This document shows positions 1 through 64,000 of a DNA stretch of 64,000 nucleotides, in pieces. Under the pieces are notes generated by a model. It searched no databases. It saw nothing but the letters and a program-made list of their open reading frames with translations, and had not been told where the DNA came from. Made by a program: the position numbers and the translations under genes. Within the stretch, counting starts at the first letter, position 1. Each line of letters begins with the position of its first letter. Source of the stretch: Marivivens donghaensis (GTDB lineage: Bacteria; Pseudomonadota; Alphaproteobacteria; Rhodobacterales; Rhodobacteraceae); assembly GCF_023541015.1 (NCBI RefSeq), contig NZ_JALNPR010000003.1, positions 62,001 to 126,000 of the forward strand. Direction: 5' to 3'.

Positions 1-273
1 CGTATGTCGGGCGCATCGGGCAAAGTGCCTGCCGCGATCCACGTTTCACCCGAGGCCGCGAACGGTGGTCCGCTCGCCTATTTGCAAGACGGTGACATTG
101 TTCGCCTCGATGCAAAGGCGGGTACGCTCGAGGTGATCGGCGTGGACCTGTCCACCCGCACTGCCGCTACGCCTGACCTTTCGGCAAATGGCAACGGCGT
201 TGGCCGCGAACTCTTTGACGTTTTCCGCCGCAATGTCGGCCTCGCTTCTGACGGCGCTGCGGTCGTCCTCTGA
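1..273 (+). CDS. edd: 6-phosphogluconate dehydratase, C-terminal fragment
   Basis: This is the last ~90 residues of an IlvD/Edd-family dehydratase; the reading frame is already open at base 1, so the gene starts outside the window. The segment [17 protein letters not shown] followed by [17 protein letters not shown] is typical of the C-terminal domain of Edd, which converts 6-phosphogluconate to 2-keto-3-deoxy-6-phosphogluconate (KDPG) in the cytoplasm. Assignment to Edd rather than the paralogue IlvD rests on this motif and on the KDPG aldolase gene that follows 31 bases later. The two genes would form an Entner-Doudoroff operon. Confidence 0.9.
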
Positions 274-304
274 CCGCGCCCATTCATTCAACAGGATTAA
301 ACAT

Positions 305-946
305 ATGACCCCTGAAGCTGCATCCATCGAAGCCCGCAAAATCTGCGAACTGGCCCCCGTTGTTCCTGTGCTCGTCGTCGACGACGCAAGTACCGCTGCG
401 GATCTCGCACGCGCCCTCGTCGCGGGTGGTCTGCCGGCGCTCGAAGTGACACTGCGCACCCCTTCTGCACTTGATGTCATCCGCGAGATGGCAACCGTTC
501 AGGGTGGCGTTGTTGGTGCGGGCACCCTCCTCACCCCAAAAGACGTCGAAGCGGCCAAGGCTGCGGGCGCGACCTTTGGCGTGTCGCCGGGTGTGACCGA
601 CGAACTTCTTGATGCTTGCGAGGCAAACGACCTGCCGCTTCTGCCAGGGACCGCAACCCCGTCGGACGTGATGAAGCTCTATGCGCGCGGCTATACCGTA
701 ATGAAGTTCTTCCCAGCCGAGGCAAACGGCGGCGCCCCTGCGCTCAAGGCGATTGGCGCACCGATCCCGCAGGTCAAATTCTGCCCCACTGGTGGCATCA
801 GCATGAAGAACGTCAACGACTACCTGTCGCTGTCCAACGTGCTGTGCTGCGGTGGATCATGGGTCGCACCTGCGAACCTCGTCAAAGCTGGCGATTGGGC
901 TGGGATCGAGGCATTGGCCAAAGAGGCCGCCGCGCTCGCCCGCTAA
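305..946 (+). CDS. eda: KDPG/KHG aldolase (2-dehydro-3-deoxy-phosphogluconate aldolase)
   Basis: A 213-residue class I aldolase that splits KDPG into pyruvate and glyceraldehyde-3-phosphate, the second step of the Entner-Doudoroff pathway. The expected active-site residues are present: Glu47 in LEVTLRT and the Schiff-base Lys134 in VMKFFPAE, followed by the phosphate-binding segment CPTGGIS. The ATG at 305 was chosen because the family normally begins close to this point; the frame stays open upstream to 188, but that would overlap edd and add an unrelated 39 residues. It follows edd closely and ends in an intrinsic terminator at 970-1008. Confidence 0.95.
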   Translation: MTPEAASIEARKICELAPVVPVLVVDDASTAADLARALVAGGLPALEVTLRTPSALDVIREMATVQGGVVGAGTLLTPKDVEAAKAAGATFGVSPGVTDELLDACEANDLPLLPGTATPSDVMKLYARGYTVMKFFPAEANGGAPALKAIGAPIPQVKFCPTGGISMKNVNDYLSLSNVLCCGGSWVAPANLVKAGDWAGIEALAKEAAALAR

Positions 947-949
947 TCC

Positions 950-1222
950 CTATTGGGTGATAACCCGTGCAGACCGTCCGCCGCGCCGCGCCGGGCGGTC
1001 TGTTTTTTCCAGAGCCGCCTTGAGCGTCACCGTCATCGGGTGATCTGCTGGCTCATCCGCGTGCCGCTCTAGCAGCTGACGCACGAAATCGTCGGTGTCC
1101 TCTTCGACAGGCACCTTGAGAACCCAGCCAAGGAAAATCGTCCGGCAATCGTCGGCACCAATGCCGTCGATGTTATAGGACTCGCGAATAACGCCTACAG
1201 GGTCGAGTTTGTCTTTTGACAT
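950..1222 (-). CDS. Conserved hypothetical protein downstream of glnE
   Basis: A 90-residue soluble protein of unknown function beginning MSKDKLDPVGVIRESYNIDG. I recognise no catalytic motif. The first ~70 residues are acidic and probably folded. The C-terminal ~15 residues are basic (RPARRGGRSARV) and are the part that overlaps the eda terminator. The ATG at 1222 was chosen because it lies 7 bases after the glnE stop, which suggests co-transcription; the longer frame to 1375 would run into glnE. Its 3' end is 3 bases from the eda stop. I recall similar small proteins beside glnE in Rhodobacterales, but cannot check this. Confidence 0.7.
   Translation of the reverse strand: MSKDKLDPVGVIRESYNIDGIGADDCRTIFLGWVLKVPVEEDTDDFVRQLLERHADEPADHPMTVTLKAALEKTDRPARRGGRSARVITQ
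970..1008 (+). terminator. Intrinsic terminator of edd-eda, inside the convergent gene
   Basis: An 11-base-pair stem (970-980 with 992-1002, one G-U pair) with an 11-base loop is followed by six T residues at 1003-1008. It lies 24 bases past the eda stop. It falls inside the 3' coding part of the minus-strand gene at 950-1222, so the same bases encode that protein's arginine-rich tail. Confidence 0.8.
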
Positions 1223-1229
1223 GGTCCAT

Positions 1230-3989
1230 CTAATCCAACAAACGGGTGATAACCGCATCCGCCTCTGCCGCGGCTGCCTCCATCGTCTGAAGTAAGCTGT
1301 CGGTGTCGGCACATCCGGTCTCCCGCAAGATAAAGCGCCGACCGCCTTCGCCAAGGTCTTCGGGATGTAAAACACCCCCCGTGAGAAGTCGGGCTGCTGC
1401 CTGCAGTTGCCAAAATAGCGCGGCAGAACGTGTTAGGGCCGCTTCATCCGCGGCATCCAGCCATCCAGAGGCGACACCCGCCGCGATCTGTTCGGGCACG
1501 GTGCGCGCTGCACTCCCCGCTCGCAACGCTGCTGTCTGGGCGCAAAGTTCGACATCCTGCAACCGTCCCGCCCCGATTTTCGCGTCCCAATCACCCTGAG
1601 GCGCTTTGGCCTCTGCGATGCGACGGCGCATATCGGCCACATCGGTCAATACCGTCTGGCCCGTCGATTTTTCGTTGAGCACCGCGAGGCGGAGTGCCTC
1701 GACCTCGGCCCCCAGTTCCATGTTCCCCGCAACAGGCCGCGCCCGCGTCAGCGCGAGGTGTTCCCATGTCCACGCCTCTGTCCGCTGATAATTGTCGAAC
1801 GATAGGATCGAGGTCGCGACAGGCCCCTGCCGCCCCGAGGGACGAAGCCGCATATCCACCTCATAGAGCCGCCCATCCGTCATCGGTGCGGTCACAGCGG
1901 TCAAGAGCGCTTGGGTCAGGCGGGCGTAATAGGGGCGCGTTGCAAGAGGACGCAGTCCATCGGACATTTCCACACCCTGATCGTCGTAGATCATTATCAG
2001 GTCGAGGTCTGATCCCGCATTGAGCCGCGCAGCCCCGAGCGATCCCATGCCAAGGACCACAGCCCCCCGCCCCGGAGGAGTGCCATGTTTCGCGCTGAAC
2101 TCTGCCACGACCAGCGGCCAAAGCCCCGCGATCACGGCCTCTGCCAGTTCCGCATATTGGCGCCCGCTTTCTTGGGCATCGATCAAGCCGCGCAGATGAT
2201 GCACGCCAACGCGGAAGTGCCATTCCTTCATGAACCGCCGCGCCATATTCAGCTGCGCCTCATAATCGGGTGCCTCTGACATTGCGCGAGCGAGCAACCG
2301 CGACAGTTCTTCGACGCCGGGCCAAGGGGCAAAGAACGACCCGCCGATCACCATGTCGAACACATCAGAGTTGCGCGACAGATATTGCGCCAGCGCAGGG
2401 GCCGTCGAACAAATGTCCACGATCAATTGGGTCAGCGACGGGTTCGCATCAAAGAGCGAAAACAGCTGAACGCCCGCAGGCAATCCGCGCAAGAACCCGT
2501 CGAACTGCAACAGCGCCTCATCGGGCTTTGCCGCCTCTTTCAAACGACCGAAAATCTCTGGCTTCAGACGTTTAAAAATATCGACCGCGCGCTCCGACCG
2601 GAACGCAGGATAGCCGCGCCACTGGGCTTCCATCTCTGCGCCAAAATCGTCTTCGGGCTTTGCCGCCTGACCGGGGGCAAAGAACCCTTCGGTTAGGGTG
2701 TGCACCTCTTCGCACCGTTGGGTCAGTTCGGCCCGCAAGTCTGCAACGTCGCGATCCATAAAGGCCGCAAGTCGCGCCCAACCCTCTGCCGAATTTGGCA
2801 AAGCATGGGTCTGCTGGTCGTTGATCATCTGAACGCGGTGCTCGACCTCGCGGTGGAAACGATAATGATCATAGAGCGTTACAGCGTCCTGCTCAGGCAC
2901 CCACCCCGCTGCCGCAAGCCGTTCCAGCCCGCGCCGTGTTTCACGCACCCGCAATTTCGGATCACGACCACCCGCAATCAACTGGCGGGTCTGGGTGAAG
3001 AACTCGATCTCCCTGATCCCGCCACGACCTAGCTTAATGTTATGCCCATCAAGGTTCAGCGCCCCATGCAGCCCCTTATGGTCGCGGATTTTCAGCCGCA
3101 TGTCATGGGCATCCTGAATCGCCGCAAAATCGAGGTGCTTGCGCCAAACAAACGGGCGCAGGGTTTCAAGAAACTTCGCCCCGCCCTCTAGGTCGCCTGC
3201 GGCTGGACGCGCCTTAATGTAGGCGGCACGTTCCCACGTCCGACCGACGGACTCATAATAATGCTCAGCCGCGATCATCGGGATACAGACGGGCGTGACG
3301 CTGGCATCGGGACGCAAACGCAGGTCGGTGCGGAACACGTAACCTTCGGCGGTGTTGTCCGACAAGAGCGTGGTCAACTTGCGCGTCACACGGATAAAGG
3401 CCGCCCGCGCGTCGTGGTAATTGCTGTCATCGAACCGCTCTTCGTCAAAGAGCATGATCAGGTCGATGTCAGAGGAATAGTTCAACTCTCCCGCACCGCC
3501 CTTGCCCATGGCCAAAGCGACCATTCCGCCCGCCGTTTCAGCGGCCTCATCAGACAGGCCCGGGATTTTCCCGCGCCCAATCTCATGCGCTACGAGTGTC
3601 TTTAGACACACATCGACAGAGGCATCCGCGAAATCAGAGAGCGCTTGGGTGACCGTTTCCAGCGGCCATACCCCACCCAAATCAGCCAAGCCCGTCAGCA
3701 GAGCCACGCGCCGTTTCGCTTGCCTCAGGCCAGAAGACAGCTGATCAACCGAAAGTGCTGCGACTTCTGTCAAGACACCCTTAAACGCCGCCTCGGGGTC
3801 GTCAAAGGCAGGCACGATCCACGCCGCTTCTTTCTTCATCAGGTCGAGCAAATAGGGGCTGCACCCGCCCGCCCCTTTGACCAAAGGCACCAGCCCCGCT
3901 GGGGTGTCAGGCAAATAGCCGATAGCGTCCTCTGCACGGTCAGTATCAAATGGACGGGGGCTGCGGGTCAGTCGGGATTCGAAGGTCAT
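1230..3989 (-). CDS. glnE: Bifunctional glutamine synthetase adenylyltransferase/adenylyl-removing enzyme
   Basis: A 919-residue GlnE, which adds AMP to or removes it from glutamine synthetase in response to nitrogen status through PII. Two nucleotidyltransferase modules are visible. The N-terminal one has GKGGAGELNYSSDIDLIM followed by LFDEE; the C-terminal one has GMGSLGAARLNAGSDLDLIM. Each carries the paired aspartates that bind metal, and the length fits the family. The ATG at 3989 (MTFESRLTRSP) is preferred because GAGAG lies about 8 bases upstream. An in-frame ATG at 4010 (MAYESVP) is an alternative with a poorer ribosome-binding site. It is probably co-transcribed with the small gene at 950-1222. 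Confidence 0.96.
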   Translation of the reverse strand: MTFESRLTRSPRPFDTDRAEDAIGYLPDTPAGLVPLVKGAGGCSPYLLDLMKKEAAWIVPAFDDPEAAFKGVLTEVAALSVDQLSSGLRQAKRRVALLTGLADLGGVWPLETVTQALSDFADASVDVCLKTLVAHEIGRGKIPGLSDEAAETAGGMVALAMGKGGAGELNYSSDIDLIMLFDEERFDDSNYHDARAAFIRVTRKLTTLLSDNTAEGYVFRTDLRLRPDASVTPVCIPMIAAEHYYESVGRTWERAAYIKARPAAGDLEGGAKFLETLRPFVWRKHLDFAAIQDAHDMRLKIRDHKGLHGALNLDGHNIKLGRGGIREIEFFTQTRQLIAGGRDPKLRVRETRRGLERLAAAGWVPEQDAVTLYDHYRFHREVEHRVQMINDQQTHALPNSAEGWARLAAFMDRDVADLRAELTQRCEEVHTLTEGFFAPGQAAKPEDDFGAEMEAQWRGYPAFRSERAVDIFKRLKPEIFGRLKEAAKPDEALLQFDGFLRGLPAGVQLFSLFDANPSLTQLIVDICSTAPALAQYLSRNSDVFDMVIGGSFFAPWPGVEELSRLLARAMSEAPDYEAQLNMARRFMKEWHFRVGVHHLRGLIDAQESGRQYAELAEAVIAGLWPLVVAEFSAKHGTPPGRGAVVLGMGSLGAARLNAGSDLDLIMIYDDQGVEMSDGLRPLATRPYYARLTQALLTAVTAPMTDGRLYEVDMRLRPSGRQGPVATSILSFDNYQRTEAWTWEHLALTRARPVAGNMELGAEVEALRLAVLNEKSTGQTVLTDVADMRRRIAEAKAPQGDWDAKIGAGRLQDVELCAQTAALRAGSAARTVPEQIAAGVASGWLDAADEAALTRSAALFWQLQAAARLLTGGVLHPEDLGEGGRRFILRETGCADTDSLLQTMEAAAAEADAVITRLLD

Positions 3990-4068
3990 GGGCACACTCT
4001 CATAGGCCATTGAATTTTCGTCAATTCCCCATTCAACTGCCTTGATCAGACGCAAAGCGGAGAAAGTG

Positions 4069-4536
4069 ATGAGCAAGAGCCTGAAACGTGTGACCAAAGC
4101 GCTCCATGACGCGGGTCTCGACATCACGCCCGTCGAATTGGGCGAAGCTCGCACCGCCGCCCAAGCTGCAGAGGCCGCTGGCTACACCATCGACCAAATT
4201 GCCAAATCGATCATCTTTCAGGGCGAAACCTCAGGCGAGGCGATCCTATTTTTGACCGCGGGCGGGAACCAAGTCTGCGCGGAAAAGGCCACCGCACTAG
4301 CAGGCGAACCTTTGGGCCGTGCCGATGCAAACCTCGTGCGGGCGCAGACAGGCTTTGCCATTGGCGGTGTGTCCCCTGTCGGCCACCTGAACCCGATCCG
4401 TGCGTTTTTCGATCCGCGCCTGTCTGAATTCACCGAAATCTGGGCCGCAGCGGGCACCCCGCGCCATATCTTTCCCATCGCCCCTGTCGATCTTTTGCGG
4501 ATCACAGGCGCAAATTCTGCCGATTTCACGAAATAA
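4069..4536 (+). CDS. YbaK/ProX-type aminoacyl-tRNA deacylase
   Basis: A 155-residue single-domain member of the YbaK/EbsC family, which hydrolyses mischarged aminoacyl-tRNAs in trans (YbaK itself acts on Cys-tRNA-Pro). Recognisable parts are the IAKSIIFQG strand with the conserved lysine, the glycine-rich FLTAGGNQV, and the FAIGGVSPVGH segment characteristic of the family. The ATG at 4069 follows GGAGAAAGTG; a start 27 bases upstream is also open but has no clear Shine-Dalgarno. It is divergent from glnE. Whether it prefers Cys-tRNA-Pro, Ala-tRNA-Pro or another substrate cannot be told from sequence. Confidence 0.88.
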   Translation: MSKSLKRVTKALHDAGLDITPVELGEARTAAQAAEAAGYTIDQIAKSIIFQGETSGEAILFLTAGGNQVCAEKATALAGEPLGRADANLVRAQTGFAIGGVSPVGHLNPIRAFFDPRLSEFTEIWAAAGTPRHIFPIAPVDLLRITGANSADFTK

Positions 4537-4633
4537 TTTCTGAACGGGATCAATCCCTTAATCGCACAACCAGAAATAAATGTGAAAATCTTTAACATAG
4601 ACCCTTGAAGGTGGGGTTGGGCATTCCGATATC

Positions 4634-4660
4634 GGTGATGTGAAACGGATTAACATCACC
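4634..4660. promoter_or_regulatory. 8-bp inverted repeat upstream of the DUF2852 gene
   Basis: GGTGATGT at 4634-4641 and its exact complement ACATCACC at 4653-4660 are separated by 11 bases. The overlapping palindrome CCGATATCGG sits at the left edge. The element ends 19 bases before the ATG at 4680, so it could be an operator or a 5'-UTR hairpin. No regulator is identified. Confidence 0.35.
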
Positions 4661-4679
4661 CCCGAAACGGAGCCCTTCA

Positions 4680-5102
4680 ATGTCTGATACCTTTACGACC
4701 CCTCACCCGACCGCACCGAAAGGTGGCTGGTTCACGCGGGCCGAAACTTGGCTCGACGAACGCGGCAAAGGCGCTTGGATCGCCGCTATGGTCCTTGGCT
4801 TTATCTTTTTCTGGCCGGTCGGCCTCGCCCTTCTTGCATATATGATCTGGAGCAAACGCATGTTCAGTGGAAAATGTTCTAACCGCCGCAAGGCACACTC
4901 TCCCTTTGGTTCGCACGCGGCCTACCGCACCTCTGGCAACTCCGCGTTCGACGCTTACAAAAACGAAACGCTGCGCCGCCTTGAACAGGAACAGCAGGAC
5001 TTTGAGGCCTTCCTTGAGCGTCTGCGCGAAGCCAAAGACAAATCGGAATTCGATCAATTCATGGATGACCGTGCGCGTGCCGCTCGTGCGCCCAAAGAAT
5101 AA
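4680..5102 (+). CDS. DUF2852 family membrane protein
   Basis: A 140-residue protein of the alphaproteobacterial DUF2852 family, function unknown. It has a short soluble N-terminus, one hydrophobic segment at about residues 34-60 (WIAAMVLGFIFFWPVGLALL), a basic stretch after the membrane, and a charged, probably helical C-terminal half with the family hallmark FDAYKNETLRRLEQEQQDFE. The ATG at 4680 follows CGGAGCCCTTCA. Upstream there is an inverted repeat at 4634-4660, and downstream a strong hairpin separates it from the RDD gene. Confidence 0.88.
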   Translation: MSDTFTTPHPTAPKGGWFTRAETWLDERGKGAWIAAMVLGFIFFWPVGLALLAYMIWSKRMFSGKCSNRRKAHSPFGSHAAYRTSGNSAFDAYKNETLRRLEQEQQDFEAFLERLREAKDKSEFDQFMDDRARAARAPKE

Positions 5103-5131
5103 GACGAAACCGTCTAATCCAATTACCCTCG

Positions 5132-5156
5132 GGTGGCCGCTCCCCTCGGCCACCCA
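5132..5156 (+). other. Intercistronic hairpin between the DUF2852 and RDD genes
   Basis: GGGTGGCCG at 5132-5140 pairs perfectly with CGGCCACCC at 5148-5156 around a 7-base loop. No T-run follows, so it is not a classical terminator. It may slow transcription or protect the 3' end of the upstream message. Confidence 0.5.
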
Positions 5157-5180
5157 CCCTCTGACCATGAAAGCGATACA

Positions 5181-5615
5181 ATGACCTACGGCCTTCCTGA
5201 TCCTCAGATGCGCGCCGATTTCTACGACGGTGTCACCGCCAAGCGCGCGATTGCGTGGGTGATCGACACGGCACTGATCCTCGGCACGGCAATCGTTCTG
5301 ATCCCCTTTACGGCTTTCACCGCCCTGTTCTTTTTCCCTGTGTTTTTGTTTGTGGTGGGGTTCATCTATCGCTGGTCAACCCTGTCAGGCGCGGGCGCGA
5401 CGTGGGGGATGCGGATGATGGGCGTCGAATTGCGTGACAGCGACGGCCACCGCTTGGACAGTCGCACCGCGTTTTGGCACACCATTGGCTATACCGTCTC
5501 GATCGCAGTCTTCCCACTGCAGCTCGTTTCGGTGCTGATGATGCTCCTCTCTGAACGGAACCAAGGTCTGACGGATCACATTCTAGGCACTGCCGCTATA
5601 AACAGAATGCTTTAG
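5181..5615 (+). CDS. RDD family integral membrane protein
   Basis: A 144-residue RDD-family protein of unknown specific function. The arginine-aspartate positions that name the family are seen as [14 protein letters not shown] near residue 20, followed by two hydrophobic spans (about residues 28-65) and a third near residues 105-125. The [14 protein letters not shown] segment is typical of the family. The start at 5181 follows GAAAGCGATACA; the upstream in-frame ATG at 5133 would place the hairpin at 5132-5156 inside coding sequence and is less likely. Confidence 0.85.
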
Positions 5616-5640
5616 TCGTCGTAGAGACTTGGACAAACAG

Positions 5641-5661
5641 CGCGAGGTTGCTAACCTCGCG
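5641..5661 (+). other. Perfect 9-bp hairpin upstream of bpt
   Basis: CGCGAGGTT and AACCTCGCG flank a 3-base loop (GCT), 25 bases after the RDD stop and 25 bases before the bpt start. Only a scattered T tract follows (CAAATTCTTT), so it is either a weak terminator of the RDD gene or a 5' structure of the bpt message. Confidence 0.5.
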
Positions 5662-5686
5662 CAAATTCTTTGCGATCCGAGTATTA

Positions 5687-6511
5687 ATGCGCCACACGCT
5701 CCCGATAGCGCCCCAGTTTTATGTGACGGCCCCGCAGCCCTGTCCGTATCTCGACGGACGGATGGAGCGGAAGCTGTTCACTGCACTTCAGGGCGACGGC
5801 GCGACAAAGCTCAACGATGCACTGTCCAAACAGGGCTTTCGTCGGTCGCAAAACGTGCTCTACCGCCCATCCTGCTCCGACTGTTCGGCCTGTATGTCCG
5901 CCCGCATCAGGGTTGCGGATTTTGCACCATCCAAAAGTCAGCGACGCGTGATCAAACGCAACCGCGCCCTCGCCCGCCGTGCGACCAGCCCTTGGGCAAC
6001 TGAGGAACAGTTCGATCTGTTCCGCACCTACCTCGACAGTCGTCACGCGACGGGCGGCATGGCGGACATGGACCTCTTTGAATTTGCCGCCATGGTCGAG
6101 GAAACGCCGATCCGCACGCGGCTCATTGAATATACCGATGTCACAGACGAAGATCGCGCCCTGCGCGCCGTCTGCCTGACCGACATCCTCGATGACGGGT
6201 TGAGCATGGTTTATTCCTTCTTTGACCCAGAGCTAGAGCGCCAATCGCTCGGCACCTACCTCGTGCTTGATCATATCGAAATCGCCCGCGAAATGGGTCT
6301 TCCTTATGTCTACTTGGGCTATTGGGTGCCTGGCAGCCCTAAGATGGGCTATAAATCGAACTATTCCGCGCTCGAGATTTTTTATCAGGGCGCATGGCAG
6401 GACATCGGCAATCCCGACGATTACGAGGCAACGACCCATCCGCTCTCGATCGATCCGATTGCGGAACAAGTTTCGCGCATCCAACTGCCCGATAGCAAAA
6501 CGGTGCGCTGA
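5687..6511 (+). CDS. bpt: Aspartate/glutamate leucyltransferase (L/F-transferase type, N-end rule)
   Basis: A 274-residue member of the Bpt/Ate family, which transfers leucine from Leu-tRNA to proteins with N-terminal Asp or Glu and so marks them for ClpAP degradation. The N-terminal CPYL segment, the [14 protein letters not shown] cysteine cluster (about residues 64-75) and [20 protein letters not shown] followed by PKMGYK are characteristic. The start [12 protein letters not shown] matches the usual N-terminus; a TTG 39 bases upstream is open but falls inside the hairpin. The stop codon lies inside the terminator at 6501-6528. Confidence 0.93.
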
Positions 6512-6528
6512 TCGCGCACCGCTCTTTT
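6501..6528 (+). terminator. Intrinsic terminator of bpt
   Basis: An 8-bp stem CGGTGCGC/GCGCACCG (6501-6508 with 6514-6521), loop TGATC, followed by CTCTTTT. The bpt stop codon is in the loop region. Confidence 0.65.
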
Positions 6529-6547
6529 AGTTTGACTGGCGCCTAGA

Positions 6548-8389
6548 TTAACCGACCGCAATCGGCTCTAGGATATCCCCGAACAAGAAGTCCGACGCCG
6601 TCAGATCGTCTGCATTCATGTTTTCCATACGGATCATCAGGTCGCCGTATTCAATGATCGCGGCGCTTTCGTCTTGGGACAGCATAAGGTCGCCGAACGA
6701 GCCGCCAAGGATCTGCACCTTATCCTCACCGATGGTAAAGTCGCCGATCACGTCGGACCCGTCACCATCCGCAAAGTCAAAGATGTCATTGCCCGCATCA
6801 CCAAACAGCGCGTCGTCGTCAATGCCACCTTGGATAAAGTCGTCACCGACCCCGCCGTGGATCGTATCGCTGTCATCGCCACCGTAGATGGTATCGTTGC
6901 CGCCACCGCCATAAATGTCGTCGTCATCGTTGTCGGGGGCCAGATCAGGTGTTTCGCCTACATCAGCGATGTCGAGGATTTGCACCTCATCAGGGCCTTG
7001 GCCGCCATAGATCACGTCGTCGCCAGAGCCGCCGTTGATATAGTCCGACCCTTCACCACCGATGATCATGTCCTTACCAAAGTTGCCGTAGAGCGTGTCG
7101 TTGTCAAAGCCGCCGTCAATGCTGTCATCACCCTTGCCGCCCCAAACTTGGTCCGCGTCATCGCCGGTGATGATCGTGTCAGCGCCGTTGCCGCCCCAGA
7201 CCGTATCCATATCGTCTGTTGGATCGGTGTCTGCGGTGAACACACCTTCATAGGCCATGTCTGGCGTGCCGCTCACAGTACCAAGGGCGATATCGGCAAC
7301 CACGACCTCGGTCGCCAGATTGCCCGAAGTGTCGATCACATCATTGCCCGCGCCGCCCGTCACAACATCGCTGCCATTGCCGCCGTTGATGGTGTCATCA
7401 TCCGCACCACCGTGCAGTTTGTCGTCACCGTCACCGCCATAGATCAAATCGTCGCCCGAATTACCGAGGACCACATCATCACCAGCATCACCGTAGAGCA
7501 CGTCCTTGCCCATGGCACCCCAAATGCTGTCGTCGCCCGTGCCGCCGCTGACCGTATCGTCGCCGCGACCACCATAGAGCGCGTCATTGCCAAGGTTGCC
7601 ATTGATCGTATCGTTGCCAGCCCCGCCCGAGACGTTATCCGCCCCAGCACCGCCGCGCATGATATCGTTGCCAGCGCCACCCTTGAGCAGGTCGCCGCCT
7701 TCGCCGCCAAAGACCTTATCATCACCGAACCCGCCGTAGATCGAATCTTGACCGTTGTTTCCGTTCAGTTCGTCATTGCCGCCTTGGCCATAGATAATAT
7801 CGTTGCCCACACCACCCGAGACGAAATCATCGCCCGTGCCACCGCGCACCGTGTCAGCCCCCGCGCCCGCGTCGATCACATCATCGCCATTAAAGCCGCG
7901 CAGGTCGTCATTACCGCCATATCCGTTGATCTGATCGGCAACCGCGCTGCCATTGATCGTTTCACCGTCTTCGGTGCCATTGAAAACCGCGAGGTCCGCA
8001 TCAACGTTGACGCTAAAGTCATCAATCGGGGTGACGGCGATATCCGTTAGGTCTTCGCCATCGACGGTCAGTTCCAATTTCACCAGACCATCGGTCGAGT
8101 CATATTCGACCGTCACAACGCCAGTGTCGGAATAGACATAGAGCGTATCGCCCGTTTGGGTCGGCCCAATGCCGACGATCTCTTGGGTGCCTTGCGGGAT
8201 GACGTTGTCATCGCCATCGACCAGCGCAACGAACAAATCTGTCGCCCCATCGGTCGCAAGCGATGGTTCCTCCCAGATAAAAACGCTCGTCCCTGCCGCG
8301 TTTCCAATATCAACCGCTGGGACCAAATAGGTTACACCAACTGCGGTAACGGCCTGACGTGCAGCAATCAGATCATTAATCAAAGTCAT
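6548..8389 (-). CDS. RTX (hemolysin-type calcium-binding repeat) protein, probably secreted by type I
   Basis: A 613-residue acidic protein. Residues 1 to ~143 form a non-repetitive domain I do not recognise. After that come about 30 glycine/aspartate-rich nonapeptides of the GGxGxDxUx type (for example GGAGNDTIN, GGTGDDSIW), which fold into a parallel beta-roll on binding calcium. Two inserts without repeats interrupt the array in its second half. The C-terminus (FDFADGDGSDVIGDF then an acidic, hydrophobic tail) resembles the uncleaved type I secretion signal; there is no Sec signal peptide. The start at 8389 follows GGGGGA. No HlyB/HlyD/TolC genes are in the window, so the exporter must be elsewhere. 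No enzymatic domain is visible; function unknown. Confidence 0.88.
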   Translation of the reverse strand: MTLINDLIAARQAVTAVGVTYLVPAVDIGNAAGTSVFIWEEPSLATDGATDLFVALVDGDDNVIPQGTQEIVGIGPTQTGDTLYVYSDTGVVTVEYDSTDGLVKLELTVDGEDLTDIAVTPIDDFSVNVDADLAVFNGTEDGETINGSAVADQINGYGGNDDLRGFNGDDVIDAGAGADTVRGGTGDDFVSGGVGNDIIYGQGGNDELNGNNGQDSIYGGFGDDKVFGGEGGDLLKGGAGNDIMRGGAGADNVSGGAGNDTINGNLGNDALYGGRGDDTVSGGTGDDSIWGAMGKDVLYGDAGDDVVLGNSGDDLIYGGDGDDKLHGGADDDTINGGNGSDVVTGGAGNDVIDTSGNLATEVVVADIALGTVSGTPDMAYEGVFTADTDPTDDMDTVWGGNGADTIITGDDADQVWGGKGDDSIDGGFDNDTLYGNFGKDMIIGGEGSDYINGGSGDDVIYGGQGPDEVQILDIADVGETPDLAPDNDDDDIYGGGGNDTIYGGDDSDTIHGGVGDDFIQGGIDDDALFGDAGNDIFDFADGDGSDVIGDFTIGEDKVQILGGSFGDLMLSQDESAAIIEYGDLMIRMENMNADDLTASDFLFGDILEPIAVG

Positions 8390-8549
8390 TCTAAAATCCC
8401 CCACGATTAAACAACCATAGGGACCATGCCTCATTTTCGACACAATCGTAAAGAAATTCCTAATGCGGTGGCTCTGCCGCCCTCACAAATCATGTGAATA
8501 ACTCGGATTGGCCTGAACTGAGAAACAATCTCGCCCAAAGCCCTGCGAT

Positions 8550-8565
8550 TTAACGGCCCGTTAAC
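8550..8565. promoter_or_regulatory. Candidate CtrA-binding site (TTAA-N7-TTAAC)
   Basis: TTAA CGGCCCG TTAAC matches the consensus of the cell-cycle/motility regulator CtrA exactly, and the central 15 bases are also a perfect palindrome. It lies 161 bases upstream of the RTX start and about 108 bases upstream of the likely ilv -35 box. In Rhodobacterales, CtrA controls motility, gene transfer agents and several secreted proteins, so the RTX gene is the more likely target. This is a motif match only. Confidence 0.45.
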
Positions 8566-8672
8566 CAGTTAATCGCCCCAAGCGGTCCCTTATCGATTCG
8601 ACCCCACCCGCGACAAATTGAAAGAAAGTTGCGAAAAATGCCCGCCTCACGACATTTTCTCTATCAGACAGG

Positions 8673-8700
8673 TTGACCTCGCTTTTCCGGCGTGCATAAG
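8673..8700 (+). promoter_or_regulatory. Predicted sigma-70 promoter of the ilv leader and ilvBN
   Basis: A -35 box TTGACC at 8673-8678 and a -10-like CATAAG at 8695-8700 are separated by 16 bases. Transcription would start near 8707, about 24 bases before the leader peptide ATG. Confidence 0.55.
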
Positions 8701-8730
8701 GTTCGCGCACGCAATCGAAAGGCCCGAGGG

Positions 8731-8778
8731 ATGAAAAACCTTCTAGTAGTGGTGGGAAAATGGCGCATGGGCCGGTAA
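8731..8778 (+). CDS. ilvBN leader (attenuator) peptide, 15 residues
   Basis: A short open frame reading MKNLLVVVGKWRMGR then TAA. The five consecutive Leu-Leu-Val-Val-Val codons (8740-8754), including the uncommon CTA and GTA, are what is expected of a peptide whose translation senses branched-chain aminoacyl-tRNA supply. AAAGG lies 8 bases before the ATG. The sequence from 8762 onward can form either an antiterminator or the terminator at 8806-8832. Too short for ordinary gene finders, but the context with acetolactate synthase makes it convincing. Confidence 0.88.
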   Translation: MKNLLVVVGKWRMGR

Positions 8779-8832
8779 CGGTTTTACCATAACGGTTCCC
8801 CATGCGCCCCCGAAAATCTCGGGGGCTTTTTT
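8762..8832 (+). promoter_or_regulatory. Transcription attenuator of ilvBN: antiterminator and terminator
   Basis: Terminator: GCCCCCGA (8806-8813) pairs with TCGGGGGC (8819-8826) around a 5-base loop and is followed by six T (8827-8832). Antiterminator: GGCGCATGGG (8762-8771) pairs perfectly over 10 bases with CCCATGCGCC (8799-8808), which takes away the first three bases of the terminator stem. The first arm lies in the last codons of the leader peptide. A ribosome stalled at the Leu/Val codons leaves it free (read-through), while one that reaches the stop codon covers it (termination). TAACGGTT is repeated at 8776-8783 and 8790-8797 within the loop. Confidence 0.85.
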
Positions 8833-8884
8833 GTATGAAAACGACGTTAAAAGTAACGACGACGCAGGATAAGGAAGAACGAAG

Positions 8885-10627
<1,743 letters not shown>

Positions 10628-10639
10628 GGAGGACTAAAG

Positions 10640-11203
10640 ATGTCTGCACTACGGATCAAAAAAGGCTCCTCCTCTCACTCGGCTTATGACCTACGCTCGA
10701 CCTATGGCGACACCGTTGAACGCCATACCCTTGCGGTCACTGTGATGAACGAACCGGGCGTCCTCGCCCGTGTGATCGGCCTGTTTTCGGGTCGCGGCTA
10801 CAACATAGAAAGCCTCACCGTGGCCGAAGTCGACCACGAAGGTCACAAGTCGCGCATCACCATCGTCACCTCTGGCACCCCGCAGGTGATCGTTCAGATC
10901 AAAGCCCAACTGGGCCGCATCATTCCCGTGCTCGAGGTTCATGACCTCACCGCCGAGGGACCGAGCGTTGAGCGTGAACTGGGCCTCTTTAAGGTCGCTG
11001 GCAAAGGCGAGCAGCGTGTTGAGGCGCTCCGACTTGCCGATATCTTCCGCGCCAGCGTGGTCGACACAACCCTGCAGAGCTTTGTGTTCGAACTCACTGG
11101 CACGCCCGAGAAAATCGACGCCTTTGCTGACCTGATGCGTCCCTTGGGTCTGGTCGAGGTGGCCCGCACGGGCGTTGCGGCCCTCTCGCGCGGCGATCAC
11201 TAA
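10640..11203 (+). CDS. ilvN: Acetolactate synthase, small (regulatory) subunit
   Basis: A 187-residue regulatory subunit that activates the large subunit and confers feedback inhibition by valine. The N-terminal ACT domain begins at HTLAVTVMNEPGVLARVIGL and FSGRGYNIESLTV, the ligand-binding glycine region. The second half is the C-terminal small-subunit domain (AEGPSVERELGLFKV onward). AAGGAGG precedes the ATG by 8 bases. It is the last gene of the operon and is followed directly by a strong terminator. Also called ilvH in many annotations. Confidence 0.96.
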   Translation: MSALRIKKGSSSHSAYDLRSTYGDTVERHTLAVTVMNEPGVLARVIGLFSGRGYNIESLTVAEVDHEGHKSRITIVTSGTPQVIVQIKAQLGRIIPVLEVHDLTAEGPSVERELGLFKVAGKGEQRVEALRLADIFRASVVDTTLQSFVFELTGTPEKIDAFADLMRPLGLVEVARTGVAALSRGDH

Positions 11204-11210
11204 ATTCAGA

Positions 11211-11239
11211 AAGGGCGGGATCACATCCCGCCCTTTTTT
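11211..11239 (+). terminator. Intrinsic terminator of ilvBN
   Basis: A perfect 10-bp stem (AAGGGCGGGA with TCCCGCCCTT) and a 5-base loop, followed by a run of T residues to 11239. It begins 7 bases after the ilvN stop. Confidence 0.92.
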
Positions 11240-11325
11240 GACGCTGGGGGACGACGCGTCCTTTCTGCTTGAACCTACGGCAAAGCCCCTGCACTGTGCC
11301 CGCAATACGCGAACAAGAGGCAGTC

Positions 11326-12267
11326 ATGGCACCCCGTAAAATCATCATCGACACCGACCCCGGCCAAGACGACGCAGTCGCCATTCTTTTGGCCCTTGGC
11401 AGCCCTGATGACATCGACCTACTCGGAATAACCGCCGTTGCAGGCAATGTGCCCCTGCCCCTCACGCAAAAAAACGCGCGGATCGTCTGTGAACTCGCAG
11501 GTCGTCCCAACGTTAAGGTCTATGCAGGCTGCGATGCACCGATGAAACGCAAACTGGTCACTGCAGAACACGTGCACGGCAAAACGGGACTCGACGGTCC
11601 GCAATTGCCTGATCCGACTATGCCACTACAGGACCAGCACGCCGTTGATTTCATTATCGAAACCCTGCGCAATGAACCCGAGGGCACGGTCACACTCTGC
11701 CCTATCGGACCACTAACGAATATCGCGACCGCTTTTGAACGCGCCCCTGATATCATCCCGCGCGTGCAGGAAATCGTCCTCATGGGCGGTGCCTATTTTG
11801 AGGTCGGCAACATCACCCCCGCCGCAGAGTTCAACATCTACGTCGACCCCGAAGCCGCCCAGATCGTGTTTCAATCGGGCGTCCCCCTCGTCGTCATGCC
11901 TTTGGACGTGACGCATAAGGCGCTGACCACGAAATCCCGCATCGATGCCTTCCGCAATATGGGCACCCATGTTGGCACGATGGTTGCGGAATGGACCGAC
12001 TTCTTTGAACGCTTCGATATGGAGAAATACGGCTCCGAAGGTGCGCCCCTCCACGACCCCTGCACCATCGCCTATCTGATTGATCCGCATCTGTTTTCTG
12101 GCCGTTACATCAACGTAGAGATTGAAACACAGTCCGAATTGACACTCGGCATGACCGTGGCTGATTGGTGGCGCGTGACAGGACGCAAACCCAATGCGTT
12201 GTTCATCGGTGATCTTCACGCCGAAGGCTTCTACCGTCTGTTGACAGATCGGATTTCACGCCTATGA
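11326..12267 (+). CDS. Nucleoside hydrolase (inosine-uridine preferring family)
   Basis: A 313-residue enzyme of the IunH family, which cleaves the N-glycosidic bond of ribonucleosides for salvage. The calcium-binding signature IIIDTDPGQDDAVAILLAL is at residues 5-23, and the second family signature LCPIGPLTNIATAFERAP and EIVLMGGAYFEVGNITP follow. The start at 11326 follows AAGAGGCAGTC; an upstream ATG at 11269 is open but adds an unconserved 19 residues. It overlaps the next gene by four bases (ATGA), so the two are probably translationally coupled. Substrate preference (purine or pyrimidine) cannot be assigned. Confidence 0.92.
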   Translation: MAPRKIIIDTDPGQDDAVAILLALGSPDDIDLLGITAVAGNVPLPLTQKNARIVCELAGRPNVKVYAGCDAPMKRKLVTAEHVHGKTGLDGPQLPDPTMPLQDQHAVDFIIETLRNEPEGTVTLCPIGPLTNIATAFERAPDIIPRVQEIVLMGGAYFEVGNITPAAEFNIYVDPEAAQIVFQSGVPLVVMPLDVTHKALTTKSRIDAFRNMGTHVGTMVAEWTDFFERFDMEKYGSEGAPLHDPCTIAYLIDPHLFSGRYINVEIETQSELTLGMTVADWWRVTGRKPNALFIGDLHAEGFYRLLTDRISRL

Positions 12268-12713
12268 CCACCTCGATCACGCTCGCGGGTCCCGACGCGC
12301 TCGACCGTGTGCTTTCGCTCGTCGAACGCAACCATGCCGAAATCGGTATCCCATCCGATGACGAAGGCCGCCGCCGCGCCATCACCCCATTGCTGAACGG
12401 GTCGCCCCACGGTGCGATCTGGCTCATCGGACCGCAACGTGCGCCCTTAGGCTATGTGCTGGTCACGTTCGGTTGGTCGATTGCTCTAGGCGGGATGGAA
12501 GGTTGGGTCGATGAGACGTTTATTCGTCAGTCCGTGCGCCGCCGTGGCATCGGAACCGAGGTGCTCCATTCCGTCGCGGTGGCCTTGGGTCAAGGTGGCG
12601 TCAAAGCCCTGCATGCTCGTCTTCCTTCGCCAGATCCATCGCTGATCGCCTTTTGCGAACGGGTTGGTTTCCGCCAGCGCGACGGGCTGTTGGTGCTGAC
12701 CGATACGCTCTGA
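12264..12713 (+). CDS. GNAT family N-acetyltransferase
   Basis: A 149-residue single GNAT domain. The acetyl-CoA pyrophosphate-binding loop is seen as RQSVRRRGIGTEVLHSVA near residues 89-106, preceded by the GWVDETFI strand and followed by HARLP and the CERVGF motif of the last helix. The acceptor is unknown. The start overlaps the stop of the nucleoside hydrolase, which hints at a shared role in nucleoside or small-molecule metabolism, but this is only positional evidence. Confidence 0.85.
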   Translation: MTTSITLAGPDALDRVLSLVERNHAEIGIPSDDEGRRRAITPLLNGSPHGAIWLIGPQRAPLGYVLVTFGWSIALGGMEGWVDETFIRQSVRRRGIGTEVLHSVAVALGQGGVKALHARLPSPDPSLIAFCERVGFRQRDGLLVLTDTL

Positions 12714-12749
12714 TCTGGTTATCGCAGCCCCGCGCCCCATATAGATATC

Positions 12750-14120
12750 ATGCAACTTTTCGCCTTTGATAACAGCTACACACGGCTCCCCGCGCAGCTT
12801 TACACCCGCCAAACCGCGACACCCGTTCGTGCGCCTCAGTTCTTTGCCCTGAACGACGCGCTCGCCCGCGATCTTGGCGCCGACCCCAAAGCCCTCCGCG
12901 CCAACGTCGATGTCTTTGCGGGCAACACGGTGCCCGATGGTGCCGACCCGATCGCCCAAGCCTACGGCGGCCACCAATTCGGCCAATGGAACCCAGGGCT
13001 TGGTGACGGTCGCGCCCTCCTCTTGGGCGAGGTTATCTGCGACAAAGGTCGCTTTGACCTCCAACTCAAAGGATCAGGCCGCAGCCCCTATTCCCGCGCT
13101 GGCGATGGCCGCGCTGGCCTCGGCCCTGTGATCCGCGAATATCTTGTGTCAGAGGCAATGAACGCGCTTGGCGTGCCGACCACCCGCGCTCTGGCCGCTG
13201 TGACCACAGGCGAACAAATCCTCCGCGAAGGCCCCGTCCCCGGCGCGATCCTCACCCGCGTCGCCTCTAGCCATATCCGCGTTGGCACCTTCCAGCTCCA
13301 AGCCTTTCGCGGCGACGAACAGGCGTTACGCGCACTCTACGATCACACCCTTGCCCGCCATTTCCCCACCGCCGAAACCGTCGAGGATGTCGTCGCCCAA
13401 ATGATGGAGCGTCAGGCGGACCTCATCGCCCGCTGGGCGGCGCTCGGCTTTATCCATGGGGTGATGAATACCGACAATATGACCGTATCTGGCGAAACCA
13501 TCGACTACGGTCCTTGCACGTTTATGGACGCCTACCACCCCGCGACAGTGCTCTCGTCCATCGACCGCATGGGGCGCTATGCCTATGCCAACCAGCCGCA
13601 TATCGCGATCTGGAACATCGCCCAATTCGCATCGAGCCTCGTCCCCATGGCCCCCGATCAAGACGCCACTGTCGAGCGTTTGAACGCTATGATGGGCAAC
13701 TTCGCTGGCCTCTACCGCAGCGCATGGATTCGCCATTTCGCCCCGAAACTCGGCCTTACCGCATCGGATCAGGCAGAACCCCTCGCCCAACGGTTCCTCA
13801 AAATGATGGAGGATACGGGCGCGGACTTCACCCTCACTTTCGCCAACCTCGACGAGCCACTCGACCATAAGGACTATGCCGATTGGCGCACCGATTGGCG
13901 CGCAACAAAACCCGACCTCGCCCTCGCCGCGCAAACGAACCCGCAGGTCATCCCACGCCTCCACCGCATCGAAGAAGTCATTCGCGAAGCAACAGAGGGC
14001 AACCGCGCGCCCTTTGACGCGATGCTCGCTGCCGTCACCGCACCTTTCACTGAAAACCCCGATTTCGCTCGTGCCCCCGAACCGCATGAACGGGTCACGG
14101 CCACCTTCTGCGGCACCTAA
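12750..14120 (+). CDS. selO: SelO/YdiU protein AMPylator (pseudokinase fold)
   Basis: A 456-residue SelO-family protein. Family members transfer AMP from ATP to Ser, Thr or Tyr of target proteins and are linked to redox homeostasis. Conserved blocks are AQAYGGHQFGQWNPGLGDGRA, LQLKGSGRSPYSRAGDGRA with the ATP-binding lysine, and the catalytic-loop-like FIHGVMNTDNMTVSGETIDYGP with the metal-binding Asn/Asp residues. The C-terminus ends TFCGT: a single cysteine stands where some homologues carry selenocysteine. It is slightly shorter than the ~480-residue E. coli protein. A dispersed repeat follows 5 bases after the stop. Confidence 0.93.
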   Translation: MQLFAFDNSYTRLPAQLYTRQTATPVRAPQFFALNDALARDLGADPKALRANVDVFAGNTVPDGADPIAQAYGGHQFGQWNPGLGDGRALLLGEVICDKGRFDLQLKGSGRSPYSRAGDGRAGLGPVIREYLVSEAMNALGVPTTRALAAVTTGEQILREGPVPGAILTRVASSHIRVGTFQLQAFRGDEQALRALYDHTLARHFPTAETVEDVVAQMMERQADLIARWAALGFIHGVMNTDNMTVSGETIDYGPCTFMDAYHPATVLSSIDRMGRYAYANQPHIAIWNIAQFASSLVPMAPDQDATVERLNAMMGNFAGLYRSAWIRHFAPKLGLTASDQAEPLAQRFLKMMEDTGADFTLTFANLDEPLDHKDYADWRTDWRATKPDLALAAQTNPQVIPRLHRIEEVIREATEGNRAPFDAMLAAVTAPFTENPDFARAPEPHERVTATFCGT

Positions 14121-14124
14121 GGCT

Positions 14125-14168
14125 CCTTTGTGCCCCAAATATCCCGGGGGTTTGGGGGCAGCGCCCCC
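14125..14168 (+). repeat. Dispersed GC-rich intergenic repeat, copy 1
   Basis: CCTTTGTGC...AAATATCCCGGGGG, then GGGGGC AGC GCCCCC, a 6-bp stem. One of six related copies in the window. It lies between the convergent ends of selO and urtE and could end transcription from both sides. Confidence 0.85.
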
Positions 14169-14174
14169 AGCGCA

Positions 14175-14870
14175 TCAAATCGAGACCGCCGCCAGCAACT
14201 GCTTCCGCGCCAAACTCGCTTTCCCCTCGTTCAGCACGACATCGCCACGGTTGAGCGCATAGAATTCGTCCGCGAGGTTAAAGGCGAAGTCGAAATACTG
14301 TTCGACCAGAACCACTGCAATCTCGCCCTCATCGCGCAACTGTGCAATCACGCGGCCGATCTGCTGAATGATATTGGGCTGAATGCCTTCGGTTGGCTCG
14401 TCCAAGAGCAACACGCGAGGTCGTGTGATCAGTGCACGCGCGATTGCCAACTGCTGTTGCTGCCCGCCAGAGAGGTCGCCGCCTCGTCGATGCAGGAACT
14501 CTTTGAGGATCGGGAAAAGCTGAAAAATCTTATCGGGCACGCCGCGTTCAGACCGATCAAGGCAGGCAAACCCGCTTTCCAGATTTTCCTGCACGGTCAT
14601 CAGCGGGAAAACTTCGCGGCCCTGCGGGACATAGGCGATCCCTGCCCGTGCGGCACCAAATGCGGTCAGATGCGGCAGGTCTTTTCCGTCTAACCGAATA
14701 GTGCCTTTGTCATAGGGATGACGCCCAGCAATCGCCTTGAGGAGCGAGGTTTTTCCAACGCCATTGGTCCCCATGACCGCTGTCACCTGCCCCGGCTTTG
14801 CGGTCATGGTGATGCCGTTCAAAATCTGGCTCTGCCCGTATTTCAGTGTGAGATTTTCAATTTCGAGCAT
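14175..14870 (-). CDS. urtE: Urea ABC transporter, ATP-binding protein UrtE
   Basis: A 231-residue LivF-type ATPase. Walker A is VMGTNGVGKTSLLK (around residue 32-45), the signature is LSGGQQQQLAIARAL and Walker B RVLLLDEPTEGIQPN. It is assigned to urea rather than branched-chain amino acids because it ends a five-gene urtABCDE order whose first gene is a UrtA-type binding protein and whose UrtB has the long N-terminal extension. The ATG at 14870 starts one base before the urtD stop region; an earlier in-frame start at 14894 would overlap urtD. Confidence 0.93.
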   Translation of the reverse strand: MLEIENLTLKYGQSQILNGITMTAKPGQVTAVMGTNGVGKTSLLKAIAGRHPYDKGTIRLDGKDLPHLTAFGAARAGIAYVPQGREVFPLMTVQENLESGFACLDRSERGVPDKIFQLFPILKEFLHRRGGDLSGGQQQQLAIARALITRPRVLLLDEPTEGIQPNIIQQIGRVIAQLRDEGEIAVVLVEQYFDFAFNLADEFYALNRGDVVLNEGKASLARKQLLAAVSI

Positions 14871-14871
14871 C

Positions 14872-15615
14872 TTAGCGTCCCAGATAAACTTCAATCACGT
14901 CAGGGTTTTGGGTCACGTGATCGAGCGAGCCTTCGGCCAAAACCGATCCTTCGTGCAGCACGGTGACCTTGCAGTTCAGGCGGCGCACGAACTCCATATC
15001 ATGTTCGACAACCACAACGGCGCGGGTCTTCGCCGCCCGAACAAGGAGGTCGGTCGTTTGTTCCCGCTCCGCAGGCGTCATCCCTGCCGCGGGTTCATCG
15101 ACCAAGAGCAAACGTGGATCTTGGGCCAAGAGCATCCCGATTTCCAACCATTGCTTTTGACCGTGTGACAGCTCTCCTGCAACACGGGTTAGCTGATCAC
15201 TCAGCCCGATTTCTGCGGCGAGCGCTTCGATCCGCGCAGCCCCATTTGCCGTCTTGCGATAGAACAGCACATCAAACGGTCCGCGTTTGTTTTTCAGCGC
15301 CATCGCGAGGTTTTCGCGAACGGTCTGCGCTTCAAACACCGTCGGCTTTTGGAACTTACGACCGATGCCCGCGCGGGCGATCTGGCTTTCGCTCATGCCT
15401 AAGAGGCTGATGGATTTTTCGCCCCAGATGACCTTGCCCTCGTCGGGTTTGGTCTTGCCTGTGATGATGTCCATAAAGGTGGTTTTACCCGCCCCATTCG
15501 GCCCGATCACCGCCCGCAATTCAGGCTCTGCAATCGCGATGGAAAGGTTATTGATCGCGCGAAATCCGTCAAAGGTGACCGAAACGCCCGAAACTTCGAG
15601 GAGACGTTTGCTCAT
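14872..15615 (-). CDS. urtD: Urea ABC transporter, ATP-binding protein UrtD
   Basis: A 247-residue LivG-type ATPase. Walker A is VIGPNGAGKTTFMDIITGKT, the signature LSHGQKQWLEIGMLLAQ carries the SHGQ variant usual for UrtD, and Walker B is RLLLVDEPAAGMTP. The start at 15615 overlaps the urtC stop by four bases (ATGA), which supports this start over the in-frame ATG at 15642. It works as a heterodimer with UrtE. Confidence 0.94.
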   Translation of the reverse strand: MSKRLLEVSGVSVTFDGFRAINNLSIAIAEPELRAVIGPNGAGKTTFMDIITGKTKPDEGKVIWGEKSISLLGMSESQIARAGIGRKFQKPTVFEAQTVRENLAMALKNKRGPFDVLFYRKTANGAARIEALAAEIGLSDQLTRVAGELSHGQKQWLEIGMLLAQDPRLLLVDEPAAGMTPAEREQTTDLLVRAAKTRAVVVVEHDMEFVRRLNCKVTVLHEGSVLAEGSLDHVTQNPDVIEVYLGR

Positions 15616-16829
15616 TCCGGCTTTCCTTCTTCTGCGCGCCATGCCCCCTCGGATGGGCCATAGTCAGAGTTGCGTTTGACCGCGACGAAATCGAACAGAC
15701 CGCCGATACCTTGGGGGAAGAACAGCGTGACCACGACAAAGGACAGGCCCAGCAGGACGAGCCACCAGTCGGTCCAGACGATTTTGTAGAAACCGAGGTT
15801 GATCGCAGGTGCGCTGCCGCCAGTGAACCACGACGACAAGAGCGAGACGAGCGTTGCGCCGATCACAGCACCATAAAGCCGTCCGCGCCCACCAATCGCC
15901 ACCCAAACCGCGAGGTAGATGGACGCAATCGGTGCGATTTCTGCGGGGTTAATGATGCCTGCTTGCGGGTAATAGAGGGCGCCAGCAATGCCCGCGACCA
16001 TCGCCGTGATCGTAAAGACGAATAATTTATACGATTCAACGTGATACCCAAGAAACCTCACACGCGCTTCATCATCCCGAATGGCCCGAATGACGCTGCC
16101 CATTTTGCCTGATGTGACAAAGGCAAAGAGGAGATAACCGAGGCCAAGCGCGACCGCTGAAGCCCAAAAGAACCAGATCGACACGTCGTCTTGGGATGCG
16201 GAAACACCGGGAATGTTTTGCAGACCCGAGAGGCCGTTATTCCCGCGCAAACCGCTGTCGTTTTGGAACAGATAGAGCGACAGCGCGAGGGTCATCGCTT
16301 GGGTCAGGATGGAGAGATAGACGCCTGTAACGCGGCTGCGGAAGGCTAGCCAGCCAAAGACAAGTGCAAGCAATCCGGGAACGATCAGGATCGCCAAAAG
16401 CTGGAGCGGTAGCGAATGCGCAAAGCTCCAGATCAGAGGGAAATCGCTGCTGCCAACGACGCCGAAAATCTGAGTGCCGATGGCGTCAGAGACCTCTTGC
16501 GGCGTTGCAGGGAGCGGTTGGTTCGCCAGAGACCCCGCGACGATTTCTTCGGTGCGGGCATACATGAGCCACATGCCAATCGCGTATCCCCCGATACCAA
16601 AGAACGCAAAGTGACCGAGGCTGAGGATGCCGCAATAGCCCCAGACCACATCCATCGCGATGGCGATCAGACAGAGGCAGAGCGTTTTGCCCAGTGTTTT
16701 CACGAAGGATGTCGAGATCAGGCCATAGCCCGTTGCCTCTGCCATCACGGTCACCGCGAGGGTGAAAAGTGACAGGACCAAGAGGAACACAAGGACCGAA
16801 CGATTTGTTGCAAGGAATGATTTTGTCAT
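15612..16829 (-). CDS. urtC: Urea ABC transporter, permease UrtC
   Basis: A 405-residue LivM-type inner-membrane permease with about ten hydrophobic segments. The early GILSLGHFAFFGIGGYAIGM segment and FLGYHVESYKLFVFTITAMV region are family hallmarks. A longer loop near residues 95-125 is typical of UrtC compared with LivM. It follows urtB by three bases and overlaps urtD. Confidence 0.94.
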   Translation of the reverse strand: MTKSFLATNRSVLVFLLVLSLFTLAVTVMAEATGYGLISTSFVKTLGKTLCLCLIAIAMDVVWGYCGILSLGHFAFFGIGGYAIGMWLMYARTEEIVAGSLANQPLPATPQEVSDAIGTQIFGVVGSSDFPLIWSFAHSLPLQLLAILIVPGLLALVFGWLAFRSRVTGVYLSILTQAMTLALSLYLFQNDSGLRGNNGLSGLQNIPGVSASQDDVSIWFFWASAVALGLGYLLFAFVTSGKMGSVIRAIRDDEARVRFLGYHVESYKLFVFTITAMVAGIAGALYYPQAGIINPAEIAPIASIYLAVWVAIGGRGRLYGAVIGATLVSLLSSWFTGGSAPAINLGFYKIVWTDWWLVLLGLSFVVVTLFFPQGIGGLFDFVAVKRNSDYGPSEGAWRAEEGKPE

Positions 16830-16832
16830 GGC

Positions 16833-18770
16833 TCAGTTCCCTGCCGCACGGCCCTTTAGGGCGACGATGCCTTTGGGACGGAATTGGATGAAAATGATGA
16901 TAAAGAGGATCATGTAGGTCTGCGCGGCGAGCGTGTTCGACGGGTTGAGGAACTCGATCCCTTTTTGCAAGAAGCCAATCAGCGATGCCCCTGCAAGCGT
17001 GCCCCAGACGTTCCCGACGCCACCGACCACAACGGTCATGAAGGACTGAACGATGTAGTCGGCGCCCATTTCAGACGTGACTTTGGCGTAGAGGCCGATG
17101 GCAACGCCTGCGATCCCCGCAATCCCTGAGCCAAGCCCGAAGGTGAGCATATTGATGCGATCTGGGTTAATGCCCATCGAAGCTGCCATCCCTGGGTTCT
17201 GGGTCACTGCGCGGACCTCTAGCCCCAGACGGGTCTTTTTCAGGATAAACAAGATCAGGCAGAGGAACATCACGGCGAGCACAAAAATCGCGATGCGGAT
17301 GTAGCTGATCGCCACCACGTCGTTGAACACCAGCGCACCGTCCAACCACGACGGCGAGGTCAGCGGGCGGGCCTGCGTGCCAAAGATGTTCTTTGCGATT
17401 TGTTGCAGCGCAATAGAAATACCAAATGTCGCGAGGAGCGTTTCCAGCGGGCGTTTGTAGAGGTGGCGAATGACTAACCGCTCCATCGCGACGCCGGCCG
17501 CAAACGTGACGATAAAGGCAACGGGAAGTGCGACGATAATCGACACGGTGTAATCAGGGATCACCTGCTGGATCACGTAGCCCGTATAGGCGCCCATCAT
17601 GATGAACTCTCCATGGGCCATATTGATCACGCCCATCACACCGAACGTCACAGCAAGGCCAATCGCAGCTAGGAAATATATTGACGCCAAAGAGATCGCA
17701 TCGAGCGCGAGGTCAGCAGTCTGCATGGCACCCACCTTTAGCTCGATCTGTTTGATTGCAGCAGCGGCGGCATCGGTGACGAACTGATCCGCCTCATCGT
17801 ATTGGGTGTAGAACACATGAGCCGCAACGGCAGCTTCGCGATCAGCCATCGGGACGAAAGGCGCGGCAAGCCCCGTATCGACTAGCCCCTGATAGGCACG
17901 AACGCGCTCTGCAGGATCAGACATGGCCGCAACTGGCACACCGGCGATCTGGTCATCCACGATATTCGCGATCAGGGCGGATTTCAGGTCGTCTTCGGTC
18001 ACTGTGGGCTGCGCCAGTCCAGCGGCGGCAAGCTCTGCATAGGCGGTATTCACATCGAAATCAGGGCCGACCTCGCGGATTGCGGCGATGTTTGCGCCTT
18101 CGGGCAACGCGGCCGCAACACCCGTGGTCGTAGTCAGCGTTTGGTTCATCACGGCGCGAACGTCGACGCTCACATCGGACGATAGCGCCTCAATCGCCGC
18201 AACACGATCCTCGCTCAACGGAGCAAAGCGAGCGGTAAGCATCATCAACAGACGTTCTTTGCGGGCCTGCAAACCAGTGTCAGGCTCATCGGCGATCGAC
18301 GCGGCAAGAGGCGCAAGCTGTTCGGCAGAGCCATCGCGGCTGATCGCATCCAATGCAGCGGCACGACGATCATATTCAGGATCGAGCAGTTGATATTGAA
18401 CCAAGGCAGAGCCGATCACACCACGCACACCTGCGTTCGGTTTGATCTGCGCCATGACAGATTTGGGCGCAGTGCCTACGGCTTCACCCGTTGAAAGGTC
18501 GATCAACGTGATCGGATCAGAGCCTTCGACATAGTAAAACAGGCCAGTCTCTTCGTTCTGCCAAACGTTCTTTTCCTGCCACGCCTGAAGAAACGCGGGC
18601 ACTTCGGGCAGATCGCTGTCGATCAACGCGGTAATCGCTTGATCCACTGTGCGGCGAGACGGTTTGGCAATGTCATCGGAATAGGTTTGGAGGACAGACT
18701 GTAGGTCCTGAGCGGCAGCGGCAGCAGCCAAAAAGAAGATGGACAGAGCCATCACAACGGCGCGAAGCAT
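16833..18770 (-). CDS. urtB: Urea ABC transporter, permease UrtB with long N-terminal domain
   Basis: A 645-residue protein. Residues 1-20 are a signal-like hydrophobic stretch (LSIFFLAAAAAAQDLQ). Residues ~20-350 form a soluble, probably periplasmic, helical domain, a known feature of UrtB in proteobacteria. The rest is a LivH-type permease with about eight membrane segments, including GVMGVINMAHGEFIMMGAYTGY and the C-terminal GVGNVWGTLAGASLIGFLQKG. It pairs with UrtC to form the channel. A strong hairpin separates it from urtA. Confidence 0.94.
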   Translation of the reverse strand: MLRAVVMALSIFFLAAAAAAQDLQSVLQTYSDDIAKPSRRTVDQAITALIDSDLPEVPAFLQAWQEKNVWQNEETGLFYYVEGSDPITLIDLSTGEAVGTAPKSVMAQIKPNAGVRGVIGSALVQYQLLDPEYDRRAAALDAISRDGSAEQLAPLAASIADEPDTGLQARKERLLMMLTARFAPLSEDRVAAIEALSSDVSVDVRAVMNQTLTTTTGVAAALPEGANIAAIREVGPDFDVNTAYAELAAAGLAQPTVTEDDLKSALIANIVDDQIAGVPVAAMSDPAERVRAYQGLVDTGLAAPFVPMADREAAVAAHVFYTQYDEADQFVTDAAAAAIKQIELKVGAMQTADLALDAISLASIYFLAAIGLAVTFGVMGVINMAHGEFIMMGAYTGYVIQQVIPDYTVSIIVALPVAFIVTFAAGVAMERLVIRHLYKRPLETLLATFGISIALQQIAKNIFGTQARPLTSPSWLDGALVFNDVVAISYIRIAIFVLAVMFLCLILFILKKTRLGLEVRAVTQNPGMAASMGINPDRINMLTFGLGSGIAGIAGVAIGLYAKVTSEMGADYIVQSFMTVVVGGVGNVWGTLAGASLIGFLQKGIEFLNPSNTLAAQTYMILFIIIFIQFRPKGIVALKGRAAGN

Positions 18771-18810
18771 CAGCGCGTTCCTTATGGGGTAGTCTGGGGA
18801 GGGAAGGTTC

Positions 18811-18835
18811 GGGGTGGAGGACGCGCCCCCACCCC
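18811..18835 (-). other. Intercistronic hairpin between urtA and urtB
   Basis: On the minus strand GGGGTGGGGG (18826-18835) pairs with CCTCCACCCC (18811-18820) around a 5-base loop, 10 base pairs with one G-U. There is no T-run after it. Such structures after the binding-protein gene of ABC operons often protect its message and raise its level above the permease genes. Confidence 0.65.
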
Positions 18836-18848
18836 AAATTTCAAAACC

Positions 18849-20138
18849 TTAGTAGTTCGAGGTCAACTGAACGCAGGTCTGAGTTTCGGTGTTATACATA
18901 CCGCATTTCAGGTCGATCCAGTCGGATTCCAGAACAGCGGATTCCGGCAGGAAGTCGGTCCATGCGTCACCAGCCACTTCGGTGGTTTGGCTGATGATGT
19001 CGAACTGGCCGTCCGCCTGAATTTCACCGATCAGAACTGGTTTGGTCAGGTGGTGGTTCGGCAACATGACAGCAGTTCCGCCTGTCAGGTTGGTGAACTC
19101 TTGGCCCGGAAGCGCTTCGATGATGGTGTCAACGTCGGTGGTGCCTGCCGCGGTTACTGCGTTCACCCACATGTTAAAGCCGATGTAGTGCGCTTCCATC
19201 GGGTCGTTCGTCACGCGCGCATCGTCACCGATAAAGCCATGCCATGCGTCGATGAAGGCCGCGTTTTCTGCGGTATCAGCCGACATGAAGTAGTTCCAAG
19301 CTGCCAAGTGGCCAACGAGGTTGGTGGTATCGAGGCCCGAGAGTTCTTCTTCACCGACGGAGAAGGCAACAACTGGGATGTCTTCGGCAGAGACGCCTTG
19401 GGCTGCGAGTTCTTTATAGAAGCCGATGTTTGCATCGCCGTTGATGGTCGAAATCACGCCAACCGATTTACCGTCAGCGCCCAATGCGACAACGTCCGAC
19501 ACGATGGTTGCCCAGTCCGAGTGACCGAACGGGGTGTAGTTCACAAAGATGTCTTCAGCGGCGATGCCTTTGGACTGAAGATAGCTTTCGAGAATGTTGT
19601 TGGTGGTGCGTGGGTAGACATAGTCGGTGCCCAGAAGCGCGAATTTCTCAACACCAAGCTCTTCGAGGAAGTAGTCAACCGCAGGGATCGCCTGCTGGTT
19701 CGGAGCAGCGCCAGTGTAGAAAACGTTGCGCGAGGATTCTTCGCCTTCGTATTGAACGGGGTAGAACAGCAGGCCGTTCAATTCTTCAAGCACGGGGAGA
19801 ACCGATTTACGCGAGACCGAGGTCCAGTTGCCGAAAATCACATCCACGTCGTGAACGGTCAGCAGTTCACGTGCCTTTTCCGCAAAGAGCGGCCAGTCGG
19901 ACGCAGGGTCGACCACGACGGCTTCGATTTCACAGCCCAGCAGACCGCCCTTTGCGTTCTGCTCTGCGATCAGCATCAACATGGTGTCTTTGAGAGTGGT
20001 TTCAGAAATGGCCATCGTGCCAGAGAGGGAGTGCAGCACGCCAACCTTGATCGGGTCAGCACATTCGGCCAGAGCGGAGCCTGCACCTGCGATCAGAGCA
20101 GCGGAGGAAAGTGCGGGCAGCATGATTTTTTTAAACAT
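18849..20138 (-). CDS. urtA: Urea ABC transporter, periplasmic binding protein UrtA
   Basis: A 429-residue type I periplasmic binding protein. Residues 1 to ~24 form a Sec signal peptide (KKIMLPALSSAALIAGAGSALA then ECADP). The mature part begins with IKVGVLHSLSGTMAISET and contains KSVLPVLEELNGLLFYPVQY and YVYPRTTNNILESYLQ, which distinguish UrtA/AmiC-type proteins from LivJ. It captures urea in the periplasm and hands it to UrtBC. The start follows a GGGGA. No urease genes are adjacent in this window. Confidence 0.95.
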   Translation of the reverse strand: MFKKIMLPALSSAALIAGAGSALAECADPIKVGVLHSLSGTMAISETTLKDTMLMLIAEQNAKGGLLGCEIEAVVVDPASDWPLFAEKARELLTVHDVDVIFGNWTSVSRKSVLPVLEELNGLLFYPVQYEGEESSRNVFYTGAAPNQQAIPAVDYFLEELGVEKFALLGTDYVYPRTTNNILESYLQSKGIAAEDIFVNYTPFGHSDWATIVSDVVALGADGKSVGVISTINGDANIGFYKELAAQGVSAEDIPVVAFSVGEEELSGLDTTNLVGHLAAWNYFMSADTAENAAFIDAWHGFIGDDARVTNDPMEAHYIGFNMWVNAVTAAGTTDVDTIIEALPGQEFTNLTGGTAVMLPNHHLTKPVLIGEIQADGQFDIISQTTEVAGDAWTDFLPESAVLESDWIDLKCGMYNTETQTCVQLTSNY

Positions 20139-20572
20139 TTAAAGTGTCCCCTGTTTGAGACCCATCCGCGGCCCGTGACCAGTGGTCAAATCGGGTCAAA
20201 ACGCGTATATCAAGGCCTCAGCTTTGTTGCTGGTGTCGCGCGGGGTCGGTTTTCTGCCAGGATTGCGTCCCCGTGCGGCGATTTCGAGCGGCGTTATCCG
20301 TCGCCCGAGAAAGAGGAGATGCTGCAACGCGGCACATCACAATTCTCATCAAATCCAGAAAATCAAAATTCAACGCAGGTGGTCACTTTTTAATCACAAA
20401 TGAGTGCCTTGGTTAATTTTTAATCAGAACAAACGTCAACAATCGATCCACTTCACAGGCGAATGGCCCGAAAAACATAGTTAGTCACGCCTTAACTGCC
20501 TCATCTCTGCCAAGATTGAGGTATACACTTACCTAACGTCACCCTTGTGGATTTGAGTAAAGCGAGGTCGCC
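20139..20572. other. Intergenic region upstream of urtA
   Basis: About 430 bases without a gene I can support. AT-rich in its right half. It contains a 13-base palindrome at 20176-20188, two copies of TTTTTAATCA (near 20384 and 20416) and a short inverted repeat AGGTA-N6-TACCT at 20519-20534. It should hold the urtA promoter on the minus strand and a promoter for the small frame at 20573. I found no clear sigma-54 promoter. Confidence 0.5.
20176..20188. promoter_or_regulatory. Palindrome TGACCAGTGGTCA upstream of urtA
   Basis: A perfect 6-1-6 dyad located 38-50 bases before the urtA ATG. A third GGTCA half-site follows at the end of GTGGTCAAATCGGGTCAAA, giving a direct repeat of GGTCAAA. Possible operator for the urt operon; the binding protein is unknown. 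Confidence 0.4.
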
Positions 20573-20692
20573 ATGCCAGCCGATCAACTGAAAAAAGCAC
20601 CGACACAGAACAAGCCGCAGACAGAAACAAACAGACAAATACCTGTCGCCGCCGAGACACCCTACCTCATTCGCGACTTTGCGAGCCTTTAA
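20573..20692 (+). CDS. Possible small protein, 39 residues
   Basis: An open frame starting MPADQLKKAPTQNKPQTE and ending YLIRDFASL. It has a good ribosome-binding site (GCGAGGTCGCC before the ATG). The composition is polar and rich in Gln, Lys and Pro with a short hydrophobic end, which suggests a disordered peptide. It lies alone in an otherwise long non-coding stretch. A weak hairpin with two short T tracts (20709-20734) follows. No homologue is recognised and it could be a chance frame. Confidence 0.4.
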   Translation: MPADQLKKAPTQNKPQTETNRQIPVAAETPYLIRDFASL

Positions 20693-20866
20693 GACGCGAT
20701 CATAAATGAACAACCCTTGGGTGTTTTCCGTTTTGAGGCACATCATGTGGGGTGTTAGCCTTATGGATACTGCAGCTTATCCCAATGCAGCGTTTCAGCA
20801 CCGATCCGGATGACATACCCCTGAACTTAGGGAAGACCGACAACCATAAAGAGACACCTAGGCCCA

Positions 20867-23443
20867 ATGGCACTTAAAACCACCTTCGCGATTTCCAGCA
20901 ATAAGACGCCAGATGACCTGCGCGACTCCCTGCTGTTTCGCGATCTGGATGGGTCTCAACTTCTCAGATTGCGCGCTAAAATTGCGAGCCACCCGTCTCG
21001 ACATACCCTTATCTACGTCGCATTTACATCGATTTGGGTCATGGGGCTGGCTTTGGGGGCTGGGGCAACAGATCTATCGAAAATCGCAATTTATTTTGTG
21101 CCACACACGGCGCTTTTCGTGTTGGTGCTAGGAGTGCTCATCTATCCCATCCGTATGATATACTGGCCAATTCTTGCCTTCATCGGCATTTATCTGGCTC
21201 AAGCAATCATACCTACCTACATCCTGCCGCTTGACGAAACATCGGACAGTATCGCTCGCATGTTCTGGGCTGGTTTAGGGGTGAACTTATTTATCGGTGG
21301 CCTCGTCGGGTTCTTGTTGCGACTGGTGCTGAACTTCCTCAACAACCGCCTTGCCCCCTACACGGTCGACCTTACGATTTCAGTTCTGACTGGTGTGGTG
21401 TTCTCCATCGTTTCGGTTACGACAATCTCAACGCTCACCAGCGTCTTTGCGTCGTCTTTCCCTGAGGCAGTGGCAGCACTTTCACTCGATAACGAGTTCC
21501 TGCTCCAAGCAGCGATCCGTTGTGGCTATGGCGGCATTGTCGTGTCCACCTTCTTTATTGGGATGATCCAATTCCCACGGCCATCGGATGTCCTCTGGGC
21601 AACGCCATTTGTCTTGAGCTTTGGTGTGCTCGCCACATTGGGACAGTATGGGGTCCAACTTCATGTCGCCCTAGACGCTATCGCGCTCTGTGCGATTTTT
21701 GCTGTTGTTCTACCGATCCGATTGGTTGTGCCGACCCTGACCACGGGGATGCTGATCTACGCATCTATGACTGGCGCGATTGTGACGCCTCCGACGATCA
21801 CCTCGCAATCCGACCTTGTCATAGAAGTTTACGCGGTCATCGCCCTCGGCATCATCATTTTCGTACTCGGCCTACGCAGCCATGGGCTGCACCTGCAAGA
21901 TCAACAAGTCAGCTCGCTACGACGTCTAAATACTGTTCGGAACTATGCGGGCGTTGGTGTCTTTGCCGTTGATCTAACATCGCGCATGGTTTCGGTCGAT
22001 CCCGTAACGCAGCGCATGCTAGGCGTTCCGCAAAGTTTCGATATTGCATCGATGATGCGGAAATTTGGCGACCATGAACAAACCGAACTGCGGCGCATGA
22101 TGTTCCAACGTCCGGGCGAGACGACGACCCTCCTCGCCCGCCTACGCGAGGCCCCAGGCAGCAATCACCGTCGCGTTATTCGCCTGTTCCTTTGGTACGA
22201 ACGCAGCTTTGACAACCTACCCGTCGTCTATGGCCTCGTGGTAGATGTGACAGGCGAACACCTGCAGGAACGCGCGCTCAAGGAAACCTTGGCCGAATTG
22301 TCGATCCGTCAAGATCAGCAAAAGCAGATGTTCTCGATCATCAGCCACGAATTGCGGACACCTGCGTCGGTGATTTCGATGCTTATCGACGACCTTAACG
22401 ACGACGAAGCGGACCAAGAGCACCTCGCCAGACGCCTGCGCGAGGCAACGGACCAACTTCTCGGCGTTTTGACCGACATGCGTCAGGCCGTGAACCCAGA
22501 AAAGAACCTGCCCATCAACCCGGTCCCGTTCGTCCCAGCCGACCTTGCCGAATCGATCCGCAATACGTTCGAAATGCAGGCTCAGGCGAGCGGCATCACG
22601 ATCAGACTTCGGTTTGGCGAAGGCGCGAACGAGATGGTCTTGGCCGATAGCGTTCGGATCAAACAAATCCTCGGCAACCTTATTCGCAACGCGATCATTC
22701 ACTCGCGCTGCTCTGCAATTACTGTGACCTATCGGTCGTCGATTGGCGATAATCTGAACGACCGCACAGGGGTTTGGTCGATCACGGACAACGGCATTGG
22801 GATCGCTGCTGAAGAAGTCGAACGCCTCTTCCAACCGTTCCAGCGTGGCGGCGAAGATGCCCGCAACCGCGCGGACGGCTCGGGCCTTGGCCTCTACATC
22901 GTGCGGACAACTGCGCAGCTCTTGGGTGGCAGCGTGACCTACTTCCCCGCCCCCGAAGGCGGCGCGGGCTATCACGTTCGGATCGCTGAACCACTCGCCT
23001 CGGCAGAGGATCTACGTCAGGTCGCCCATATGGACGACGACACGGTCGACTTTGGCTCGATGTATGTTCTTTTGGCAGAAGACAACGCTCTGGTCGCCGA
23101 GGTTACCAGCGCGCGCCTTCGCAAATTCATGGGCCGTGTAGAGGTGGTTGGCTCTGGCCGCGAGGCGCTCGACCTCATCGCCCAAGATCCGCCTGATGTA
23201 GTCGTCACAGACCTCTTTATGCCCGAAATGTCGGGCGATGAACTGACACGCACCCTGCGCGCCAATGGCTTTACCAAACCGATCATCGGCCTCACCGCTG
23301 CTGTCGTTGGCGATGACATGCGTCAGTTCGAAAAGGCAGGCGCGTCGACCGTCATGACCAAACCGCTCGACGATACAGCACTGATGCGGTTCCTCCGCAA
23401 ACAAAGCGCGGAACAGGATGACGAGTCACCTCGGGCAGAGTAA
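20867..23443 (+). CDS. Membrane-bound hybrid histidine kinase with receiver domain
   Basis: An 858-residue sensor kinase. Residues ~45-345 hold about nine or ten hydrophobic segments resembling a MASE-type membrane sensor. Residues ~360-470 look like a PAS-type domain (YAGVGVFAVDLTSRMVSVDP). The HisKA domain has the phospho-accepting His494 in FSIISHELRTPAS, and the ATPase domain has NLIRNAIIHS, DNGIGIAAEE and GSGLGLYIVRTTA. A C-terminal receiver domain has the phospho-acceptor Asp782 in VVVTDLFMPEMSG. No separate response regulator or histidine phosphotransfer gene is adjacent, so the output is unknown. The ATG at 20867 has a poor Shine-Dalgarno but is the earliest in frame. Confidence 0.9.
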   Translation: MALKTTFAISSNKTPDDLRDSLLFRDLDGSQLLRLRAKIASHPSRHTLIYVAFTSIWVMGLALGAGATDLSKIAIYFVPHTALFVLVLGVLIYPIRMIYWPILAFIGIYLAQAIIPTYILPLDETSDSIARMFWAGLGVNLFIGGLVGFLLRLVLNFLNNRLAPYTVDLTISVLTGVVFSIVSVTTISTLTSVFASSFPEAVAALSLDNEFLLQAAIRCGYGGIVVSTFFIGMIQFPRPSDVLWATPFVLSFGVLATLGQYGVQLHVALDAIALCAIFAVVLPIRLVVPTLTTGMLIYASMTGAIVTPPTITSQSDLVIEVYAVIALGIIIFVLGLRSHGLHLQDQQVSSLRRLNTVRNYAGVGVFAVDLTSRMVSVDPVTQRMLGVPQSFDIASMMRKFGDHEQTELRRMMFQRPGETTTLLARLREAPGSNHRRVIRLFLWYERSFDNLPVVYGLVVDVTGEHLQERALKETLAELSIRQDQQKQMFSIISHELRTPASVISMLIDDLNDDEADQEHLARRLREATDQLLGVLTDMRQAVNPEKNLPINPVPFVPADLAESIRNTFEMQAQASGITIRLRFGEGANEMVLADSVRIKQILGNLIRNAIIHSRCSAITVTYRSSIGDNLNDRTGVWSITDNGIGIAAEEVERLFQPFQRGGEDARNRADGSGLGLYIVRTTAQLLGGSVTYFPAPEGGAGYHVRIAEPLASAEDLRQVAHMDDDTVDFGSMYVLLAEDNALVAEVTSARLRKFMGRVEVVGSGREALDLIAQDPPDVVVTDLFMPEMSGDELTRTLRANGFTKPIIGLTAAVVGDDMRQFEKAGASTVMTKPLDDTALMRFLRKQSAEQDDESPRAE

Positions 23444-23452
23444 CCTGCAGGT

Positions 23453-23773
23453 ATGACATCCCTTCGTACAATTTCGGGCATTGGCCCGGCGACTGAAACG
23501 GACATGATCCGCGCAGGCATACCTGATGCCGAAACCCTAAGGGCGCTCGGTGCACATGATGCCTATGCACGGATGATCGCCAAAGGCACCCGCCCCCACT
23601 TCATTGGCTACTATGCTCTTCACATGGCCCTCCAAGGTCGCCCATGGAACGACTGCAAAGGCGCTGAAAAAGACGCCTTGCGGACCCGCTTTGACGCACT
23701 CCTCGCCTCTGATACCCCAGACGGCCCATCAAACAACCTCGCCCGCTTTTTGTCAGATATGGGCCTCGCCTGA
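23453..23773 (+). CDS. TfoX C-terminal-domain protein
   Basis: A 106-residue protein consisting only of the helix-hairpin-helix-like TfoX/Sxy C-terminal domain (TISGIGPATETDMIRAGI and then AHDAYARMIAKG, and GYYALHMALQGRPWND). In gammaproteobacteria the full-length TfoX co-activates competence genes with CRP; single-domain versions like this have no established role. It starts 9 bases after the histidine kinase stop, so the two are probably co-transcribed. A dispersed repeat follows the stop. Confidence 0.82.
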   Translation: MTSLRTISGIGPATETDMIRAGIPDAETLRALGAHDAYARMIAKGTRPHFIGYYALHMALQGRPWNDCKGAEKDALRTRFDALLASDTPDGPSNNLARFLSDMGLA

Positions 23774-23778
23774 TCCTG

Positions 23779-23822
23779 CCTTTGTGCCGCAAATATCCCG
23801 GGGGTTTGGGGGCAGCGCCCCC
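23779..23822 (+). repeat. Dispersed GC-rich intergenic repeat, copy 2
   Basis: The same 44-base element as copy 1 with only a few differences, placed 5 bases after the TfoX-domain gene and before the ndk terminator, again between convergent genes. Confidence 0.85.
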
Positions 23823-23828
23823 ATAAAC

Positions 23829-23855
23829 GAACAAAGCCCGCACAACCGTGCGGGC
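23829..23855 (-). terminator. Intrinsic terminator of ndk
   Basis: On the minus strand an 8-bp stem GCCCGCAC/GTGCGGGC with a 4-base loop is followed by TTTGTTCG. It lies 31 bases past the ndk stop. Confidence 0.75.
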
Positions 23856-23886
23856 CTTGCCGTAAATCAAATCTGAACAGTGACGA

Positions 23887-24309
23887 TTAGCCGACCAGTT
23901 CGAGACCTGAGAAGAAGAATGCGATTTCTTCTGCAGCAGCTTCAGGCGAATCCGAACCGTGAACCGAGTTCTCACCGACCGATTTCGCGAACTCTGCGCG
24001 AACGGTGCCAGCCGCAGCGTCAGCTGGGTTGGTTGCGCCCATGACTTCACGGTTTTTCAGGATAGCGCCTTCGCCTTCGAGAACCTGAACAACAACCGGT
24101 GCGGATGCCATGAATTCGCACAGTTCGCCGTAGAACGGACGCTCTGCGTGTACAGCGTAGAATTTGCCAGCCTGAGCAGGTGTAAGGTGGATGCGCTTGG
24201 ATGCGACAACGCGCAGTCCAGCGTCTTCGAATTTAGCAACGATTTTGCCGGTCAGGTTACGCTCGGTTGCGTCCGGTTTGATGATCGAAAGGGTGCGTTC
24301 TACAGCCAT
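23887..24309 (-). CDS. ndk: Nucleoside diphosphate kinase
   Basis: A 140-residue Ndk that transfers the gamma-phosphate of ATP to nucleoside diphosphates. The N-terminal TLSIIKPDA motif and the active-site NSVHGSDS with the phospho-accepting His117 are present, and length and sequence are typical throughout. A GGCTATC-type weak ribosome-binding site precedes the ATG. It is divergent from the ABC-F gene across a 123-base gap that contains the dyad CTAACA-TG-TGTTAG at 24364-24377. Confidence 0.97.
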
Positions 24310-24432
24310 GATAGCCTCACTTGCGTCGGCCCCATCAGGGGCGGGTTAAGATTTGGCGCTGCCCTAACATGTGTTAGCGCACAAGAAAAGCCGTGATTGA
24401 CCGCGCCTCTTAGGTCAGGCAATGACGCATCT

Positions 24433-26292
24433 ATGCTACGTTTAGATGACATCAGTTATTCGATCGAAGGGCGGGTCCTCATAGACCACGCCACCGCCGT
24501 CATTCCCACAGGCCATAAAGTTGGCGTTGTGGGCCGCAATGGGACGGGGAAAACCACTCTTTTCAAACTGATACGGGGCGAATTGCACCTTGACACAGGC
24601 ACCATCGAACTGCCCAAAGGCTGGAAGATCGGCGGCGTGAGCCAAGAGGTTCCCGGAAATGAGGTCTCTTTGATCGATACGGTGCTTGCCGCCGATATCG
24701 AACGATCAGCACTTTTGTTGGAATCAGAGACTGCAACTGATCCGTCCCGTATTGCCGACATTCAGACCCGCCTCACTGATATCGACGCATGGAGCGCGGA
24801 CGCCCGCGCCTCGTCCATCCTCAAGGGTCTGGGCTTTACCGACGACGAACAGAAAATGCCCTGCTCTGCCTTCTCGGGCGGGTGGCGTATGCGCGTGGCA
24901 CTAGCGGCAGTTCTTTTTTCGGAACCAGATCTGCTCTTGCTCGATGAACCGACCAACTACCTGGACCTCGAAGGTGCGCTCTGGCTCGAGAACTATTTGA
25001 CCCGCTATCCGCATACGGTTCTGATCGTCAGCCACGACCGCGAGCTTTTGAACCGCTCGGTCACGGGTATTCTGCACCTCGATAGCCAGAACCTGACCTA
25101 TTACACAGGCACCTACGACAGCTTTGCCCGCCAACGCGCTGAACAGCGCGCTGTGCTGATGCAAGCCGCCAAGAAGCAAGACGCCAAGCGTGCCCACCTT
25201 CAATCCTTTGTCGACCGCTTTAAGGCGAAGGCAAGCAAGGCAAAGCAGGCGCAATCCCGCGTTAAAATGCTCGAAAAGATGGAGAGCATTCGTGTGCCTG
25301 AGGATGCCGCCCGCACGGTCTTTACCTTCCCAACGCCGGAACCTCTCTCACCTCCGATCATCCGTGTTGAGAACGGCGCTGTGGGCTATGACGGCACCGC
25401 GATTTTGACCCGCCTGAACCTACGCATCGATCAGGACGATCGCATTGCGCTTTTGGGCCGCAACGGCGAAGGCAAATCGACCCTGTCGAAATTGCTCTCG
25501 GATCGTTTGCCCTTGATGGAAGGCGACAAACACTCGTCCTCCAAACTCCGCATCGGTTTCTTTGCCCAACATCAGGTTGATGAGTTGCGCGTCGAAGAAA
25601 CGCCGCTCCAGCATATCGCGCGGGCGATGCCTGACGTTCAGCAACCGAAACTGCGTGCCCGTCTCGCGGGGTTTGGCCTCATGGCAGCCCAAGCCGAAAC
25701 CGAGGTTGGCCGTCTCTCTGGTGGACAGAAGGCACGCCTTTCGCTCCTTCTGGCGACCCTCGACGCGCCGCATCTCTTGATCCTTGATGAGCCGACCAAC
25801 CACCTCGACATCGAAAGCCGCGAGGCTCTGGTCGAAGCGCTCACCGCCTACACAGGCGCGGTGATCCTCGTCAGCCACGACATGCACCTCTTGAGCCTCG
25901 TGGCGGACCGCCTCTGGCTGGTCAAAGACGGGCGAGTGACTCCTTATGAGGACGACCTCGACGCCTATCGCAAACTGCTTTTGTCCAGCGACAAGCCAAA
26001 GGCCGAAAAGCCCATTGTCGAAAAGCCCAAGGCAGAAAAAGCTGACCGCAACACTATCCTCGCGCTCAAGGCTGAAGTGCGTAAATGCGAAGAGCGCGTG
26101 AACAAGATCAACGAAATTCGGGATCGCGTTGCCTCAGAACTCGCGGATCGGTCGATTTACGAAGACGTAAACGCGGTGAAACTCGCGGGCCTCAACCGCA
26201 AATACGCTGAAGCCAATGCTGCCATCGACCGCGCAGAGGCCATGTGGATGGACGCGCTAGAGGCCTTAGACAAGGCCGAAAATCCGACCTGA
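24433..26292 (+). CDS. ABC-F family ATPase, YheS type
   Basis: A 619-residue soluble protein with two ABC ATPase domains and no membrane segment. Walker A motifs are GVVGRNGTGKTTLFK (near residue 36) and ALLGRNGEGKSTLSK (near residue 337), and the signatures are FSGGWRMRVALA and LSGGQKARLSLL. The linker QSFVDRFKAKASKAKQAQSR is the P-site tRNA-interaction motif of ABC-F proteins. The C-terminus has a lysine/glutamate-rich coiled coil. Its similarity is closest to E. coli YheS, a ribosome-associated translation factor. The ATG at 24433 begins the family-typical MLRLDDISY; a TTG at 24397 is open but unlikely. Confidence 0.92.
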   Translation: MLRLDDISYSIEGRVLIDHATAVIPTGHKVGVVGRNGTGKTTLFKLIRGELHLDTGTIELPKGWKIGGVSQEVPGNEVSLIDTVLAADIERSALLLESETATDPSRIADIQTRLTDIDAWSADARASSILKGLGFTDDEQKMPCSAFSGGWRMRVALAAVLFSEPDLLLLDEPTNYLDLEGALWLENYLTRYPHTVLIVSHDRELLNRSVTGILHLDSQNLTYYTGTYDSFARQRAEQRAVLMQAAKKQDAKRAHLQSFVDRFKAKASKAKQAQSRVKMLEKMESIRVPEDAARTVFTFPTPEPLSPPIIRVENGAVGYDGTAILTRLNLRIDQDDRIALLGRNGEGKSTLSKLLSDRLPLMEGDKHSSSKLRIGFFAQHQVDELRVEETPLQHIARAMPDVQQPKLRARLAGFGLMAAQAETEVGRLSGGQKARLSLLLATLDAPHLLILDEPTNHLDIESREALVEALTAYTGAVILVSHDMHLLSLVADRLWLVKDGRVTPYEDDLDAYRKLLLSSDKPKAEKPIVEKPKAEKADRNTILALKAEVRKCEERVNKINEIRDRVASELADRSIYEDVNAVKLAGLNRKYAEANAAIDRAEAMWMDALEALDKAENPT

Positions 26293-26299
26293 CCCCCTG

Positions 26300-26344
26300 C
26301 CTTTGTGCTTAAAATATCCCGGGGGTGCAGGGGGCAGCGCCCCC
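26300..26344 (+). repeat. Dispersed GC-rich intergenic repeat, copy 3
   Basis: Same element, with the stem extended to 9 bp (GCAGGGGGC AGC GCCCCCTGC, reaching 26347). It lies 7 bases after the ABC-F stop and before marC. Confidence 0.85.
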
Positions 26345-26398
26345 TGCCCTTGAAGCTTTGCCCTTTGTCCATTTGATCAAACCCGTTAGAACAGCTCT

Positions 26399-27019
26399 AT
26401 GACTGATTATATCGCCGCCTTCACCACGCTTTTCGTGATTATTGACCCTATCGGTTTGACGCCGCTTTTCGTGGCGCTCACCCACGGGGCATCTGCGCAA
26501 TTGCGCCGCAAAATTGCTCTCAGGGCCTGTATTACGGCAGCGGTGATCCTGTTTTGCTTTGGTATCTTCGGTGAGGCGCTCTTGGGCTTTGTCGGGATCT
26601 CCATGCCTGCCTTCCGCATCGCGGGCGGGGTTCTGTTGTTCCTGACCGCGCTCGAGATGTTGTTCCAGAAACGTCAGACCCGCCGTCAGGGCCACACCGA
26701 TGATGCGGCAGAGGATCATATCGATGACCCCTCCGTTTTTCCGATTGCCATCCCCCTGATCGCGGGCCCCGGGGCCATCGCGACAATGATCCTTTTGACG
26801 GATCAAGCAGAGGGCATCGGCGGATTTGCGGCAGTGATGGGCGTGATGCTTTCGGTCCTGCTGATCGTTTTCATCTTATTCCTTGTTTCCAACATGTTAG
26901 AGCGGATTCTGGGGCGCGTCGGAGTGAACGTCGTGACTCGCATCCTCGGGATGCTGTTGGCCGCATTGGCCATTCAGTTCATTCTTGATGGATTGCGCTC
27001 TTTCGGATTGGCGCCCTAA
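26399..27019 (+). CDS. MarC family integral membrane protein
   Basis: A 206-residue protein with six hydrophobic segments in the 3+3 arrangement of the MarC (UPF0056) family. Hallmarks are FVIIDPIGLTPLFVALT in the first third and PIAIPLIAGPGAIATMILL after the central loop, the two inverted-repeat motifs. Despite the name, MarC has no proven role in multiple antibiotic resistance. Transport substrate unknown. It is 17 bases upstream of the protease gene and may share its transcript. Confidence 0.92.
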   Translation: MTDYIAAFTTLFVIIDPIGLTPLFVALTHGASAQLRRKIALRACITAAVILFCFGIFGEALLGFVGISMPAFRIAGGVLLFLTALEMLFQKRQTRRQGHTDDAAEDHIDDPSVFPIAIPLIAGPGAIATMILLTDQAEGIGGFAAVMGVMLSVLLIVFILFLVSNMLERILGRVGVNVVTRILGMLLAALAIQFILDGLRSFGLAP

Positions 27020-27036
27020 GACCTATCTATTGGTCT

Positions 27037-27615
27037 ATGGACACAAACGACCAGCTTCGCCTCTTGTATCTCGGCATCCTCGTCACCGTCATTTTTGGCG
27101 GTGTGATGATCCGTTCGCGTCATAGGCTCGGCAAAGTTGCTCAGCAGCTTGGAATTTGGACGTTGATTTTTGGCGGCGTGATCCTCGCCGTATCCAGCTA
27201 CCAAGGCGCAGGCTTTATGCCGTTTCGCACGCAATCGACGCTGTCCGATGGACGCATCGAATTAGCAATCCAACCAGACGGTCATTACTACATGACCGCG
27301 ATGGTGAATGGTGTCCCGATTGAATTTGTCGTCGATACGGGTGCTACTCATGTGGTCCTGAACCAAGCGGACGCAAAACGCATTGGCATCGACCTCAATG
27401 ACGTGACCTACATCGGCTCGGCCAACACGGCCAACGGCGTCGTTCGCACAGCTCCAATCCGGATTGAGACACTAACCATCGGCGATATCACTGACCGCAA
27501 TATCCGTGCGGTCGTGAATGGCGGCCCGATGGAGGGATCGCTGTTGGGCATGAGCTACCTCAACCGTTTCAGCAAAATCGAAATTAGCCGCGGCCGACTG
27601 ATCCTCACCCGTTAG
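27037..27615 (+). CDS. Retropepsin-like (clan AA) aspartic protease, membrane-anchored
   Basis: A 192-residue protein. Residues ~5-25 and ~35-55 are hydrophobic (membrane anchor), followed by a single retropepsin-type domain with the catalytic VDTGATHVVL near residue 107 and the family segment IGSANTANGVVRTAPIRI, ending LLGMSYLNRFSKIE. The protein would act as a dimer in the periplasm. It belongs to the TIGR02281-type family found in alphaproteobacteria. Substrates unknown. Its stop overlaps that of the convergent GFA gene by four bases. Confidence 0.88.
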   Translation: MDTNDQLRLLYLGILVTVIFGGVMIRSRHRLGKVAQQLGIWTLIFGGVILAVSSYQGAGFMPFRTQSTLSDGRIELAIQPDGHYYMTAMVNGVPIEFVVDTGATHVVLNQADAKRIGIDLNDVTYIGSANTANGVVRTAPIRIETLTIGDITDRNIRAVVNGGPMEGSLLGMSYLNRFSKIEISRGRLILTR

Positions 27616-28067
27616 GTCTCGTAATCGGGGTGCTGATTGTTGGTCTTTTTCGCGTTATCTGCGTTGATATAATCCTCATCGCATGTGTGCTCCGTGAGGC
27701 TTGGTAATTGGCTGAGCAACGGTGACTTCGATTCAGCGCCCCACGCGAACTTCAGTTTCACCTCTTCGGACTTGTCAAAAACCGAAATCGCCATCCAAAA
27801 CGACTGCCGATTATCGCGTTTATAGGTCAAGGTGGTCCCGCACTCTGAACAAAAGCCCCGCGACACACCTTCAGAGCTTTTGAAAATCGATGGGACACGA
27901 CGGGTCCACGTCACAGCATTGACAGGGACACCGATCCAAGCCCCGAGCAGGCTCCCCGTCGCTTTCTGACACATCCGGCAATAGCACACGTGTGCGTTAT
28001 TCATAACTGATGTCACGCGGAACCGGACTGCACCGCACTGACACCCACCAGCGTGAAGATTGGACAT
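27612..28067 (-). CDS. GFA family zinc-binding protein
   Basis: A 151-residue protein of the glutathione-dependent formaldehyde-activating (GFA/CENP-V) fold. Zinc-binding cysteines are seen as GGCQCGAVRF, CYCRMCQKATG and FCSECGTTLTYK. Most family members are not true formaldehyde-activating enzymes, so no reaction is assigned. The start at 28067 was chosen because GCGGAGGCAAAA precedes it; the in-frame ATG at 28085 has no ribosome-binding site. It is 27 bases from the holC stop. Confidence 0.88.
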   Translation of the reverse strand: MSNLHAGGCQCGAVRFRVTSVMNNAHVCYCRMCQKATGSLLGAWIGVPVNAVTWTRRVPSIFKSSEGVSRGFCSECGTTLTYKRDNRQSFWMAISVFDKSEEVKLKFAWGAESKSPLLSQLPSLTEHTCDEDYINADNAKKTNNQHPDYET

Positions 28068-28094
28068 TTTTGCCTCCGCTAGCATTTGTCTTTT

Positions 28095-28565
28095 CTAGTC
28101 GGGCTGACTTTCGGCTTTCTTTGTCCAACGGCCATCTTCTTGGGCCCAATATTGGGCCGAGATGTTTTGCGAGGTTAGGCCTTTCCAAGCCTCTCGCGCC
28201 AGTTGAACCAGACCATCATCGAATCCCGAAAATATAATCATGCTCCGTTCAACCTTAGTAACATCTTCGGCGGAGATTGTCGCCCCGTCGACGCAAACTA
28301 TACAATTCGGTTCATTTAGTGCTGGACGACCATCGCTTGTTAGCAAGATCGGTTGATGGGCGTCATGCGGACCACCCGCCAAACCATGTGCTAAGAAGGC
28401 CGTATCGCCACAGTCCCAGAGGGCTGCATCCAATGCCGCCATACGATCCGCGTTGGTGCCGCGCACTTCGACCCTCCAGCCCTGATCACGCGCCTTGCCC
28501 AACAACAGGGGCAAGGCTTTCTCGAGTGAGCTTTCGGTGAGATGGTAGAAATAAGCGGCACCCAC
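28095..28565 (-). CDS. holC: DNA polymerase III subunit chi
   Basis: A 156-residue HolC, the clamp-loader accessory subunit that links the replicase to single-strand-binding protein. It starts AAYFYHLTESSLEKALPLLL and contains VEVRGTNADRMAALDAALW and FLAHGLA, which are diagnostic. It uses a GTG start 4 bases after the pepA stop; GAGG lies in the end of pepA. The pepA-holC pair is conserved across proteobacteria. Confidence 0.92.
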   Translation of the reverse strand: MGAAYFYHLTESSLEKALPLLLGKARDQGWRVEVRGTNADRMAALDAALWDCGDTAFLAHGLAGGPHDAHQPILLTSDGRPALNEPNCIVCVDGATISAEDVTKVERSMIIFSGFDDGLVQLAREAWKGLTSQNISAQYWAQEDGRWTKKAESQPD

Positions 28566-28569
28566 GGAC

Positions 28570-30036
28570 TTAGGCCTCGTAGTTGTCAGCGATAAGACGG
28601 TTCAGCGCCATTACACCCCAGCCAGTCGCACCCTTCGGGGCGAGAGCCGTGTCCGCTTTGGTCTGTGCAGTGCCCGCAATATCGATGTGGCACCACGGCA
28701 TGTCGTCTTGGATAAAACGTCGCAGGAATTGCGCTGCTGTGATCGACCCACCGTCGCGACCACCGACATTTTTCATATCCGCCTTAGCCGATTTCAACAT
28801 TGCGTCATAGGCAGGGCCCATCGGCATCCGCCATGCGCCCTCGCCCTCGTTCGCTGCGGCCTTCAGCAGTTTATTCGACAGCTCGTCACTGTTCGAGAAC
28901 ACACCCGCATTTTCATGGCCCAGCGCGATGATGATCGCACCCGTTAGCGTGGCGAGGTTGATAACGCCCGTCGGTTTGAACCGCTCCTGCGCATACCAGA
29001 GCACATCGGCCAGAACCAAACGGCCCTCGGCGTCGGTGTTGATCACCTCAATCGTGTCACCCTTCATCGAGGTCACGATATCGCCCGGACGCACAGCATT
29101 ACCCGACGGCATGTTCTCAACCAGACCCACGAGGCCGACCACATTGGCCTTAGCCTTACGCAGGGCGAGCGTTTTCATGACGCCAGCCACAACACCCGCG
29201 CCACCCATGTCCATGGTCATATCTTCCATGCCAGCGGCTGGTTTGATGCTGATACCGCCCGTATCGAACACAACACCTTTGCCAACAAAGGCAAAGGGTG
29301 CCTCTTCGCCGCCGCCATTCCACTGCATCACGACGACCTTGGACGGGCTGTCCGATCCTTGCCCAACGCAGAGGAGAGACCCCATGCCTAGCTTTTCCAG
29401 ATCAGCCTCTTCGAGAACTTCAACGGTCACGCCCAGCGCACTCAGATCGCTAAGTTTTTCGGCAAATGTAGTGGTGGTCAGGATGTTTGCAGGCGCATTC
29501 ACTAGATCGCGAGTAAAAAAGGTGCCTTCGGCAACAGCCGCTAGAGGTGCGTAGGCAGTAGAAGTTTCGTCAGCGTCTTTGACCATGACGGTAACAGCGC
29601 CGTAGGTGGTTTTGTCACCCGTCTTGTGATCCTCAAACACATAGGCGCGCATCGCGATGCCAAAGGCGAGTTCTTCGGGCTTGTTCACCGCTGCAGCCAG
29701 AACGGTCAGATCGCCCTTACCCATCGCCTTGGCAATGCTTGCACCCGCCTTGCGGTGTTCTTCTGCCGAAGCACGGCGCGGCAGTTTCACGACCAAGAGA
29801 GCCTCAGCCGCGAGGCCCACAGGCCATGTGACCTCAGCCAGATCGCCGGTGCCCAGTTTTGCAAACCGATCAGAGGCAACCAAGCGCTCTACCGCTTTGC
29901 GGGATAGGGTGTTCACCTTACGCGCACCGATGTCCATTTTACCGTCTTCGGTCACGAAAATCGCAATCCGACCTTCTGTCGTCGCGAGCGCATCAGTGGT
30001 CAAAGGCGCAAAGGTAATCTGGATCGGGCTAGTCAT
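28570..30036 (-). CDS. pepA: Leucyl aminopeptidase (M17)
   Basis: A 488-residue two-metal aminopeptidase that trims N-terminal residues from cytoplasmic peptides. The C-terminal catalytic domain has the metal-binding segments GKGVVFDTGGISIKPA, EDMTMDMGGAGVVAG and the family signature NTDAEGRLVLADVLWY. Residues 1-170 form the less conserved N-terminal domain. The ATG at 30036 follows AGGAGTTCACCAA; the open frame continues upstream to 30159 without conservation. Divergent from lptF as in many proteobacteria. Confidence 0.95.
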   Translation of the reverse strand: MTSPIQITFAPLTTDALATTEGRIAIFVTEDGKMDIGARKVNTLSRKAVERLVASDRFAKLGTGDLAEVTWPVGLAAEALLVVKLPRRASAEEHRKAGASIAKAMGKGDLTVLAAAVNKPEELAFGIAMRAYVFEDHKTGDKTTYGAVTVMVKDADETSTAYAPLAAVAEGTFFTRDLVNAPANILTTTTFAEKLSDLSALGVTVEVLEEADLEKLGMGSLLCVGQGSDSPSKVVVMQWNGGGEEAPFAFVGKGVVFDTGGISIKPAAGMEDMTMDMGGAGVVAGVMKTLALRKAKANVVGLVGLVENMPSGNAVRPGDIVTSMKGDTIEVINTDAEGRLVLADVLWYAQERFKPTGVINLATLTGAIIIALGHENAGVFSNSDELSNKLLKAAANEGEGAWRMPMGPAYDAMLKSAKADMKNVGGRDGGSITAAQFLRRFIQDDMPWCHIDIAGTAQTKADTALAPKGATGWGVMALNRLIADNYEA

Positions 30037-30172
30037 TTGGTGAACTCCTGAAAGCTGTCTTTCGGCAATAGGTAGCTTGCCTTGTGGTGAATGACCAGAA
30101 TACGGTTCAATCCCCCCAACAAATCGGTTAGCGTCTTGGCGATAAGGAATAACTGGCATCCGGGGGGACGCA

Positions 30173-31300
30173 TTGGCTCGATTCGACAGATACCTACTGT
30201 CGCAATTGCTGACTCTCTTCGGCTTTTTCTCGCTCGTATTGGTCTTTATCTATTGGATCAGAGCGGCGGTCGAATTGTTCGACGAACTGATATCTGACGG
30301 ACAAACAGCAAAAGTGGTTTTGGAACTCACCATGCTCACCCTTCCGGGCGTGGTGCAGATCGTCTTGCCATTGGCCGCAGTGGTGGCGAGCATCTACGTG
30401 ATGAACCGCATGACCTCTGACAGTGAATTGGTGGTTATGCAGGGCACAGGATTTTCGCCCGTGCGCCTGATCCGTCCTGCGGTGATCTTTGGCGTGATCG
30501 TGACGGTCCTGACGATGGTCGCCTCGCATTTTCTGGTGCCAACCGCGGCGCTCATCACCAATCAACGCCAAGCGGAGATCAGCCAGAACCTCGCCGCGCG
30601 GATGCTGGTCGAAGGGCGGTTTCAATCGCCCACCTCTGGTTTGACGATCTACATCCGCGATATCAGCCGCAGCGGAGAGTTGTTGGACCTGTTCCTCTCA
30701 GATACCCGTGATGATGCAGAGACGATGACCTACACCGCGTCACGCGCGTACCTCGTGAAAACCGACAATGGCCCGCAGCTGGTGATGATCGATGGTATGG
30801 CGCAGGCGCTTAATACCAACACCCAGCGCCTGAGCCTTACACGGTTCGAAGATTTCACCTACGACCTCGGCGATCTGGTCGACTTCACACCTCGATTAAC
30901 AAGGTCAAGCGGTGAAGTAACCTCTCTCGAGCTACTGATGGCAACGCCTGAGTTGCAGACTGAGACAGGCAAGACCGCTGGCGAATTGATCATGGAAGCC
31001 AACCGCCGCAATGCGCGTGCGCTCTTGGGCCTCGTCGGGGCTGCGATTGGGGCGGCATCCTTGCTCGTCGGTGGGTTCAGTCGCTTTGGGGTTTGGAAAC
31101 AGGTGATGCTGGCCATTGCCCTGATCATCGTTGTCAAATTCGCGGAATCGACCGCTGAGAACATGATGCGCACGATGCCCGAAGCATGGATGGTGCCCTA
31201 TCTGCCGATCCTAGTGGGCATAGTGATCACTATGGTTTTGCTGACCATCGCGACCTACCCCGCGCGGTTCCGCTTTCCCAAAGGAAGGATCGCAGCATGA
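30173..31300 (+). CDS. lptF: LPS export ABC transporter permease LptF
   Basis: A 375-residue YjgP/YjgQ-family permease. Hydrophobic segments lie near residues 10-35, 50-80, 97-120 and then three at the C-terminus (from ~285), flanking the periplasmic jellyroll domain. With LptG and the ATPase LptB it extracts lipopolysaccharide from the inner membrane. It uses a TTG start preceded by GGGGGG, the only reasonable start in frame. It overlaps lptG by four bases. Confidence 0.93.
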   Translation: MARFDRYLLSQLLTLFGFFSLVLVFIYWIRAAVELFDELISDGQTAKVVLELTMLTLPGVVQIVLPLAAVVASIYVMNRMTSDSELVVMQGTGFSPVRLIRPAVIFGVIVTVLTMVASHFLVPTAALITNQRQAEISQNLAARMLVEGRFQSPTSGLTIYIRDISRSGELLDLFLSDTRDDAETMTYTASRAYLVKTDNGPQLVMIDGMAQALNTNTQRLSLTRFEDFTYDLGDLVDFTPRLTRSSGEVTSLELLMATPELQTETGKTAGELIMEANRRNARALLGLVGAAIGAASLLVGGFSRFGVWKQVMLAIALIIVVKFAESTAENMMRTMPEAWMVPYLPILVGIVITMVLLTIATYPARFRFPKGRIAA

Positions 31301-32391
31301 TCCTTCACCGATATTTCGCTCAGCGCTTTATTTTTGTCCTCGGGGGCGTGATCGGTGTGTTCGGCCTATTGATGGCGTTCGTTGAGTTGGTCGAGCGTCT
31401 AAGAACCCTGCGCAATGTCGATGTATCCTTTGGGCAGGTTGTGCAATTGGCGCTCCTGAACCTGCCTGACTCGCTCTATCGGATAATCCCTCTTTTGGTG
31501 ATCATCGCGACGATCTGGCTGTTTCTTGGTCTTGCGCGATCATCTGAACTTGTCGTCACACGTGCGGCAGGCCGTTCGGCACTTAGGGCACTCGTTGCGC
31601 CCTGTCTCGTCGCCTTCACATTCGGCCTCGTGACCATTGGGATTTTCAACCCCATCGTCGCAAGCACATCCCGAGAATTCGATGCACGGCTGAGCACCCT
31701 CACGGGCGAAGGCAGTAGTTTTACCGTCTCCTCGGATGGCTTGTGGCTCCGCCAAGGGTCAACGAACGGGCAAACGGTGATCCGCGCAGACGCGACTAAC
31801 CTTGACGGTACGGAACTGTCTGGGGTCACGTTCATCACCTTCACCCTTGACGGTGGTCCAGTGCGTCGGATCGAGGCTACGTCAGCCCGTCTGACACCGG
31901 GCCAATGGGACATCACAAACGCAAAAGTCTGGCCTCTGGCTGACGCCGAAAACCCCGAAGCCGTCGCGGAATACCACGAGACGTTCCAAATCCCATCGTC
32001 GCTGACCGTTGATCAAATCCGCGACAGTTTCGGCAGTCCGACCTCTGTTCCGATCTGGGAACTCCCCGCCTTTATCGAAAAACTTCGGACAGCAGGATTT
32101 AGTGCACGTCGTCATGCGGTTTGGCTCCAGTCTGAACTGGCGATGCCTCTCTTCTTGGTCGCGATGGTTTTAATCGGCGCGGCCTTTACCATGCGTCCGC
32201 AACGCGGCGGCAAAACGGGACAGATGGTTCTTTGGGCTATTCTGATCAGTTTCGGGCTTTATTTCGTTCGGAATTTTGCGTCTATTTTGGGCGAAAACGG
32301 GCAAATCCCGATTGCCTTGGCTGCTTGGGCTCCGCCCTTTGTCGCCGTGGGTTTTGCCTTTGGTCTACTACTGCATCTGGAGGACGGGTAA
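31297..32391 (+). CDS. lptG: LPS export ABC transporter permease LptG
   Basis: A 364-residue second YjgP/YjgQ-family permease beginning MILHRYFAQRFIFVLGGVIG, with the same membrane-jellyroll-membrane plan as LptF. It forms the LptB2FG complex. The ATGA overlap with lptF fixes the start; the stop overlaps the lptD start by one base (TAATG). The lptB and lptA/lptC genes are not in the window. Confidence 0.94.
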   Translation: MILHRYFAQRFIFVLGGVIGVFGLLMAFVELVERLRTLRNVDVSFGQVVQLALLNLPDSLYRIIPLLVIIATIWLFLGLARSSELVVTRAAGRSALRALVAPCLVAFTFGLVTIGIFNPIVASTSREFDARLSTLTGEGSSFTVSSDGLWLRQGSTNGQTVIRADATNLDGTELSGVTFITFTLDGGPVRRIEATSARLTPGQWDITNAKVWPLADAENPEAVAEYHETFQIPSSLTVDQIRDSFGSPTSVPIWELPAFIEKLRTAGFSARRHAVWLQSELAMPLFLVAMVLIGAAFTMRPQRGGKTGQMVLWAILISFGLYFVRNFASILGENGQIPIALAAWAPPFVAVGFAFGLLLHLEDG

Positions 32392-34490
32392 TGCGTCGTC
32401 TCGCCCCGCTTATCCTCGCCGCCCTTCCCTTTGCAGGAGCAGTTGCCGCCCAAGACGCGGCAACCCTTATGGCGGACAGCGTATCGATCACCGCCGACAA
32501 TCGACTGATTGCATCGGGCAATGTTGAGGCATTCTTTGACGGCACAACGCTCTCTGCGGCTCGTATCACCTATGATGAGGCAACTGATCGTCTGATCATT
32601 AACGGCCCCATTTTCATCAAGGCCGCCGATGGCACAATCCTCACAGCCGAAAGCGCGGACCTAGACCCCAAGTTGCAAAACGGTCTTTTGCTCAGCGCCC
32701 GTATGGTCCTGAACGAACAGTTGCAACTGGCTGCGAACCGTATCGATCGGGTTGACGGTCGCCTCATCCAATTGACCAAGGTTGCCGCGACATCGTGTAA
32801 TGTCTGCGACGGGCGCCCACCATTGTGGGACATTCGCGCGTCTCGGATTGTCCATGATCAAGATGCCAAGGAACTATACCTCGACAATGCGGTGTTGCGT
32901 GTTCGAGGCGTGCCTGTGTTTTGGCTGCCTACGATGCGGCTCCCTGATCCTACGCTTGATCGTGCGACCGGGTTTCTGGCACCGAGCTACCAGTCGAACA
33001 ACCTGTTAGGCCTTGGTGTCCGCACACCATATTTCATCAAGATCGGTGATCACCGCGACCTAACCCTGACCCCTTTCTTGAGCGCGGAAACCCGCACCCT
33101 CGAAGCGCGGTATCGTCAGGCCTATTTAAACGGTGATATCGAAATTAACGCCGCCGTGAGCCGCGATACCATCGATGATGGAGCGACACGGGGTTACGTC
33201 AGATACGCGGGCGACTTTGCTTTGCCGCGCGATTACACGCTGAGCTTCAATGGCATCGTCACAAGTCACGACGAATACCTCGCCCAATATGGCTATTCCT
33301 CTGCGGATTATCTGAAAAACGCACTAACGGTCGCGCGGATCGAACCGCAGTCCTTTGTGATGGGCGAAGTGGCTATCTATCACACGGTCAAAGACGGTGA
33401 GACTGACGCCGATATTATTCCCGTTGTCGTCAGCGTAAGCACTGAAAAGCAGCTCAACTACGCCTCGGGCGTCCTGACCACAGGCATCGATGCGGACCTT
33501 CAACTGCGATACGGTCACGACAACACAGGCGCAGATCGCGATGTATTTCGGATCGGCGCATATGCGGACTGGAACCGAAACTGGGTGCGCCCCTCTGGCA
33601 TCGTGATCGAAAGTGATGTGGGTATTGCGGTAGATGTCTACGGGTTCAACAACGATCCTACAAATGACACGGCGTTCCGATTGGTCCCCTCGGCTTCGGT
33701 CACCCTGCGTTACCCAATGGCCCGCACCGAGCGCGATGGTTCTGTGAACTTGCTAGAGCCATTATTGATGCTGGGGTGGTCCGATATCATTGGCGATACC
33801 GTCCCGAACGAAGACAGCGGCACCGCCGATTTCGACGAAGCGAACCTGTTTAGCCTATCGCGTTTCCCTGGTGACGACCGCGTAGAAACAGGCGCGCAAG
33901 CTGCCTATGGCATATCATGGCTTCACATTGCGCCGCAGGGATGGAACGCACGGCTTTTGATGGGACAGGTTGTGCGTGACGAACCCGCCGATTTCTCGGC
34001 ATCGTCGGGGCTGTCTGGCTTGGGATCCGACTTCCTTCTCGGGGGGCAATTGTCCCTCGCAAATGGGCTTCACGTTCATGGCCGCACGCTGATCGACGCA
34101 GACTGGGGTGCTGGCAAATCCGAGTTGGGCGTTGGATGGGCAAATAATCGGATCGACCTCACGGCTGAATACCTGTGGCTCCCCGCCGACCTTGGCGAAA
34201 GCCGCACTGAGGTGACGTCTGAGTGGGCCTTGGATGCGGGCTACATCGTCAATGACAACTGGAATATCGGGTTCAACGGGCGCTACGACATCGATGCAGA
34301 TAGCCCTGTTGACGCGGAAATTCTCTTGGGATGGCAGAACGAATGCGTGAAAGTCGAGTTTTCGGCCTCGCGCAGCTATACTGTTTCCTCTACTCTTGAA
34401 CCAACAACAGACTACGGATTGACCGTGGGGATCGCAGGCTTTGGCACCTCGACATCGGGTGTCGCTCCCCGTCGGGTCTGCACGAATTGA
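32391..34490 (+). CDS. lptD: LPS-assembly outer-membrane protein LptD
   Basis: A 699-residue outer-membrane barrel. Residues 1-20 are a signal peptide (LAPLILAALPFAGAVAAQD). An OstA-like N-terminal domain follows (SVSITADNRLIASGNVEAFF), then the long beta-barrel with alternating hydrophobic and polar residues. The cysteine pair ATSCNVCDGRPPLWDIRA near residue 140 is typical of alphaproteobacterial LptD; a further cysteine pair is near the C-terminus (NECVKVEF, RRVCTN), consistent with disulphide-linked assembly. It inserts LPS at the cell surface with LptE. Confidence 0.94.
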   Translation: MRRLAPLILAALPFAGAVAAQDAATLMADSVSITADNRLIASGNVEAFFDGTTLSAARITYDEATDRLIINGPIFIKAADGTILTAESADLDPKLQNGLLLSARMVLNEQLQLAANRIDRVDGRLIQLTKVAATSCNVCDGRPPLWDIRASRIVHDQDAKELYLDNAVLRVRGVPVFWLPTMRLPDPTLDRATGFLAPSYQSNNLLGLGVRTPYFIKIGDHRDLTLTPFLSAETRTLEARYRQAYLNGDIEINAAVSRDTIDDGATRGYVRYAGDFALPRDYTLSFNGIVTSHDEYLAQYGYSSADYLKNALTVARIEPQSFVMGEVAIYHTVKDGETDADIIPVVVSVSTEKQLNYASGVLTTGIDADLQLRYGHDNTGADRDVFRIGAYADWNRNWVRPSGIVIESDVGIAVDVYGFNNDPTNDTAFRLVPSASVTLRYPMARTERDGSVNLLEPLLMLGWSDIIGDTVPNEDSGTADFDEANLFSLSRFPGDDRVETGAQAAYGISWLHIAPQGWNARLLMGQVVRDEPADFSASSGLSGLGSDFLLGGQLSLANGLHVHGRTLIDADWGAGKSELGVGWANNRIDLTAEYLWLPADLGESRTEVTSEWALDAGYIVNDNWNIGFNGRYDIDADSPVDAEILLGWQNECVKVEFSASRSYTVSSTLEPTTDYGLTVGIAGFGTSTSGVAPRRVCTN

Positions 34491-34501
34491 ATGAGGCACC
34501 T

Positions 34502-35713
34502 ATGCGTTTGCTGAAAAACCTGATCTGCGCCGCCGCTCTTTTGGCGCCAATCTCTGCATCGGCTCAAGGTTTGTTTTCTCCTGCGATCAGCGTCAATGAC
34601 AGCGCGATCACACGCTATGAAATTGACCAGCGCGTGAAACTCCTCGTTCTCTTCCGCACGGCAGGTAACCTCGAAGATCTCGCCCGCGAACAGTTGATCG
34701 ATGAACGTCTGCGCATGTCATATATGCAGCGCGAAGGTCTGAACCTTTCGGACGACGGCCTGAAAAACGCGATGACCGAATTCGCAACCCGCGGCGGTCG
34801 TACTTATGAGGAATTCCTCGACAACATCACTGCAGCAGGCGTCGCAGAACAAACCGTGCGCGATTTTGTTGCTGTGAACACTCTGTGGCGCGAACTGATC
34901 CGGTCAAAGTTTAACCGCCAGGTTTCGGTCACCGAGGCAGAGATTGACGCGGCTCTGGCGAGCACCAGTACGAACCCTGCGTCTCTCCAAGTTCTGATCT
35001 CTGAAATCATTATCCCCGCTCCGCCTGAAAAGGCGGAAGAGGTCGCAAAACTCGCCGAAGACATCAGCCAGATGACCTCAGTCACGGAATTTTCCGCAGC
35101 GGCCCGCCAATATTCGGCGACCCAGTCCCGCGATGACGGCGGTCGCCTTCCGTGGCAGAGCTTGACCGAACTGCCCGCGGGTTTGCACGGGCTTTTGACC
35201 AACCTTGAACCGGGGCAAGTGACCCCTCCGCTGCAACTCGAAAACGCTGTGGCGCTGTTGCAGTTGCGCGACCTGCGTGAGGTGCCGAACGCAACGGTCG
35301 CTACATCGCAGTTTGACTATGAGGTATTCACCATCCCCGGTGGCCTGACCGAGACCGCCAAGGCCGAAGCGGCCCGCATCGATGCAGAGACAGACAGCTG
35401 CGATGACCTCTATGGCATTGCCCGCGACCTCCCCGAGGATCGTCTGACCCGCACGACCGCAACGCCATCCGAAATCGATACCGATATCGCCTTGGAACTT
35501 GCAAAGCTCGACGCTGGCGAAAGCTCCGCCATCCTGACCCGCAACGATGGCCAGACCCTACTTTACGTGATGATGTGCAATCGCATTCCTCAGGTGGCCG
35601 AAACCGTTGATCGCGACCAAGTCGAAAGCCGCCTGCGCAGTGAAAAACTCGCTGGCTACGCGGATGCTCTCTTGGCACAGTTGCGCGATACAGCCGTGAT
35701 CAGCAACCAATGA
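34502..35713 (+). CDS. surA: SurA-type periplasmic chaperone / peptidyl-prolyl isomerase
   Basis: A 403-residue protein with a signal peptide (residues 1-22, ending SASAQ), a SurA N-terminal chaperone domain (ITRYEIDQRVKLLVLF) and one parvulin-type domain (about residues 165-260, with QYSATQSRDDGGRLPWQSL). It escorts outer-membrane proteins such as LptD. The ATG at 34502 follows GAGGCACCT; a TTG at 34487 is open but gives a poorer signal peptide. It overlaps pdxA by four bases. The single parvulin domain is shorter than the two of E. coli SurA. Confidence 0.9.
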   Translation: MRLLKNLICAAALLAPISASAQGLFSPAISVNDSAITRYEIDQRVKLLVLFRTAGNLEDLAREQLIDERLRMSYMQREGLNLSDDGLKNAMTEFATRGGRTYEEFLDNITAAGVAEQTVRDFVAVNTLWRELIRSKFNRQVSVTEAEIDAALASTSTNPASLQVLISEIIIPAPPEKAEEVAKLAEDISQMTSVTEFSAAARQYSATQSRDDGGRLPWQSLTELPAGLHGLLTNLEPGQVTPPLQLENAVALLQLRDLREVPNATVATSQFDYEVFTIPGGLTETAKAEAARIDAETDSCDDLYGIARDLPEDRLTRTTATPSEIDTDIALELAKLDAGESSAILTRNDGQTLLYVMMCNRIPQVAETVDRDQVESRLRSEKLAGYADALLAQLRDTAVISNQ

Positions 35714-36672
35714 CCATCGCGATCAGCTGTGGCGAACCCGCAGGCGTCGGTCCCGAGGTCGCCGCCAAGGCTTGGGCAGAGCTTCGCAATGACATGCCGA
35801 TGCTCTGGGTTGGTGATCCGAACCACCTGCCCGCTGGAACCCCGCATCAGGTAATCTCTGACGCAAGCGAAGCCGCATCTATCAGCCAAACCGCCCTGCC
35901 CGTTCTGGCTCGCGATTTCGGCCCCGCGCTTACCCCTGGCATTGCCAATCCCACCCATGCCGCTGGTGTGATTTCTGCCATTGAAACGGCCGTTGATCTG
36001 GTCACCTCTGGCCAATGTTCTGCCATGACCACCGCTCCCATCCACAAAAAGGCGCTCGCGGACGGTGCAGGCTTTGCCTACCCGGGCCATACCGAATTCC
36101 TTGCCGCTCTGGGCAAGGTCGATCAGGTTGTGATGATGCTCGCCTGTGACCAGTTGCGCGTGGTGCCGACAACGATTCATATCGCGCTCGCTGACGTGCC
36201 CAAAGCCTTCACCGCTCGCCTTCTGACCGATACCGTCCTCATCACCCACGCGGCCCTGCGGCGCGACTTCGGCATTGATCGCCCGCGCCTCGTCGTCGCT
36301 GGCCTGAACCCCCATGCGGGCGAAGGCGGCAAGATGGGAACCGAAGAGCTTGATTGGATGAACGACACCATTGCGGCGCTCCGTGCAGAAGGGATCGACC
36401 TGCGCGGCCCGATGCCCCCTGACACCATGTTCCACGCCCGCGCCCGCGCCACCTATGACGCGGCGATCTGCGCCTATCATGATCAGGCCCTCATCCCGAT
36501 CAAGACCATCGATTTAGACAATGGCGTGAACGTGACCTTGGGCCTGCCTTTTATCCGCACCTCGCCCGATCACGGCACCGCCTTTGATATCGCGGGCAAA
36601 GGGATCGCCAACCCGTCGTCGATGATCGCGGCCCTGCGGATGGCAGACAAAATGGCGAAATCGCGCTGCTGA
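35710..36672 (+). CDS. pdxA: 4-hydroxythreonine-4-phosphate dehydrogenase
   Basis: A 320-residue PdxA of the pyridoxal phosphate pathway, acting on 4-hydroxy-threonine phosphate with NAD. The metal-binding histidines are in YPGHTEFLA, THAALRRDF and CAYHDQALIPIK, and AGLNPHAGEGGKMG is the family signature. Its start overlaps surA. Next comes a dispersed repeat rather than rsmA, which often follows pdxA in proteobacteria. Confidence 0.95.
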   Translation: MTIAISCGEPAGVGPEVAAKAWAELRNDMPMLWVGDPNHLPAGTPHQVISDASEAASISQTALPVLARDFGPALTPGIANPTHAAGVISAIETAVDLVTSGQCSAMTTAPIHKKALADGAGFAYPGHTEFLAALGKVDQVVMMLACDQLRVVPTTIHIALADVPKAFTARLLTDTVLITHAALRRDFGIDRPRLVVAGLNPHAGEGGKMGTEELDWMNDTIAALRAEGIDLRGPMPPDTMFHARARATYDAAICAYHDQALIPIKTIDLDNGVNVTLGLPFIRTSPDHGTAFDIAGKGIANPSSMIAALRMADKMAKSRC

Positions 36673-36676
36673 TCTG

Positions 36677-36731
36677 CCTTTGTGCCTGAAAATATCCCGG
36701 GGGGCCGCAACGCGGCGGGGGCAGAGCCCCC
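36677..36731 (+). repeat. Dispersed GC-rich intergenic repeat, copy 4
   Basis: The element as elsewhere but with an insert GCCGCAACGCGGC, itself a small hairpin, between the CCCGGGG block and the GGGGGC AGA GCCCCC stem. It starts 5 bases after the pdxA stop. Confidence 0.82.
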
Positions 36732-36805
36732 TCGCCCCTTTCCCCTCTTGACCAAAACTCTGCGCTCTGGCTCTGTAGCCATAATTTGATCAAAAGGGAC
36801 GACCC

Positions 36806-37768
36806 ATGGCACTTGAGGATGCAAAGAAACAAATCGACCTCGCTTTTACGCGCGAGGATCGTCGCGGTTTGGCCTTTGAAAACGCTTTTGGTGGTGCGCT
36901 GTCGTTCCTGCGCCGTCAATATTCCAAGGACCTCACGGGTGTCGATATCGCCGTGACAGGGGTTCCGTTTGATCAAGCAGTGACGCACCGCACCGGCACG
37001 CGCTTTGGCCCTCGTGCGATCCGCGAAGCCTCCACCCTGCAGCCCTATGACCCGCCAATCGGCTGGGGTTTTGACCCGCTGGGGGAGTTTTCGATCATCG
37101 ACTATGGCGATTTGGCCTTTGACTACGCCCATACGCCGAGCTTCCCCGCGCTCCTGACCGACCACATTCGCACGATCCTCAACGCAAATGCAGCAAGCGT
37201 GACCTTGGGCGGCGATCATTCGATCACCCTCCCAATCCTGAAGGCCTATGCCAAAAAATACGGCCCGATGTCGGTGATCCAGTTCGACGCCCACTCTGAC
37301 CTTTGGGCGGATGATGATTTCGACCGCATTGATCATGGCACCTTCATGTATAAGGCGGTTAAGCTCGGCTACGTGGACCCGAGCCGCTCTGTCCAAATCG
37401 GCATTCGGACGGTCTGTGATGACTATCTGGGGATGCACTACATCGACGCGCGGTCCGTACACGAGATGGGCCTGCCGTGGGTCGTTGAGCGGACCAAATC
37501 CATCGTTGGCGACAACCCGACCTATGTGACCTTTGACATCGACGCGCTGGACCCTGCCTTTGCACCGGGGACGGGCACGCCTGTTTGGGGCGGTCTTGCG
37601 TCGTGGCAAACTGCGGCACTCCTGCGGGATTTGGCGGGGATCAACATGGTTGGCGGCGATGTGGTTGAGGTCTCTCCACCCTTTGATCACGGCAATATCA
37701 CCGCCATTGCGGGTGCCCATGTCGCAATGGAGCTTTGCTGCCTAAACCTCTGGAACAAAAGAAAATGA
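36806..37768 (+). CDS. speB: Agmatinase / ureohydrolase family
   Basis: A 320-residue manganese ureohydrolase. Motifs with the metal ligands are LGGDHSIT, QFDAHSDLW and FDIDALDPAFAPGTGTP, the last being the agmatinase form. The likely reaction is agmatine to putrescine and urea, feeding polyamine synthesis; guanidinobutyrase is an alternative within the family. The start follows AAAAGGGACGACCC. It overlaps the next gene by four bases. Confidence 0.9.
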   Translation: MALEDAKKQIDLAFTREDRRGLAFENAFGGALSFLRRQYSKDLTGVDIAVTGVPFDQAVTHRTGTRFGPRAIREASTLQPYDPPIGWGFDPLGEFSIIDYGDLAFDYAHTPSFPALLTDHIRTILNANAASVTLGGDHSITLPILKAYAKKYGPMSVIQFDAHSDLWADDDFDRIDHGTFMYKAVKLGYVDPSRSVQIGIRTVCDDYLGMHYIDARSVHEMGLPWVVERTKSIVGDNPTYVTFDIDALDPAFAPGTGTPVWGGLASWQTAALLRDLAGINMVGGDVVEVSPPFDHGNITAIAGAHVAMELCCLNLWNKRK

Positions 37769-38211
37769 AGCTGCTGGTCGGTGTTATTATCGCCCTCGTT
37801 TTGGGCTTTGCGGCTTATGTGCGCCTCGCGCCATTGGATGCACAACGTTGGCATCGAATGGCGGCCCCGCAACTACCTGCGGGCCGCTACCCAGAGGCGG
37901 GCGGGCTGACGGTCGCCACGGTCCTCAGCGACCCATCCCGCATCGACGCGCTCTTTGCCGCGATCACTGACACGCCCCGCACAGTTCAAATCGCAGGCTC
38001 TCGCGATGAGGCGATGGTCACCTTTGTGACCCGCACCGCGCTCTGGGGATTTCCCGATTATACCACAGTGCGCGTGATCAAACGGTCTACAGAGACGCCG
38101 GAATGGCACCTCCAAATCCACGGGCGGTTGCGGTTTGGGCGTTCTGATCTGGGCGTGAATGCGAAACGGATTGACGGCTGGCTCATGGTAGCAGGCATCA
38201 ACCAGCCTTGA
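37765..38211 (+). CDS. DUF1499 family protein
   Basis: A 148-residue protein with an N-terminal membrane anchor or signal (residues 2-22, [19 protein letters not shown]) and a DUF1499 domain. Family landmarks are [11 protein letters not shown] and [22 protein letters not shown] at the C-terminus. Function unknown. The ATGA overlap with speB indicates co-expression, but no functional link is known. Confidence 0.85.
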
Positions 38212-38243
38212 CGCCGCGCGGCCTGTCGGCCATTGCAAAGCAC

Positions 38244-39299
38244 ATGATACCCAGTGACAAACTCGACCAGATTATCTCTCGCTTTCAGTTCCTAGAGGCC
38301 AAACTGAACGGCGGCGTTGAGCCGTCTCAGATCGCGGCCCTGTCCAAAGAATATTCAGAGCTTGAGCCGGTAGTGAAAACCGTTTTGGGCTACCGCCAAA
38401 TCGTTGCCGATATCGCCGAGGCAGAGCTGATGCTCAAAGACCCCGATATGCGCGAACTGGCCGAGGATGAGCTCCCCACCCTGCGCGAACAGCTAGAGAC
38501 GGCGGAACAGGACGTGCGCCTTGCCCTGCTGCCCAAGGATGCGGCGGATGCCCGTCCTGCGATCCTCGAAATCCGTCCAGGCACGGGTGGCGATGAGGCA
38601 TCGCTTTTTGCGGGTGATCTGTTGCGGATGTATCAGCGCTATTGCGAAGACAAAGGCTGGAAGCTGGAAATCCTTGAACACCAAGAGACCGAATTGGGCG
38701 GCATCAAAGAGGTGATCGCGCGGATCGCCGGCGATGGCGTCTTTGCCCGCATGAAATACGAATCCGGCGTGCACCGCGTACAACGCGTGCCCGAGACAGA
38801 GAGCGGCGGACGTATCCACACCTCTGCCGCAACCGTCGCCGTTCTTCCCGAAGCCGAAGACGTGGACATCCAGATCAACGCCAATGACATTCGCATTGAT
38901 ACGATGCGGTCGTCGGGTGCAGGTGGTCAGCACGTGAACACCACCGACTCTGCCGTTCGGATCACCCACATCCCTTCTGGCATCGTTGTTACCAGTTCCG
39001 AGAAATCACAGCACCGCAACCGCGAGATCGCGATGCAGGTTCTGAAAACTCGCCTCTTTGATATGGAGCGTCAAAAGCTTCACGATGAACGCTCTGCCAG
39101 CCGCAAATCGCAGGTGGGGTCTGGGGATCGTTCGGAACGTATTCGCACCTATAACTTCCCACAGGGACGAATGACGGATCACCGCATCAACCTGACGCTC
39201 TATTCGCTCGATAAAATCATGCAGGGCGATCTGGATGAAACGATTGATGCACTGATCGCCGATGCCCAAGCCACCCTCCTCGCGGAGATGGAAGGATGA
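38244..39299 (+). CDS. prfA: Peptide chain release factor 1
   Basis: A 351-residue class I release factor recognising UAA and UAG. The catalytic GGQ motif is in [18 protein letters not shown] near residue 225, and the stop-codon recognition region and [22 protein letters not shown] segment are present. The ATG at 38244 gives the usual N-terminus ([10 protein letters not shown]); the frame is open back to 38208 but would overlap the preceding gene. It overlaps prmC, whose product methylates the GGQ glutamine. Confidence 0.97.
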
Positions 39300-40138
39300 A
39301 CCAACCCACGGGATCGGTTCTTTTGGCCAAGGGCGTGCGACAATTGACCGATGCTGGTGTGCCTGATGCGCCCCGCGATGCGCGGCGCCTGCTGGCTCAT
39401 GCGGTTGGGATTGAGGCTGGTCGACTGACGTTGATCCTGCCCGAACCTGTCACCCAAGAGGCAGAAGCACGCTTTGCTGCTCTCTTGCAACGGCGGGCCG
39501 GTCGGGAACCTGTATCGCATTTGTTGGGCTATCGTGAATTTTACGGGCGTCGGTTCAAGGTCACGCGGAACGTTCTCGACCCGCGGCCTGAAACCGAAAT
39601 CCTGATAGAAGTCGCGCTCCAAGATGCCTTTGCCAGCGTCATCGACCTTGGCACGGGATCGGGCTGTATCCTCCTGACGCTTCTCGCTGAAATGCCCGAA
39701 GCGCGGGGCGTAGGCACCGATCTGTCAGAGGACGCCTGCCGCGTGGCAGAGGATAACATGCACGCGCTCGACCTTGGTGAACGGGCCGCTATCCTGCGCA
39801 CCTCTTGGGCGGATGGCATCGAAGGTCAGGTCGATCTGGTTGTGTCGAACCCGCCCTATATCGGGCTGGACGAAATGGACGGTCTATCGCCCGAAGTCCA
39901 CGATCACGAACCACATATGGCGCTGACGGACGGCGGTGATGGGCTATCCGCCTACCGCGAGATCAGCCAACAGGCGGCGGGTCTATTGCGCGTTGGCGGT
40001 CGCCTAATCGTCGAAATCGGCCCCACTCAAGCCGGCGCCGTCGCGCAAATGTTTGCGGACAACGGGTTTGAAAAGGTTCGGGTGATTCAGGACCTTGATG
40101 GACGGGATCGGGTCGTTTCGGGCGAATATCGCGGTTAA
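39296..40138 (+). CDS. prmC: Release factor glutamine N5-methyltransferase
   Basis: A 280-residue SAM-dependent methyltransferase. The SAM-binding motif [15 protein letters not shown] and the catalytic NPPY in [14 protein letters not shown] are clear, and [10 protein letters not shown] precedes them as usual. It modifies the glutamine of the GGQ motif of RF1 and RF2. Translation is coupled to prfA by the ATGA overlap. Confidence 0.96.
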
Positions 40139-40347
40139 TCCACCCGTTCTGTGCAGAAAAGCACGCCTTTCGTCGGATTCATTGCATTTTAGACTTGTAA
40201 CGTATCCAGTTTGAAGGGTAGTCACAGGACATCAGAAGACAGAAGGCTTCGGCCTCTCTCTGATATTCGCCTGAACATCTTTGGCATTTTGTCCCGTAGA
40301 TGGGAAAGCCAAACGCAACGCATTTTCCGCTGCCCGAAAGCACGTTC

Positions 40348-40977
40348 ATGAGATCTTCGAAATCACGGTCCCGCGGTAAGAACCGCAACAACAACCGTCC
40401 GTCTGGCGGTAACATCATTAACCGAGTGTTTGATAGCTCGGGTCCTGATGGAAAAGTGCGCGGGACACCGCAACAAATCATCGAGAAATACAACCAGCTG
40501 CACCGCGATGCGCAGTTGTCCGGCGACCGCGTCGCGGCAGAGAACTTTGCCCAGCACGCCGAACACTACCTTCGGATTTTGGCTGAAGCTCAGCGTGAGG
40601 TCGATAAGGCCCGCGAAGAGCAAGAAGAACAAAACCGTCAGCGTCAGGCAGAACGTGACCGCGAACGCGCGGATCGCCTGAAGGCTCAGGAAGAGCAAGC
40701 AGCTGGCGCAGGCGAACAACCTGACGTGTCTGAGGATCGTCCTGAACGTCCGCAGCGCGAAGACCGCCCGCACCGCGAGGCTCGCCGTCCGCGCCGCGAG
40801 GATGTGATCGAAACTCAGTCCGAGGACGAAGACGACAACGGTCTGGTTGAGACACCTGAAAGCAAAGCGCCAGAGGCGGAAGAGCCGAAAAAAGCGCCTC
40901 GCAAACCGCGTGCGCCGCGCAAACCCAAGGCAAAAGCTGACACGCCAAGCGATGACAGCCCCGCCGCGGCAGAGTAA
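40348..40977 (+). CDS. DUF4167 family protein
   Basis: A 209-residue highly charged protein. The N-terminal ~95 residues are the DUF4167 domain (RVFDSSGPDGKVRGTPQQI and EKYNQLHRDAQLSGDRVAAENF, then QHAEHYLRIL). The remainder is a low-complexity, basic and acidic tail ending in a Lys/Pro/Ala-rich stretch (KAPRKPRAPRKPKAKA), which suggests RNA or DNA contact. Function unknown; its place after prfA-prmC is conserved in alphaproteobacteria. The ATG at 40348 follows GAAAGCACGTTC. A strong terminator follows. Confidence 0.9.
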   Translation: MRSSKSRSRGKNRNNNRPSGGNIINRVFDSSGPDGKVRGTPQQIIEKYNQLHRDAQLSGDRVAAENFAQHAEHYLRILAEAQREVDKAREEQEEQNRQRQAERDRERADRLKAQEEQAAGAGEQPDVSEDRPERPQREDRPHREARRPRREDVIETQSEDEDDNGLVETPESKAPEAEEPKKAPRKPRAPRKPKAKADTPSDDSPAAAE

Positions 40978-40981
40978 ACTG

Positions 40982-41010
40982 AAACCCGACCCGAAACGGT
41001 CGGGTTTTTT
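40982..41010 (+). terminator. Intrinsic terminator of the prfA-prmC-DUF4167 region
   Basis: A perfect 10-bp stem AAACCCGACC/GGTCGGGTTT with a 6-base loop, followed by T residues to 41010. It begins 5 bases after the DUF4167 stop. Confidence 0.92.
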
Positions 41011-41022
41011 ATTTGGTTTATT

Positions 41023-41625
41023 ATGAAAATTGAACAGACTTCGGACGGTTTGAACCGCTGCTGGTGGTGCACTGCGACAGAGCAATACATCGCCTATCAC
41101 GATGACGATTGGGGCGTTCCGACCGCCGACGACCGCACCCTCTTTGAAAAGATCACACTCGAATCGTTTCAGTCAGGACTGAGCTGGCGAACGATTTTGG
41201 AAAAACGCGATGGGTTCCGCCGTGGCTTTGCCAATTTCGACATTGCCACTATCGCGCAATTTGACGAGGCGGATATTGAGCGTTTGTTGAATGACACAGG
41301 CATCGTGCGCCATCGCGGTAAGATCACAGCTACAATCAACAACGCCAATCGTGCGCTAGAGGCGATTGCCACCCACGGATCGCTCGCCACGTTCCTATGG
41401 TCGTTTGCCGATCCCAACGACCTCGGCTCTGGCACGGTGCAGCGCGGCACCTCACCCGCCGCAGAGGCGATGTCGAAAGCGATGAAAAAGCTCGGCTGGA
41501 AATTCGTAGGCCCCACCACGGCCTATGCGTTTATGCAGGCCACGGGCATGGTGAACGACCATGTTGAGGGCTGCCACCATCGTGCGATCTCAGCCGCGGC
41601 AATCGCGGGATTTACGCGTCCTTAA
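41023..41625 (+). CDS. tag: DNA-3-methyladenine glycosylase I
   Basis: A 200-residue Tag that removes 3-methyladenine from alkylated DNA. The N-terminal CWWC, the YHDDDWGVP segment, [14 protein letters not shown] and the C-terminal DHVEGCHHR supply the catalytic glutamate and the zinc-binding Cys/His set of the family. It starts just after the terminator at 41010. Its last 14 bases overlap the end of the convergent rsmA. Confidence 0.94.
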
Positions 41626-42454
41626 TCGACCGAGCCAGCGCGCAGAACTGTTCCAGACTGACCTGCTCTGCGCGCTCTGTCGGCTGAATTCCTGCGGCGA
41701 TTAGGTGATCTTCGATATTCGGGGCAACGCCCTTGAGCGAGGCCCGCAGCATTTTGCGACGCTGATTGAACCCAGCGGCGACGACACGCGATAGGGTCGC
41801 GGCATCCGCAGGGAAACGCGGTTCGGGCAATGCGGTCAGATGAACCACAGCCGACGACACTTTGGGCGGCGGCGTGAAGGCTTGCGGCGGCAGGTCGAGC
41901 ACGATTTTCGCATCTGCTCGCCACTGGGCGAGGATGGCCAAACGGCCATAAGCCTTGCTGCCGGGCTGGGCGACGATGCGTTCGGCGACTTCCTTTTGGA
42001 ACATCAGCGTCAACGATTGCCAGAACGGCGGCCATTCTTTCGGCGTCAACCACCGCACCAAGAGTTCTGTCCCAACGTTATAAGGCAGGTTCGCTGCGAT
42101 TTTGATCGGCGGGGTGAGGTATTGCAGCGGATCAATTTCCAGCGCATCGCCGTTGATCACCTGCAAACGCCCGTCATAAGCGTCCGAGATTTCTTGCAAG
42201 GCAGGCAGGCAACGTTCGTCTTTTTCGATGGCGAGCACGCGGCGCGCGCCTTCGGCCAGCAGACCGCGGGTCAACCCCCCCGGCCCTGGCCCGATTTCGA
42301 GAACATCCGCCCCACTCAGATCACCTGCCTGACGCGCGATTTTCGCAGTCAGATTCAGGTCGAGCAAAAAGTTCTGCCCCAGCGATTTCTTTGCCGAAAG
42401 CTGGTGCGTCGCGATCACCTCGCGCAGTGGGGGGAGTTCATCAATACGGGCCAT
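41612..42454 (-). CDS. rsmA: 16S rRNA (adenine1518/1519-N6,N6)-dimethyltransferase
   Basis: A 280-residue KsgA/RsmA. The start of the SAM domain [20 protein letters not shown], the motif [15 protein letters not shown] and the catalytic [12 protein letters not shown] are all present. It dimethylates two adjacent adenines near the 3' end of 16S rRNA in ribosome maturation. In many relatives rsmA directly follows pdxA; here it is about 5 kb away and on the other strand. Confidence 0.96.
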
Positions 42455-42498
42455 AGGGGGTCCATGCGCGAAGTCGGGTCAACCGTCAAGCCTAGCGA

Positions 42499-43662
42499 TC
42501 AATCGCGCGGCTGAGCGCGTTCCACAAGACGGGCCAAATAGCTGGCGCCAATCGGTGCGGAACGGTCGTCAAAGTCATAGGCGGGATGGTGAACACTTGC
42601 CGTATCACCGTTGCCGAGGAATAGATAGGCCCCCGGACGGTTTTCAAGGAAGAACGCGAAATCCTCTGCGCCCATTTCCTTGCCACCGTTGCCGTCCACC
42701 TTATCCGCACCCACAATTTCAGAGGCGGTCGCGATGGCGAATTGGGTCGCCTCTGGATCGTTGATGGTGGGCGGGTAGTCGTCCATGTAGATCAGCTTTG
42801 CCTCAACGCCGTAAGCCATCGCCTGCCCTTGCACGATCTCTTGGAGGCGTTGTTTGACCATCGCCTGAACATCGCGCGAGAACGTCCGAACGGTACCGTT
42901 GATATAGGCCTGATCTGGAATGATGTTGTCCGCTGTGCCCGTGTGGATTTGCGACACCGACACAACGAGGTCGTCAAAGGGCGAACGGCTGCGGCTTACG
43001 ATGGTTTGGATCGCTTGGGTAATGCCACAGGCCGCAACGATCGGATCGCGGGCCTCTTGGTGATAAGCGACGTGACCGCCCTTCCCTGTGATTTCCACGT
43101 CAAAGGCATCGACCGCGGCCATAATCGGACCTGAGGTCGTGTAGAATTCGCCCAGCGGCAGACCAGGCAGCGTATGGATCGCGTAGATCTGGCTGATGTC
43201 AAAACGGTCGAGAACGCCCTCTTTGACCATCACACCCGCGCCTCCGCCTGCTTCTTCGGCGGGTTGAAACACCAGCGCCACGCGGCCTTTGAAATTACGT
43301 GTCTCGGCCAAATACCGTGCCGCACCCAAGAGCATCGTCGTATGCCCATCGTGCCCGCAAGCATGCATCCGCCCATCGATGGTCGAGGCATAGTCAGCGC
43401 CCGAATGTTCCCGCATCGGCAGCGCGTCCATGTCCGCCCGCAAACCAATGGTCGGCCCCTCGCCCTGCCCGTTGATGATCGCGATCACGCCAGAGGTCGC
43501 AATGCCTGTATGCACCTCATCCACACCGAATTCCCGCAGCCGTTCAACGACAAAGGCCGCCGTATTATGGCAATCGAACCCGATCTCTGGATGCATATGC
43601 AGGTGCCGACGCCACGCGGTCATATCGGTTTCGAATTCGGCAATGCGGTTTAGGACGGGCAT
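42499..43662 (-). CDS. M20 family amidohydrolase (hippurate hydrolase-like)
   Basis: A 387-residue zinc peptidase of the M20D group. Metal-binding residues are seen in MHACGHDGHTTMLLGAARYL and in VFQPAEEAGGGAGVMVKEG, and near the C-terminus in KEMGAEDFAFFLENRPGAYLFLGNG. An inserted dimerisation domain lies around residues 185-300. It hydrolyses N-acyl amino acids, but the specific acyl group cannot be assigned. It stands alone, divergent from mazG. Confidence 0.9.
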   Translation of the reverse strand: MPVLNRIAEFETDMTAWRRHLHMHPEIGFDCHNTAAFVVERLREFGVDEVHTGIATSGVIAIINGQGEGPTIGLRADMDALPMREHSGADYASTIDGRMHACGHDGHTTMLLGAARYLAETRNFKGRVALVFQPAEEAGGGAGVMVKEGVLDRFDISQIYAIHTLPGLPLGEFYTTSGPIMAAVDAFDVEITGKGGHVAYHQEARDPIVAACGITQAIQTIVSRSRSPFDDLVVSVSQIHTGTADNIIPDQAYINGTVRTFSRDVQAMVKQRLQEIVQGQAMAYGVEAKLIYMDDYPPTINDPEATQFAIATASEIVGADKVDGNGGKEMGAEDFAFFLENRPGAYLFLGNGDTASVHHPAYDFDDRSAPIGASYLARLVERAQPRD

Positions 43663-43725
43663 GGGTGGACTCTCGCGCTTGGGTGGATACCTTGGCCACA
43701 GAACCCTAATTCAAGGACGCCTGCA

Positions 43726-44568
43726 ATGGACCTCTCCGCTTCTGACGCCATCGTGCATTCCCCCGACGGAACAATGGAGCGGCTGTTAGAGATCATGCGC
43801 CGTCTGCGGCACCCAGAAAAAGGCTGCCCCTGGGACATCGAACAGGATTTCGCGACCATCGCGCCCTACACCATCGAAGAAGCCTATGAAGTGGCTGATG
43901 CGATTGAACGTGGCGCATGGGACGAATTGCGCAGCGAATTGGGCGACCTTCTGTTTCAATCCGTGTTCCACGCGCAAATGGCCGAAGAAGCAGGACACTT
44001 CAAATTCGAAGATGTCGCCAAAGCGATCAGTGACAAGATGGTCTCGCGCCATCCCCATGTCTTTGGCGCCGAAGGCAATGATTTCAGCGCCGATACCCAA
44101 GTTGACCGATGGGAAGAGGTTAAAGCCGCAGAGCGCGCTGCCAAATCCGAAACCCGCGTTTTGGATGGCGTTGCCGTAGGTCTGCCCGCACTGTTGCGTG
44201 CAGTAAAGTTGCAAAAACGCGCTGCGCGGGTCGGTTTTGATTGGCCCTCTACCGATCAGGTGATCGACAAAATCATCGAAGAATCGCGCGAATTGGTCGA
44301 GGCCCGCGACACCCTGACACAAGACGAAGTCGAAGAGGAAATGGGTGATCTGCTGTTCGTAGTAGCAAACCTTGCCCGCCATCTGAACGTCGACCCCGAA
44401 GCCGCCCTGCGCCGCACCAATGCGAAATTCATACGCCGTTTCAACGCTGTAGAAGACGCATTGATCGCCAAAGGCAGTAATCCAGAGCAGAGCAATCTCG
44501 AAGAAATGGACGCACTATGGGACGCCGCGAAGCTAGCGGAACGCGAGGCAGAAAAAACCCGACTATAA
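43726..44568 (+). CDS. mazG: Nucleoside triphosphate pyrophosphohydrolase MazG
   Basis: A 280-residue two-domain MazG that hydrolyses NTPs to NMP and pyrophosphate. N-terminal domain: LEIMRRLRHPEKGCPWDIEQ then TIEEAYEVADAIERGAWDEL and ELGDLLFQSVFHAQ. C-terminal domain: DKIIEESRELVEARDT and EEMGDLLFVVANLARHL. The EExxE and ExxD metal-binding glutamates are kept in both. AAGGACGCCTGCA precedes the ATG. Confidence 0.95.
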   Translation: MDLSASDAIVHSPDGTMERLLEIMRRLRHPEKGCPWDIEQDFATIAPYTIEEAYEVADAIERGAWDELRSELGDLLFQSVFHAQMAEEAGHFKFEDVAKAISDKMVSRHPHVFGAEGNDFSADTQVDRWEEVKAAERAAKSETRVLDGVAVGLPALLRAVKLQKRAARVGFDWPSTDQVIDKIIEESRELVEARDTLTQDEVEEEMGDLLFVVANLARHLNVDPEAALRRTNAKFIRRFNAVEDALIAKGSNPEQSNLEEMDALWDAAKLAEREAEKTRL

Positions 44569-44609
44569 AATGCAGGTATTGACCCGAGCGTTTTAGTCAG
44601 GTTTAACGA

Positions 44610-44626
44610 CGGCAATTCAAATGCCG
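44610..44626 (+). promoter_or_regulatory. Small hairpin abutting the Shine-Dalgarno of the iron-binding protein gene
   Basis: CGGCA (44610-44614) pairs with TGCCG (44622-44626), loop ATTCAAA. The last base of the stem is the first G of the GGAG ribosome-binding site (44626-44629), so the hairpin may modulate translation. Only 5 bp, so possibly chance. Confidence 0.25.
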
Positions 44627-44635
44627 GAGTTTATC

Positions 44636-45640
44636 ATGACTTTTCGTTCCCTCCTCCTCGCTTCTGTCTCAGGCCTAGCCGCCCTGCCCGCCGTTGCGGA
44701 CGTCAACATCTACACCACGCGCCAACCTGAACTGATCCAGCCTGTGATGGATGCCTTCACCGCTGAAACGGGCATCAATGTAAACCTTGCGTTTGTGGAC
44801 AGTGGTCTGGTTGAACGGCTAAAGGCCGAAGGCGCTCGTTCGCCAGCCGACCTCGTGATGACCGTCGACATTGCGAACCTTCAGCAAATCGTGGATGCAG
44901 ATGTGATCCAGCCTGTCGAAAGCGACATTCTCACCGCGTCGGTCCCTGCCGAACTGCGCAGCCCGGATAACCTCTGGTTCTCGCTCACCACCCGCGCCCG
45001 TATCGTCTATGCGAGCCAAGAGCGCGTGGCAGATGGCGAAGTGACCACCTACGAAGACCTCGCCGATCCGAAATGGGCAGGCCGTATCTGCACCCGTTCG
45101 GGCGTGCACGACTACAACCTCGCCCTTCTGTCGGCTGTCATCGCCCACCACGGCGAAGACTACGCCCGCACTTGGGCCGAAGGTGTCAAAGCAAACCTCG
45201 CCCGCAAACCCGAAGGCAACGACCGCGCGCAGGTTCGTGCGATCTGGGCTGGCGAATGCGATATCTCGCTCGGCAACACCTATTACATGGGCCAAATGCT
45301 TGCCGATCCGGAACAGACTGAATGGGCGAACTCTGTCCGCATCGTGTTCCCGACATTTGAGGGCGAAGGCACCCACATCAACGTCTCGGGCGTCGCGATG
45401 ACCAAAGCCGCGCCGAACCACGACGAAGCTCTGCAACTGATGGAATTCCTTGTCTCCCCCGAGGCACAGGCCATCTACGCCGAAGCGAACAACGAATACC
45501 CAGTGCTCGAAGGCGCGGCCCTGTCCGATCTGGTGGCGAGCTGGGGCACGTTTGAGCACGACAAAATCGACCTGACCGAGGTTGCAGGCCACCGCGCAAC
45601 CGCACTGCGGATCATGGAAGAAGTGAACTTCGACGGGTAA
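44636..45640 (+). CDS. Iron(III) ABC transporter, periplasmic substrate-binding protein
   Basis: A 334-residue ferric-ion-binding protein of the FbpA/FutA type. Residues 1 to ~21 form a signal peptide (LLLASVSGLAALPAVA then DVNIYTTRQP). The tandem tyrosines that bind iron in this family are in GNTYYMGQML near residue 217, and the C-terminal FPTFEGEGTHINVSGVAMTK is typical. The ATG at 44636 follows GGAGTTTATC. No permease or ATPase genes are adjacent, so the rest of the transporter must be elsewhere. A dispersed repeat follows. Confidence 0.9.
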   Translation: MTFRSLLLASVSGLAALPAVADVNIYTTRQPELIQPVMDAFTAETGINVNLAFVDSGLVERLKAEGARSPADLVMTVDIANLQQIVDADVIQPVESDILTASVPAELRSPDNLWFSLTTRARIVYASQERVADGEVTTYEDLADPKWAGRICTRSGVHDYNLALLSAVIAHHGEDYARTWAEGVKANLARKPEGNDRAQVRAIWAGECDISLGNTYYMGQMLADPEQTEWANSVRIVFPTFEGEGTHINVSGVAMTKAAPNHDEALQLMEFLVSPEAQAIYAEANNEYPVLEGAALSDLVASWGTFEHDKIDLTEVAGHRATALRIMEEVNFDG

Positions 45641-45645
45641 AACAT

Positions 45646-45689
45646 GGGGGCTCTGCCCCCACACCCCCGGGATATTTCAGGCACAAAGG
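45646..45689 (-). repeat. Dispersed GC-rich intergenic repeat, copy 5 (inverted)
   Basis: The same element on the opposite strand: GGGGGC TCT GCCCCC, then CCCCCGGGATATTT and GCACAAAGG. It starts 6 bases after the iron-binding protein stop. Confidence 0.85.
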
Positions 45690-45771
45690 CATGGGCGGCG
45701 ACGCCTATGCTTTTGAGGTCGTGACAGCCTGTCGCATGTCAAAATTATAATGTATATGTCACATGCGGATT

Positions 45772-45963
45772 ATGACTGAACATGCACACAACCCCGAAAA
45801 CTTTGGCACTATCGTAAAACCACTGCTTGGCCTTGTGGTTTTGCTGGTGTTGCTTGCCATCTCGATCAAGATTTTTGGTATCGCAGGACTGATGGTTCCC
45901 GTGCTCGCACTGGTCCCCACCATCTACGTTATTTTGATCTGGATTTCCCTCGGCAAGTCCTAA
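45772..45963 (+). CDS. Small membrane protein, function unknown
   Basis: A 63-residue protein starting MTEHAHNPENFGTIVKPLLG with two hydrophobic segments (about residues 18-35 and 39-58) and little else. An in-frame ATG 9 bases upstream (45763) is equally possible; neither has a strong Shine-Dalgarno. No family recognised. The frame ends 4 bases inside the end of the convergent ABC-F gene. Upstream is AT-rich sequence suited to a promoter (ATAATGTATA). Confidence 0.6.
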   Translation: MTEHAHNPENFGTIVKPLLGLVVLLVLLAISIKIFGIAGLMVPVLALVPTIYVILIWISLGKS

Positions 45964-47768
45964 GCTTCTGATTTTTCCATCAAAAGCATCCACTCTTCTT
46001 CGGCAGCGGCAAGCGCATCTTGTCGCTGCACGAGGGCCTCAGTCGCCTTTTGGAACTTCACTGGCTGTTTGGTAAACAGCTCAGGATCTGCCATCAGCTC
46101 CTCTAGTTTCGCGATCTCTGCGGTGATTTTATCGATCACAGCAGGCAGTGCTTCGAGGCGGTGTTTTTCGGTAAACGACAGACCGTTTTTACGAGTATCC
46201 GATTTCGGTTTTTCTGCCGGCTTTGCGGTTTCAGCGGGTTTTGCTGTCTCTTGAATAACGGTGCCGCGTTGGTTCAAGTAGTCCGTCCAGCCGCCCGCAT
46301 AAACGGTCGCGTTCCCGTTACCTTCCATGGCAATCGTCGTCGTCGCAACGCGGTCGAGGAAATCACGGTCGTGGCTGACGAGGATGACGGTGCCATCGTA
46401 ATCGTCTAGGATTTCCTGCAAGAGATCGAGCGTCTCAATGTCCAAATCGTTCGTAGGTTCGTCGAGGACCAAGAGGTTCGACGGTTTCGCCATGAGCTTA
46501 GCCAACAAGAGACGCGCCTTTTCACCGCCAGACAGGGATTTGACGGGGGCGCGGGCCTGCGCTTCGTTAAAGAGGAAGTCTTTGAGGTAGGCGACAACAT
46601 GTTTGGGCACGCCGCGCACCATGACCTGATCCGCACGCCCACCGACACGCATTTCAGGATCACCCGTGAGGCTATCCCAGAGCGACATCTCTGGGTCGAG
46701 TTGCGCACGCGTCTGGTCAAAAACGGCAACCTCAAGGTTGGTGCCCAGCTTCACACGGCCGGCATCAGGGTCGACCTGACCCAGCATCATCTTGATCACG
46801 CTGGTTTTTCCGACCCCGTTCGGCCCGACAAAGGCAACACGATCGCCGCGTTGAATGGTGATCGTCAGGCCTTTCACGATTTGCTTATCGCCAAAGGACT
46901 TGGTCAGATCTTCAACCTCAATCACCTTTTTACCAGAGGTCGGCCCACTCTCGAGCGTGAGCGCCGCCGTCCCCTGCCGCTTGATCATTGAAGCCCGCTC
47001 CGCACGCAAATCCTGTAGGGCACGAACACGCCCTTGGTTCCGCTTGCGACGCGCAGAAATACCTTCGACCGCCCAACGTGCCTCGGCTTTGATCTTGCGA
47101 TCCATCTTGTGCTTGGCGGTTTCTTCTTCGTCCCAAACCTTGTCGCGCCATGCCTCGAACCCGTCAAAGCCCGTTTCCTGACGACGTACTTCGCCACGGT
47201 CGATCCACAGCGTTGCCCGCGTCAAAGCCCTCAAAAAAGCGCGGTCGTGGGAAATCAGAACATAGGCCGCCTTGGTCGACTTCAGTTCATTCTCCAACCA
47301 TTGCACCGCCTCAATATCGAGGTGGTTGGTCGGTTCGTCCAAGAGCATCAATTCAGGCGCTTCAGCCATCAACTTGGCCAAGGCCGCGCGGCGGCGTTCA
47401 CCACCTGATGCGGTCGCAACATCGCGGGACGGATCAAACTTGAGACCATCCGCAACCATCGCAACGCGGTAGGCTTCGCTCGGATCGAGGCCGCTAGCGG
47501 CATAATCGCCCAAGGTAGCATACCCCTCCATTGTCGGGTCCTGCTCCATATAGCCGACCGTGACACCGGGCGGCACAATGCGCATTCCATGGTCGGCTTC
47601 CACCAACCCAGCCATCACTTTCATCAGAGTCGATTTACCCGACCCATTACGCCCAACCAGCGCAACGCGATCGCCGCCCTGCACAACAGCAGAGAGGTCT
47701 GAAAATACGGGGTCCCCACCAAAGGTCAGGGAAATGTCGGATAACTGGAGTAAAGGTGCGCGTGCCAT
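45960..47768 (-). CDS. uup: ABC-F family ATPase, Uup type
   Basis: A 602-residue soluble protein with two ABC domains. Walker A motifs are ALVGRNGSGKSTLMK and AFVGPNGVGKTSVIK, and the signatures are ASGGERRRAALAKL and LSGGEKARLLLAKL. The linker and the C-terminal coiled-coil region (KHRLEALPAVIDKITAEIAK and following) match Uup, a ribosome-associated protein linked to ribosome assembly and transposon excision. It is the second ABC-F paralogue in the window after the YheS-type gene at 24433. Confidence 0.93.
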   Translation of the reverse strand: MARAPLLQLSDISLTFGGDPVFSDLSAVVQGGDRVALVGRNGSGKSTLMKVMAGLVEADHGMRIVPPGVTVGYMEQDPTMEGYATLGDYAASGLDPSEAYRVAMVADGLKFDPSRDVATASGGERRRAALAKLMAEAPELMLLDEPTNHLDIEAVQWLENELKSTKAAYVLISHDRAFLRALTRATLWIDRGEVRRQETGFDGFEAWRDKVWDEEETAKHKMDRKIKAEARWAVEGISARRKRNQGRVRALQDLRAERASMIKRQGTAALTLESGPTSGKKVIEVEDLTKSFGDKQIVKGLTITIQRGDRVAFVGPNGVGKTSVIKMMLGQVDPDAGRVKLGTNLEVAVFDQTRAQLDPEMSLWDSLTGDPEMRVGGRADQVMVRGVPKHVVAYLKDFLFNEAQARAPVKSLSGGEKARLLLAKLMAKPSNLLVLDEPTNDLDIETLDLLQEILDDYDGTVILVSHDRDFLDRVATTTIAMEGNGNATVYAGGWTDYLNQRGTVIQETAKPAETAKPAEKPKSDTRKNGLSFTEKHRLEALPAVIDKITAEIAKLEELMADPELFTKQPVKFQKATEALVQRQDALAAAEEEWMLLMEKSEA

Positions 47769-47814
47769 GTCGTGCAGCTAATCTGCCCCATCAAAACACG
47801 CAAGGGCTCGCCTG

Positions 47815-47858
47815 CCTTTGTGCTGTAAATATCCCGGGGGTCTGGGGGCAGAGCCCCC
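47815..47858 (+). repeat. Dispersed GC-rich intergenic repeat, copy 6
   Basis: Almost the same 44 bases as copy 1, with AGA instead of AGC in the loop of the GGGGGC/GCCCCC stem. It lies 6 bases past the coaD stop and before uup. Confidence 0.85.
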
Positions 47859-47864
47859 AGCGTG

Positions 47865-48359
47865 TTAGCCCCGCAAACGCGATTCCAATGCCGATTTCAC
47901 CGAAGTCGGCACGAATTTCGATACATCACCATTCAAACGGCAAATCTCTTTGACCAGCTTCGAGGCGATGGCTTGGTTTTTCGCGTCGGCCATCAGGAAT
48001 ACTGTCTCAATGCTGTTATCGAGCGAGCGGTTCATCCCGACCATTTGGAATTCGTATTCGAAATCAGCCACTGCGCGCAGGCCGCGGATGATGACATTGG
48101 CGCCAACATCGCGTGCACAGTCGATCAACAGGTTCTCAAACGGATGCGCAACAATTTCAGTGCCCGTCGAAGCCGCAATAGACGCAACTTCAGAGCGGAT
48201 CATGGCAACGCGCTCTTCTAGGTTGAACAGTGGTCCCTTATCGCGGTTGATCGCAACGCCAATGACTAGGCGGTCTACCAGTGAACAGGCACGGCGTATG
48301 ATGTCGATGTGGCCGTTTGTGATTGGATCAAACGTGCCGGGATAAAGGCCAATACGCAT
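47865..48359 (-). CDS. coaD: Phosphopantetheine adenylyltransferase
   Basis: A 164-residue nucleotidyltransferase that makes dephospho-CoA in CoA synthesis. The TxGH-type nucleotide-binding motif is in GLYPGTFDPITNGHIDIIRR, and the second motif FLMADAKNQAIASKLVKEI is at the C-terminal end. Length and pattern match the family. An 11-bp hairpin lies between it and the CBS-domain gene upstream. Confidence 0.96.
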   Translation of the reverse strand: MRIGLYPGTFDPITNGHIDIIRRACSLVDRLVIGVAINRDKGPLFNLEERVAMIRSEVASIAASTGTEIVAHPFENLLIDCARDVGANVIIRGLRAVADFEYEFQMVGMNRSLDNSIETVFLMADAKNQAIASKLVKEICRLNGDVSKFVPTSVKSALESRLRG

Positions 48360-48383
48360 CGGGTGCCCCTCTTTGGTTCATTG

Positions 48384-48410
48384 CCCGCACGCAACAATAT
48401 TGCGCACGGG
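48384..48410 (-). other. Hairpin between the CBS-domain gene and coaD
   Basis: An 11-bp stem with two G-U pairs (48384-48394 with 48400-48410) and a 5-base loop, 14 bases past the CBS gene stop. No T-run follows on the minus strand, so termination would be weak. Confidence 0.5.
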
Positions 48411-48423
48411 AATGCAAGGGTAC

Positions 48424-48858
48424 TTATCGTCCCATCACCATGCCTTCGAGCGCATCTTTCTCCATCGCGAGTTCTGATAGGCGCGCTTTGACCACGTCGC
48501 CAATTGAAATCAGACCGATGAGTTTGCCATCAGACATCACAGGAAGGTGGCGGAAACGGCCATCTGTCATGATCTGAAGCACCTGATCCGCAGTCACATC
48601 GATGGTCGTCGTGATCAGTTTTTTCGTCATCAGAGCCTCAATCGACCCCGACAGGATTTCTACGCCCTGCTTGCCCATTTCACGAACGATATCACGTTCG
48701 GACAGAATACCAGTTGGGACTTCGCCGTCGTGCGACACCACAATCGTACCAATCCGATTGTCAGACATGATCTGCACGGCTTTGGACACAGGTTCGCTTG
48801 GGGCTAGCCAATAAATGCCAGTTTTTTCTTTGGAATTCAGAATGTTCTGTACGAGCAT
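48424..48858 (-). CDS. CBS-domain pair protein
   Basis: A 144-residue stand-alone Bateman module: two CBS domains (MSDNRIGTIVVSHDGEVPTG and DQVLQIMTDGRFRHLPVMSD with GKLIGLISIGDVVKARL). Such proteins bind adenine nucleotides and report energy state. The partner is unknown. A good GGAGGACC ribosome-binding site precedes the ATG. It is 56 bases downstream of the LysR gene and could share its transcript. Confidence 0.88.
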   Translation of the reverse strand: MLVQNILNSKEKTGIYWLAPSEPVSKAVQIMSDNRIGTIVVSHDGEVPTGILSERDIVREMGKQGVEILSGSIEALMTKKLITTTIDVTADQVLQIMTDGRFRHLPVMSDGKLIGLISIGDVVKARLSELAMEKDALEGMVMGR

Positions 48859-48914
48859 GGCTGGTCCTCCTCAACTGCCGATACTTACAGCGTCTTCGCA
48901 ATACCCCCCACCTG

Positions 48915-49793
48915 TCAAGCGGCCTGAGCTTCCAAACGTGCGATTTCAGCCCGCATGCCTGCCAAAAGGGCTTCGGCAAATCGGTTCAAGCGATCGGATT
49001 TGCGGTCGGACAAGTGGCGCACCAAATAGAAACTGCGCAGCAACGACAGTTCATTCATCAAAACACGGGTCAGTTCGGGCGCACAAGGGAGCGCGAAATC
49101 ATGCACGATCCCTACCCCACCATGACGAAGCATCTGCAATTGCACAGCGACAGAGTTCGATGCCATCTGCACGCCATCCCGCGACAATGTGCCCAAGTAG
49201 TCCAACTCTTTGTCAAAGATCATATCGGGGATGTAGCCAACGACGGGCACACCACGCAGGTCAGCCATCGTTGTGGGCATCCCGCTGTCCTGCCGCATCG
49301 CAAGGTGGAGCCTGTAATCGCTGATCTTTTGAACCGTCAGGCGCCCTGCATCGGGAGGCGACACGGTAATGGCCATATCGGCTTCGCGTTTGGAGAGGTT
49401 CACCACACGCGGTAAGGCGAGGATTTGCACTTCAAGGCCTGGATTATCAGCCTGAATAGCCGCGCAGACTTGGGGCAGGAGAAAGTTCGCACAACCGTCA
49501 GGCGCACCAATGCGCACTTGTCCAGACAGACCTTTATCGACCGCCTGCCCTTCATCCATGGCAAGCGACAAAGCCGTTTCTGCCTGCGCCGCATGATCGC
49601 GCATCCGCAATCCCTGCTCGGTCAATGCGTAGCCTTGGGGGGACTTCACAAAGAGCGGTGCGCCGACGGTTTCCTCGAGCCGCGTGATCCGACGGCCAAC
49701 GGTCGCAGGGTCCATTTTCAAAAGCGGTGCCGCAGCCGAAAGGCTTTCCGCGCGGGCCACAGCCAAAAACACCCGCATGTCATCCCAGTTCAT
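48915..49793 (-). CDS. LysR family transcriptional regulator
   Basis: A 292-residue regulator. The N-terminal winged helix reads [19 protein letters not shown] and [20 protein letters not shown] with [13 protein letters not shown]; the rest is a periplasmic-binding-protein-like effector domain. It is divergent from the valine-degradation genes, which suggests that it regulates them, and a TTTGCA-TTTT-TGCAAA dyad of the T-N11-A kind sits between the two starts. The effector is unknown. Confidence 0.92.
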
Positions 49794-49803
49794 CGATCAC
49801 ACC

Positions 49804-49819
49804 TTTGCATTTTTGCAAA
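49804..49819. promoter_or_regulatory. Candidate LysR operator
   Basis: A perfect 6-4-6 dyad TTTGCA TTTT TGCAAA, which contains a T-N11-A core. It lies 11 bases upstream of the LysR ATG and 88 bases upstream of mmsA, a normal place for an autoregulatory LysR site. Confidence 0.45.
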
Positions 49820-49906
49820 ACGATTTTGACAAACCTTCTCTTTTACCGACCAAAACGCAAGACTATTCTAGCGCCAATTCAGATCAGACCCCTTAGGGAG
49901 GATACC

Positions 49907-51406
49907 ATGCAGGAACTGACTCACTTCATTAACGGTGAACACGTCAAAGGCACCTCGGGCCGCTTTAGCGATGTTTACAACCCAGCAACTGGCGAAATCA
50001 TCGCCAAGGTGCCGCTCGCATCCGACGAGGAAATGGACGCTGCGATCAAAGCTGCGGAAAAAGCTCAGGTCGAATGGGCGAAAGTAAACCCGCAGCGCCG
50101 CGCTCGCGTCATGATGAAGTTCGGTCAACTGATCAACGAACACATGGAAGAGCTGGCAGAGCTGGTTGCTCGTGAGCACGGCAAAACCATCCCCGACGCA
50201 CGCGGCGACGTTCAGCGTGGCCTCGAAGTTGTCGAAGTCTGCATGGGCGCGCCTGCGATGCTCAAAGGCGAATACATGAACGACGGTGGCCCAGGAATCG
50301 ACCTTTATGCAATGCGCCAGCCTCTGGGCGTTGTTGCGGGCATCACCCCGTTCAACTTCCCTGCAATGATCCCGCTGTGGAAAATGGCGCCTGCGATCGT
50401 TTCGGGCAACGCAATGATCCTCAAACCATCCGAGCGCGTTCCCTCGACCGCTCTGCGCCTTGCTGAACTGATCATGGAAGCTGGCCTTCCTGCTGGCGTC
50501 CTGCAGGTTGTGAACGGTGACAAAGGTGCGGTTGACGCAATCCTAGACCATGACACCATTCAGGCAGTTGGCTTCGTCGGTTCGACCCCGATCGCACAAT
50601 ACATCTACGGTCGCGCTGCAACCAACGGAAAACGCGCACAGTGCTTCGGTGGTGCTAAGAACCACATGATCATCATGCCCGACGCTGACCTCGACAAAGC
50701 AGCAGACGCACTGGTTGGCGCAGGCTATGGCGCGGCTGGCGAACGCTGCATGGCTATTTCTGTTGCTGTGCCAGTTGGTAAAGAAACCGCTGACCGCCTG
50801 ATCGAAAAGCTGGTTCCGAAAATCGAAGCCCTGAAAGTCGGCCCCTACACCGCTGGTGAAGACGTGGACTTTGGCCCCGTTATCACCGAAGCATCGAAAA
50901 ACCGCATCAACGGTCTGGTGAACTCTGGTGTTGAGCAAGGTGCGAACCTTGTTGTCGACGGTCGTGATTTCAAAATGCAAGGCTACGAGAACGGCTTCTT
51001 TGTAGGCGCGTCGCTCTTTGACAACGTGACCCCAGACATGGACATCTACAAAGAGGAGATCTTTGGCCCCGTTCTGTCCACCGTCCGTGCCGAGAACTAC
51101 GAAGAAGCTCTCGATCTGATCATGAAGAACAACTACGGCAACGGCACCGCGATCTACACCGCTGATGGTGACACCGCGCGTGACTTTGCGAACCGCGTAA
51201 ACGTCGGCATGGTTGGCATCAACTTCCCGATCCCAGTTCCGCTGTCCTACTTCTCGTTCGGCGGCTGGAAGAAGTCTGCATTTGGCGACCTGAACCAATA
51301 CGGTCCAGATGCGTTCAAGTTCTACACCAAAACCAAGACCGTGACCGCACGCTGGTTCTCGGGCATCAAAGACGGTGTCGCGCTGAATTTCAAAGCGATG
51401 GACTGA
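49907..51406 (+). CDS. mmsA: CoA-acylating methylmalonate-semialdehyde dehydrogenase
   Basis: A 499-residue aldehyde dehydrogenase that converts methylmalonate semialdehyde to propionyl-CoA in valine degradation. The cofactor region is [20 protein letters not shown] and the active-site cysteine is in [16 protein letters not shown] near residue 283. The MmsA-specific lack of the usual catalytic glutamate is consistent with [13 protein letters not shown]. The ATG at 49907 follows AGGGAGGATACC, one of the best ribosome-binding sites here; the longer frame upstream overlaps lysR. Confidence 0.95.
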
Positions 51407-51422
51407 TAGCGAAAACATTGCG

Positions 51423-51441
51423 GGGCGGCCATTGGCCGCCC
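51423..51441 (+). other. Hairpin after mmsA
   Basis: A perfect 8-bp stem GGGCGGCC/GGCCGCCC with a 3-base loop, 17 bases past the mmsA stop, followed by TTGCTATTTCT. Possibly a partial terminator separating mmsA from the rest of the cluster. Confidence 0.5.
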
Positions 51442-51465
51442 TTGCTATTTCTGACAGTTCGTCGT

Positions 51466-51488
51466 TTAATTAAACAAACGTTCAATTA
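51466..51488. promoter_or_regulatory. AT-rich operator-like element upstream of the acyl-CoA dehydrogenase
   Basis: TAATT-N13-AATTA flanks AAACAAACGTTC. The half-sites resemble those of TetR-type fatty-acid regulators, but the dyad is imperfect. It ends about 22 bases before the ATG at 51510. Confidence 0.25.
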
Positions 51489-51509
51489 GTGACTTTGGGA
51501 GGAGGCGCT

Positions 51510-52649
51510 ATGGACTTTGCATTGTCCGAAGAACAAACCGCTATTTTCGATATGGCAAAGGCATTTGGCGAAGAACACATCGCGCCCTATGCCCAAAAAT
51601 GGGAAGCTGAGGGAACGATCCCCAAAGAACTCTGGACTAAGATTGCAGAGCTCGGATTCGGTGGATTGTATGTCAGCGAAGAGTCTGGCGGTTCGGGGCT
51701 GACACGCCTAGACGCCACGCTGGTATTCGAAGCTCTTTCAATGTCTTGCGCCTCTGTCGCGGCATTCCTGTCGATCCACAACATGTGTCTCAAAATGTTG
51801 GACACCTATGGTTCGGATGACCTTAAGGCACGCTACATGCCCAAGGCCCTGACCATGGAAACCGTGTTTTCCTACTGCCTGACCGAACCAGGTTCTGGTT
51901 CCGACGCTGCGGCCCTGAAAACCCGCGCCACCCGCACCAATGACGGCTACACGGTCACAGGGACCAAAGCGTTCATCTCGGGCGGCGGGTATTCCGATGC
52001 CTATGTCGTTATGGCCCGCACGGGCGAAGACGGTCCCAAAGGGATTTCGTCGCTGGTGATCGAAGACGGAGCAGAAGGACTGTCATTCGGCGGCCTTGAA
52101 CAAAAGATGGGCTGGAAATCGCAGCCGACCCGTCAGGTTCAAATGGACGATGTCAAAATCCCTGCCAACAACCTCTTGGGCGAAGAAGGCAAAGGGTTTA
52201 GCTACGCGATGGCAGGACTCGACGGTGGTCGCCTGAACATTTCGGCCTGTTCTTTGGGCGCGGCGCAAACGGCGCTCAATTCAACACTCGTCTACATGTC
52301 CGAACGCAAGGCATTCGGCAAATCCATCGACCAGTTCCAAGCGCTGCAATTCCGCTTGGCCGAGATGGAAATCGAACTCCAAGCAGCCCGTACGTTCCTG
52401 CGTCAGGCGGCATGGAAGCTCGACACAGGTGCGCCTGATGCGACCAAATTCTGCGCGATGGCCAAGAAGTTCGTCACAGAGGCAGGCAGCCGCGTGGCGG
52501 ACCAATGTCTGCAACTGCACGGCGGTTACGGCTACCTCGCGGACTACGGCATCGAAAAAATCGTGCGTGACCTCCGCGTTCACCAAATCCTCGAAGGCAC
52601 AAACGAGATCATGCGCATGATCGTGGCACGGGATCTGGTGGGTCGATGA
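51510..52649 (+). CDS. Acyl-CoA dehydrogenase, probably isobutyryl-CoA dehydrogenase
   Basis: A 379-residue FAD enzyme. Landmarks are FSYCLTEPGSGSDAAALKTRA, TGTKAFISGGGYSDAY, QCLQLHGGYGYLADYGIEKI and the C-terminal catalytic region VHQILEGTNEIMRMIVAR. Its position between mmsA and the 3-hydroxyisobutyryl-CoA hydrolase gene makes isobutyryl-CoA the likely substrate in valine breakdown; a short-branched-chain or butyryl-CoA enzyme is the alternative. GGGAGGAGGCGCT precedes the ATG. It overlaps the next gene by four bases. Confidence 0.9.
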   Translation: MDFALSEEQTAIFDMAKAFGEEHIAPYAQKWEAEGTIPKELWTKIAELGFGGLYVSEESGGSGLTRLDATLVFEALSMSCASVAAFLSIHNMCLKMLDTYGSDDLKARYMPKALTMETVFSYCLTEPGSGSDAAALKTRATRTNDGYTVTGTKAFISGGGYSDAYVVMARTGEDGPKGISSLVIEDGAEGLSFGGLEQKMGWKSQPTRQVQMDDVKIPANNLLGEEGKGFSYAMAGLDGGRLNISACSLGAAQTALNSTLVYMSERKAFGKSIDQFQALQFRLAEMEIELQAARTFLRQAAWKLDTGAPDATKFCAMAKKFVTEAGSRVADQCLQLHGGYGYLADYGIEKIVRDLRVHQILEGTNEIMRMIVARDLVGR

Positions 52650-53677
52650 GCGACGTTCTCACTCGGATCGAAGGGCACGCGGGGCGGATCACACTAAACC
52701 GTCCCAAGGCCCTGAACGCCCTCACCTATGACATGTGCATAGCGATTGAGGCTGCGATTGACGACTGGCGCGACAACGACGCTGTAAAGCTCGTCATCAT
52801 CGATGCAGAGGGCGAAAAAGCCTTCTGCGCAGGTGGCGACATCGCCGATATCTACGCCGCTGGAAAACGCGAGGAGTTTGACTATCCCCGCAAGTTCTGG
52901 CGCGATGAATACCGTATGAACGCAAAGCTGGCGGAGTATCCAAAACCCGTCGTGAGCTTCATGCAGGGCTTTGTCATGGGCGGCGGTGTTGGAGTTGGCG
53001 GGCACGTGTCCCATCGCATCGTTGGTGACACCACGAAAATTGCCATGCCAGAATGCGGCATCGGCCTGATCCCCGACGTTGGCGGCACACGCCTTCTGGC
53101 ACTGGCGCCACGGCATTTGGGTGAGTTCCTCGGGCTGACGGGCGATCGCATGGGGGCTGGTGACGCGATCTATGCGGGCTTTGCCGATACATACATCGCA
53201 GAGAAAGATTGGGATGGCCTAAAAACGATGCTGATCGAAACTGGCGATATTGAGGCCATTGCCCACACCGCGCAGCCCGTGCCCGAAAGCACCCTGCGCG
53301 AATGGCAGGATGCGATTGATGCGGTGTTCGGTGGGGAAACCATGGCCGACATCGCAGAGCGTTTGTCCCATGCCAGCACCGATGCAGCCCTCAAAGCCCA
53401 AGCCGCATTTGCAAAGAATTCACCACTGGCGATGACGTCGACGCTTTGGCTGGTTCGTGAATGTCGCAAGAACCCTGACATTCGCAACGCTTTGCAGCTC
53501 GAATACCGCTTTACTAGTCGTTCGCTAGAACTGGCTGATCTGATCGAAGGCGTGCGCGCCGCGATCATCGACAAAGACCGCAATCCGCAGTGGATGCACA
53601 CCGACGTGTCCGAGGTTCCCGCCGATCTGGTGGCCCAGTTGCTGGCCCCCGTCGACGGCCCTGACGTGACCTTTTGA
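52646..53677 (+). CDS. 3-hydroxyisobutyryl-CoA hydrolase (enoyl-CoA hydratase/isomerase family)
   Basis: A 343-residue crotonase-fold enzyme. The oxyanion-hole segment CAGGDIADIYAAG and the HIBCH-type SFMQGFVMGGGVGVGGHVSH with PECGIGLIPDVGGT distinguish it from simple enoyl-CoA hydratases, which are about 260 residues; the extra C-terminal part is typical of the hydrolase. It releases 3-hydroxyisobutyrate from its CoA ester, the step between the acyl-CoA dehydrogenase/hydratase and MmsB. Confidence 0.93.
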   Translation: MSDVLTRIEGHAGRITLNRPKALNALTYDMCIAIEAAIDDWRDNDAVKLVIIDAEGEKAFCAGGDIADIYAAGKREEFDYPRKFWRDEYRMNAKLAEYPKPVVSFMQGFVMGGGVGVGGHVSHRIVGDTTKIAMPECGIGLIPDVGGTRLLALAPRHLGEFLGLTGDRMGAGDAIYAGFADTYIAEKDWDGLKTMLIETGDIEAIAHTAQPVPESTLREWQDAIDAVFGGETMADIAERLSHASTDAALKAQAAFAKNSPLAMTSTLWLVRECRKNPDIRNALQLEYRFTSRSLELADLIEGVRAAIIDKDRNPQWMHTDVSEVPADLVAQLLAPVDGPDVTF

Positions 53678-53691
53678 GAGAGAGAAACAGG

Positions 53692-54567
53692 ATGAAAATA
53701 GCCTTTATCGGTCTGGGAAACATGGGCGCGCCAATGGCGGCCAACCTTGTCAACGCAGGCCATGACGTCGTCGGCTGTGACCCCATCGCAAAGCCTGACT
53801 TTATGCCCGTTGCGGCCACCAATTCTGACGCCGTGCGTGGCGCAGATGTTGTCATCACCATGCTGCCGAACGGCGCGATCCTTCAGGCGGTCGCCGCCGA
53901 AATCCATCCCGCGATGGAAAAAGGCGCGGTGCATCTCGATTGTTCGACCGTTGATGTAGAGAGTGCACGTAAGGTCGCACAATCCGCAGCCGACCACGGC
54001 CTAACGGCTCTGGATGCCCCTGTATCGGGCGGCGTTGGCGGCGCGACGAACGGCACGTTGACCTTTATGGTGGGCGGCCCTGACGATGCCTTTACCACAG
54101 CGAAACCGCTGTTCGAAATCATGGGCCAAAAAGCCGTGCACTGTGGTGCATCGGGCAATGGTCAGGCGGCAAAAATCTGTAACAACATGATCCTCGGCGT
54201 CACGATGATCGCCACATGCGAAGCCTTTGCCCTCGCTGACAAGCTCGGCCTTGATCGCCAAGCCATGTTCGACGTGGTGAGCACCTCTTCTGGCTACTCA
54301 TGGACCATGAACGCCTACTGCCCTGCCCCCGGCGTTGGTCCGCAGTCCCCTGCGGACAACGACTACAAACCGGGCTTTGCCTCTGAACTGATGCTCAAAG
54401 ACCTGACGCTCGCGCAGATGGCGGCAGAAGTTGCGGACGCGGATACCCCTATGGGTCAGCGCGCGATGGAGCTATACAAGCAGTTCGTCGAATCCGAGGA
54501 CGGCAAAGGCATGGACTTCTCTGCGATGCTGCCTCGGTTTGAAAAACGTGGACGTGATCAGGCCTGA
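53692..54567 (+). CDS. mmsB: 3-hydroxyisobutyrate dehydrogenase
   Basis: A 291-residue NAD-dependent beta-hydroxyacid dehydrogenase. The Rossmann motif is FIGLGNMGAPMAANL, the substrate-binding motif DAPVSGGVGGATNGTLTFM, and the catalytic lysine lies in GNGQAAKICNNMILG near residue 164. The product, methylmalonate semialdehyde, is the substrate of MmsA, so the cluster forms a continuous pathway. It starts 14 bases after the hydrolase stop. Confidence 0.94.
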   Translation: MKIAFIGLGNMGAPMAANLVNAGHDVVGCDPIAKPDFMPVAATNSDAVRGADVVITMLPNGAILQAVAAEIHPAMEKGAVHLDCSTVDVESARKVAQSAADHGLTALDAPVSGGVGGATNGTLTFMVGGPDDAFTTAKPLFEIMGQKAVHCGASGNGQAAKICNNMILGVTMIATCEAFALADKLGLDRQAMFDVVSTSSGYSWTMNAYCPAPGVGPQSPADNDYKPGFASELMLKDLTLAQMAAEVADADTPMGQRAMELYKQFVESEDGKGMDFSAMLPRFEKRGRDQA

Positions 54568-54642
54568 TACGATTATTGGTGACGACCCCAATAGATTGCA
54601 TTACAATATCTACATGTAATTAATCAGATTGGGAGTCTGACC

Positions 54643-54846
54643 ATGTTAAAACGTAACGAAGGCACCATTGACCGCGCCCTTCGTGTGATCCTCGGCCTTG
54701 CACTAATCGCTGGGTATTTCATGAACGGCGGCGGTGCGTATAGCTGGCTCTACTTGCTTGGTATCATCCCGCTGGTAACTGGCCTGATCGGCTCTTGCCC
54801 GATCTATACCATTCTGGGCCTCAACACCTGCCCAATGAAGAAATAA
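54643..54846 (+). CDS. DUF2892 family small membrane protein
   Basis: A 67-residue protein with the DUF2892 pattern: NEGTIDRALRVILGLALI then a hydrophobic helix and GIIPLVTGLIGSCPIYTILGL. Two membrane helices with a conserved C-P pair near the end. In some bacteria this domain is fused to rhodanese (YgaP); here a rhodanese gene is about 3 kb away beyond uvrA. Function unknown. Its transcript ends at the terminator at 54848-54872. Confidence 0.85.
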   Translation: MLKRNEGTIDRALRVILGLALIAGYFMNGGGAYSWLYLLGIIPLVTGLIGSCPIYTILGLNTCPMKK

Positions 54847-54847
54847 G

Positions 54848-54872
54848 AAAAGGGGCCACGAGGCCCCTTTTT
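54848..54872. terminator. Bidirectional terminator between the DUF2892 gene and uvrA
   Basis: A perfect 10-bp stem AAAAGGGGCC/GGCCCCTTTT with a 4-base loop. It has T (or A) runs on both sides and sits between two convergent genes, touching the uvrA stop. Confidence 0.88.
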
Positions 54873-57727
54873 CATTCCGCTGCCACTCGTGGCGTGAGCA
54901 TTGGTGCGAGGTAATGCCCAGTGTGGGATTCCTTTACCGCGGCCACATCCTCTGGCGTGCCCGTCGCGACGATCCGCCCACCGCCATCGCCACCTTCTGG
55001 CCCGATATCGATCAACCAATCCGCCGTTTTAATCACGTCAAGGTTATGTTCGATCACCACGACCGAATTCCCCTGATCGACCAATTCGTGCAGCACTTCC
55101 AATAGTTTACGAACATCTTCAAAGTGCAAACCCGTGGTCGGCTCGTCGAGGATATAGAGCGTCCGTCCCGTCGATCGCTTCGACAGTTCCTTGGACAGTT
55201 TCACACGCTGCGCTTCACCACCCGAGAGGGTCGTCGCTTGTTGGCCGACCTTGATGTAGGACAGGCCCACACGCACGAGCGCGTCCATTTTTTCACGAAT
55301 AGATGGGACCGCGCGGAAGAACTCTTGGGCCTCTTCCACCGTCATATCCAGCACGTCGGCAATTGATTTACCTTTAAACTGAACTTCCAATGTTTCGCGG
55401 TTGTAGCGTTTCCCTTTGCAGGTCTCACACTCCACGTACACATCGGGGAGGAAGTGCATCTCGATCTTGATCACACCATCGCCCTGACAGGCCTCACAAC
55501 GACCGCCTTTGACGTTGAACGAGAACCGACCGGGTTTGTAGCCACGCGCCTTTGATTCAGGCAAGCCAGCGAACCAATCGCGGATCGGTGTGAAGGCGCC
55601 TGTATAGGTCGCGGGGTTGGACCGTGGGGTGCGCCCGATGGGACGCTGGTCGATATCGATCACCTTATCAAGGTGTTCGAACCCTTTGATCGTTTCGCAG
55701 GGTGCTGGTGTTTCACGGGCCCCGTTCAGCTTCATCGCCGCGTTTTTATAAAGCGTTTCAATGGTCAGCGTGGATTTACCACCACCCGACACGCCCGTAA
55801 CGCAAACGAATTTGCCCAGTGGGAAATCAGCGGTCACGTCTTTGAGGTTGTTGCCTGTGGCCTTCACCACGGTGAGGGTTTTGCCATTCCCCTTACGACG
55901 TTCACTCGGCACCTCAATCCGGCGTTTACCAGAGAGGTATTGCCCCGTGATCGAGCCATTATCGGCTTCCACTTGGCCCGGCGTCCCGTGCGACACCACT
56001 TGCCCACCGTGCACCCCTGCCCCTGGACCGATGTCGAACACATAGTCGGCCTCGCGGATCATATCCTCGTCGTGTTCAACGACGATCACAGTGTTGCCCT
56101 GATCCCGAAGGTTTTTCAGCGTCCCGATAAGTCGGTCGTTGTCGCGCTGGTGTAGACCAATCGACGGCTCATCGAGGACGTAAAGAACGCCCGTCAGACC
56201 AGACCCAATTTGCGAGGCAAGGCGGATACGTTGGCTTTCCCCACCCGACAGCGTGCCCGCGTTTCGGCTCATCGTGAGGTAGTCGAGGCCCACGTTGTTG
56301 AGGAACCCTAGACGTTCGCTGATCTCTTTAACAATTGCGCGGGCGATTTCCTGTTTCTGTTTGCCCAGCGTCTCCATCACGCTGCCGATCCACGCATAGG
56401 CCTCTTTGATCGACTTTTCGACCACCTGACCAATGTGCAAACCCGCGATTTTCACGGCGCGGGCTTCTTCGCGCAGGCGGTAGCCGCCACAGGATCCGCA
56501 GCTACGGTTGTTCTGGAATTGCTCGAATTCTTCCCGCACCCAAGAGCTATCGGTTTCGCGGTAGCGGCGTTCCATGTTCGGGATCACACCTTCGAAGGCG
56601 CGTTCGACCTGATAGACGCGGCCACCTTCATCGTAGCGGAATTTGATTTCCTCTTTGCCCGAACCGTAGAGGAACACGTTCTGCGCCTTTTCAGGAATAT
56701 CCTTCCAGCGGGCGTTCTTATCGAACCCGTAGTGTTTCGCAATCGCCTCAATCGTCTGGAGGAAATATGGCGATTTCCCTTTGCGCCACGGCGCAATCGC
56801 ACCGTCAGCCACACGCAGGGTTACGTCAGGGACAACCAACCGTTCGTCAAAGAACAACTCCACACCAAGGCCATCACAGGATGGACAGGCCCCGAACGGC
56901 GCGTTGAAGGAAAACAGGCGCGGTTCGATCTCTGGGATAGTGAAGCCAGACACAGGACAGGCGAATTTTTCGCTAAAGGTGTGGCGTTCGGGCTCACCCT
57001 CGCTCGGCGCAGTTTCGAGGATCGCAATTCCATCCGCGAGGTCGAGAGCGGTGCGAAGGCTGTCTGCCAAGCGGGTCTCTAGCCCCTCGCGCACGACGAT
57101 ACGGTCAACGACCACATCAATATCATGGCGGAATTTCTTATCCAGCGTTGGCGGCTCATCGAGTTCGTAGAACTGACCATCGACCTTTACACGCTGGAAA
57201 CCTTGCTTGCGCAGTTCCAGCATTTCCTTGCGGTATTCACCTTTGCGGTCTCGCACGATGGGCGCGAGAAGATAACCACGCGTACCCTCCTCCATCGCCA
57301 TGATCCGATCGACCATGTCTTGGACCTGCTGGGCCTCAATCGGTTGACCAGTGGCGGGGCTGTAAGGTGTGCCGACACGCGCAAACAAAAGGCGCATGTA
57401 GTCGTAAATTTCAGTAACAGTGCCGACGGTCGAACGAGGGTTTTTCGACGTGGTTTTCTGTTCAATCGAGATGGCAGGCGATAGGCCAGAGATGTGATCT
57501 ACGTCCGGCTTTTCCATCATATCGAGGAACTGCCGCGCATAGGCCGACAGCGATTCCACATAGCGCCGCTGCCCTTCGGCATAAATCGTGTCGAACGCGA
57601 GCGAAGATTTACCCGATCCTGACAGGCCAGTGATCACCACAAGTTCATCGCGCGGAATATCCACGTCGATATTTTTCAGGTTATGTTCGCGTGCGCCACG
57701 TACTTCGATATGCTTTAATTCAGGCAT
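54872..57727 (-). CDS. uvrA: Excinuclease ABC subunit A
   Basis: A 951-residue UvrA, the DNA-damage recognition ATPase of nucleotide excision repair. Walker A is [21 protein letters not shown] and the second [17 protein letters not shown]. Zinc-binding motifs are [10 protein letters not shown], the CGSCGG-containing insert and [13 protein letters not shown] with [10 protein letters not shown]. The ABC signatures [15 protein letters not shown] and [15 protein letters not shown] are present. The ATG at 57727 gives the standard [17 protein letters not shown]; the upstream frame to 57784 is unconserved. A LexA-type box lies 69 bases upstream. Confidence 0.97.
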
Positions 57728-57795
57728 TCTGCCCCCCAGCGGATACTGCGCCCTACACATAGGCGGTTGGGACCGAGTCTCCAACAGATTTTACG

Positions 57796-57810
57796 GAACA
57801 TTTATAGAAC
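57796..57810 (-). promoter_or_regulatory. LexA (SOS) box upstream of uvrA
   Basis: GAAC-N7-GAAC on the plus strand (GTTC-N7-GTTC on the coding strand), the established alphaproteobacterial LexA operator. It lies 69-83 bases upstream of the uvrA start, suiting SOS induction. Confidence 0.8.
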
Positions 57811-57811
57811 A

Positions 57812-57838
57812 TGTGTAGGATTGCGTAAATCCTACACA
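57812..57838. promoter_or_regulatory. Perfect 11-bp inverted repeat in the uvrA-rhodanese intergenic region
   Basis: TGTGTAGGATT at 57812-57822 and AATCCTACACA at 57828-57838 are exact complements around a 5-base spacer GCGTA. It starts 1 base past the LexA box and lies 71 bases upstream of the rhodanese ATG. It has no T-run, so an operator is more likely than a terminator. The binding protein is unknown. Confidence 0.6.
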
Positions 57839-57908
57839 AACCCCCTTTACATTTCAGTATTGCGATGTATTTATGTGTTCAAAGTTCCTCTCGCCACAAA
57901 GGTGCAAC

Positions 57909-58271
57909 ATGTTTTCTCTTTTCCGCAACGCCGGTGCTGCAGCCGGCCTGTCCCCCCGCGAAGCCGTTGAAAAGGCAGCTGCAGGCGACATGATCATCAT
58001 CGACGTCCGTGACCCAATGGAAGTTCGCATGTCGGGTATGGCTGATGGTGCAATGAACATCCCTCTGGCCGCGTTCCAAATGCGCGTTGATCCGCGTAGC
58101 CCAGAGTGTGTCGAGGGCCTCGCCACAGACAAATGCATCGGCGTTTACTGCGCATCTGGCGCACGTTCGTCGATGGCAAAGCAGGTGCTAGAGAACCTTG
58201 GCTACCAAGATGTGCACAACATCGGTGGCTTTGGTCACTGGGTTCAGGCAGGCGGCCCTGTCGCAAAGTAA
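57909..58271 (+). CDS. Rhodanese-domain sulfurtransferase
   Basis: A 120-residue single rhodanese domain with the active-site loop in GVYCASGARSSMAK (persulfide-forming cysteine near residue 86) and the N-terminal IIIDVRDPMEVRMSGM motif. A short basic/hydrophobic N-terminus (FSLFRNAGAAAG) precedes it. It probably passes sulfane sulfur in the cytoplasm; the acceptor is unknown. AAAGG lies 8 bases before the ATG. The inverted repeat at 57812-57838 may control it. Confidence 0.88.
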   Translation: MFSLFRNAGAAAGLSPREAVEKAAAGDMIIIDVRDPMEVRMSGMADGAMNIPLAAFQMRVDPRSPECVEGLATDKCIGVYCASGARSSMAKQVLENLGYQDVHNIGGFGHWVQAGGPVAK

Positions 58272-58295
58272 TTCCCCCTCCCTTCTGAAAACAAA

Positions 58296-58323
58296 AAAGG
58301 CGCGGAGAGATCCGCGCCTTTTC
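58296..58323. terminator. Bidirectional terminator between the rhodanese gene and lpdA
   Basis: An 11-bp stem AAAGGCGCGGA/TCCGCGCCTTT with a 4-base loop, flanked by an A-run on one side and T residues on the other, between convergent genes. Confidence 0.85.
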
Positions 58324-58342
58324 TATGTCTATGTCACAATGA

Positions 58343-59737
58343 TCAGATGTGGATCGCACGTCCAAAGGCGGACAGAACGCTTTCGTGCATCATTTCCGAC
58401 AACGTCGGGTGCGGGAACACGGTTTCCATCAGGTCTTGTTCAGTCGTCTCAAGCTGGCGACCGATGACGTAACCTTGGATCATCTCGGTCACTTCAGCGC
58501 CAACCATGTGGGCGCCCAGCAGTTCACCCGTTTTCGCGTCGAACACCGTTTTCACAAAGCCCTCGGGTTCACCGAGCGCAATCGCCTTACCGTTACCGAT
58601 GAAGGGGAATTTGCCGACTTTCACGTCGTAGCCCGCTTCTTTTGCTTTGGCTTCGGTCAAACCGACGCTTGCGACTTGCGGATGGCAGTAGGTGCAGCCT
58701 GCAATGGTGTTCGGTTTGATTGGGTGTGCTTTGAGGCCAGCAGCCAGTTCAGCCACCATGACGCCCTCGTGCGATGCCTTGTGAGCGAGCCACGGCGCAC
58801 CAGCGATATCGCCAATCGCATAGACGCCATCAACGCCTGTGCGGCAGTATTCATCGGTCACAACGTGGGTACGGTCGATTTTCACGCCGATTTCCTCAAG
58901 GCCGAGGCCTTCGACGTTACCGACGATACCCACGGCAGAGATGACCGTATCGAATTCCTGCTGTTCAACCTTACCGCCCACTTCGATGTGCGCAACGACT
59001 TTACCCTGCGAACGATCGAGCTGTTTGACCATGGCTTTTTCCATGATCTTCATGCCCTGTTTAACGAACTGTTTCTTCGCGAATGCGCTGATTTCAGCGT
59101 CTTCGACAGGCAGAACGCGGTCCATAACTTCGACCACAGTCGTGTCAGCACCGAGCGTGTTATAGAAGCTCGCGAATTCGATGCCGATCGCACCAGAGCC
59201 AATGACGAGGAGTTTCTTCGGCATACGCGGCGGTGTCAGCGCGGTTTTGTAAGTCCAAACCAGATCACCATCCGCCTCAAGGCCAGGAAGCTCACGCGCA
59301 CGCGCGCCCGTCGCCACAACGATGTGTTTTGCGGTCAGTTCTTCGACGCCAGCGTCCGTAGTAACCGAAACCTTGCCGTTGCCAGCCAGTTTTGCGGTTC
59401 CCATGATCGAGGTGACTTTGTTCTTTTTGAACAGGGTCTTAATGCCGCCTTCCATCTGCTTGGAAACGCCACGCGAGCGCTTCACAACAGCTTCGAGGTC
59501 AAAGTCAGCCTTCTCAACGGACAGACCGAATTCTTTGGCACGGTGCATCAGGTGGAACACCTCAGCCGAGCGCAACATAGCCTTGGTCGGGATACAGCCC
59601 CAGTTGAGGCAAATGCCGCCCAGATGCTCGCGCTCAACGCAAGCCACGTTCAGACCGAGCTGCGCGCCGCGGATTGCAGCGACATAGCCACCTGGACCTG
59701 CGCCGATAACGATCATGTCAAAGTTCTTGGCGGCCAT
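58343..59737 (-). CDS. lpdA: Dihydrolipoyl dehydrogenase
   Basis: A 464-residue flavoprotein, the E3 component of 2-oxo-acid dehydrogenase complexes. FAD binding is VIGAGPGGYVAAIRGAQLGL; the redox-active disulfide is Cys43-Cys48 in GGICLNWGCIPTKAM; NAD binding is VIGSGAIGIEFASFY; and the C-terminal TVFPHPTLSEMMHESVL holds the catalytic histidine. It starts with AGGAGAAACGA before the ATG. No E1/E2 genes are near, so it may serve several complexes or glycine cleavage. A perfect inverted repeat sits 20 bases upstream. Confidence 0.96.
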   Translation of the reverse strand: MAAKNFDMIVIGAGPGGYVAAIRGAQLGLNVACVEREHLGGICLNWGCIPTKAMLRSAEVFHLMHRAKEFGLSVEKADFDLEAVVKRSRGVSKQMEGGIKTLFKKNKVTSIMGTAKLAGNGKVSVTTDAGVEELTAKHIVVATGARARELPGLEADGDLVWTYKTALTPPRMPKKLLVIGSGAIGIEFASFYNTLGADTTVVEVMDRVLPVEDAEISAFAKKQFVKQGMKIMEKAMVKQLDRSQGKVVAHIEVGGKVEQQEFDTVISAVGIVGNVEGLGLEEIGVKIDRTHVVTDEYCRTGVDGVYAIGDIAGAPWLAHKASHEGVMVAELAAGLKAHPIKPNTIAGCTYCHPQVASVGLTEAKAKEAGYDVKVGKFPFIGNGKAIALGEPEGFVKTVFDAKTGELLGAHMVGAEVTEMIQGYVIGRQLETTEQDLMETVFPHPTLSEMMHESVLSAFGRAIHI

Positions 59738-59756
59738 TCGTTTCTCCTCCGCTTTC

Positions 59757-59782
59757 AAATTAGTTTGACATTAAACTAATTT
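59757..59782. promoter_or_regulatory. Perfect 10-bp AT-rich inverted repeat upstream of lpdA
   Basis: AAATTAGTTT (59757-59766) and AAACTAATTT (59773-59782) around a 6-base spacer GACATT. It lies 20-45 bases upstream of the lpdA start, where the promoter or the very 5' end of the message should be. The AT-rich symmetrical form suits a dimeric repressor of the MarR or TetR kind, but no regulator gene is adjacent. Confidence 0.6.
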
Positions 59783-59862
59783 TTCCTGCCGATCTAGCCA
59801 CCCTGTGACATGGCTGATATCGCCTCTGCGCAAAGCAGAAATTTCCATTTATTTTCAGAATA

Positions 59863-60429
59863 CTATGCCGCATCTAATACAGTAGCATAGCCACCACGGC
59901 GCATAAATTCGGCTTCTTCGCTGGTTGTTTCGCGCCCCAACGCCTCGTTCCTATAGGGGAAACGACCATATCGTTTGATGATCCAGCGGTGCGCCGCAGC
60001 GTGCCGCAGGTTGTCCGCCCCCATCTTTGGCATCCGGTCTTTGAAACAGGCCATGCAGCGGTCCTGATCAACGAGGTTCTCCGAATGCATCAGCGGTAGA
60101 TAAAAGAACTGCCGTTCGGGTTCGTCGATCTGCATGTCCCAGCCCTGATCCATCGCCAGTTTGGCCGCCGCCCGTGCATTGGGGTCGAGCAAAAACGAAC
60201 GCGCATCGTTGCGGAACATATTCCGTGGGAACTGGTCAGTTAGGAGGAGATAGGCATAGGCCCCTTCGGCATCGGTGAGCCAATGGCCCAACCCACCGTC
60301 GGCTGCCTCATCCCAGAGAGACCGATACCGAGCCGTGATCGCATCATCGATGTCAGAGGATCCTGCATACCAGCCTTTGGGACCAATCTCGTTTCGCCAA
60401 AATTCGATCAGCGAGGCTATTTGGCTCAT
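59863..60429 (-). CDS. DUF924 family protein
   Basis: A 188-residue soluble, helical protein of the DUF924 family, function unknown. Landmarks are LLTDQFPRNMFRNDARSFLLD in the first half and the FFYLPLMHSENLVDQDRCM region, plus the C-terminal KRYGRFPYRNEALGRETTSE. Its ATG overlaps the stop of the MFS transporter gene by four bases, so the two are probably translated together. Confidence 0.88.
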   Translation of the reverse strand: MSQIASLIEFWRNEIGPKGWYAGSSDIDDAITARYRSLWDEAADGGLGHWLTDAEGAYAYLLLTDQFPRNMFRNDARSFLLDPNARAAAKLAMDQGWDMQIDEPERQFFYLPLMHSENLVDQDRCMACFKDRMPKMGADNLRHAAAHRWIIKRYGRFPYRNEALGRETTSEEAEFMRRGGYATVLDAA

Positions 60430-61685
60430 GACTGCGCCTCCTCTGCGTTTTGGTCGGCGTCGTGATAGACCTCTTGGGCCACTTCAAGCGCCACAGGCGT
60501 GGCCGATGGCATGATCGGTGCATATTGGTTGGTGTCTTCGACCGAAATCGTCGACGACCGCCGTGTCATCCGCCAGAAGGCATAGATGGCAAGGCCCATC
60601 ATCAGAAGGCCCATGTAGCTCCAGTAACCTTGCGCCCCAACGGTATCCATCGCCCAACCGACGATCAGCGGGCCAGAAATCGCGCCAAGGCCGTTGATGA
60701 ACAAGAATCCACCTGAGGCTCCCGCCATGTCAGACCGATCAAGGAAGTCGTTCGCATAAGCCAACAAGAGCGCATAGAGCGGGTTCGCTGTGCCACCGAC
60801 CAATGTCGAACTGATCAAAAGCATCACAAAGCTACCGTTTACGACCGATAGGAAGGCTCCGATCCCGCCAATCAGGGATAGAACGGCGATCAAAACGCGG
60901 CGATCCATACGGTCGGAAATCCAGCCGATGGGATATTGCAGGAACAGAGCCGCAACGTAGACCGACGAAATCATCAAAGAGATTTGCGGCACGGTCAGCC
61001 CAGCACGCGTCCCGAACACCGCCGCCATACCGAACTGCGCTGCGAACACGCCGCCCAAGAGGAACATCCCCATACAGGCCAAGGGTGACACTTCGATCAG
61101 GCGACGAATGGACAGGGGTTTCGTGGTTTCAAAAGCGGGTGTCGGGCGCACCGACAAAAGGATCGGCGCAAAGGACATAGACACGAGCACCGACGGAATG
61201 ATGAACAGGACAAAGCCGCCAATGTCGCCCAAAAGAACGATATACTGCGCCAAAACGATGCCGCCCATCTGCACGATCATGTATAGCGACAGCGCCTTGC
61301 CACGATTTTCGTTATCGGTTCCGTCGTTCAGCCAGCTTTCTGCCGTCACGTAAACGCCACAGAAACAGAAGCCGATCAGCAGGCGGCCGAGCACCCACGC
61401 CCACGGCTCTGTCAGAGCGGGATAGAGGATCAAAATAGCAGAGATCGTAGAGCCCAGCGCGGCGAACACACGAATATGACCGACGCGACGGATCAGTTCT
61501 GGCACAGCACGCGACGCAAAGAGGAACCCGAGGAAGTAGGCCGACATCACGACGGACATCTCGAACGTCGAGAACCCTTCCATTTCACCACGCAGACCCA
61601 GCAACGTCCCCTGAAGGCCGTTGCCGATCATCAGCATGAACACACCAAGAAGGAGCGCCCATGATCTGCTAAGTACCTGAATCAT
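60426..61685 (-). CDS. Major facilitator superfamily transporter (YcaD-like)
   Basis: A 419-residue transporter with about twelve membrane segments in two halves. It resembles the YcaD subgroup: ESWLNDGTDNENRGKALSLYM after the fourth helix and the GWISDRMDRRVLIAVLSLIG loop in the second half. The C-terminal ~40 residues are a charged cytoplasmic tail. Substrate unknown. It is co-transcribed with the DUF924 gene. Confidence 0.88.
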   Translation of the reverse strand: MIQVLSRSWALLLGVFMLMIGNGLQGTLLGLRGEMEGFSTFEMSVVMSAYFLGFLFASRAVPELIRRVGHIRVFAALGSTISAILILYPALTEPWAWVLGRLLIGFCFCGVYVTAESWLNDGTDNENRGKALSLYMIVQMGGIVLAQYIVLLGDIGGFVLFIIPSVLVSMSFAPILLSVRPTPAFETTKPLSIRRLIEVSPLACMGMFLLGGVFAAQFGMAAVFGTRAGLTVPQISLMISSVYVAALFLQYPIGWISDRMDRRVLIAVLSLIGGIGAFLSVVNGSFVMLLISSTLVGGTANPLYALLLAYANDFLDRSDMAGASGGFLFINGLGAISGPLIVGWAMDTVGAQGYWSYMGLLMMGLAIYAFWRMTRRSSTISVEDTNQYAPIMPSATPVALEVAQEVYHDADQNAEEAQS

Positions 61686-61782
61686 CGCTTTCCCTCATTC
61701 ACGTCGAATTTCAGGACAGCATACCGATTGTACATGTCGCGTCTATGAAAGACCGATGAAAGAACTGTTACGATGGGTGACT

Positions 61783-62835
61783 TTATGCGTCGGGGATCAA
61801 AAGCGAAGCATCGCCATAGCTAAAGAACCGATACCCGTTCGAAATCGCGTGATCATAAATGGCACGGATTTCATCAACACCGATCAGCGCAGAGACCAGC
61901 ATCATCAGCGTCGATTTCGGCAAATGGAAATTTGTCATCAGCGCGTCAGCGATGCGGAATTTGAAACCGGGCGTGATAAAGATATCCGTCGCCCCATCCC
62001 ACGCTGCAATACCATCGTCCGTCGCGGCGCTCTCAATCAGTCGAAGCGCGGTGGTGCCCACGGGAATAACCCGTCCGCCCGCAGCTTTGGTCGCGTTGAT
62101 CTCTTCGGCTGCTTGCGCCGTCACGATCCCGCGCTCTGCATGCATCTTATGGTCGCGAATGTCATCGACTTTGACGGGGAGGAAGGTCCCTGCCCCGACG
62201 TGTAGGGTCACATAGGTAAACTCGACCCCTTTGGCCCTCAGCTGCTCCAAAAGCCCGTCGTCAAAATGCAACGACGCCGTTGGGGCAGCGACCGCGCCAG
62301 TATTCCGCGCCCAGACGGTTTGGTAGTCTTCTTTGTCCTGATCGTCAGGTGCCCGAAGTGCGGCGATATAGGGCGGCAATGGCATCGCGCCTGCATTGGC
62401 CAAGGCATCGTCGAAATCATCGCCCGTGAGATTGAACCGAACACGCGCTTGTCCATCCTCGCGATCGACAACTGTGGCCGTCAGGCGGTCAGAGAACACA
62501 ATCTCTTCGCCATCTTTAACCTTTTTCAGCGGTTTGATTAACGCGCCCCATGTTCCGTCAGCCTTTGGCTCGAGCAGGGTCACTTCGACCTGTGCAGACA
62601 CTGGGCCTTGGGCACTGTCGCGGTGCCGCAGGCCAGAGAGCCGCGCAGGGATCACGCGGGTATCGTTTAGCACCAAACGGTCGCCTGCCTTTAAAAGGTC
62701 GACGAGGTCGGTCACACGTAGATCGCTGATCTCGCGTCCCTTAGCCACCAACAGCCGTGCAGACGACCGAGGCTTTGCAGGGCGCGTGGCAATCAGGCTT
62801 TCGGGCAGGTCAAAATCAAAATCGCTTAGCTTCAC
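61783..62835 (-). CDS. queA: S-adenosylmethionine:tRNA ribosyltransferase-isomerase
   Basis: A 350-residue QueA that transfers and isomerises the ribosyl part of SAM onto preQ1-tRNA in queuosine synthesis. Typical are [23 protein letters not shown] at the start, [26 protein letters not shown]-like [20 protein letters not shown] and [19 protein letters not shown] at the end. It uses a GTG start; AGGA lies 9 bases upstream. It follows the AsmA-like gene by 12 bases. Confidence 0.95.
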
Positions 62836-62847
62836 AGTGCGTAGGTC

Positions 62848-64000
62848 CTATTGGCTCACTTGGGGCGGTGGTCGACGGAATATATTGCGGAACATCCCCG
62901 GTGTTAGGGCTGACAGTGGATTCACCGAAATCCGTTGCGCCCCTTTAGTCCCCCGCAGCGTATAATTGAAGCCAAAGAGACCCTCACCCGGTCGGGTCAG
63001 CACCGAACCTATGCCGTTGAGAAGGTAAACAGGGGAAATCACACCCTGAAAATCCATCTCGGTACGAGCAATGTAATAAGTGCCATCGAGCGAAATTCCC
63101 AAACCTGGGCCAACCGCGCTCGATTCCGTGACGATGATCTGATCAGGCGTCAGTCTGAACGTCGCATCCACATCGGCAAAGGTGAGCCCCTGCCCGTTCA
63201 TCTGCTGCAACAGACCAACAACGCTGATCGCATCAAGCAAGGCAGCGAGCGTCGGCGCCTGACGCACCTGAAGGTTCTTAATCGTTAGAACACCGTCATA
63301 GGTGCCCTCTGCGCCCGTTGGGGTCAGGATCATCTCGAGCGCGTCGCCGTTGGCATTGTCGAGCAACCCCATAGCCTGCGCAACGACGCCGCCATTGTCC
63401 GCCAAAATCCGCACAGCAGGGCCATTCGCCGTCGTCTCTAACCGTCCCCGCACAGGCGCGATGTCATTCAGGGTGCCCGTAAAATTCCCATGGAACCCAC
63501 CCTCGTCCGAGAATTCGCCGCGGAAGTTGCTCAGGTAAATGCCATCGCTGATCGTCAAACGATCCAATTGAGCCATGAGCGCCCCCGCGTTTGCCCCGCC
63601 AGAGGTCTTCGCACCTCGTAAATCAAAACGACCATTGGTGACTTGGGTATCTGGCGCACGACCTGCACCGCGTCCGATAAGCTCCACCGCCCCGTCAAAC
63701 CAGTTCCCGATTGTGACCTCGCCAAAATCGGCCCGTTCCATCGTGCCATCTGCATTCAGCGTCAGTGCTCCATCCGCACTAAAGCCATTCCCACGAATAC
63801 GCAGCGCGTCGATCTGCGGCGGATTGGACAGTCGGCCCGATATTGAAAACTCGCCCGATTGACCTGCAGGCTTCACCCAACCGACAGAGGGCAATGATAC
63901 TTCCGCCCCGACCATCTGCGAGGATAGCGAAAACGCAGGCGGAGTATCCCGTTCCAAGTCGATCCGAAGATCGGCCATTGTAGAACCGCGCACCGTATTT
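62848..64000 (-). CDS. AsmA/DUF3971-like envelope protein, C-terminal part
   Basis: The last ~384 residues of a larger protein whose start lies beyond the right edge. The sequence is rich in short beta-strands (RIDLERDTPPAFSLSSQMV, TMERADFGEVTIGNW, GTLNDIAPVRGRLETTANG), ending in an AsmA-like C-terminal domain (PSPVYLLNGIGSVLTRPGEG-like SPVYLLNGIGSVLTRPGEG and FGFNYTLRGT). Such proteins of the AsmA/YhdP group bridge the periplasm and carry phospholipids to the outer membrane. Function here is inferred from the family only. Confidence 0.75.
   Translation of the reverse strand, partial: NTVRGSTMADLRIDLERDTPPAFSLSSQMVGAEVSLPSVGWVKPAGQSGEFSISGRLSNPPQIDALRIRGNGFSADGALTLNADGTMERADFGEVTIGNWFDGAVELIGRGAGRAPDTQVTNGRFDLRGAKTSGGANAGALMAQLDRLTISDGIYLSNFRGEFSDEGGFHGNFTGTLNDIAPVRGRLETTANGPAVRILADNGGVVAQAMGLLDNANGDALEMILTPTGAEGTYDGVLTIKNLQVRQAPTLAALLDAISVVGLLQQMNGQGLTFADVDATFRLTPDQIIVTESSAVGPGLGISLDGTYYIARTEMDFQGVISPVYLLNGIGSVLTRPGEGLFGFNYTLRGTKGAQRISVNPLSALTPGMFRNIFRRPPPQVSQ

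Follow-up and report, generated by a model that had tools for sequence, protein, structure and literature searches.

A probable ribosome-mediated attenuator of ilvBN in Marivivens donghaensis and its apparent relatives upstream of exporter genes in Alphaproteobacteria

The 64,000-nucleotide stretch of Marivivens donghaensis DNA analysed here (hereafter, the window) carries an element upstream of the acetolactate synthase genes ilvB and ilvN that very probably controls the ilvBN operon by ribosome-mediated transcription attenuation. The presence of an attenuator at this position is well supported, because the coding conservation of the leader, its sensing codons, the covariation of the terminator, and the gene context agree; they also bear out an earlier note, made from the sequence alone, which had proposed a translation-coupled attenuator in front of ilvBN. 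The element belongs to a kind already described: branched-chain leader attenuators have been reported before alphaproteobacterial ilvB/ilvI (Vitreschak et al. 2004, as cited in PMC1273637 and PMC2573895), as has an ilvBN attenuator in Caulobacter (Tarleton et al. 1994, as cited in PMC4117421). As far as the citing papers describe them, the ilvB/ilvI attenuators resemble the element in the window in their branched-chain codons, short leader, intrinsic terminator, and acetolactate synthase genes, whereas the leader here has no Ile codons. The less ordinary aspect is that, in many alphaproteobacteria, what appears to be the same switch also precedes a gene for an export pump, unrelated to ilvBN. 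The features of the window are as follows.

8673..8700, + strand: probable promoter, TTGACC-16 nt-CATAAG (sequence reading; the start would then lie near 8706)
8717..8722, + strand: putative Shine-Dalgarno sequence of the leader, GAAAGG (sequence reading)
8731..8778, + strand: leader frame MKNLLVVVGKWRMGR, with ATG at 8731, 15 codons, and TAA at 8776-8778; open in 77/77 aligned leaders
8740..8754, + strand: sensing codons CTT CTA GTA GTG GTG, Leu-Leu-Val-Val-Val (codon tally, 77 leaders)
8763..8771, + strand: P1 5′ arm (proposed antiterminator), within the last part of the leader frame; a tenth, unconserved pair here involves 8762
8799..8807, + strand: P1 3′ arm; 8808 pairs with 8762 here, and the arm is also kept in exporter-linked copies
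8806..8832, + strand: intrinsic terminator, 8-bp stem at 8806-8826 and six U at 8827-8832 (terminator scan and covariation)
8885..10627, + strand: ilvB, acetolactate synthase large subunit (PRK09107 equivalog, 1124.7 bits, cut-off 974)
10640..11203, + strand: ilvN, acetolactate synthase small subunit (matches to PRK11895 and TIGR00119 exceed the cut-offs)

Read as sequence, the region holds three features of such attenuators: a short frame, presumably translated, in which the end-product amino acids are encoded, a predicted intrinsic terminator between leader and first gene, and downstream genes assigned to the synthesis of the amino acids sensed. The promoter at 8673-8700 was not called by a consensus scan, and TTGAC...CATAAG is also found upstream of the leader in relatives L096-L098. 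A riboswitch or T-box was rejected, as a scan of 4227 Rfam families gave no such match at E values as high as 5.

To place the leader in context, 80 Rhodobacterales ilvB loci were fetched and 77 leaders, the window's included, were aligned; all 77 copies sit upstream of ilvB. The 15-codon leader with five consecutive Leu/Val codons agrees in its coordinates with the earlier note, and across the alignment both the frame and the Leu/Val(/Ile) codons are conserved, as an attenuator would predict. Counted from the Arg codon at the start of the P1 5′ arm, codons −8 to −4 have a Leu, Val, or Ile share of 100, 99, 99, 94, and 92%. Within the ten codons preceding the arm, in-frame stops occur in 0 of 77 leaders, compared with 71 and 7 of 77 in the other two frames, and these three amino acids account for 52% of codons in the leader frame versus 12% and 4% in the others. 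The end of the frame, RMGR followed by the stop, is almost unvarying, and its codons CGC ATG GGC CGG are near-constant at both the codon and the amino-acid level. Rare codons are over-represented in the same tally: CTA accounts for 43% of the Leu codons in leaders but 1.4% of those in ilvB genes, GTA 51% versus 4.2% of Val codons, and ATT 47% versus 13% of Ile codons. The influence of codon choice on attenuator sensitivity is treated in PMC1183508.

That the leader senses Leu and Val without Ile is correct for the window and fails as a rule, since Ile codons are present in 66 of the 77 leaders and absent from 11, the window among these. Two relatives of the same genus (L168 and L217) also have no leader Ile codons; Leu/Val-only sensing in the window is a lineage trait, and on these counts it was rejected as a special feature. 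The E. coli leader ivbL is an earlier example of sensing Leu and Val without Ile. A direct repeat, TAACGGTT, to which the earlier note had drawn attention, proved private to the window, the only one of the 77 sequences in which it occurs twice; its first copy consists of the stop codon and a CGG, and CGG follows the stop in 49 of 77. We rejected it as a functional element.

The terminator at 8806-8832 was confirmed. It reads GCCCCCGA-AAATC-TCGGGGGC at 8806-8826 and then TTTTTT, and five of its eight pairs have changed on both sides in the alignment (22 such cells; 0 of 500 shuffles were as good). The whole region folds better than shuffled sequence (z = −2.4). Stem P1 joins GGCGCATGGG at 8762-8771 with CCCATGCGCC at 8799-8808 through 10 bp, and its conserved 5′ arm lies within the end of the leader gene, which doubles as an arm just as the earlier note had seen. 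P1 is nearly unvarying among the 77 leaders: four pairs never change, and the one compensatory change, A-U to G-C, affects one pair in one sequence. The covariation expected of both stems is therefore present in the terminator and almost lacking in P1. P1 varies too little for covariation within the order to be informative, and on the exporter-linked set described below P1 covariation was no better than shuffles; for both reasons it was rejected as proof of an antiterminator. An internal hairpin at 8774-8788 (GGTAA/TTACC) was likewise discarded, being absent from the consensus fold. Directly 3′ of the U-run, ATGCG or GTGCG is often found (e.g., L001, L004, L018, and L023), and this could pair with the P1 5′ arm.

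The earlier note held that a 10-bp antiterminator excludes the terminator. The arms are complementary as described; 43 of 77 relatives do not keep the outermost pair, 8762-8808, and the folding models argue only weakly for exclusion of the terminator by P1. The two structures overlap by 3 nt in the window and by 2 nt where the outer pair is missing, and the minimum-energy fold accommodates the complete terminator alongside a P1 of 7 bp (−38.9 kcal/mol), compared with −37.4 kcal/mol for the full 10-bp P1 with a shortened terminator. The word "excludes" is too strong because of this small overlap and this coexistence. When the arm was masked, as by a ribosome at the stop, each of the three basal terminator pairs had a probability of 1.00; with the arm free, the computed values were 0.78, 0.83, and 0.93. 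In these models P1 may contest the part of the terminator adjoining the U-run, which could be enough if P1 forms first. Trp-type attenuators and ivbL have fully alternative 2:3 and 3:4 hairpins, whereas the window has a single conserved P1 that barely overlaps the terminator, and the exclusion mechanism would be weaker than the textbook picture.

We built a covariance model, R1, from the 77 ilvB leaders (window among them), and it matched 266 of 295 Rhodobacterales genomes, with matches in 108 of 113 genera. The genomes are a sample rather than the full set, and the attenuator anatomy is documented for an element in about 90% of the Rhodobacterales genomes sampled. The window's own genome has one good match only (100.5 bits, E 1.3e-23; next best E 0.14), and a second copy there was rejected because none rose above noise. 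The genomes of named loci (n = 46) have one copy each or, in L044, zero; L044 is a species of Nereida that lost the element, and Nereida ignava (L068) keeps a divergent copy. R1 found no match in g221, a genus-level group of at least 12 genomes, and in the three g221 genomes inspected (L258, L260, and L262) the region upstream of ilvB contains no branched-chain leader and no terminator. Upstream of ilvB in L256, L259, and L261 are divergent branched-chain leaders (MSVVLISSGGLNGSV, MRSCILVIAKRAPRRM, and MGRILVVLARRGRMG) with terminators and altered arms, which are missed both by R1 and by a second model, R2, that was trained on the window, L169-L179, and L100-L107 and is not independent for these. 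Weak matches (L108-L118 and L189-L196, as inspected) and the second matches in L180-L182 were discarded, having no leader or no consistent target gene.

R1 was built from ilvB leaders only, and it also matches other alphaproteobacterial families, down to E 1.4e-15. Outside Rhodobacterales, the next gene is not ilvB but a Bcr/CflA family MFS transporter gene, an identity that three tested proteins bear out (TIGR00710, 212-224 bits, cut-off 200.9). A second copy of the element occurs in 11 Rhodobacterales genomes (L169-L179), each time directly upstream of a Bcr/CflA-family exporter gene. R2 added five genomes outside the order, where the element was found in 13 genomes of 10 families, 13 of 13 before a Bcr/CflA-type gene and none before ilvB. 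The exporter-linked element lies at about 1501-1610 of each locus (L169-L179, L100-L107, and L184-L188). No comparable branched-chain leader plus terminator was found at the ilvB homolog of 14 exporter-copy genomes, two of them Atu_C8-type (see below). Thirty exporter leaders contain 100 Val, 19 Leu, and 17 Ile codons; GTA is over-represented here too (29% versus 4.4%), and a few leaders, e.g., that of L188, are poor in Val. The exporters of the eleven Rhodobacterales genomes all fall in a single supported clade together with members of two further families, a mixture suggestive of some transfer, and the nearest MFS exporter homolog in the window's genome is a distant paralog that lacks the element upstream. 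A single attenuator family thus seems to serve two unrelated genes, ilvBN and the exporter; the homology presumed between the two contexts is based on sequence in common rather than on an RNA tree.

A further relative is the Rhizobiales sRNA Atu_C8 (Rfam RF02502). The window scores 24.8 bits against it, below the curated cut-off of 50, and is not a member. By our own reading, the RF02502 consensus contains the same GCGCAUGGG/CCCAUGCGC stem, a readable leader, MIILVVGPRMGRAV followed by a stop, and then a terminator; the common stem, branched-chain leader, and terminator are what it shares with the window. Six of 36 genomes of one family exceed the RF02502 cut-off (L249-L254), and all six loci have branched-chain leaders (e.g., MIGIETIVVVGRRVGKAV and a stop). 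They differ from the window in preceding a Bcr/CflA-type gene and in that P1 and terminator lie about 8 nt apart without overlap. Given these leaders and this target, Atu_C8 is probably the terminated leader of a related attenuator, a reading that covers six loci of one family.

We lean, with some reserve, towards an alphaproteobacterial RNA family attached to two unrelated genes: a Val-sensing exporter attenuator in most orders, with Atu_C8 as its terminated leader, that was taken over by ilvBN in Rhodobacterales, where sensing widened to Leu/Val/Ile. By parsimony only, the exporter link would be the older of the two. If it holds, one attenuator serves two unrelated genes and an orphan database sRNA is explained; the exporter would be induced when charged Val-tRNA is lacking, e.g., by a valine analogue or a translation inhibitor, which gives a testable reason to seek a valine-related inducer or substrate of the Bcr/CflA-family exporter. 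No report of the exporter link or of this reading of Atu_C8 was found in the searchable literature, within whose reach most subscription papers do not fall.

For the ilvBN element itself, we infer a response to starvation that would depend on ribosome stalling, on the order of folding, and on antitermination by P1. When charged Leu- and Val-tRNA are plentiful, the ribosome would reach the stop at 8776 and cover the arm at 8763-8771; the terminator at 8806-8832 would then form, and transcription would end early, yielding a short leader RNA. Under scarcity of Leu or Val, the ribosome would stall at 8740-8754 and leave the arm free, because the arm starts about 11 nt past the point where the last sensing codon begins. 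P1 would form first and contest the basal terminator pairs beside the U-run, and transcription would run into ilvBN. The switch would thus turn on the genes for valine, leucine, and isoleucine synthesis under shortage.

It is possible, if rather doubtful, that the attenuator follows this logic with P1 as something other than a base-pair-excluding antiterminator, e.g., a polymerase pause hairpin that synchronizes ribosome and RNA polymerase, and that another pairing or the stalled ribosome itself blocks termination. The small overlap, the coexistence of both stems in the minimum-energy fold, and the modest weakening of the terminator on unmasking the arm all speak in the models against exclusion by P1 and for such a role, and P1 is more tightly conserved in sequence than pairing demands. 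The absent overlap in Atu_C8-like loci likewise favours it and makes a simple antiterminator less convincing for all members of the family. However, inspection found no alternative antiterminator pairing, and losing the pairs beside the U-run could suffice if P1 forms first. An action in trans of the terminated leader RNA or of the RMGR peptide, with cis control of ilvBN as only part of the role, is improbable. The near-constant end of the frame would fit such an action, as would the Rfam entry of the related family as an sRNA and the precedent of peTrpL, the trp leader peptide of Sinorhizobium meliloti, which is reported to act in trans (PMC7298713); yet a double role in coding and in the P1 arm also explains the constancy, and the peptide end is altered in exporter-linked copies (CMVR, RLDR, and RPGR). 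A chance frame before an ordinary terminator has the shortness of the frame in its favour and is scarcely credible, as the frame, its sensing codons, and the pairing of the terminator persist across 77 leaders and across 266 of 295 genomes, which refutes it.

Back at the ribosome-mediated attenuator, comparable systems are known elsewhere. E. coli ivbL and trp-type attenuators likewise place a ribosome-read leader upstream of a terminator, and the window leader is much shorter than ivbL, the 32-aa leader of E. coli ilvBN (PMC6123439). The Corynebacterium ilvB-II uORF motif (PMC10272879, PMC11109978) and the Rhodobacterales cysS uORFC-8-2 motif (PMC8632094) both share with the window a leader of cognate codons, a terminator, and a matching gene, but the former has another sequence in another phylum and the latter differs in sequence, gene, and amino acid. 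On the − strand of the window, at 6548-8443 and divergent from the ilvBN leader, lies a long frame whose translation is rich in GGxGxD-type repeats and has an RTX-like look, suggestive of calcium binding.

What the first reader, a model, noticed from the sequence alone, without database searches (positions are those of the whole stretch)
14125..14168. Six-member dispersed GC-rich repeat family at gene ends
Copies at 14125, 23779, 26300, 36677, 45646 (inverted) and 47815 share CCTTTGTGC-N3-4-AAATATCCCGGGGG followed by a GGGGGC/GCCCCC hairpin. All lie 5-7 bases after a stop codon. The fixed distance to gene ends, the two parts (a conserved AT block and a hairpin) and one copy with an inserted second hairpin suggest a mobile or selected REP-like element, possibly a terminator or mRNA 3'-end protector. 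I recall similar sequences in related genomes but cannot cite a description.
Basis: seen in the sequence. Interest (0 to 1): 0.55.

Follow-up and report, generated by a model that had tools for sequence, protein, structure and literature searches.

The report
Repeated hairpin tags beside gene ends
A short two-part DNA repeat with a GC hairpin is scattered at gene ends across a family of marine and soil bacteria; its sequence is conserved, its direction does not follow the neighbouring gene, and two inverted copies in this window mark the ends of a DNA segment that was flipped in a related species.

Summary
In detail: six copies, far above chance. The genome (a Marivivens relative, 2.84 Mb) has 26 copies. 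Anatomy: TGCCTTTGTGC – 3 free bases – AAATATCCCGGGGG – linker or second hairpin (13 of 26) – GGGGGC-NNN-GCCCCC. Core matches occur in 94 of 149 Rhodobacteraceae genomes sampled (one control hit) and in 1 of 285 other-family Alphaproteobacteria.

It is REP-like, but not a known REP. The own genome has no REP-type (Y1) transposase, and the copies have no T-tract. 18 of 26 copies abut a stop codon (null 10%), equally in sense and antisense, so 'after a stop' is only half right; four lie between divergent genes. In two species pairs the block, core and hairpin diverge 1–4% while the spacer diverges 28%, like four-fold sites: sequence selection with spacer length kept. Orientation follows replication strand moderately (20 of 26 here on the C-rich strand) rather than gene strand. 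Close pairs are always head-to-head (11 of 11). Window 45645–47859, bounded by two inverted copies, is inverted in the nearest relative.

Best reading: a selected DNA-level site that also serves as recombination homology; its binding factor is unknown. An mRNA 3′-end role remains the main rival.

The parts
14123..14168 (+). Copy 1: 5' block 14123-14133, spacer 14134-14136, core 14137-14150, linker TTT 14151-14153, hairpin 14154-14168. Lies between two convergent genes (SelO-like, stop 14120; ABC transporter gene, stop at 14175).
   Evidence: present at the same place in G297 and beside the right-hand gene in G295
23777..23822 (+). Copy 2: core 23791-23804, hairpin 23808-23822, after the stop (23773) of a TfoX_C-domain gene; a separate hairpin flanked by A and T lies just downstream.
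26298..26344 (+). Copy 3: core 26312-26325, linker TGCA, hairpin 26330-26344, after the stop (26292) of an ABC-F-like gene. At the same gene end G299 and G295 have head-to-head pairs and G298 has none.
36675..36731 (+). Copy 4: 4-base spacer, core 36690-36703, second hairpin GCCGCAACGCGGC 36704-36716, terminal hairpin 36717-36731, after the stop (36672) of a PdxA-like gene. Partly decayed in G297.
45646..45691 (-). Copy 5: hairpin 45646-45660 lies 5 nt after the stop (45640) of a + strand solute-binding-protein gene, so it is antisense to that gene; core 45664-45677, 5' block 45681-45691. Left end of the invertible segment.
47813..47858 (+). Copy 6: 5' block 47813-47823, core 47827-47840, hairpin 47844-47858, 6 nt from the stop (47865) of a - strand cytidylyltransferase-like gene. 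Right end of the invertible segment.
45645..47859 (.). Segment with an ABC-F-like gene (45960-47768) bounded exactly by the inverted copies 5 and 6; inverted in G297 relative to this genome. Five other genus members keep the gene in this genome's orientation relative to the cluster on its left.

Best explanation
This is a Rhodobacteraceae-wide, REP-like dispersed DNA site of about 46-75 bp with a two-part sequence motif (pyrimidine-rich 5' block, three free bases, AAATATCCCGGGGG) and one or two GC hairpins. Shown here: copies stay at the same extragenic places between species, the motif and hairpin are conserved while the spacer drifts, orientation is indifferent to the adjacent gene but biased relative to replication strand, close pairs are always head-to-head, and one pair of inverted copies bounds an inversion. 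Inferred: it works as DNA. A protein that reads both halves of the motif at fixed spacing, probably together with the extruded or single-stranded hairpin, binds next to stop codons and above all between convergent genes, much as E. coli REP/BIME sites bind gyrase and nucleoid proteins (recalled). That would relieve or insulate the supercoils that meet there. As a side effect the copies give homology for recombination between dispersed places. The protein is unknown and binding is not shown.
For: Orientation is indifferent to genes: 7 sense-only, 7 antisense-only, 4 both among 18 copies within 15 nt of a stop; tandem contexts 6 and 6. Orientation against GC skew: own strand C-rich in 20 of 26 (own) and 27 of 37 (G295), 19 of 26 (G051) and 9 of 12 (G117), 85 of 123 in named loci. 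Sequence constraint: own vs G297, 17 orthologous copies: 5' block 0.021, core 0.036, hairpin 0.027, spacer 0.288; four-fold sites 0.282, intergenic 0.069. HF1 vs G295, 17 copies: 0.016, 0.014, 0.036, 0.275; four-fold 0.208, intergenic 0.068. Homogenisation alone cannot explain a free spacer between two fixed blocks. Gene ends: 18 of 26 within 15 nt of a stop, null 10%, p 8e-13; convergent 10 of 26 against 14% of junctions, p 0.0017. Inversion between copies 5 and 6 with block edges at the element edges.
Against: No binding protein is known or identified. The replication-strand bias is moderate (about 70-77%), weak in some genera (MAG-99 7 of 13), uses local GC skew as a stand-in for the replication strand, and the species share inherited copies, so the counts are not independent. 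Within the genus, antisense-abutting copies tend to outnumber sense ones (6 sense vs 11 antisense in G295; 3 vs 11 in HF1), which an RNA role could explain. Four own copies lie between divergent genes, away from any stop. G298, same genus, has no exact core 13-mer, so the site is dispensable at least there. Convergent enrichment could reflect safe places rather than function.
Confidence: 0.45

Rival explanations
1. RNA 3'-end element: the GC hairpin, transcribed just after the stop codon in either orientation, blocks 3'-5' exonucleases or stalls ribosomes, as described for REPs within 15 nt of a stop.
For: 18 of 26 copies abut a stop. Antisense copies put the hairpin 0-15 nt from the stop, the distance at which E. 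coli REPs are reported to act (PMC12306157, passages). One copy lies between gap and aldolase genes on the same strand in C. sphaeroides. In convergent pairs such as copy 1 nothing else fills the gap.
Against: The asymmetric two-part motif is kept equally in sense and antisense copies, where the mRNA would carry opposite strands. In sense copies the hairpin starts about 31 nt or more after the stop. Several copies lie beyond a separate hairpin followed by T-runs (L007, L008). Orientation bias to the replication strand is not expected. Single copies fold only marginally better than shuffles (z -1.9 to +0.7 for six).
Confidence: 0.28
2. Non-autonomous mobile element: a REPIN/MITE-like unit spread by an unidentified transposase acting on single-stranded DNA at forks; present copies are mostly fixed remnants.
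For: Head-to-head pairs in 11 of 11 close pairs; orientation bias to the replication strand, as known for IS200/IS605 (PMC6006769, abstract start in the listing); different occupancy at the same gene ends in G295, G299, G298 and G117.
Against: No Y1 transposase in the own genome; PF01797 in 8 of 86 genomes with the core and 7 of 63 without. All 17 own copies that could be aligned on both sides with the element retained sit at the same place in G297; the single loss leaves part of the 5' block. Old copies are not decaying like neutral remnants.
Confidence: 0.17
3. Transcription terminator, possibly two-way, between convergent genes.
For: Position between convergent genes; GC hairpin.
Against: No T-run follows the hairpin on either strand in the window copies; the terminator scan of 12001-32000 lists none of the three copies there; a copy lies between same-strand cbb genes.
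Confidence: 0.07

Closest known systems
REP elements and BIMEs/REPINs (GTAG- and CGTC-tagged repeats)
   Same: Short extragenic palindrome, tens of copies, often near stop codons, head-to-head dimers (as CGTC repeats, PMC3733652 section 6).
   Different: No GTAG or CGTC tag beside the stem, no RAYT, a long two-part sequence motif with a free spacer, orientation bias to replication strand, one core across a whole family.
IS200/IS605-type single-strand transposition
   Same: Hairpins and a bias to one replication strand.
   Different: No Y1 transposase in the genome; copies stay in place between species.
KOPS/AIMS polar chromosome motifs (recalled)
   Same: Polarity relative to replication.
   Different: 26 copies only, beside gene ends, with hairpins; the G-rich strand is on the opposite strand from KOPS; terminus enrichment seen in G117 only.
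Intrinsic terminators
   Same: GC hairpin after stops.
   Different: No T-tract; both orientations; asymmetric conserved motif.

Membership tests
REP (GTAG/CGTC) | multi-copy extragenic palindrome | tested here: met
   26 of 26 own copies overlap no called gene; 94 of 149 family genomes have core matches
REP (GTAG/CGTC) | GTAG or CGTC tag at one end of the stem | tested here: not met
   none beside the terminal stem in the 26 own copies, read by eye
REP (GTAG/CGTC) | head-to-head dimers | tested here: met
   11 of 11 pairs within 200 bp; most copies are single
RAYT/TnpA-REP system | Y1 transposase in the genome | tested here: not met
   PF01797 in 15 of 149 genomes, none in own; 8 of 86 with core, 7 of 63 without
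MITE/IS-derived element | target-site duplication at a filled/empty site | tested here: inconclusive
   one filled/empty pair (L021 vs G297): remnant CTGCCTTT, deletion-like
Intrinsic terminator | T-run after the hairpin | tested here: not met
Known RNA family (Rfam 15) | covariance model match | tested here: not met
   no gathering match in the window; best weak hit 15 bits against 58.6
KOPS/AIMS | orientation polar to replication | tested here: inconclusive
   20 of 26, 27 of 37, 19 of 26, 9 of 12 on the C-rich strand; 85 of 123 in named loci
Gyrase-binding BIME | binding by gyrase or IHF | not testable with these tools
   needs binding assays

The most novel reading that the evidence does not exclude
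A family-wide, transposase-free class of REP-like sites that reads as a two-part protein-binding DNA motif plus hairpin, set by replication strand rather than gene strand, and that both marks gene ends and provides the crossover points of small inversions in Rhodobacteraceae chromosomes.
Probability: 0.27. Interest if true: 0.75.

Novelty: new variant of a known kind. Interest (0 to 1): 0.55.

Why it matters
Why REP-like repeats are kept is an old question. Here a repeat is shared by many genera, has no candidate RAYT transposase in the genome at hand, and has a built-in control: a free three-base spacer between two conserved blocks, which separates selection from mere recent copying. Copies occur in Cereibacter sphaeroides, a genetically tractable species, so the RNA and DNA explanations can be told apart directly. 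The inversion inside this window shows that the copies can also reshape gene order.

Tried and rejected
RAYT/Y1 transposase: rejected. Terminator: rejected for lack of T-runs. Known RNA family: none. Phage origin: no convincing match; four weak hits (E 0.09) in one phage type. Print record: the motif strings were not found in the PMC library (the two papers listed are, by title, about Staphylococcus aureus and cattle); topic searches gave no paper on this repeat by title or abstract start. PMC3733652 and PMC12306157 do not name Rhodobacter, Roseobacter, Paracoccus or Ruegeria. Terminus enrichment: 12 of 12 copies lie in the terminus half in G117, but by eye G051 shows none; not claimed. Stop-adjacency is weaker outside the genus: about half of 30 single-genus loci have a stop within roughly 15 nt, and few of the Pacificoceanicola loci do. 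L026, L027 and L029 were dropped from the 29 near-matches because they lack the 5' block and hairpin. In some searches and 84 copies without both flanks, without a fetched ortholog or without the element were left out (own: 9 of 26 left out: 6 not fetched, 2 at the inversion, 1 lost).

Gene calls come from my own hexamer caller, not a standard program; it misplaces starts, and some small genes may be missed.

Full report
OBSERVATION. The core AAATATCCCGGGGG occurs six times in the window (shuffle mean 0.35), and the GGGGGCNNNGCCCCC hairpin occurs at the same six places and nowhere else. In the genome (2.84 Mb, 11 contigs) there are 17 exact cores and 29 places with up to 2 mismatches. Of these, 26 carry the 5' block and hairpin; three are chance matches in other sequence. 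Eight of the 26 lie within 78 kb of contig C5 that includes the window.

ANATOMY. TGCCTTTGTGC, three free bases (four in window copy 4), AAATATCCCGGGGG, then either a short linker (13 of 26) or a second hairpin (13 of 26), then GGGGGC-AGC or AGA-GCCCCC in most copies. In 30 loci, one from each of 30 other genomes of the family, the 5' block becomes in most a pyrimidine-rich stretch of the type CTTC-A/T-T-C/T-T-T/G-G. A second subfamily with core AAATACCTCGGGG and 5' block TTCATTCTGA lives in the same genus.

DISTRIBUTION. AAATAYCYCGGGGG occurs in 94 of 149 genomes of the family with one reversed-pattern control hit; AAATATCCCGGGG in 86 of 149. The strict Marivivens-type form TTTGTGCNNNAAATATCCCGGGGG is in 5 of 295. 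A class-wide draw of 289 genomes gave the own genome and one single hit elsewhere (285 of the 289 were from other families). In the genus, 6 of 7 genomes have the core; G298 has none. By contig names and lengths G296 is Marivivens donghaensis HF1 and G297 is Paradonghicola geojensis FJ12.

POSITION. With my gene caller, 18 of 26 own copies lie within 15 nt of a stop codon: 7 only sense, 7 only antisense, 4 both. Random intergenic insertion points give 10% (p 8e-13). Convergent junctions hold 10 of 26 against 14% of junctions (p 0.0017). Tandem contexts split 6 and 6, and 4 copies are between divergent genes. So the copies mark gene ends but not in a fixed direction. In public annotation a C. 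sphaeroides copy lies between gap and the fructose-bisphosphate aldolase gene of a cbb cluster on one strand. Outside the genus stop-adjacency is weaker.

CONSERVATION. Own vs G297, 17 orthologous copies: flanks 0.07-0.09, 5' block 0.021, spacer 0.288, core 0.036, insert 0.041, hairpin 0.027; four-fold sites 0.282, second codon positions 0.009, intergenic 0.069. HF1 vs G295, 17 copies: flanks 0.04-0.09, 5' block 0.016, spacer 0.275, core 0.014, insert 0.044, hairpin 0.036; four-fold 0.208, intergenic 0.068. The spacer drifts like a four-fold site between two fixed blocks. Recent spread or homogenisation would have spared the spacer as well; selection on sequence with fixed spacing explains it. 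Low average intergenic divergence is a caveat for calling the flanks neutral.

TURNOVER. Between own and G297, of the 18 copies whose two flanks could be aligned, 17 are kept and one (L021) is lost leaving CTGCCTTT, a deletion-like trace. Across the genus the same gene ends differ: at window copy 3, G299 has a head-to-head pair, G295 a head-to-head pair with one member of the second subfamily, and G298 none. At one place G295 and G296 share both flanks but carry different core and insert cassettes. Of close pairs (up to 200 bp) in all loci held, 11 of 11 are head-to-head.

STRAND. In G117 GC skew is positive in the pieces sampled up to 1.2 Mb and negative in those from 1.42 Mb on; 9 of 12 elements have their motif on the C-rich strand. 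The same holds for 20 of 26 own copies and 27 of 37 in G295, 19 of 26 in G051 and 85 of 123 in named loci, though single groups range from 7 of 13 to 7 of 7. Copies shared by descent are counted more than once. The bias is not explained by gene strand in the genus, since sense and antisense contexts are balanced there (own and G295).

INVERSION. The aligned blocks with G297 are window 42001-45691 (one strand), 45645-47859 (opposite strand) and 47813-52000 (first strand). The overlaps are the two elements, 45646-45691 and 47813-47858, to within a base. In G298, G117, G299, G295 and G296 the ABC-F gene keeps this genome's orientation relative to the cluster on its left, so the flip most likely happened on the G297 side; the block to the right of copy 6 lies elsewhere in all five. 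Recombination between inverted copies is the simplest reading.

WHAT IT IS NOT. No Y1 transposase in the own genome and no association across 149 genomes; no T-run and no terminator call for the three copies in the scanned stretch; no Rfam family.

CONCLUSION. A REP-like site, new as a family as far as the searches here show (in an open-access library only), most likely acting as DNA. Shown: sequence, places, conservation, orientation counts, inversion. Inferred: a bound protein, a topological or insulating role, recombination as a side effect. The main rival is an RNA hairpin at mRNA 3' ends; REPs within 15 nt of a stop are reported to stall ribosomes (PMC12306157, passages).

Noticed in passing
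window 45645-47859; G297 C10 1264615-1266829: ABC-F segment inverted between two species with both ends inside inverted copies of the repeat.
   Followed up: yes
window copy 6 (47813-47858): The gene block to its right lies elsewhere in five genus members. G295 has a copy beside the ABC-F gene start and G117 one beside the cytidylyltransferase block, so this junction may be a fusion through the repeat.
   Followed up: partly
L274 2312 (- strand) against L287: Same flanks, but the core and insert are exchanged between the two subfamilies (AAATATCCC type and AAATACCTC type), as in gene conversion.
   Followed up: partly
L294 1501-1538 (Cereibacter sphaeroides CP031752.1): A copy between gap and the aldolase gene of a cbb cluster, antisense to both, hairpin end about 9 nt from the gap stop.
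   Followed up: partly
G000 C5 31-110 kb: Eight of 26 genomic copies cluster in 78 kb, part of which is this window; reason unknown.
   Followed up: no
inserts of L004, L010, L021, L022 and relatives: One insert type is flanked by TGAA and AGA around a variable stem, possibly tandem G-A pairs; the same insert types recur in different genera.
   Followed up: no
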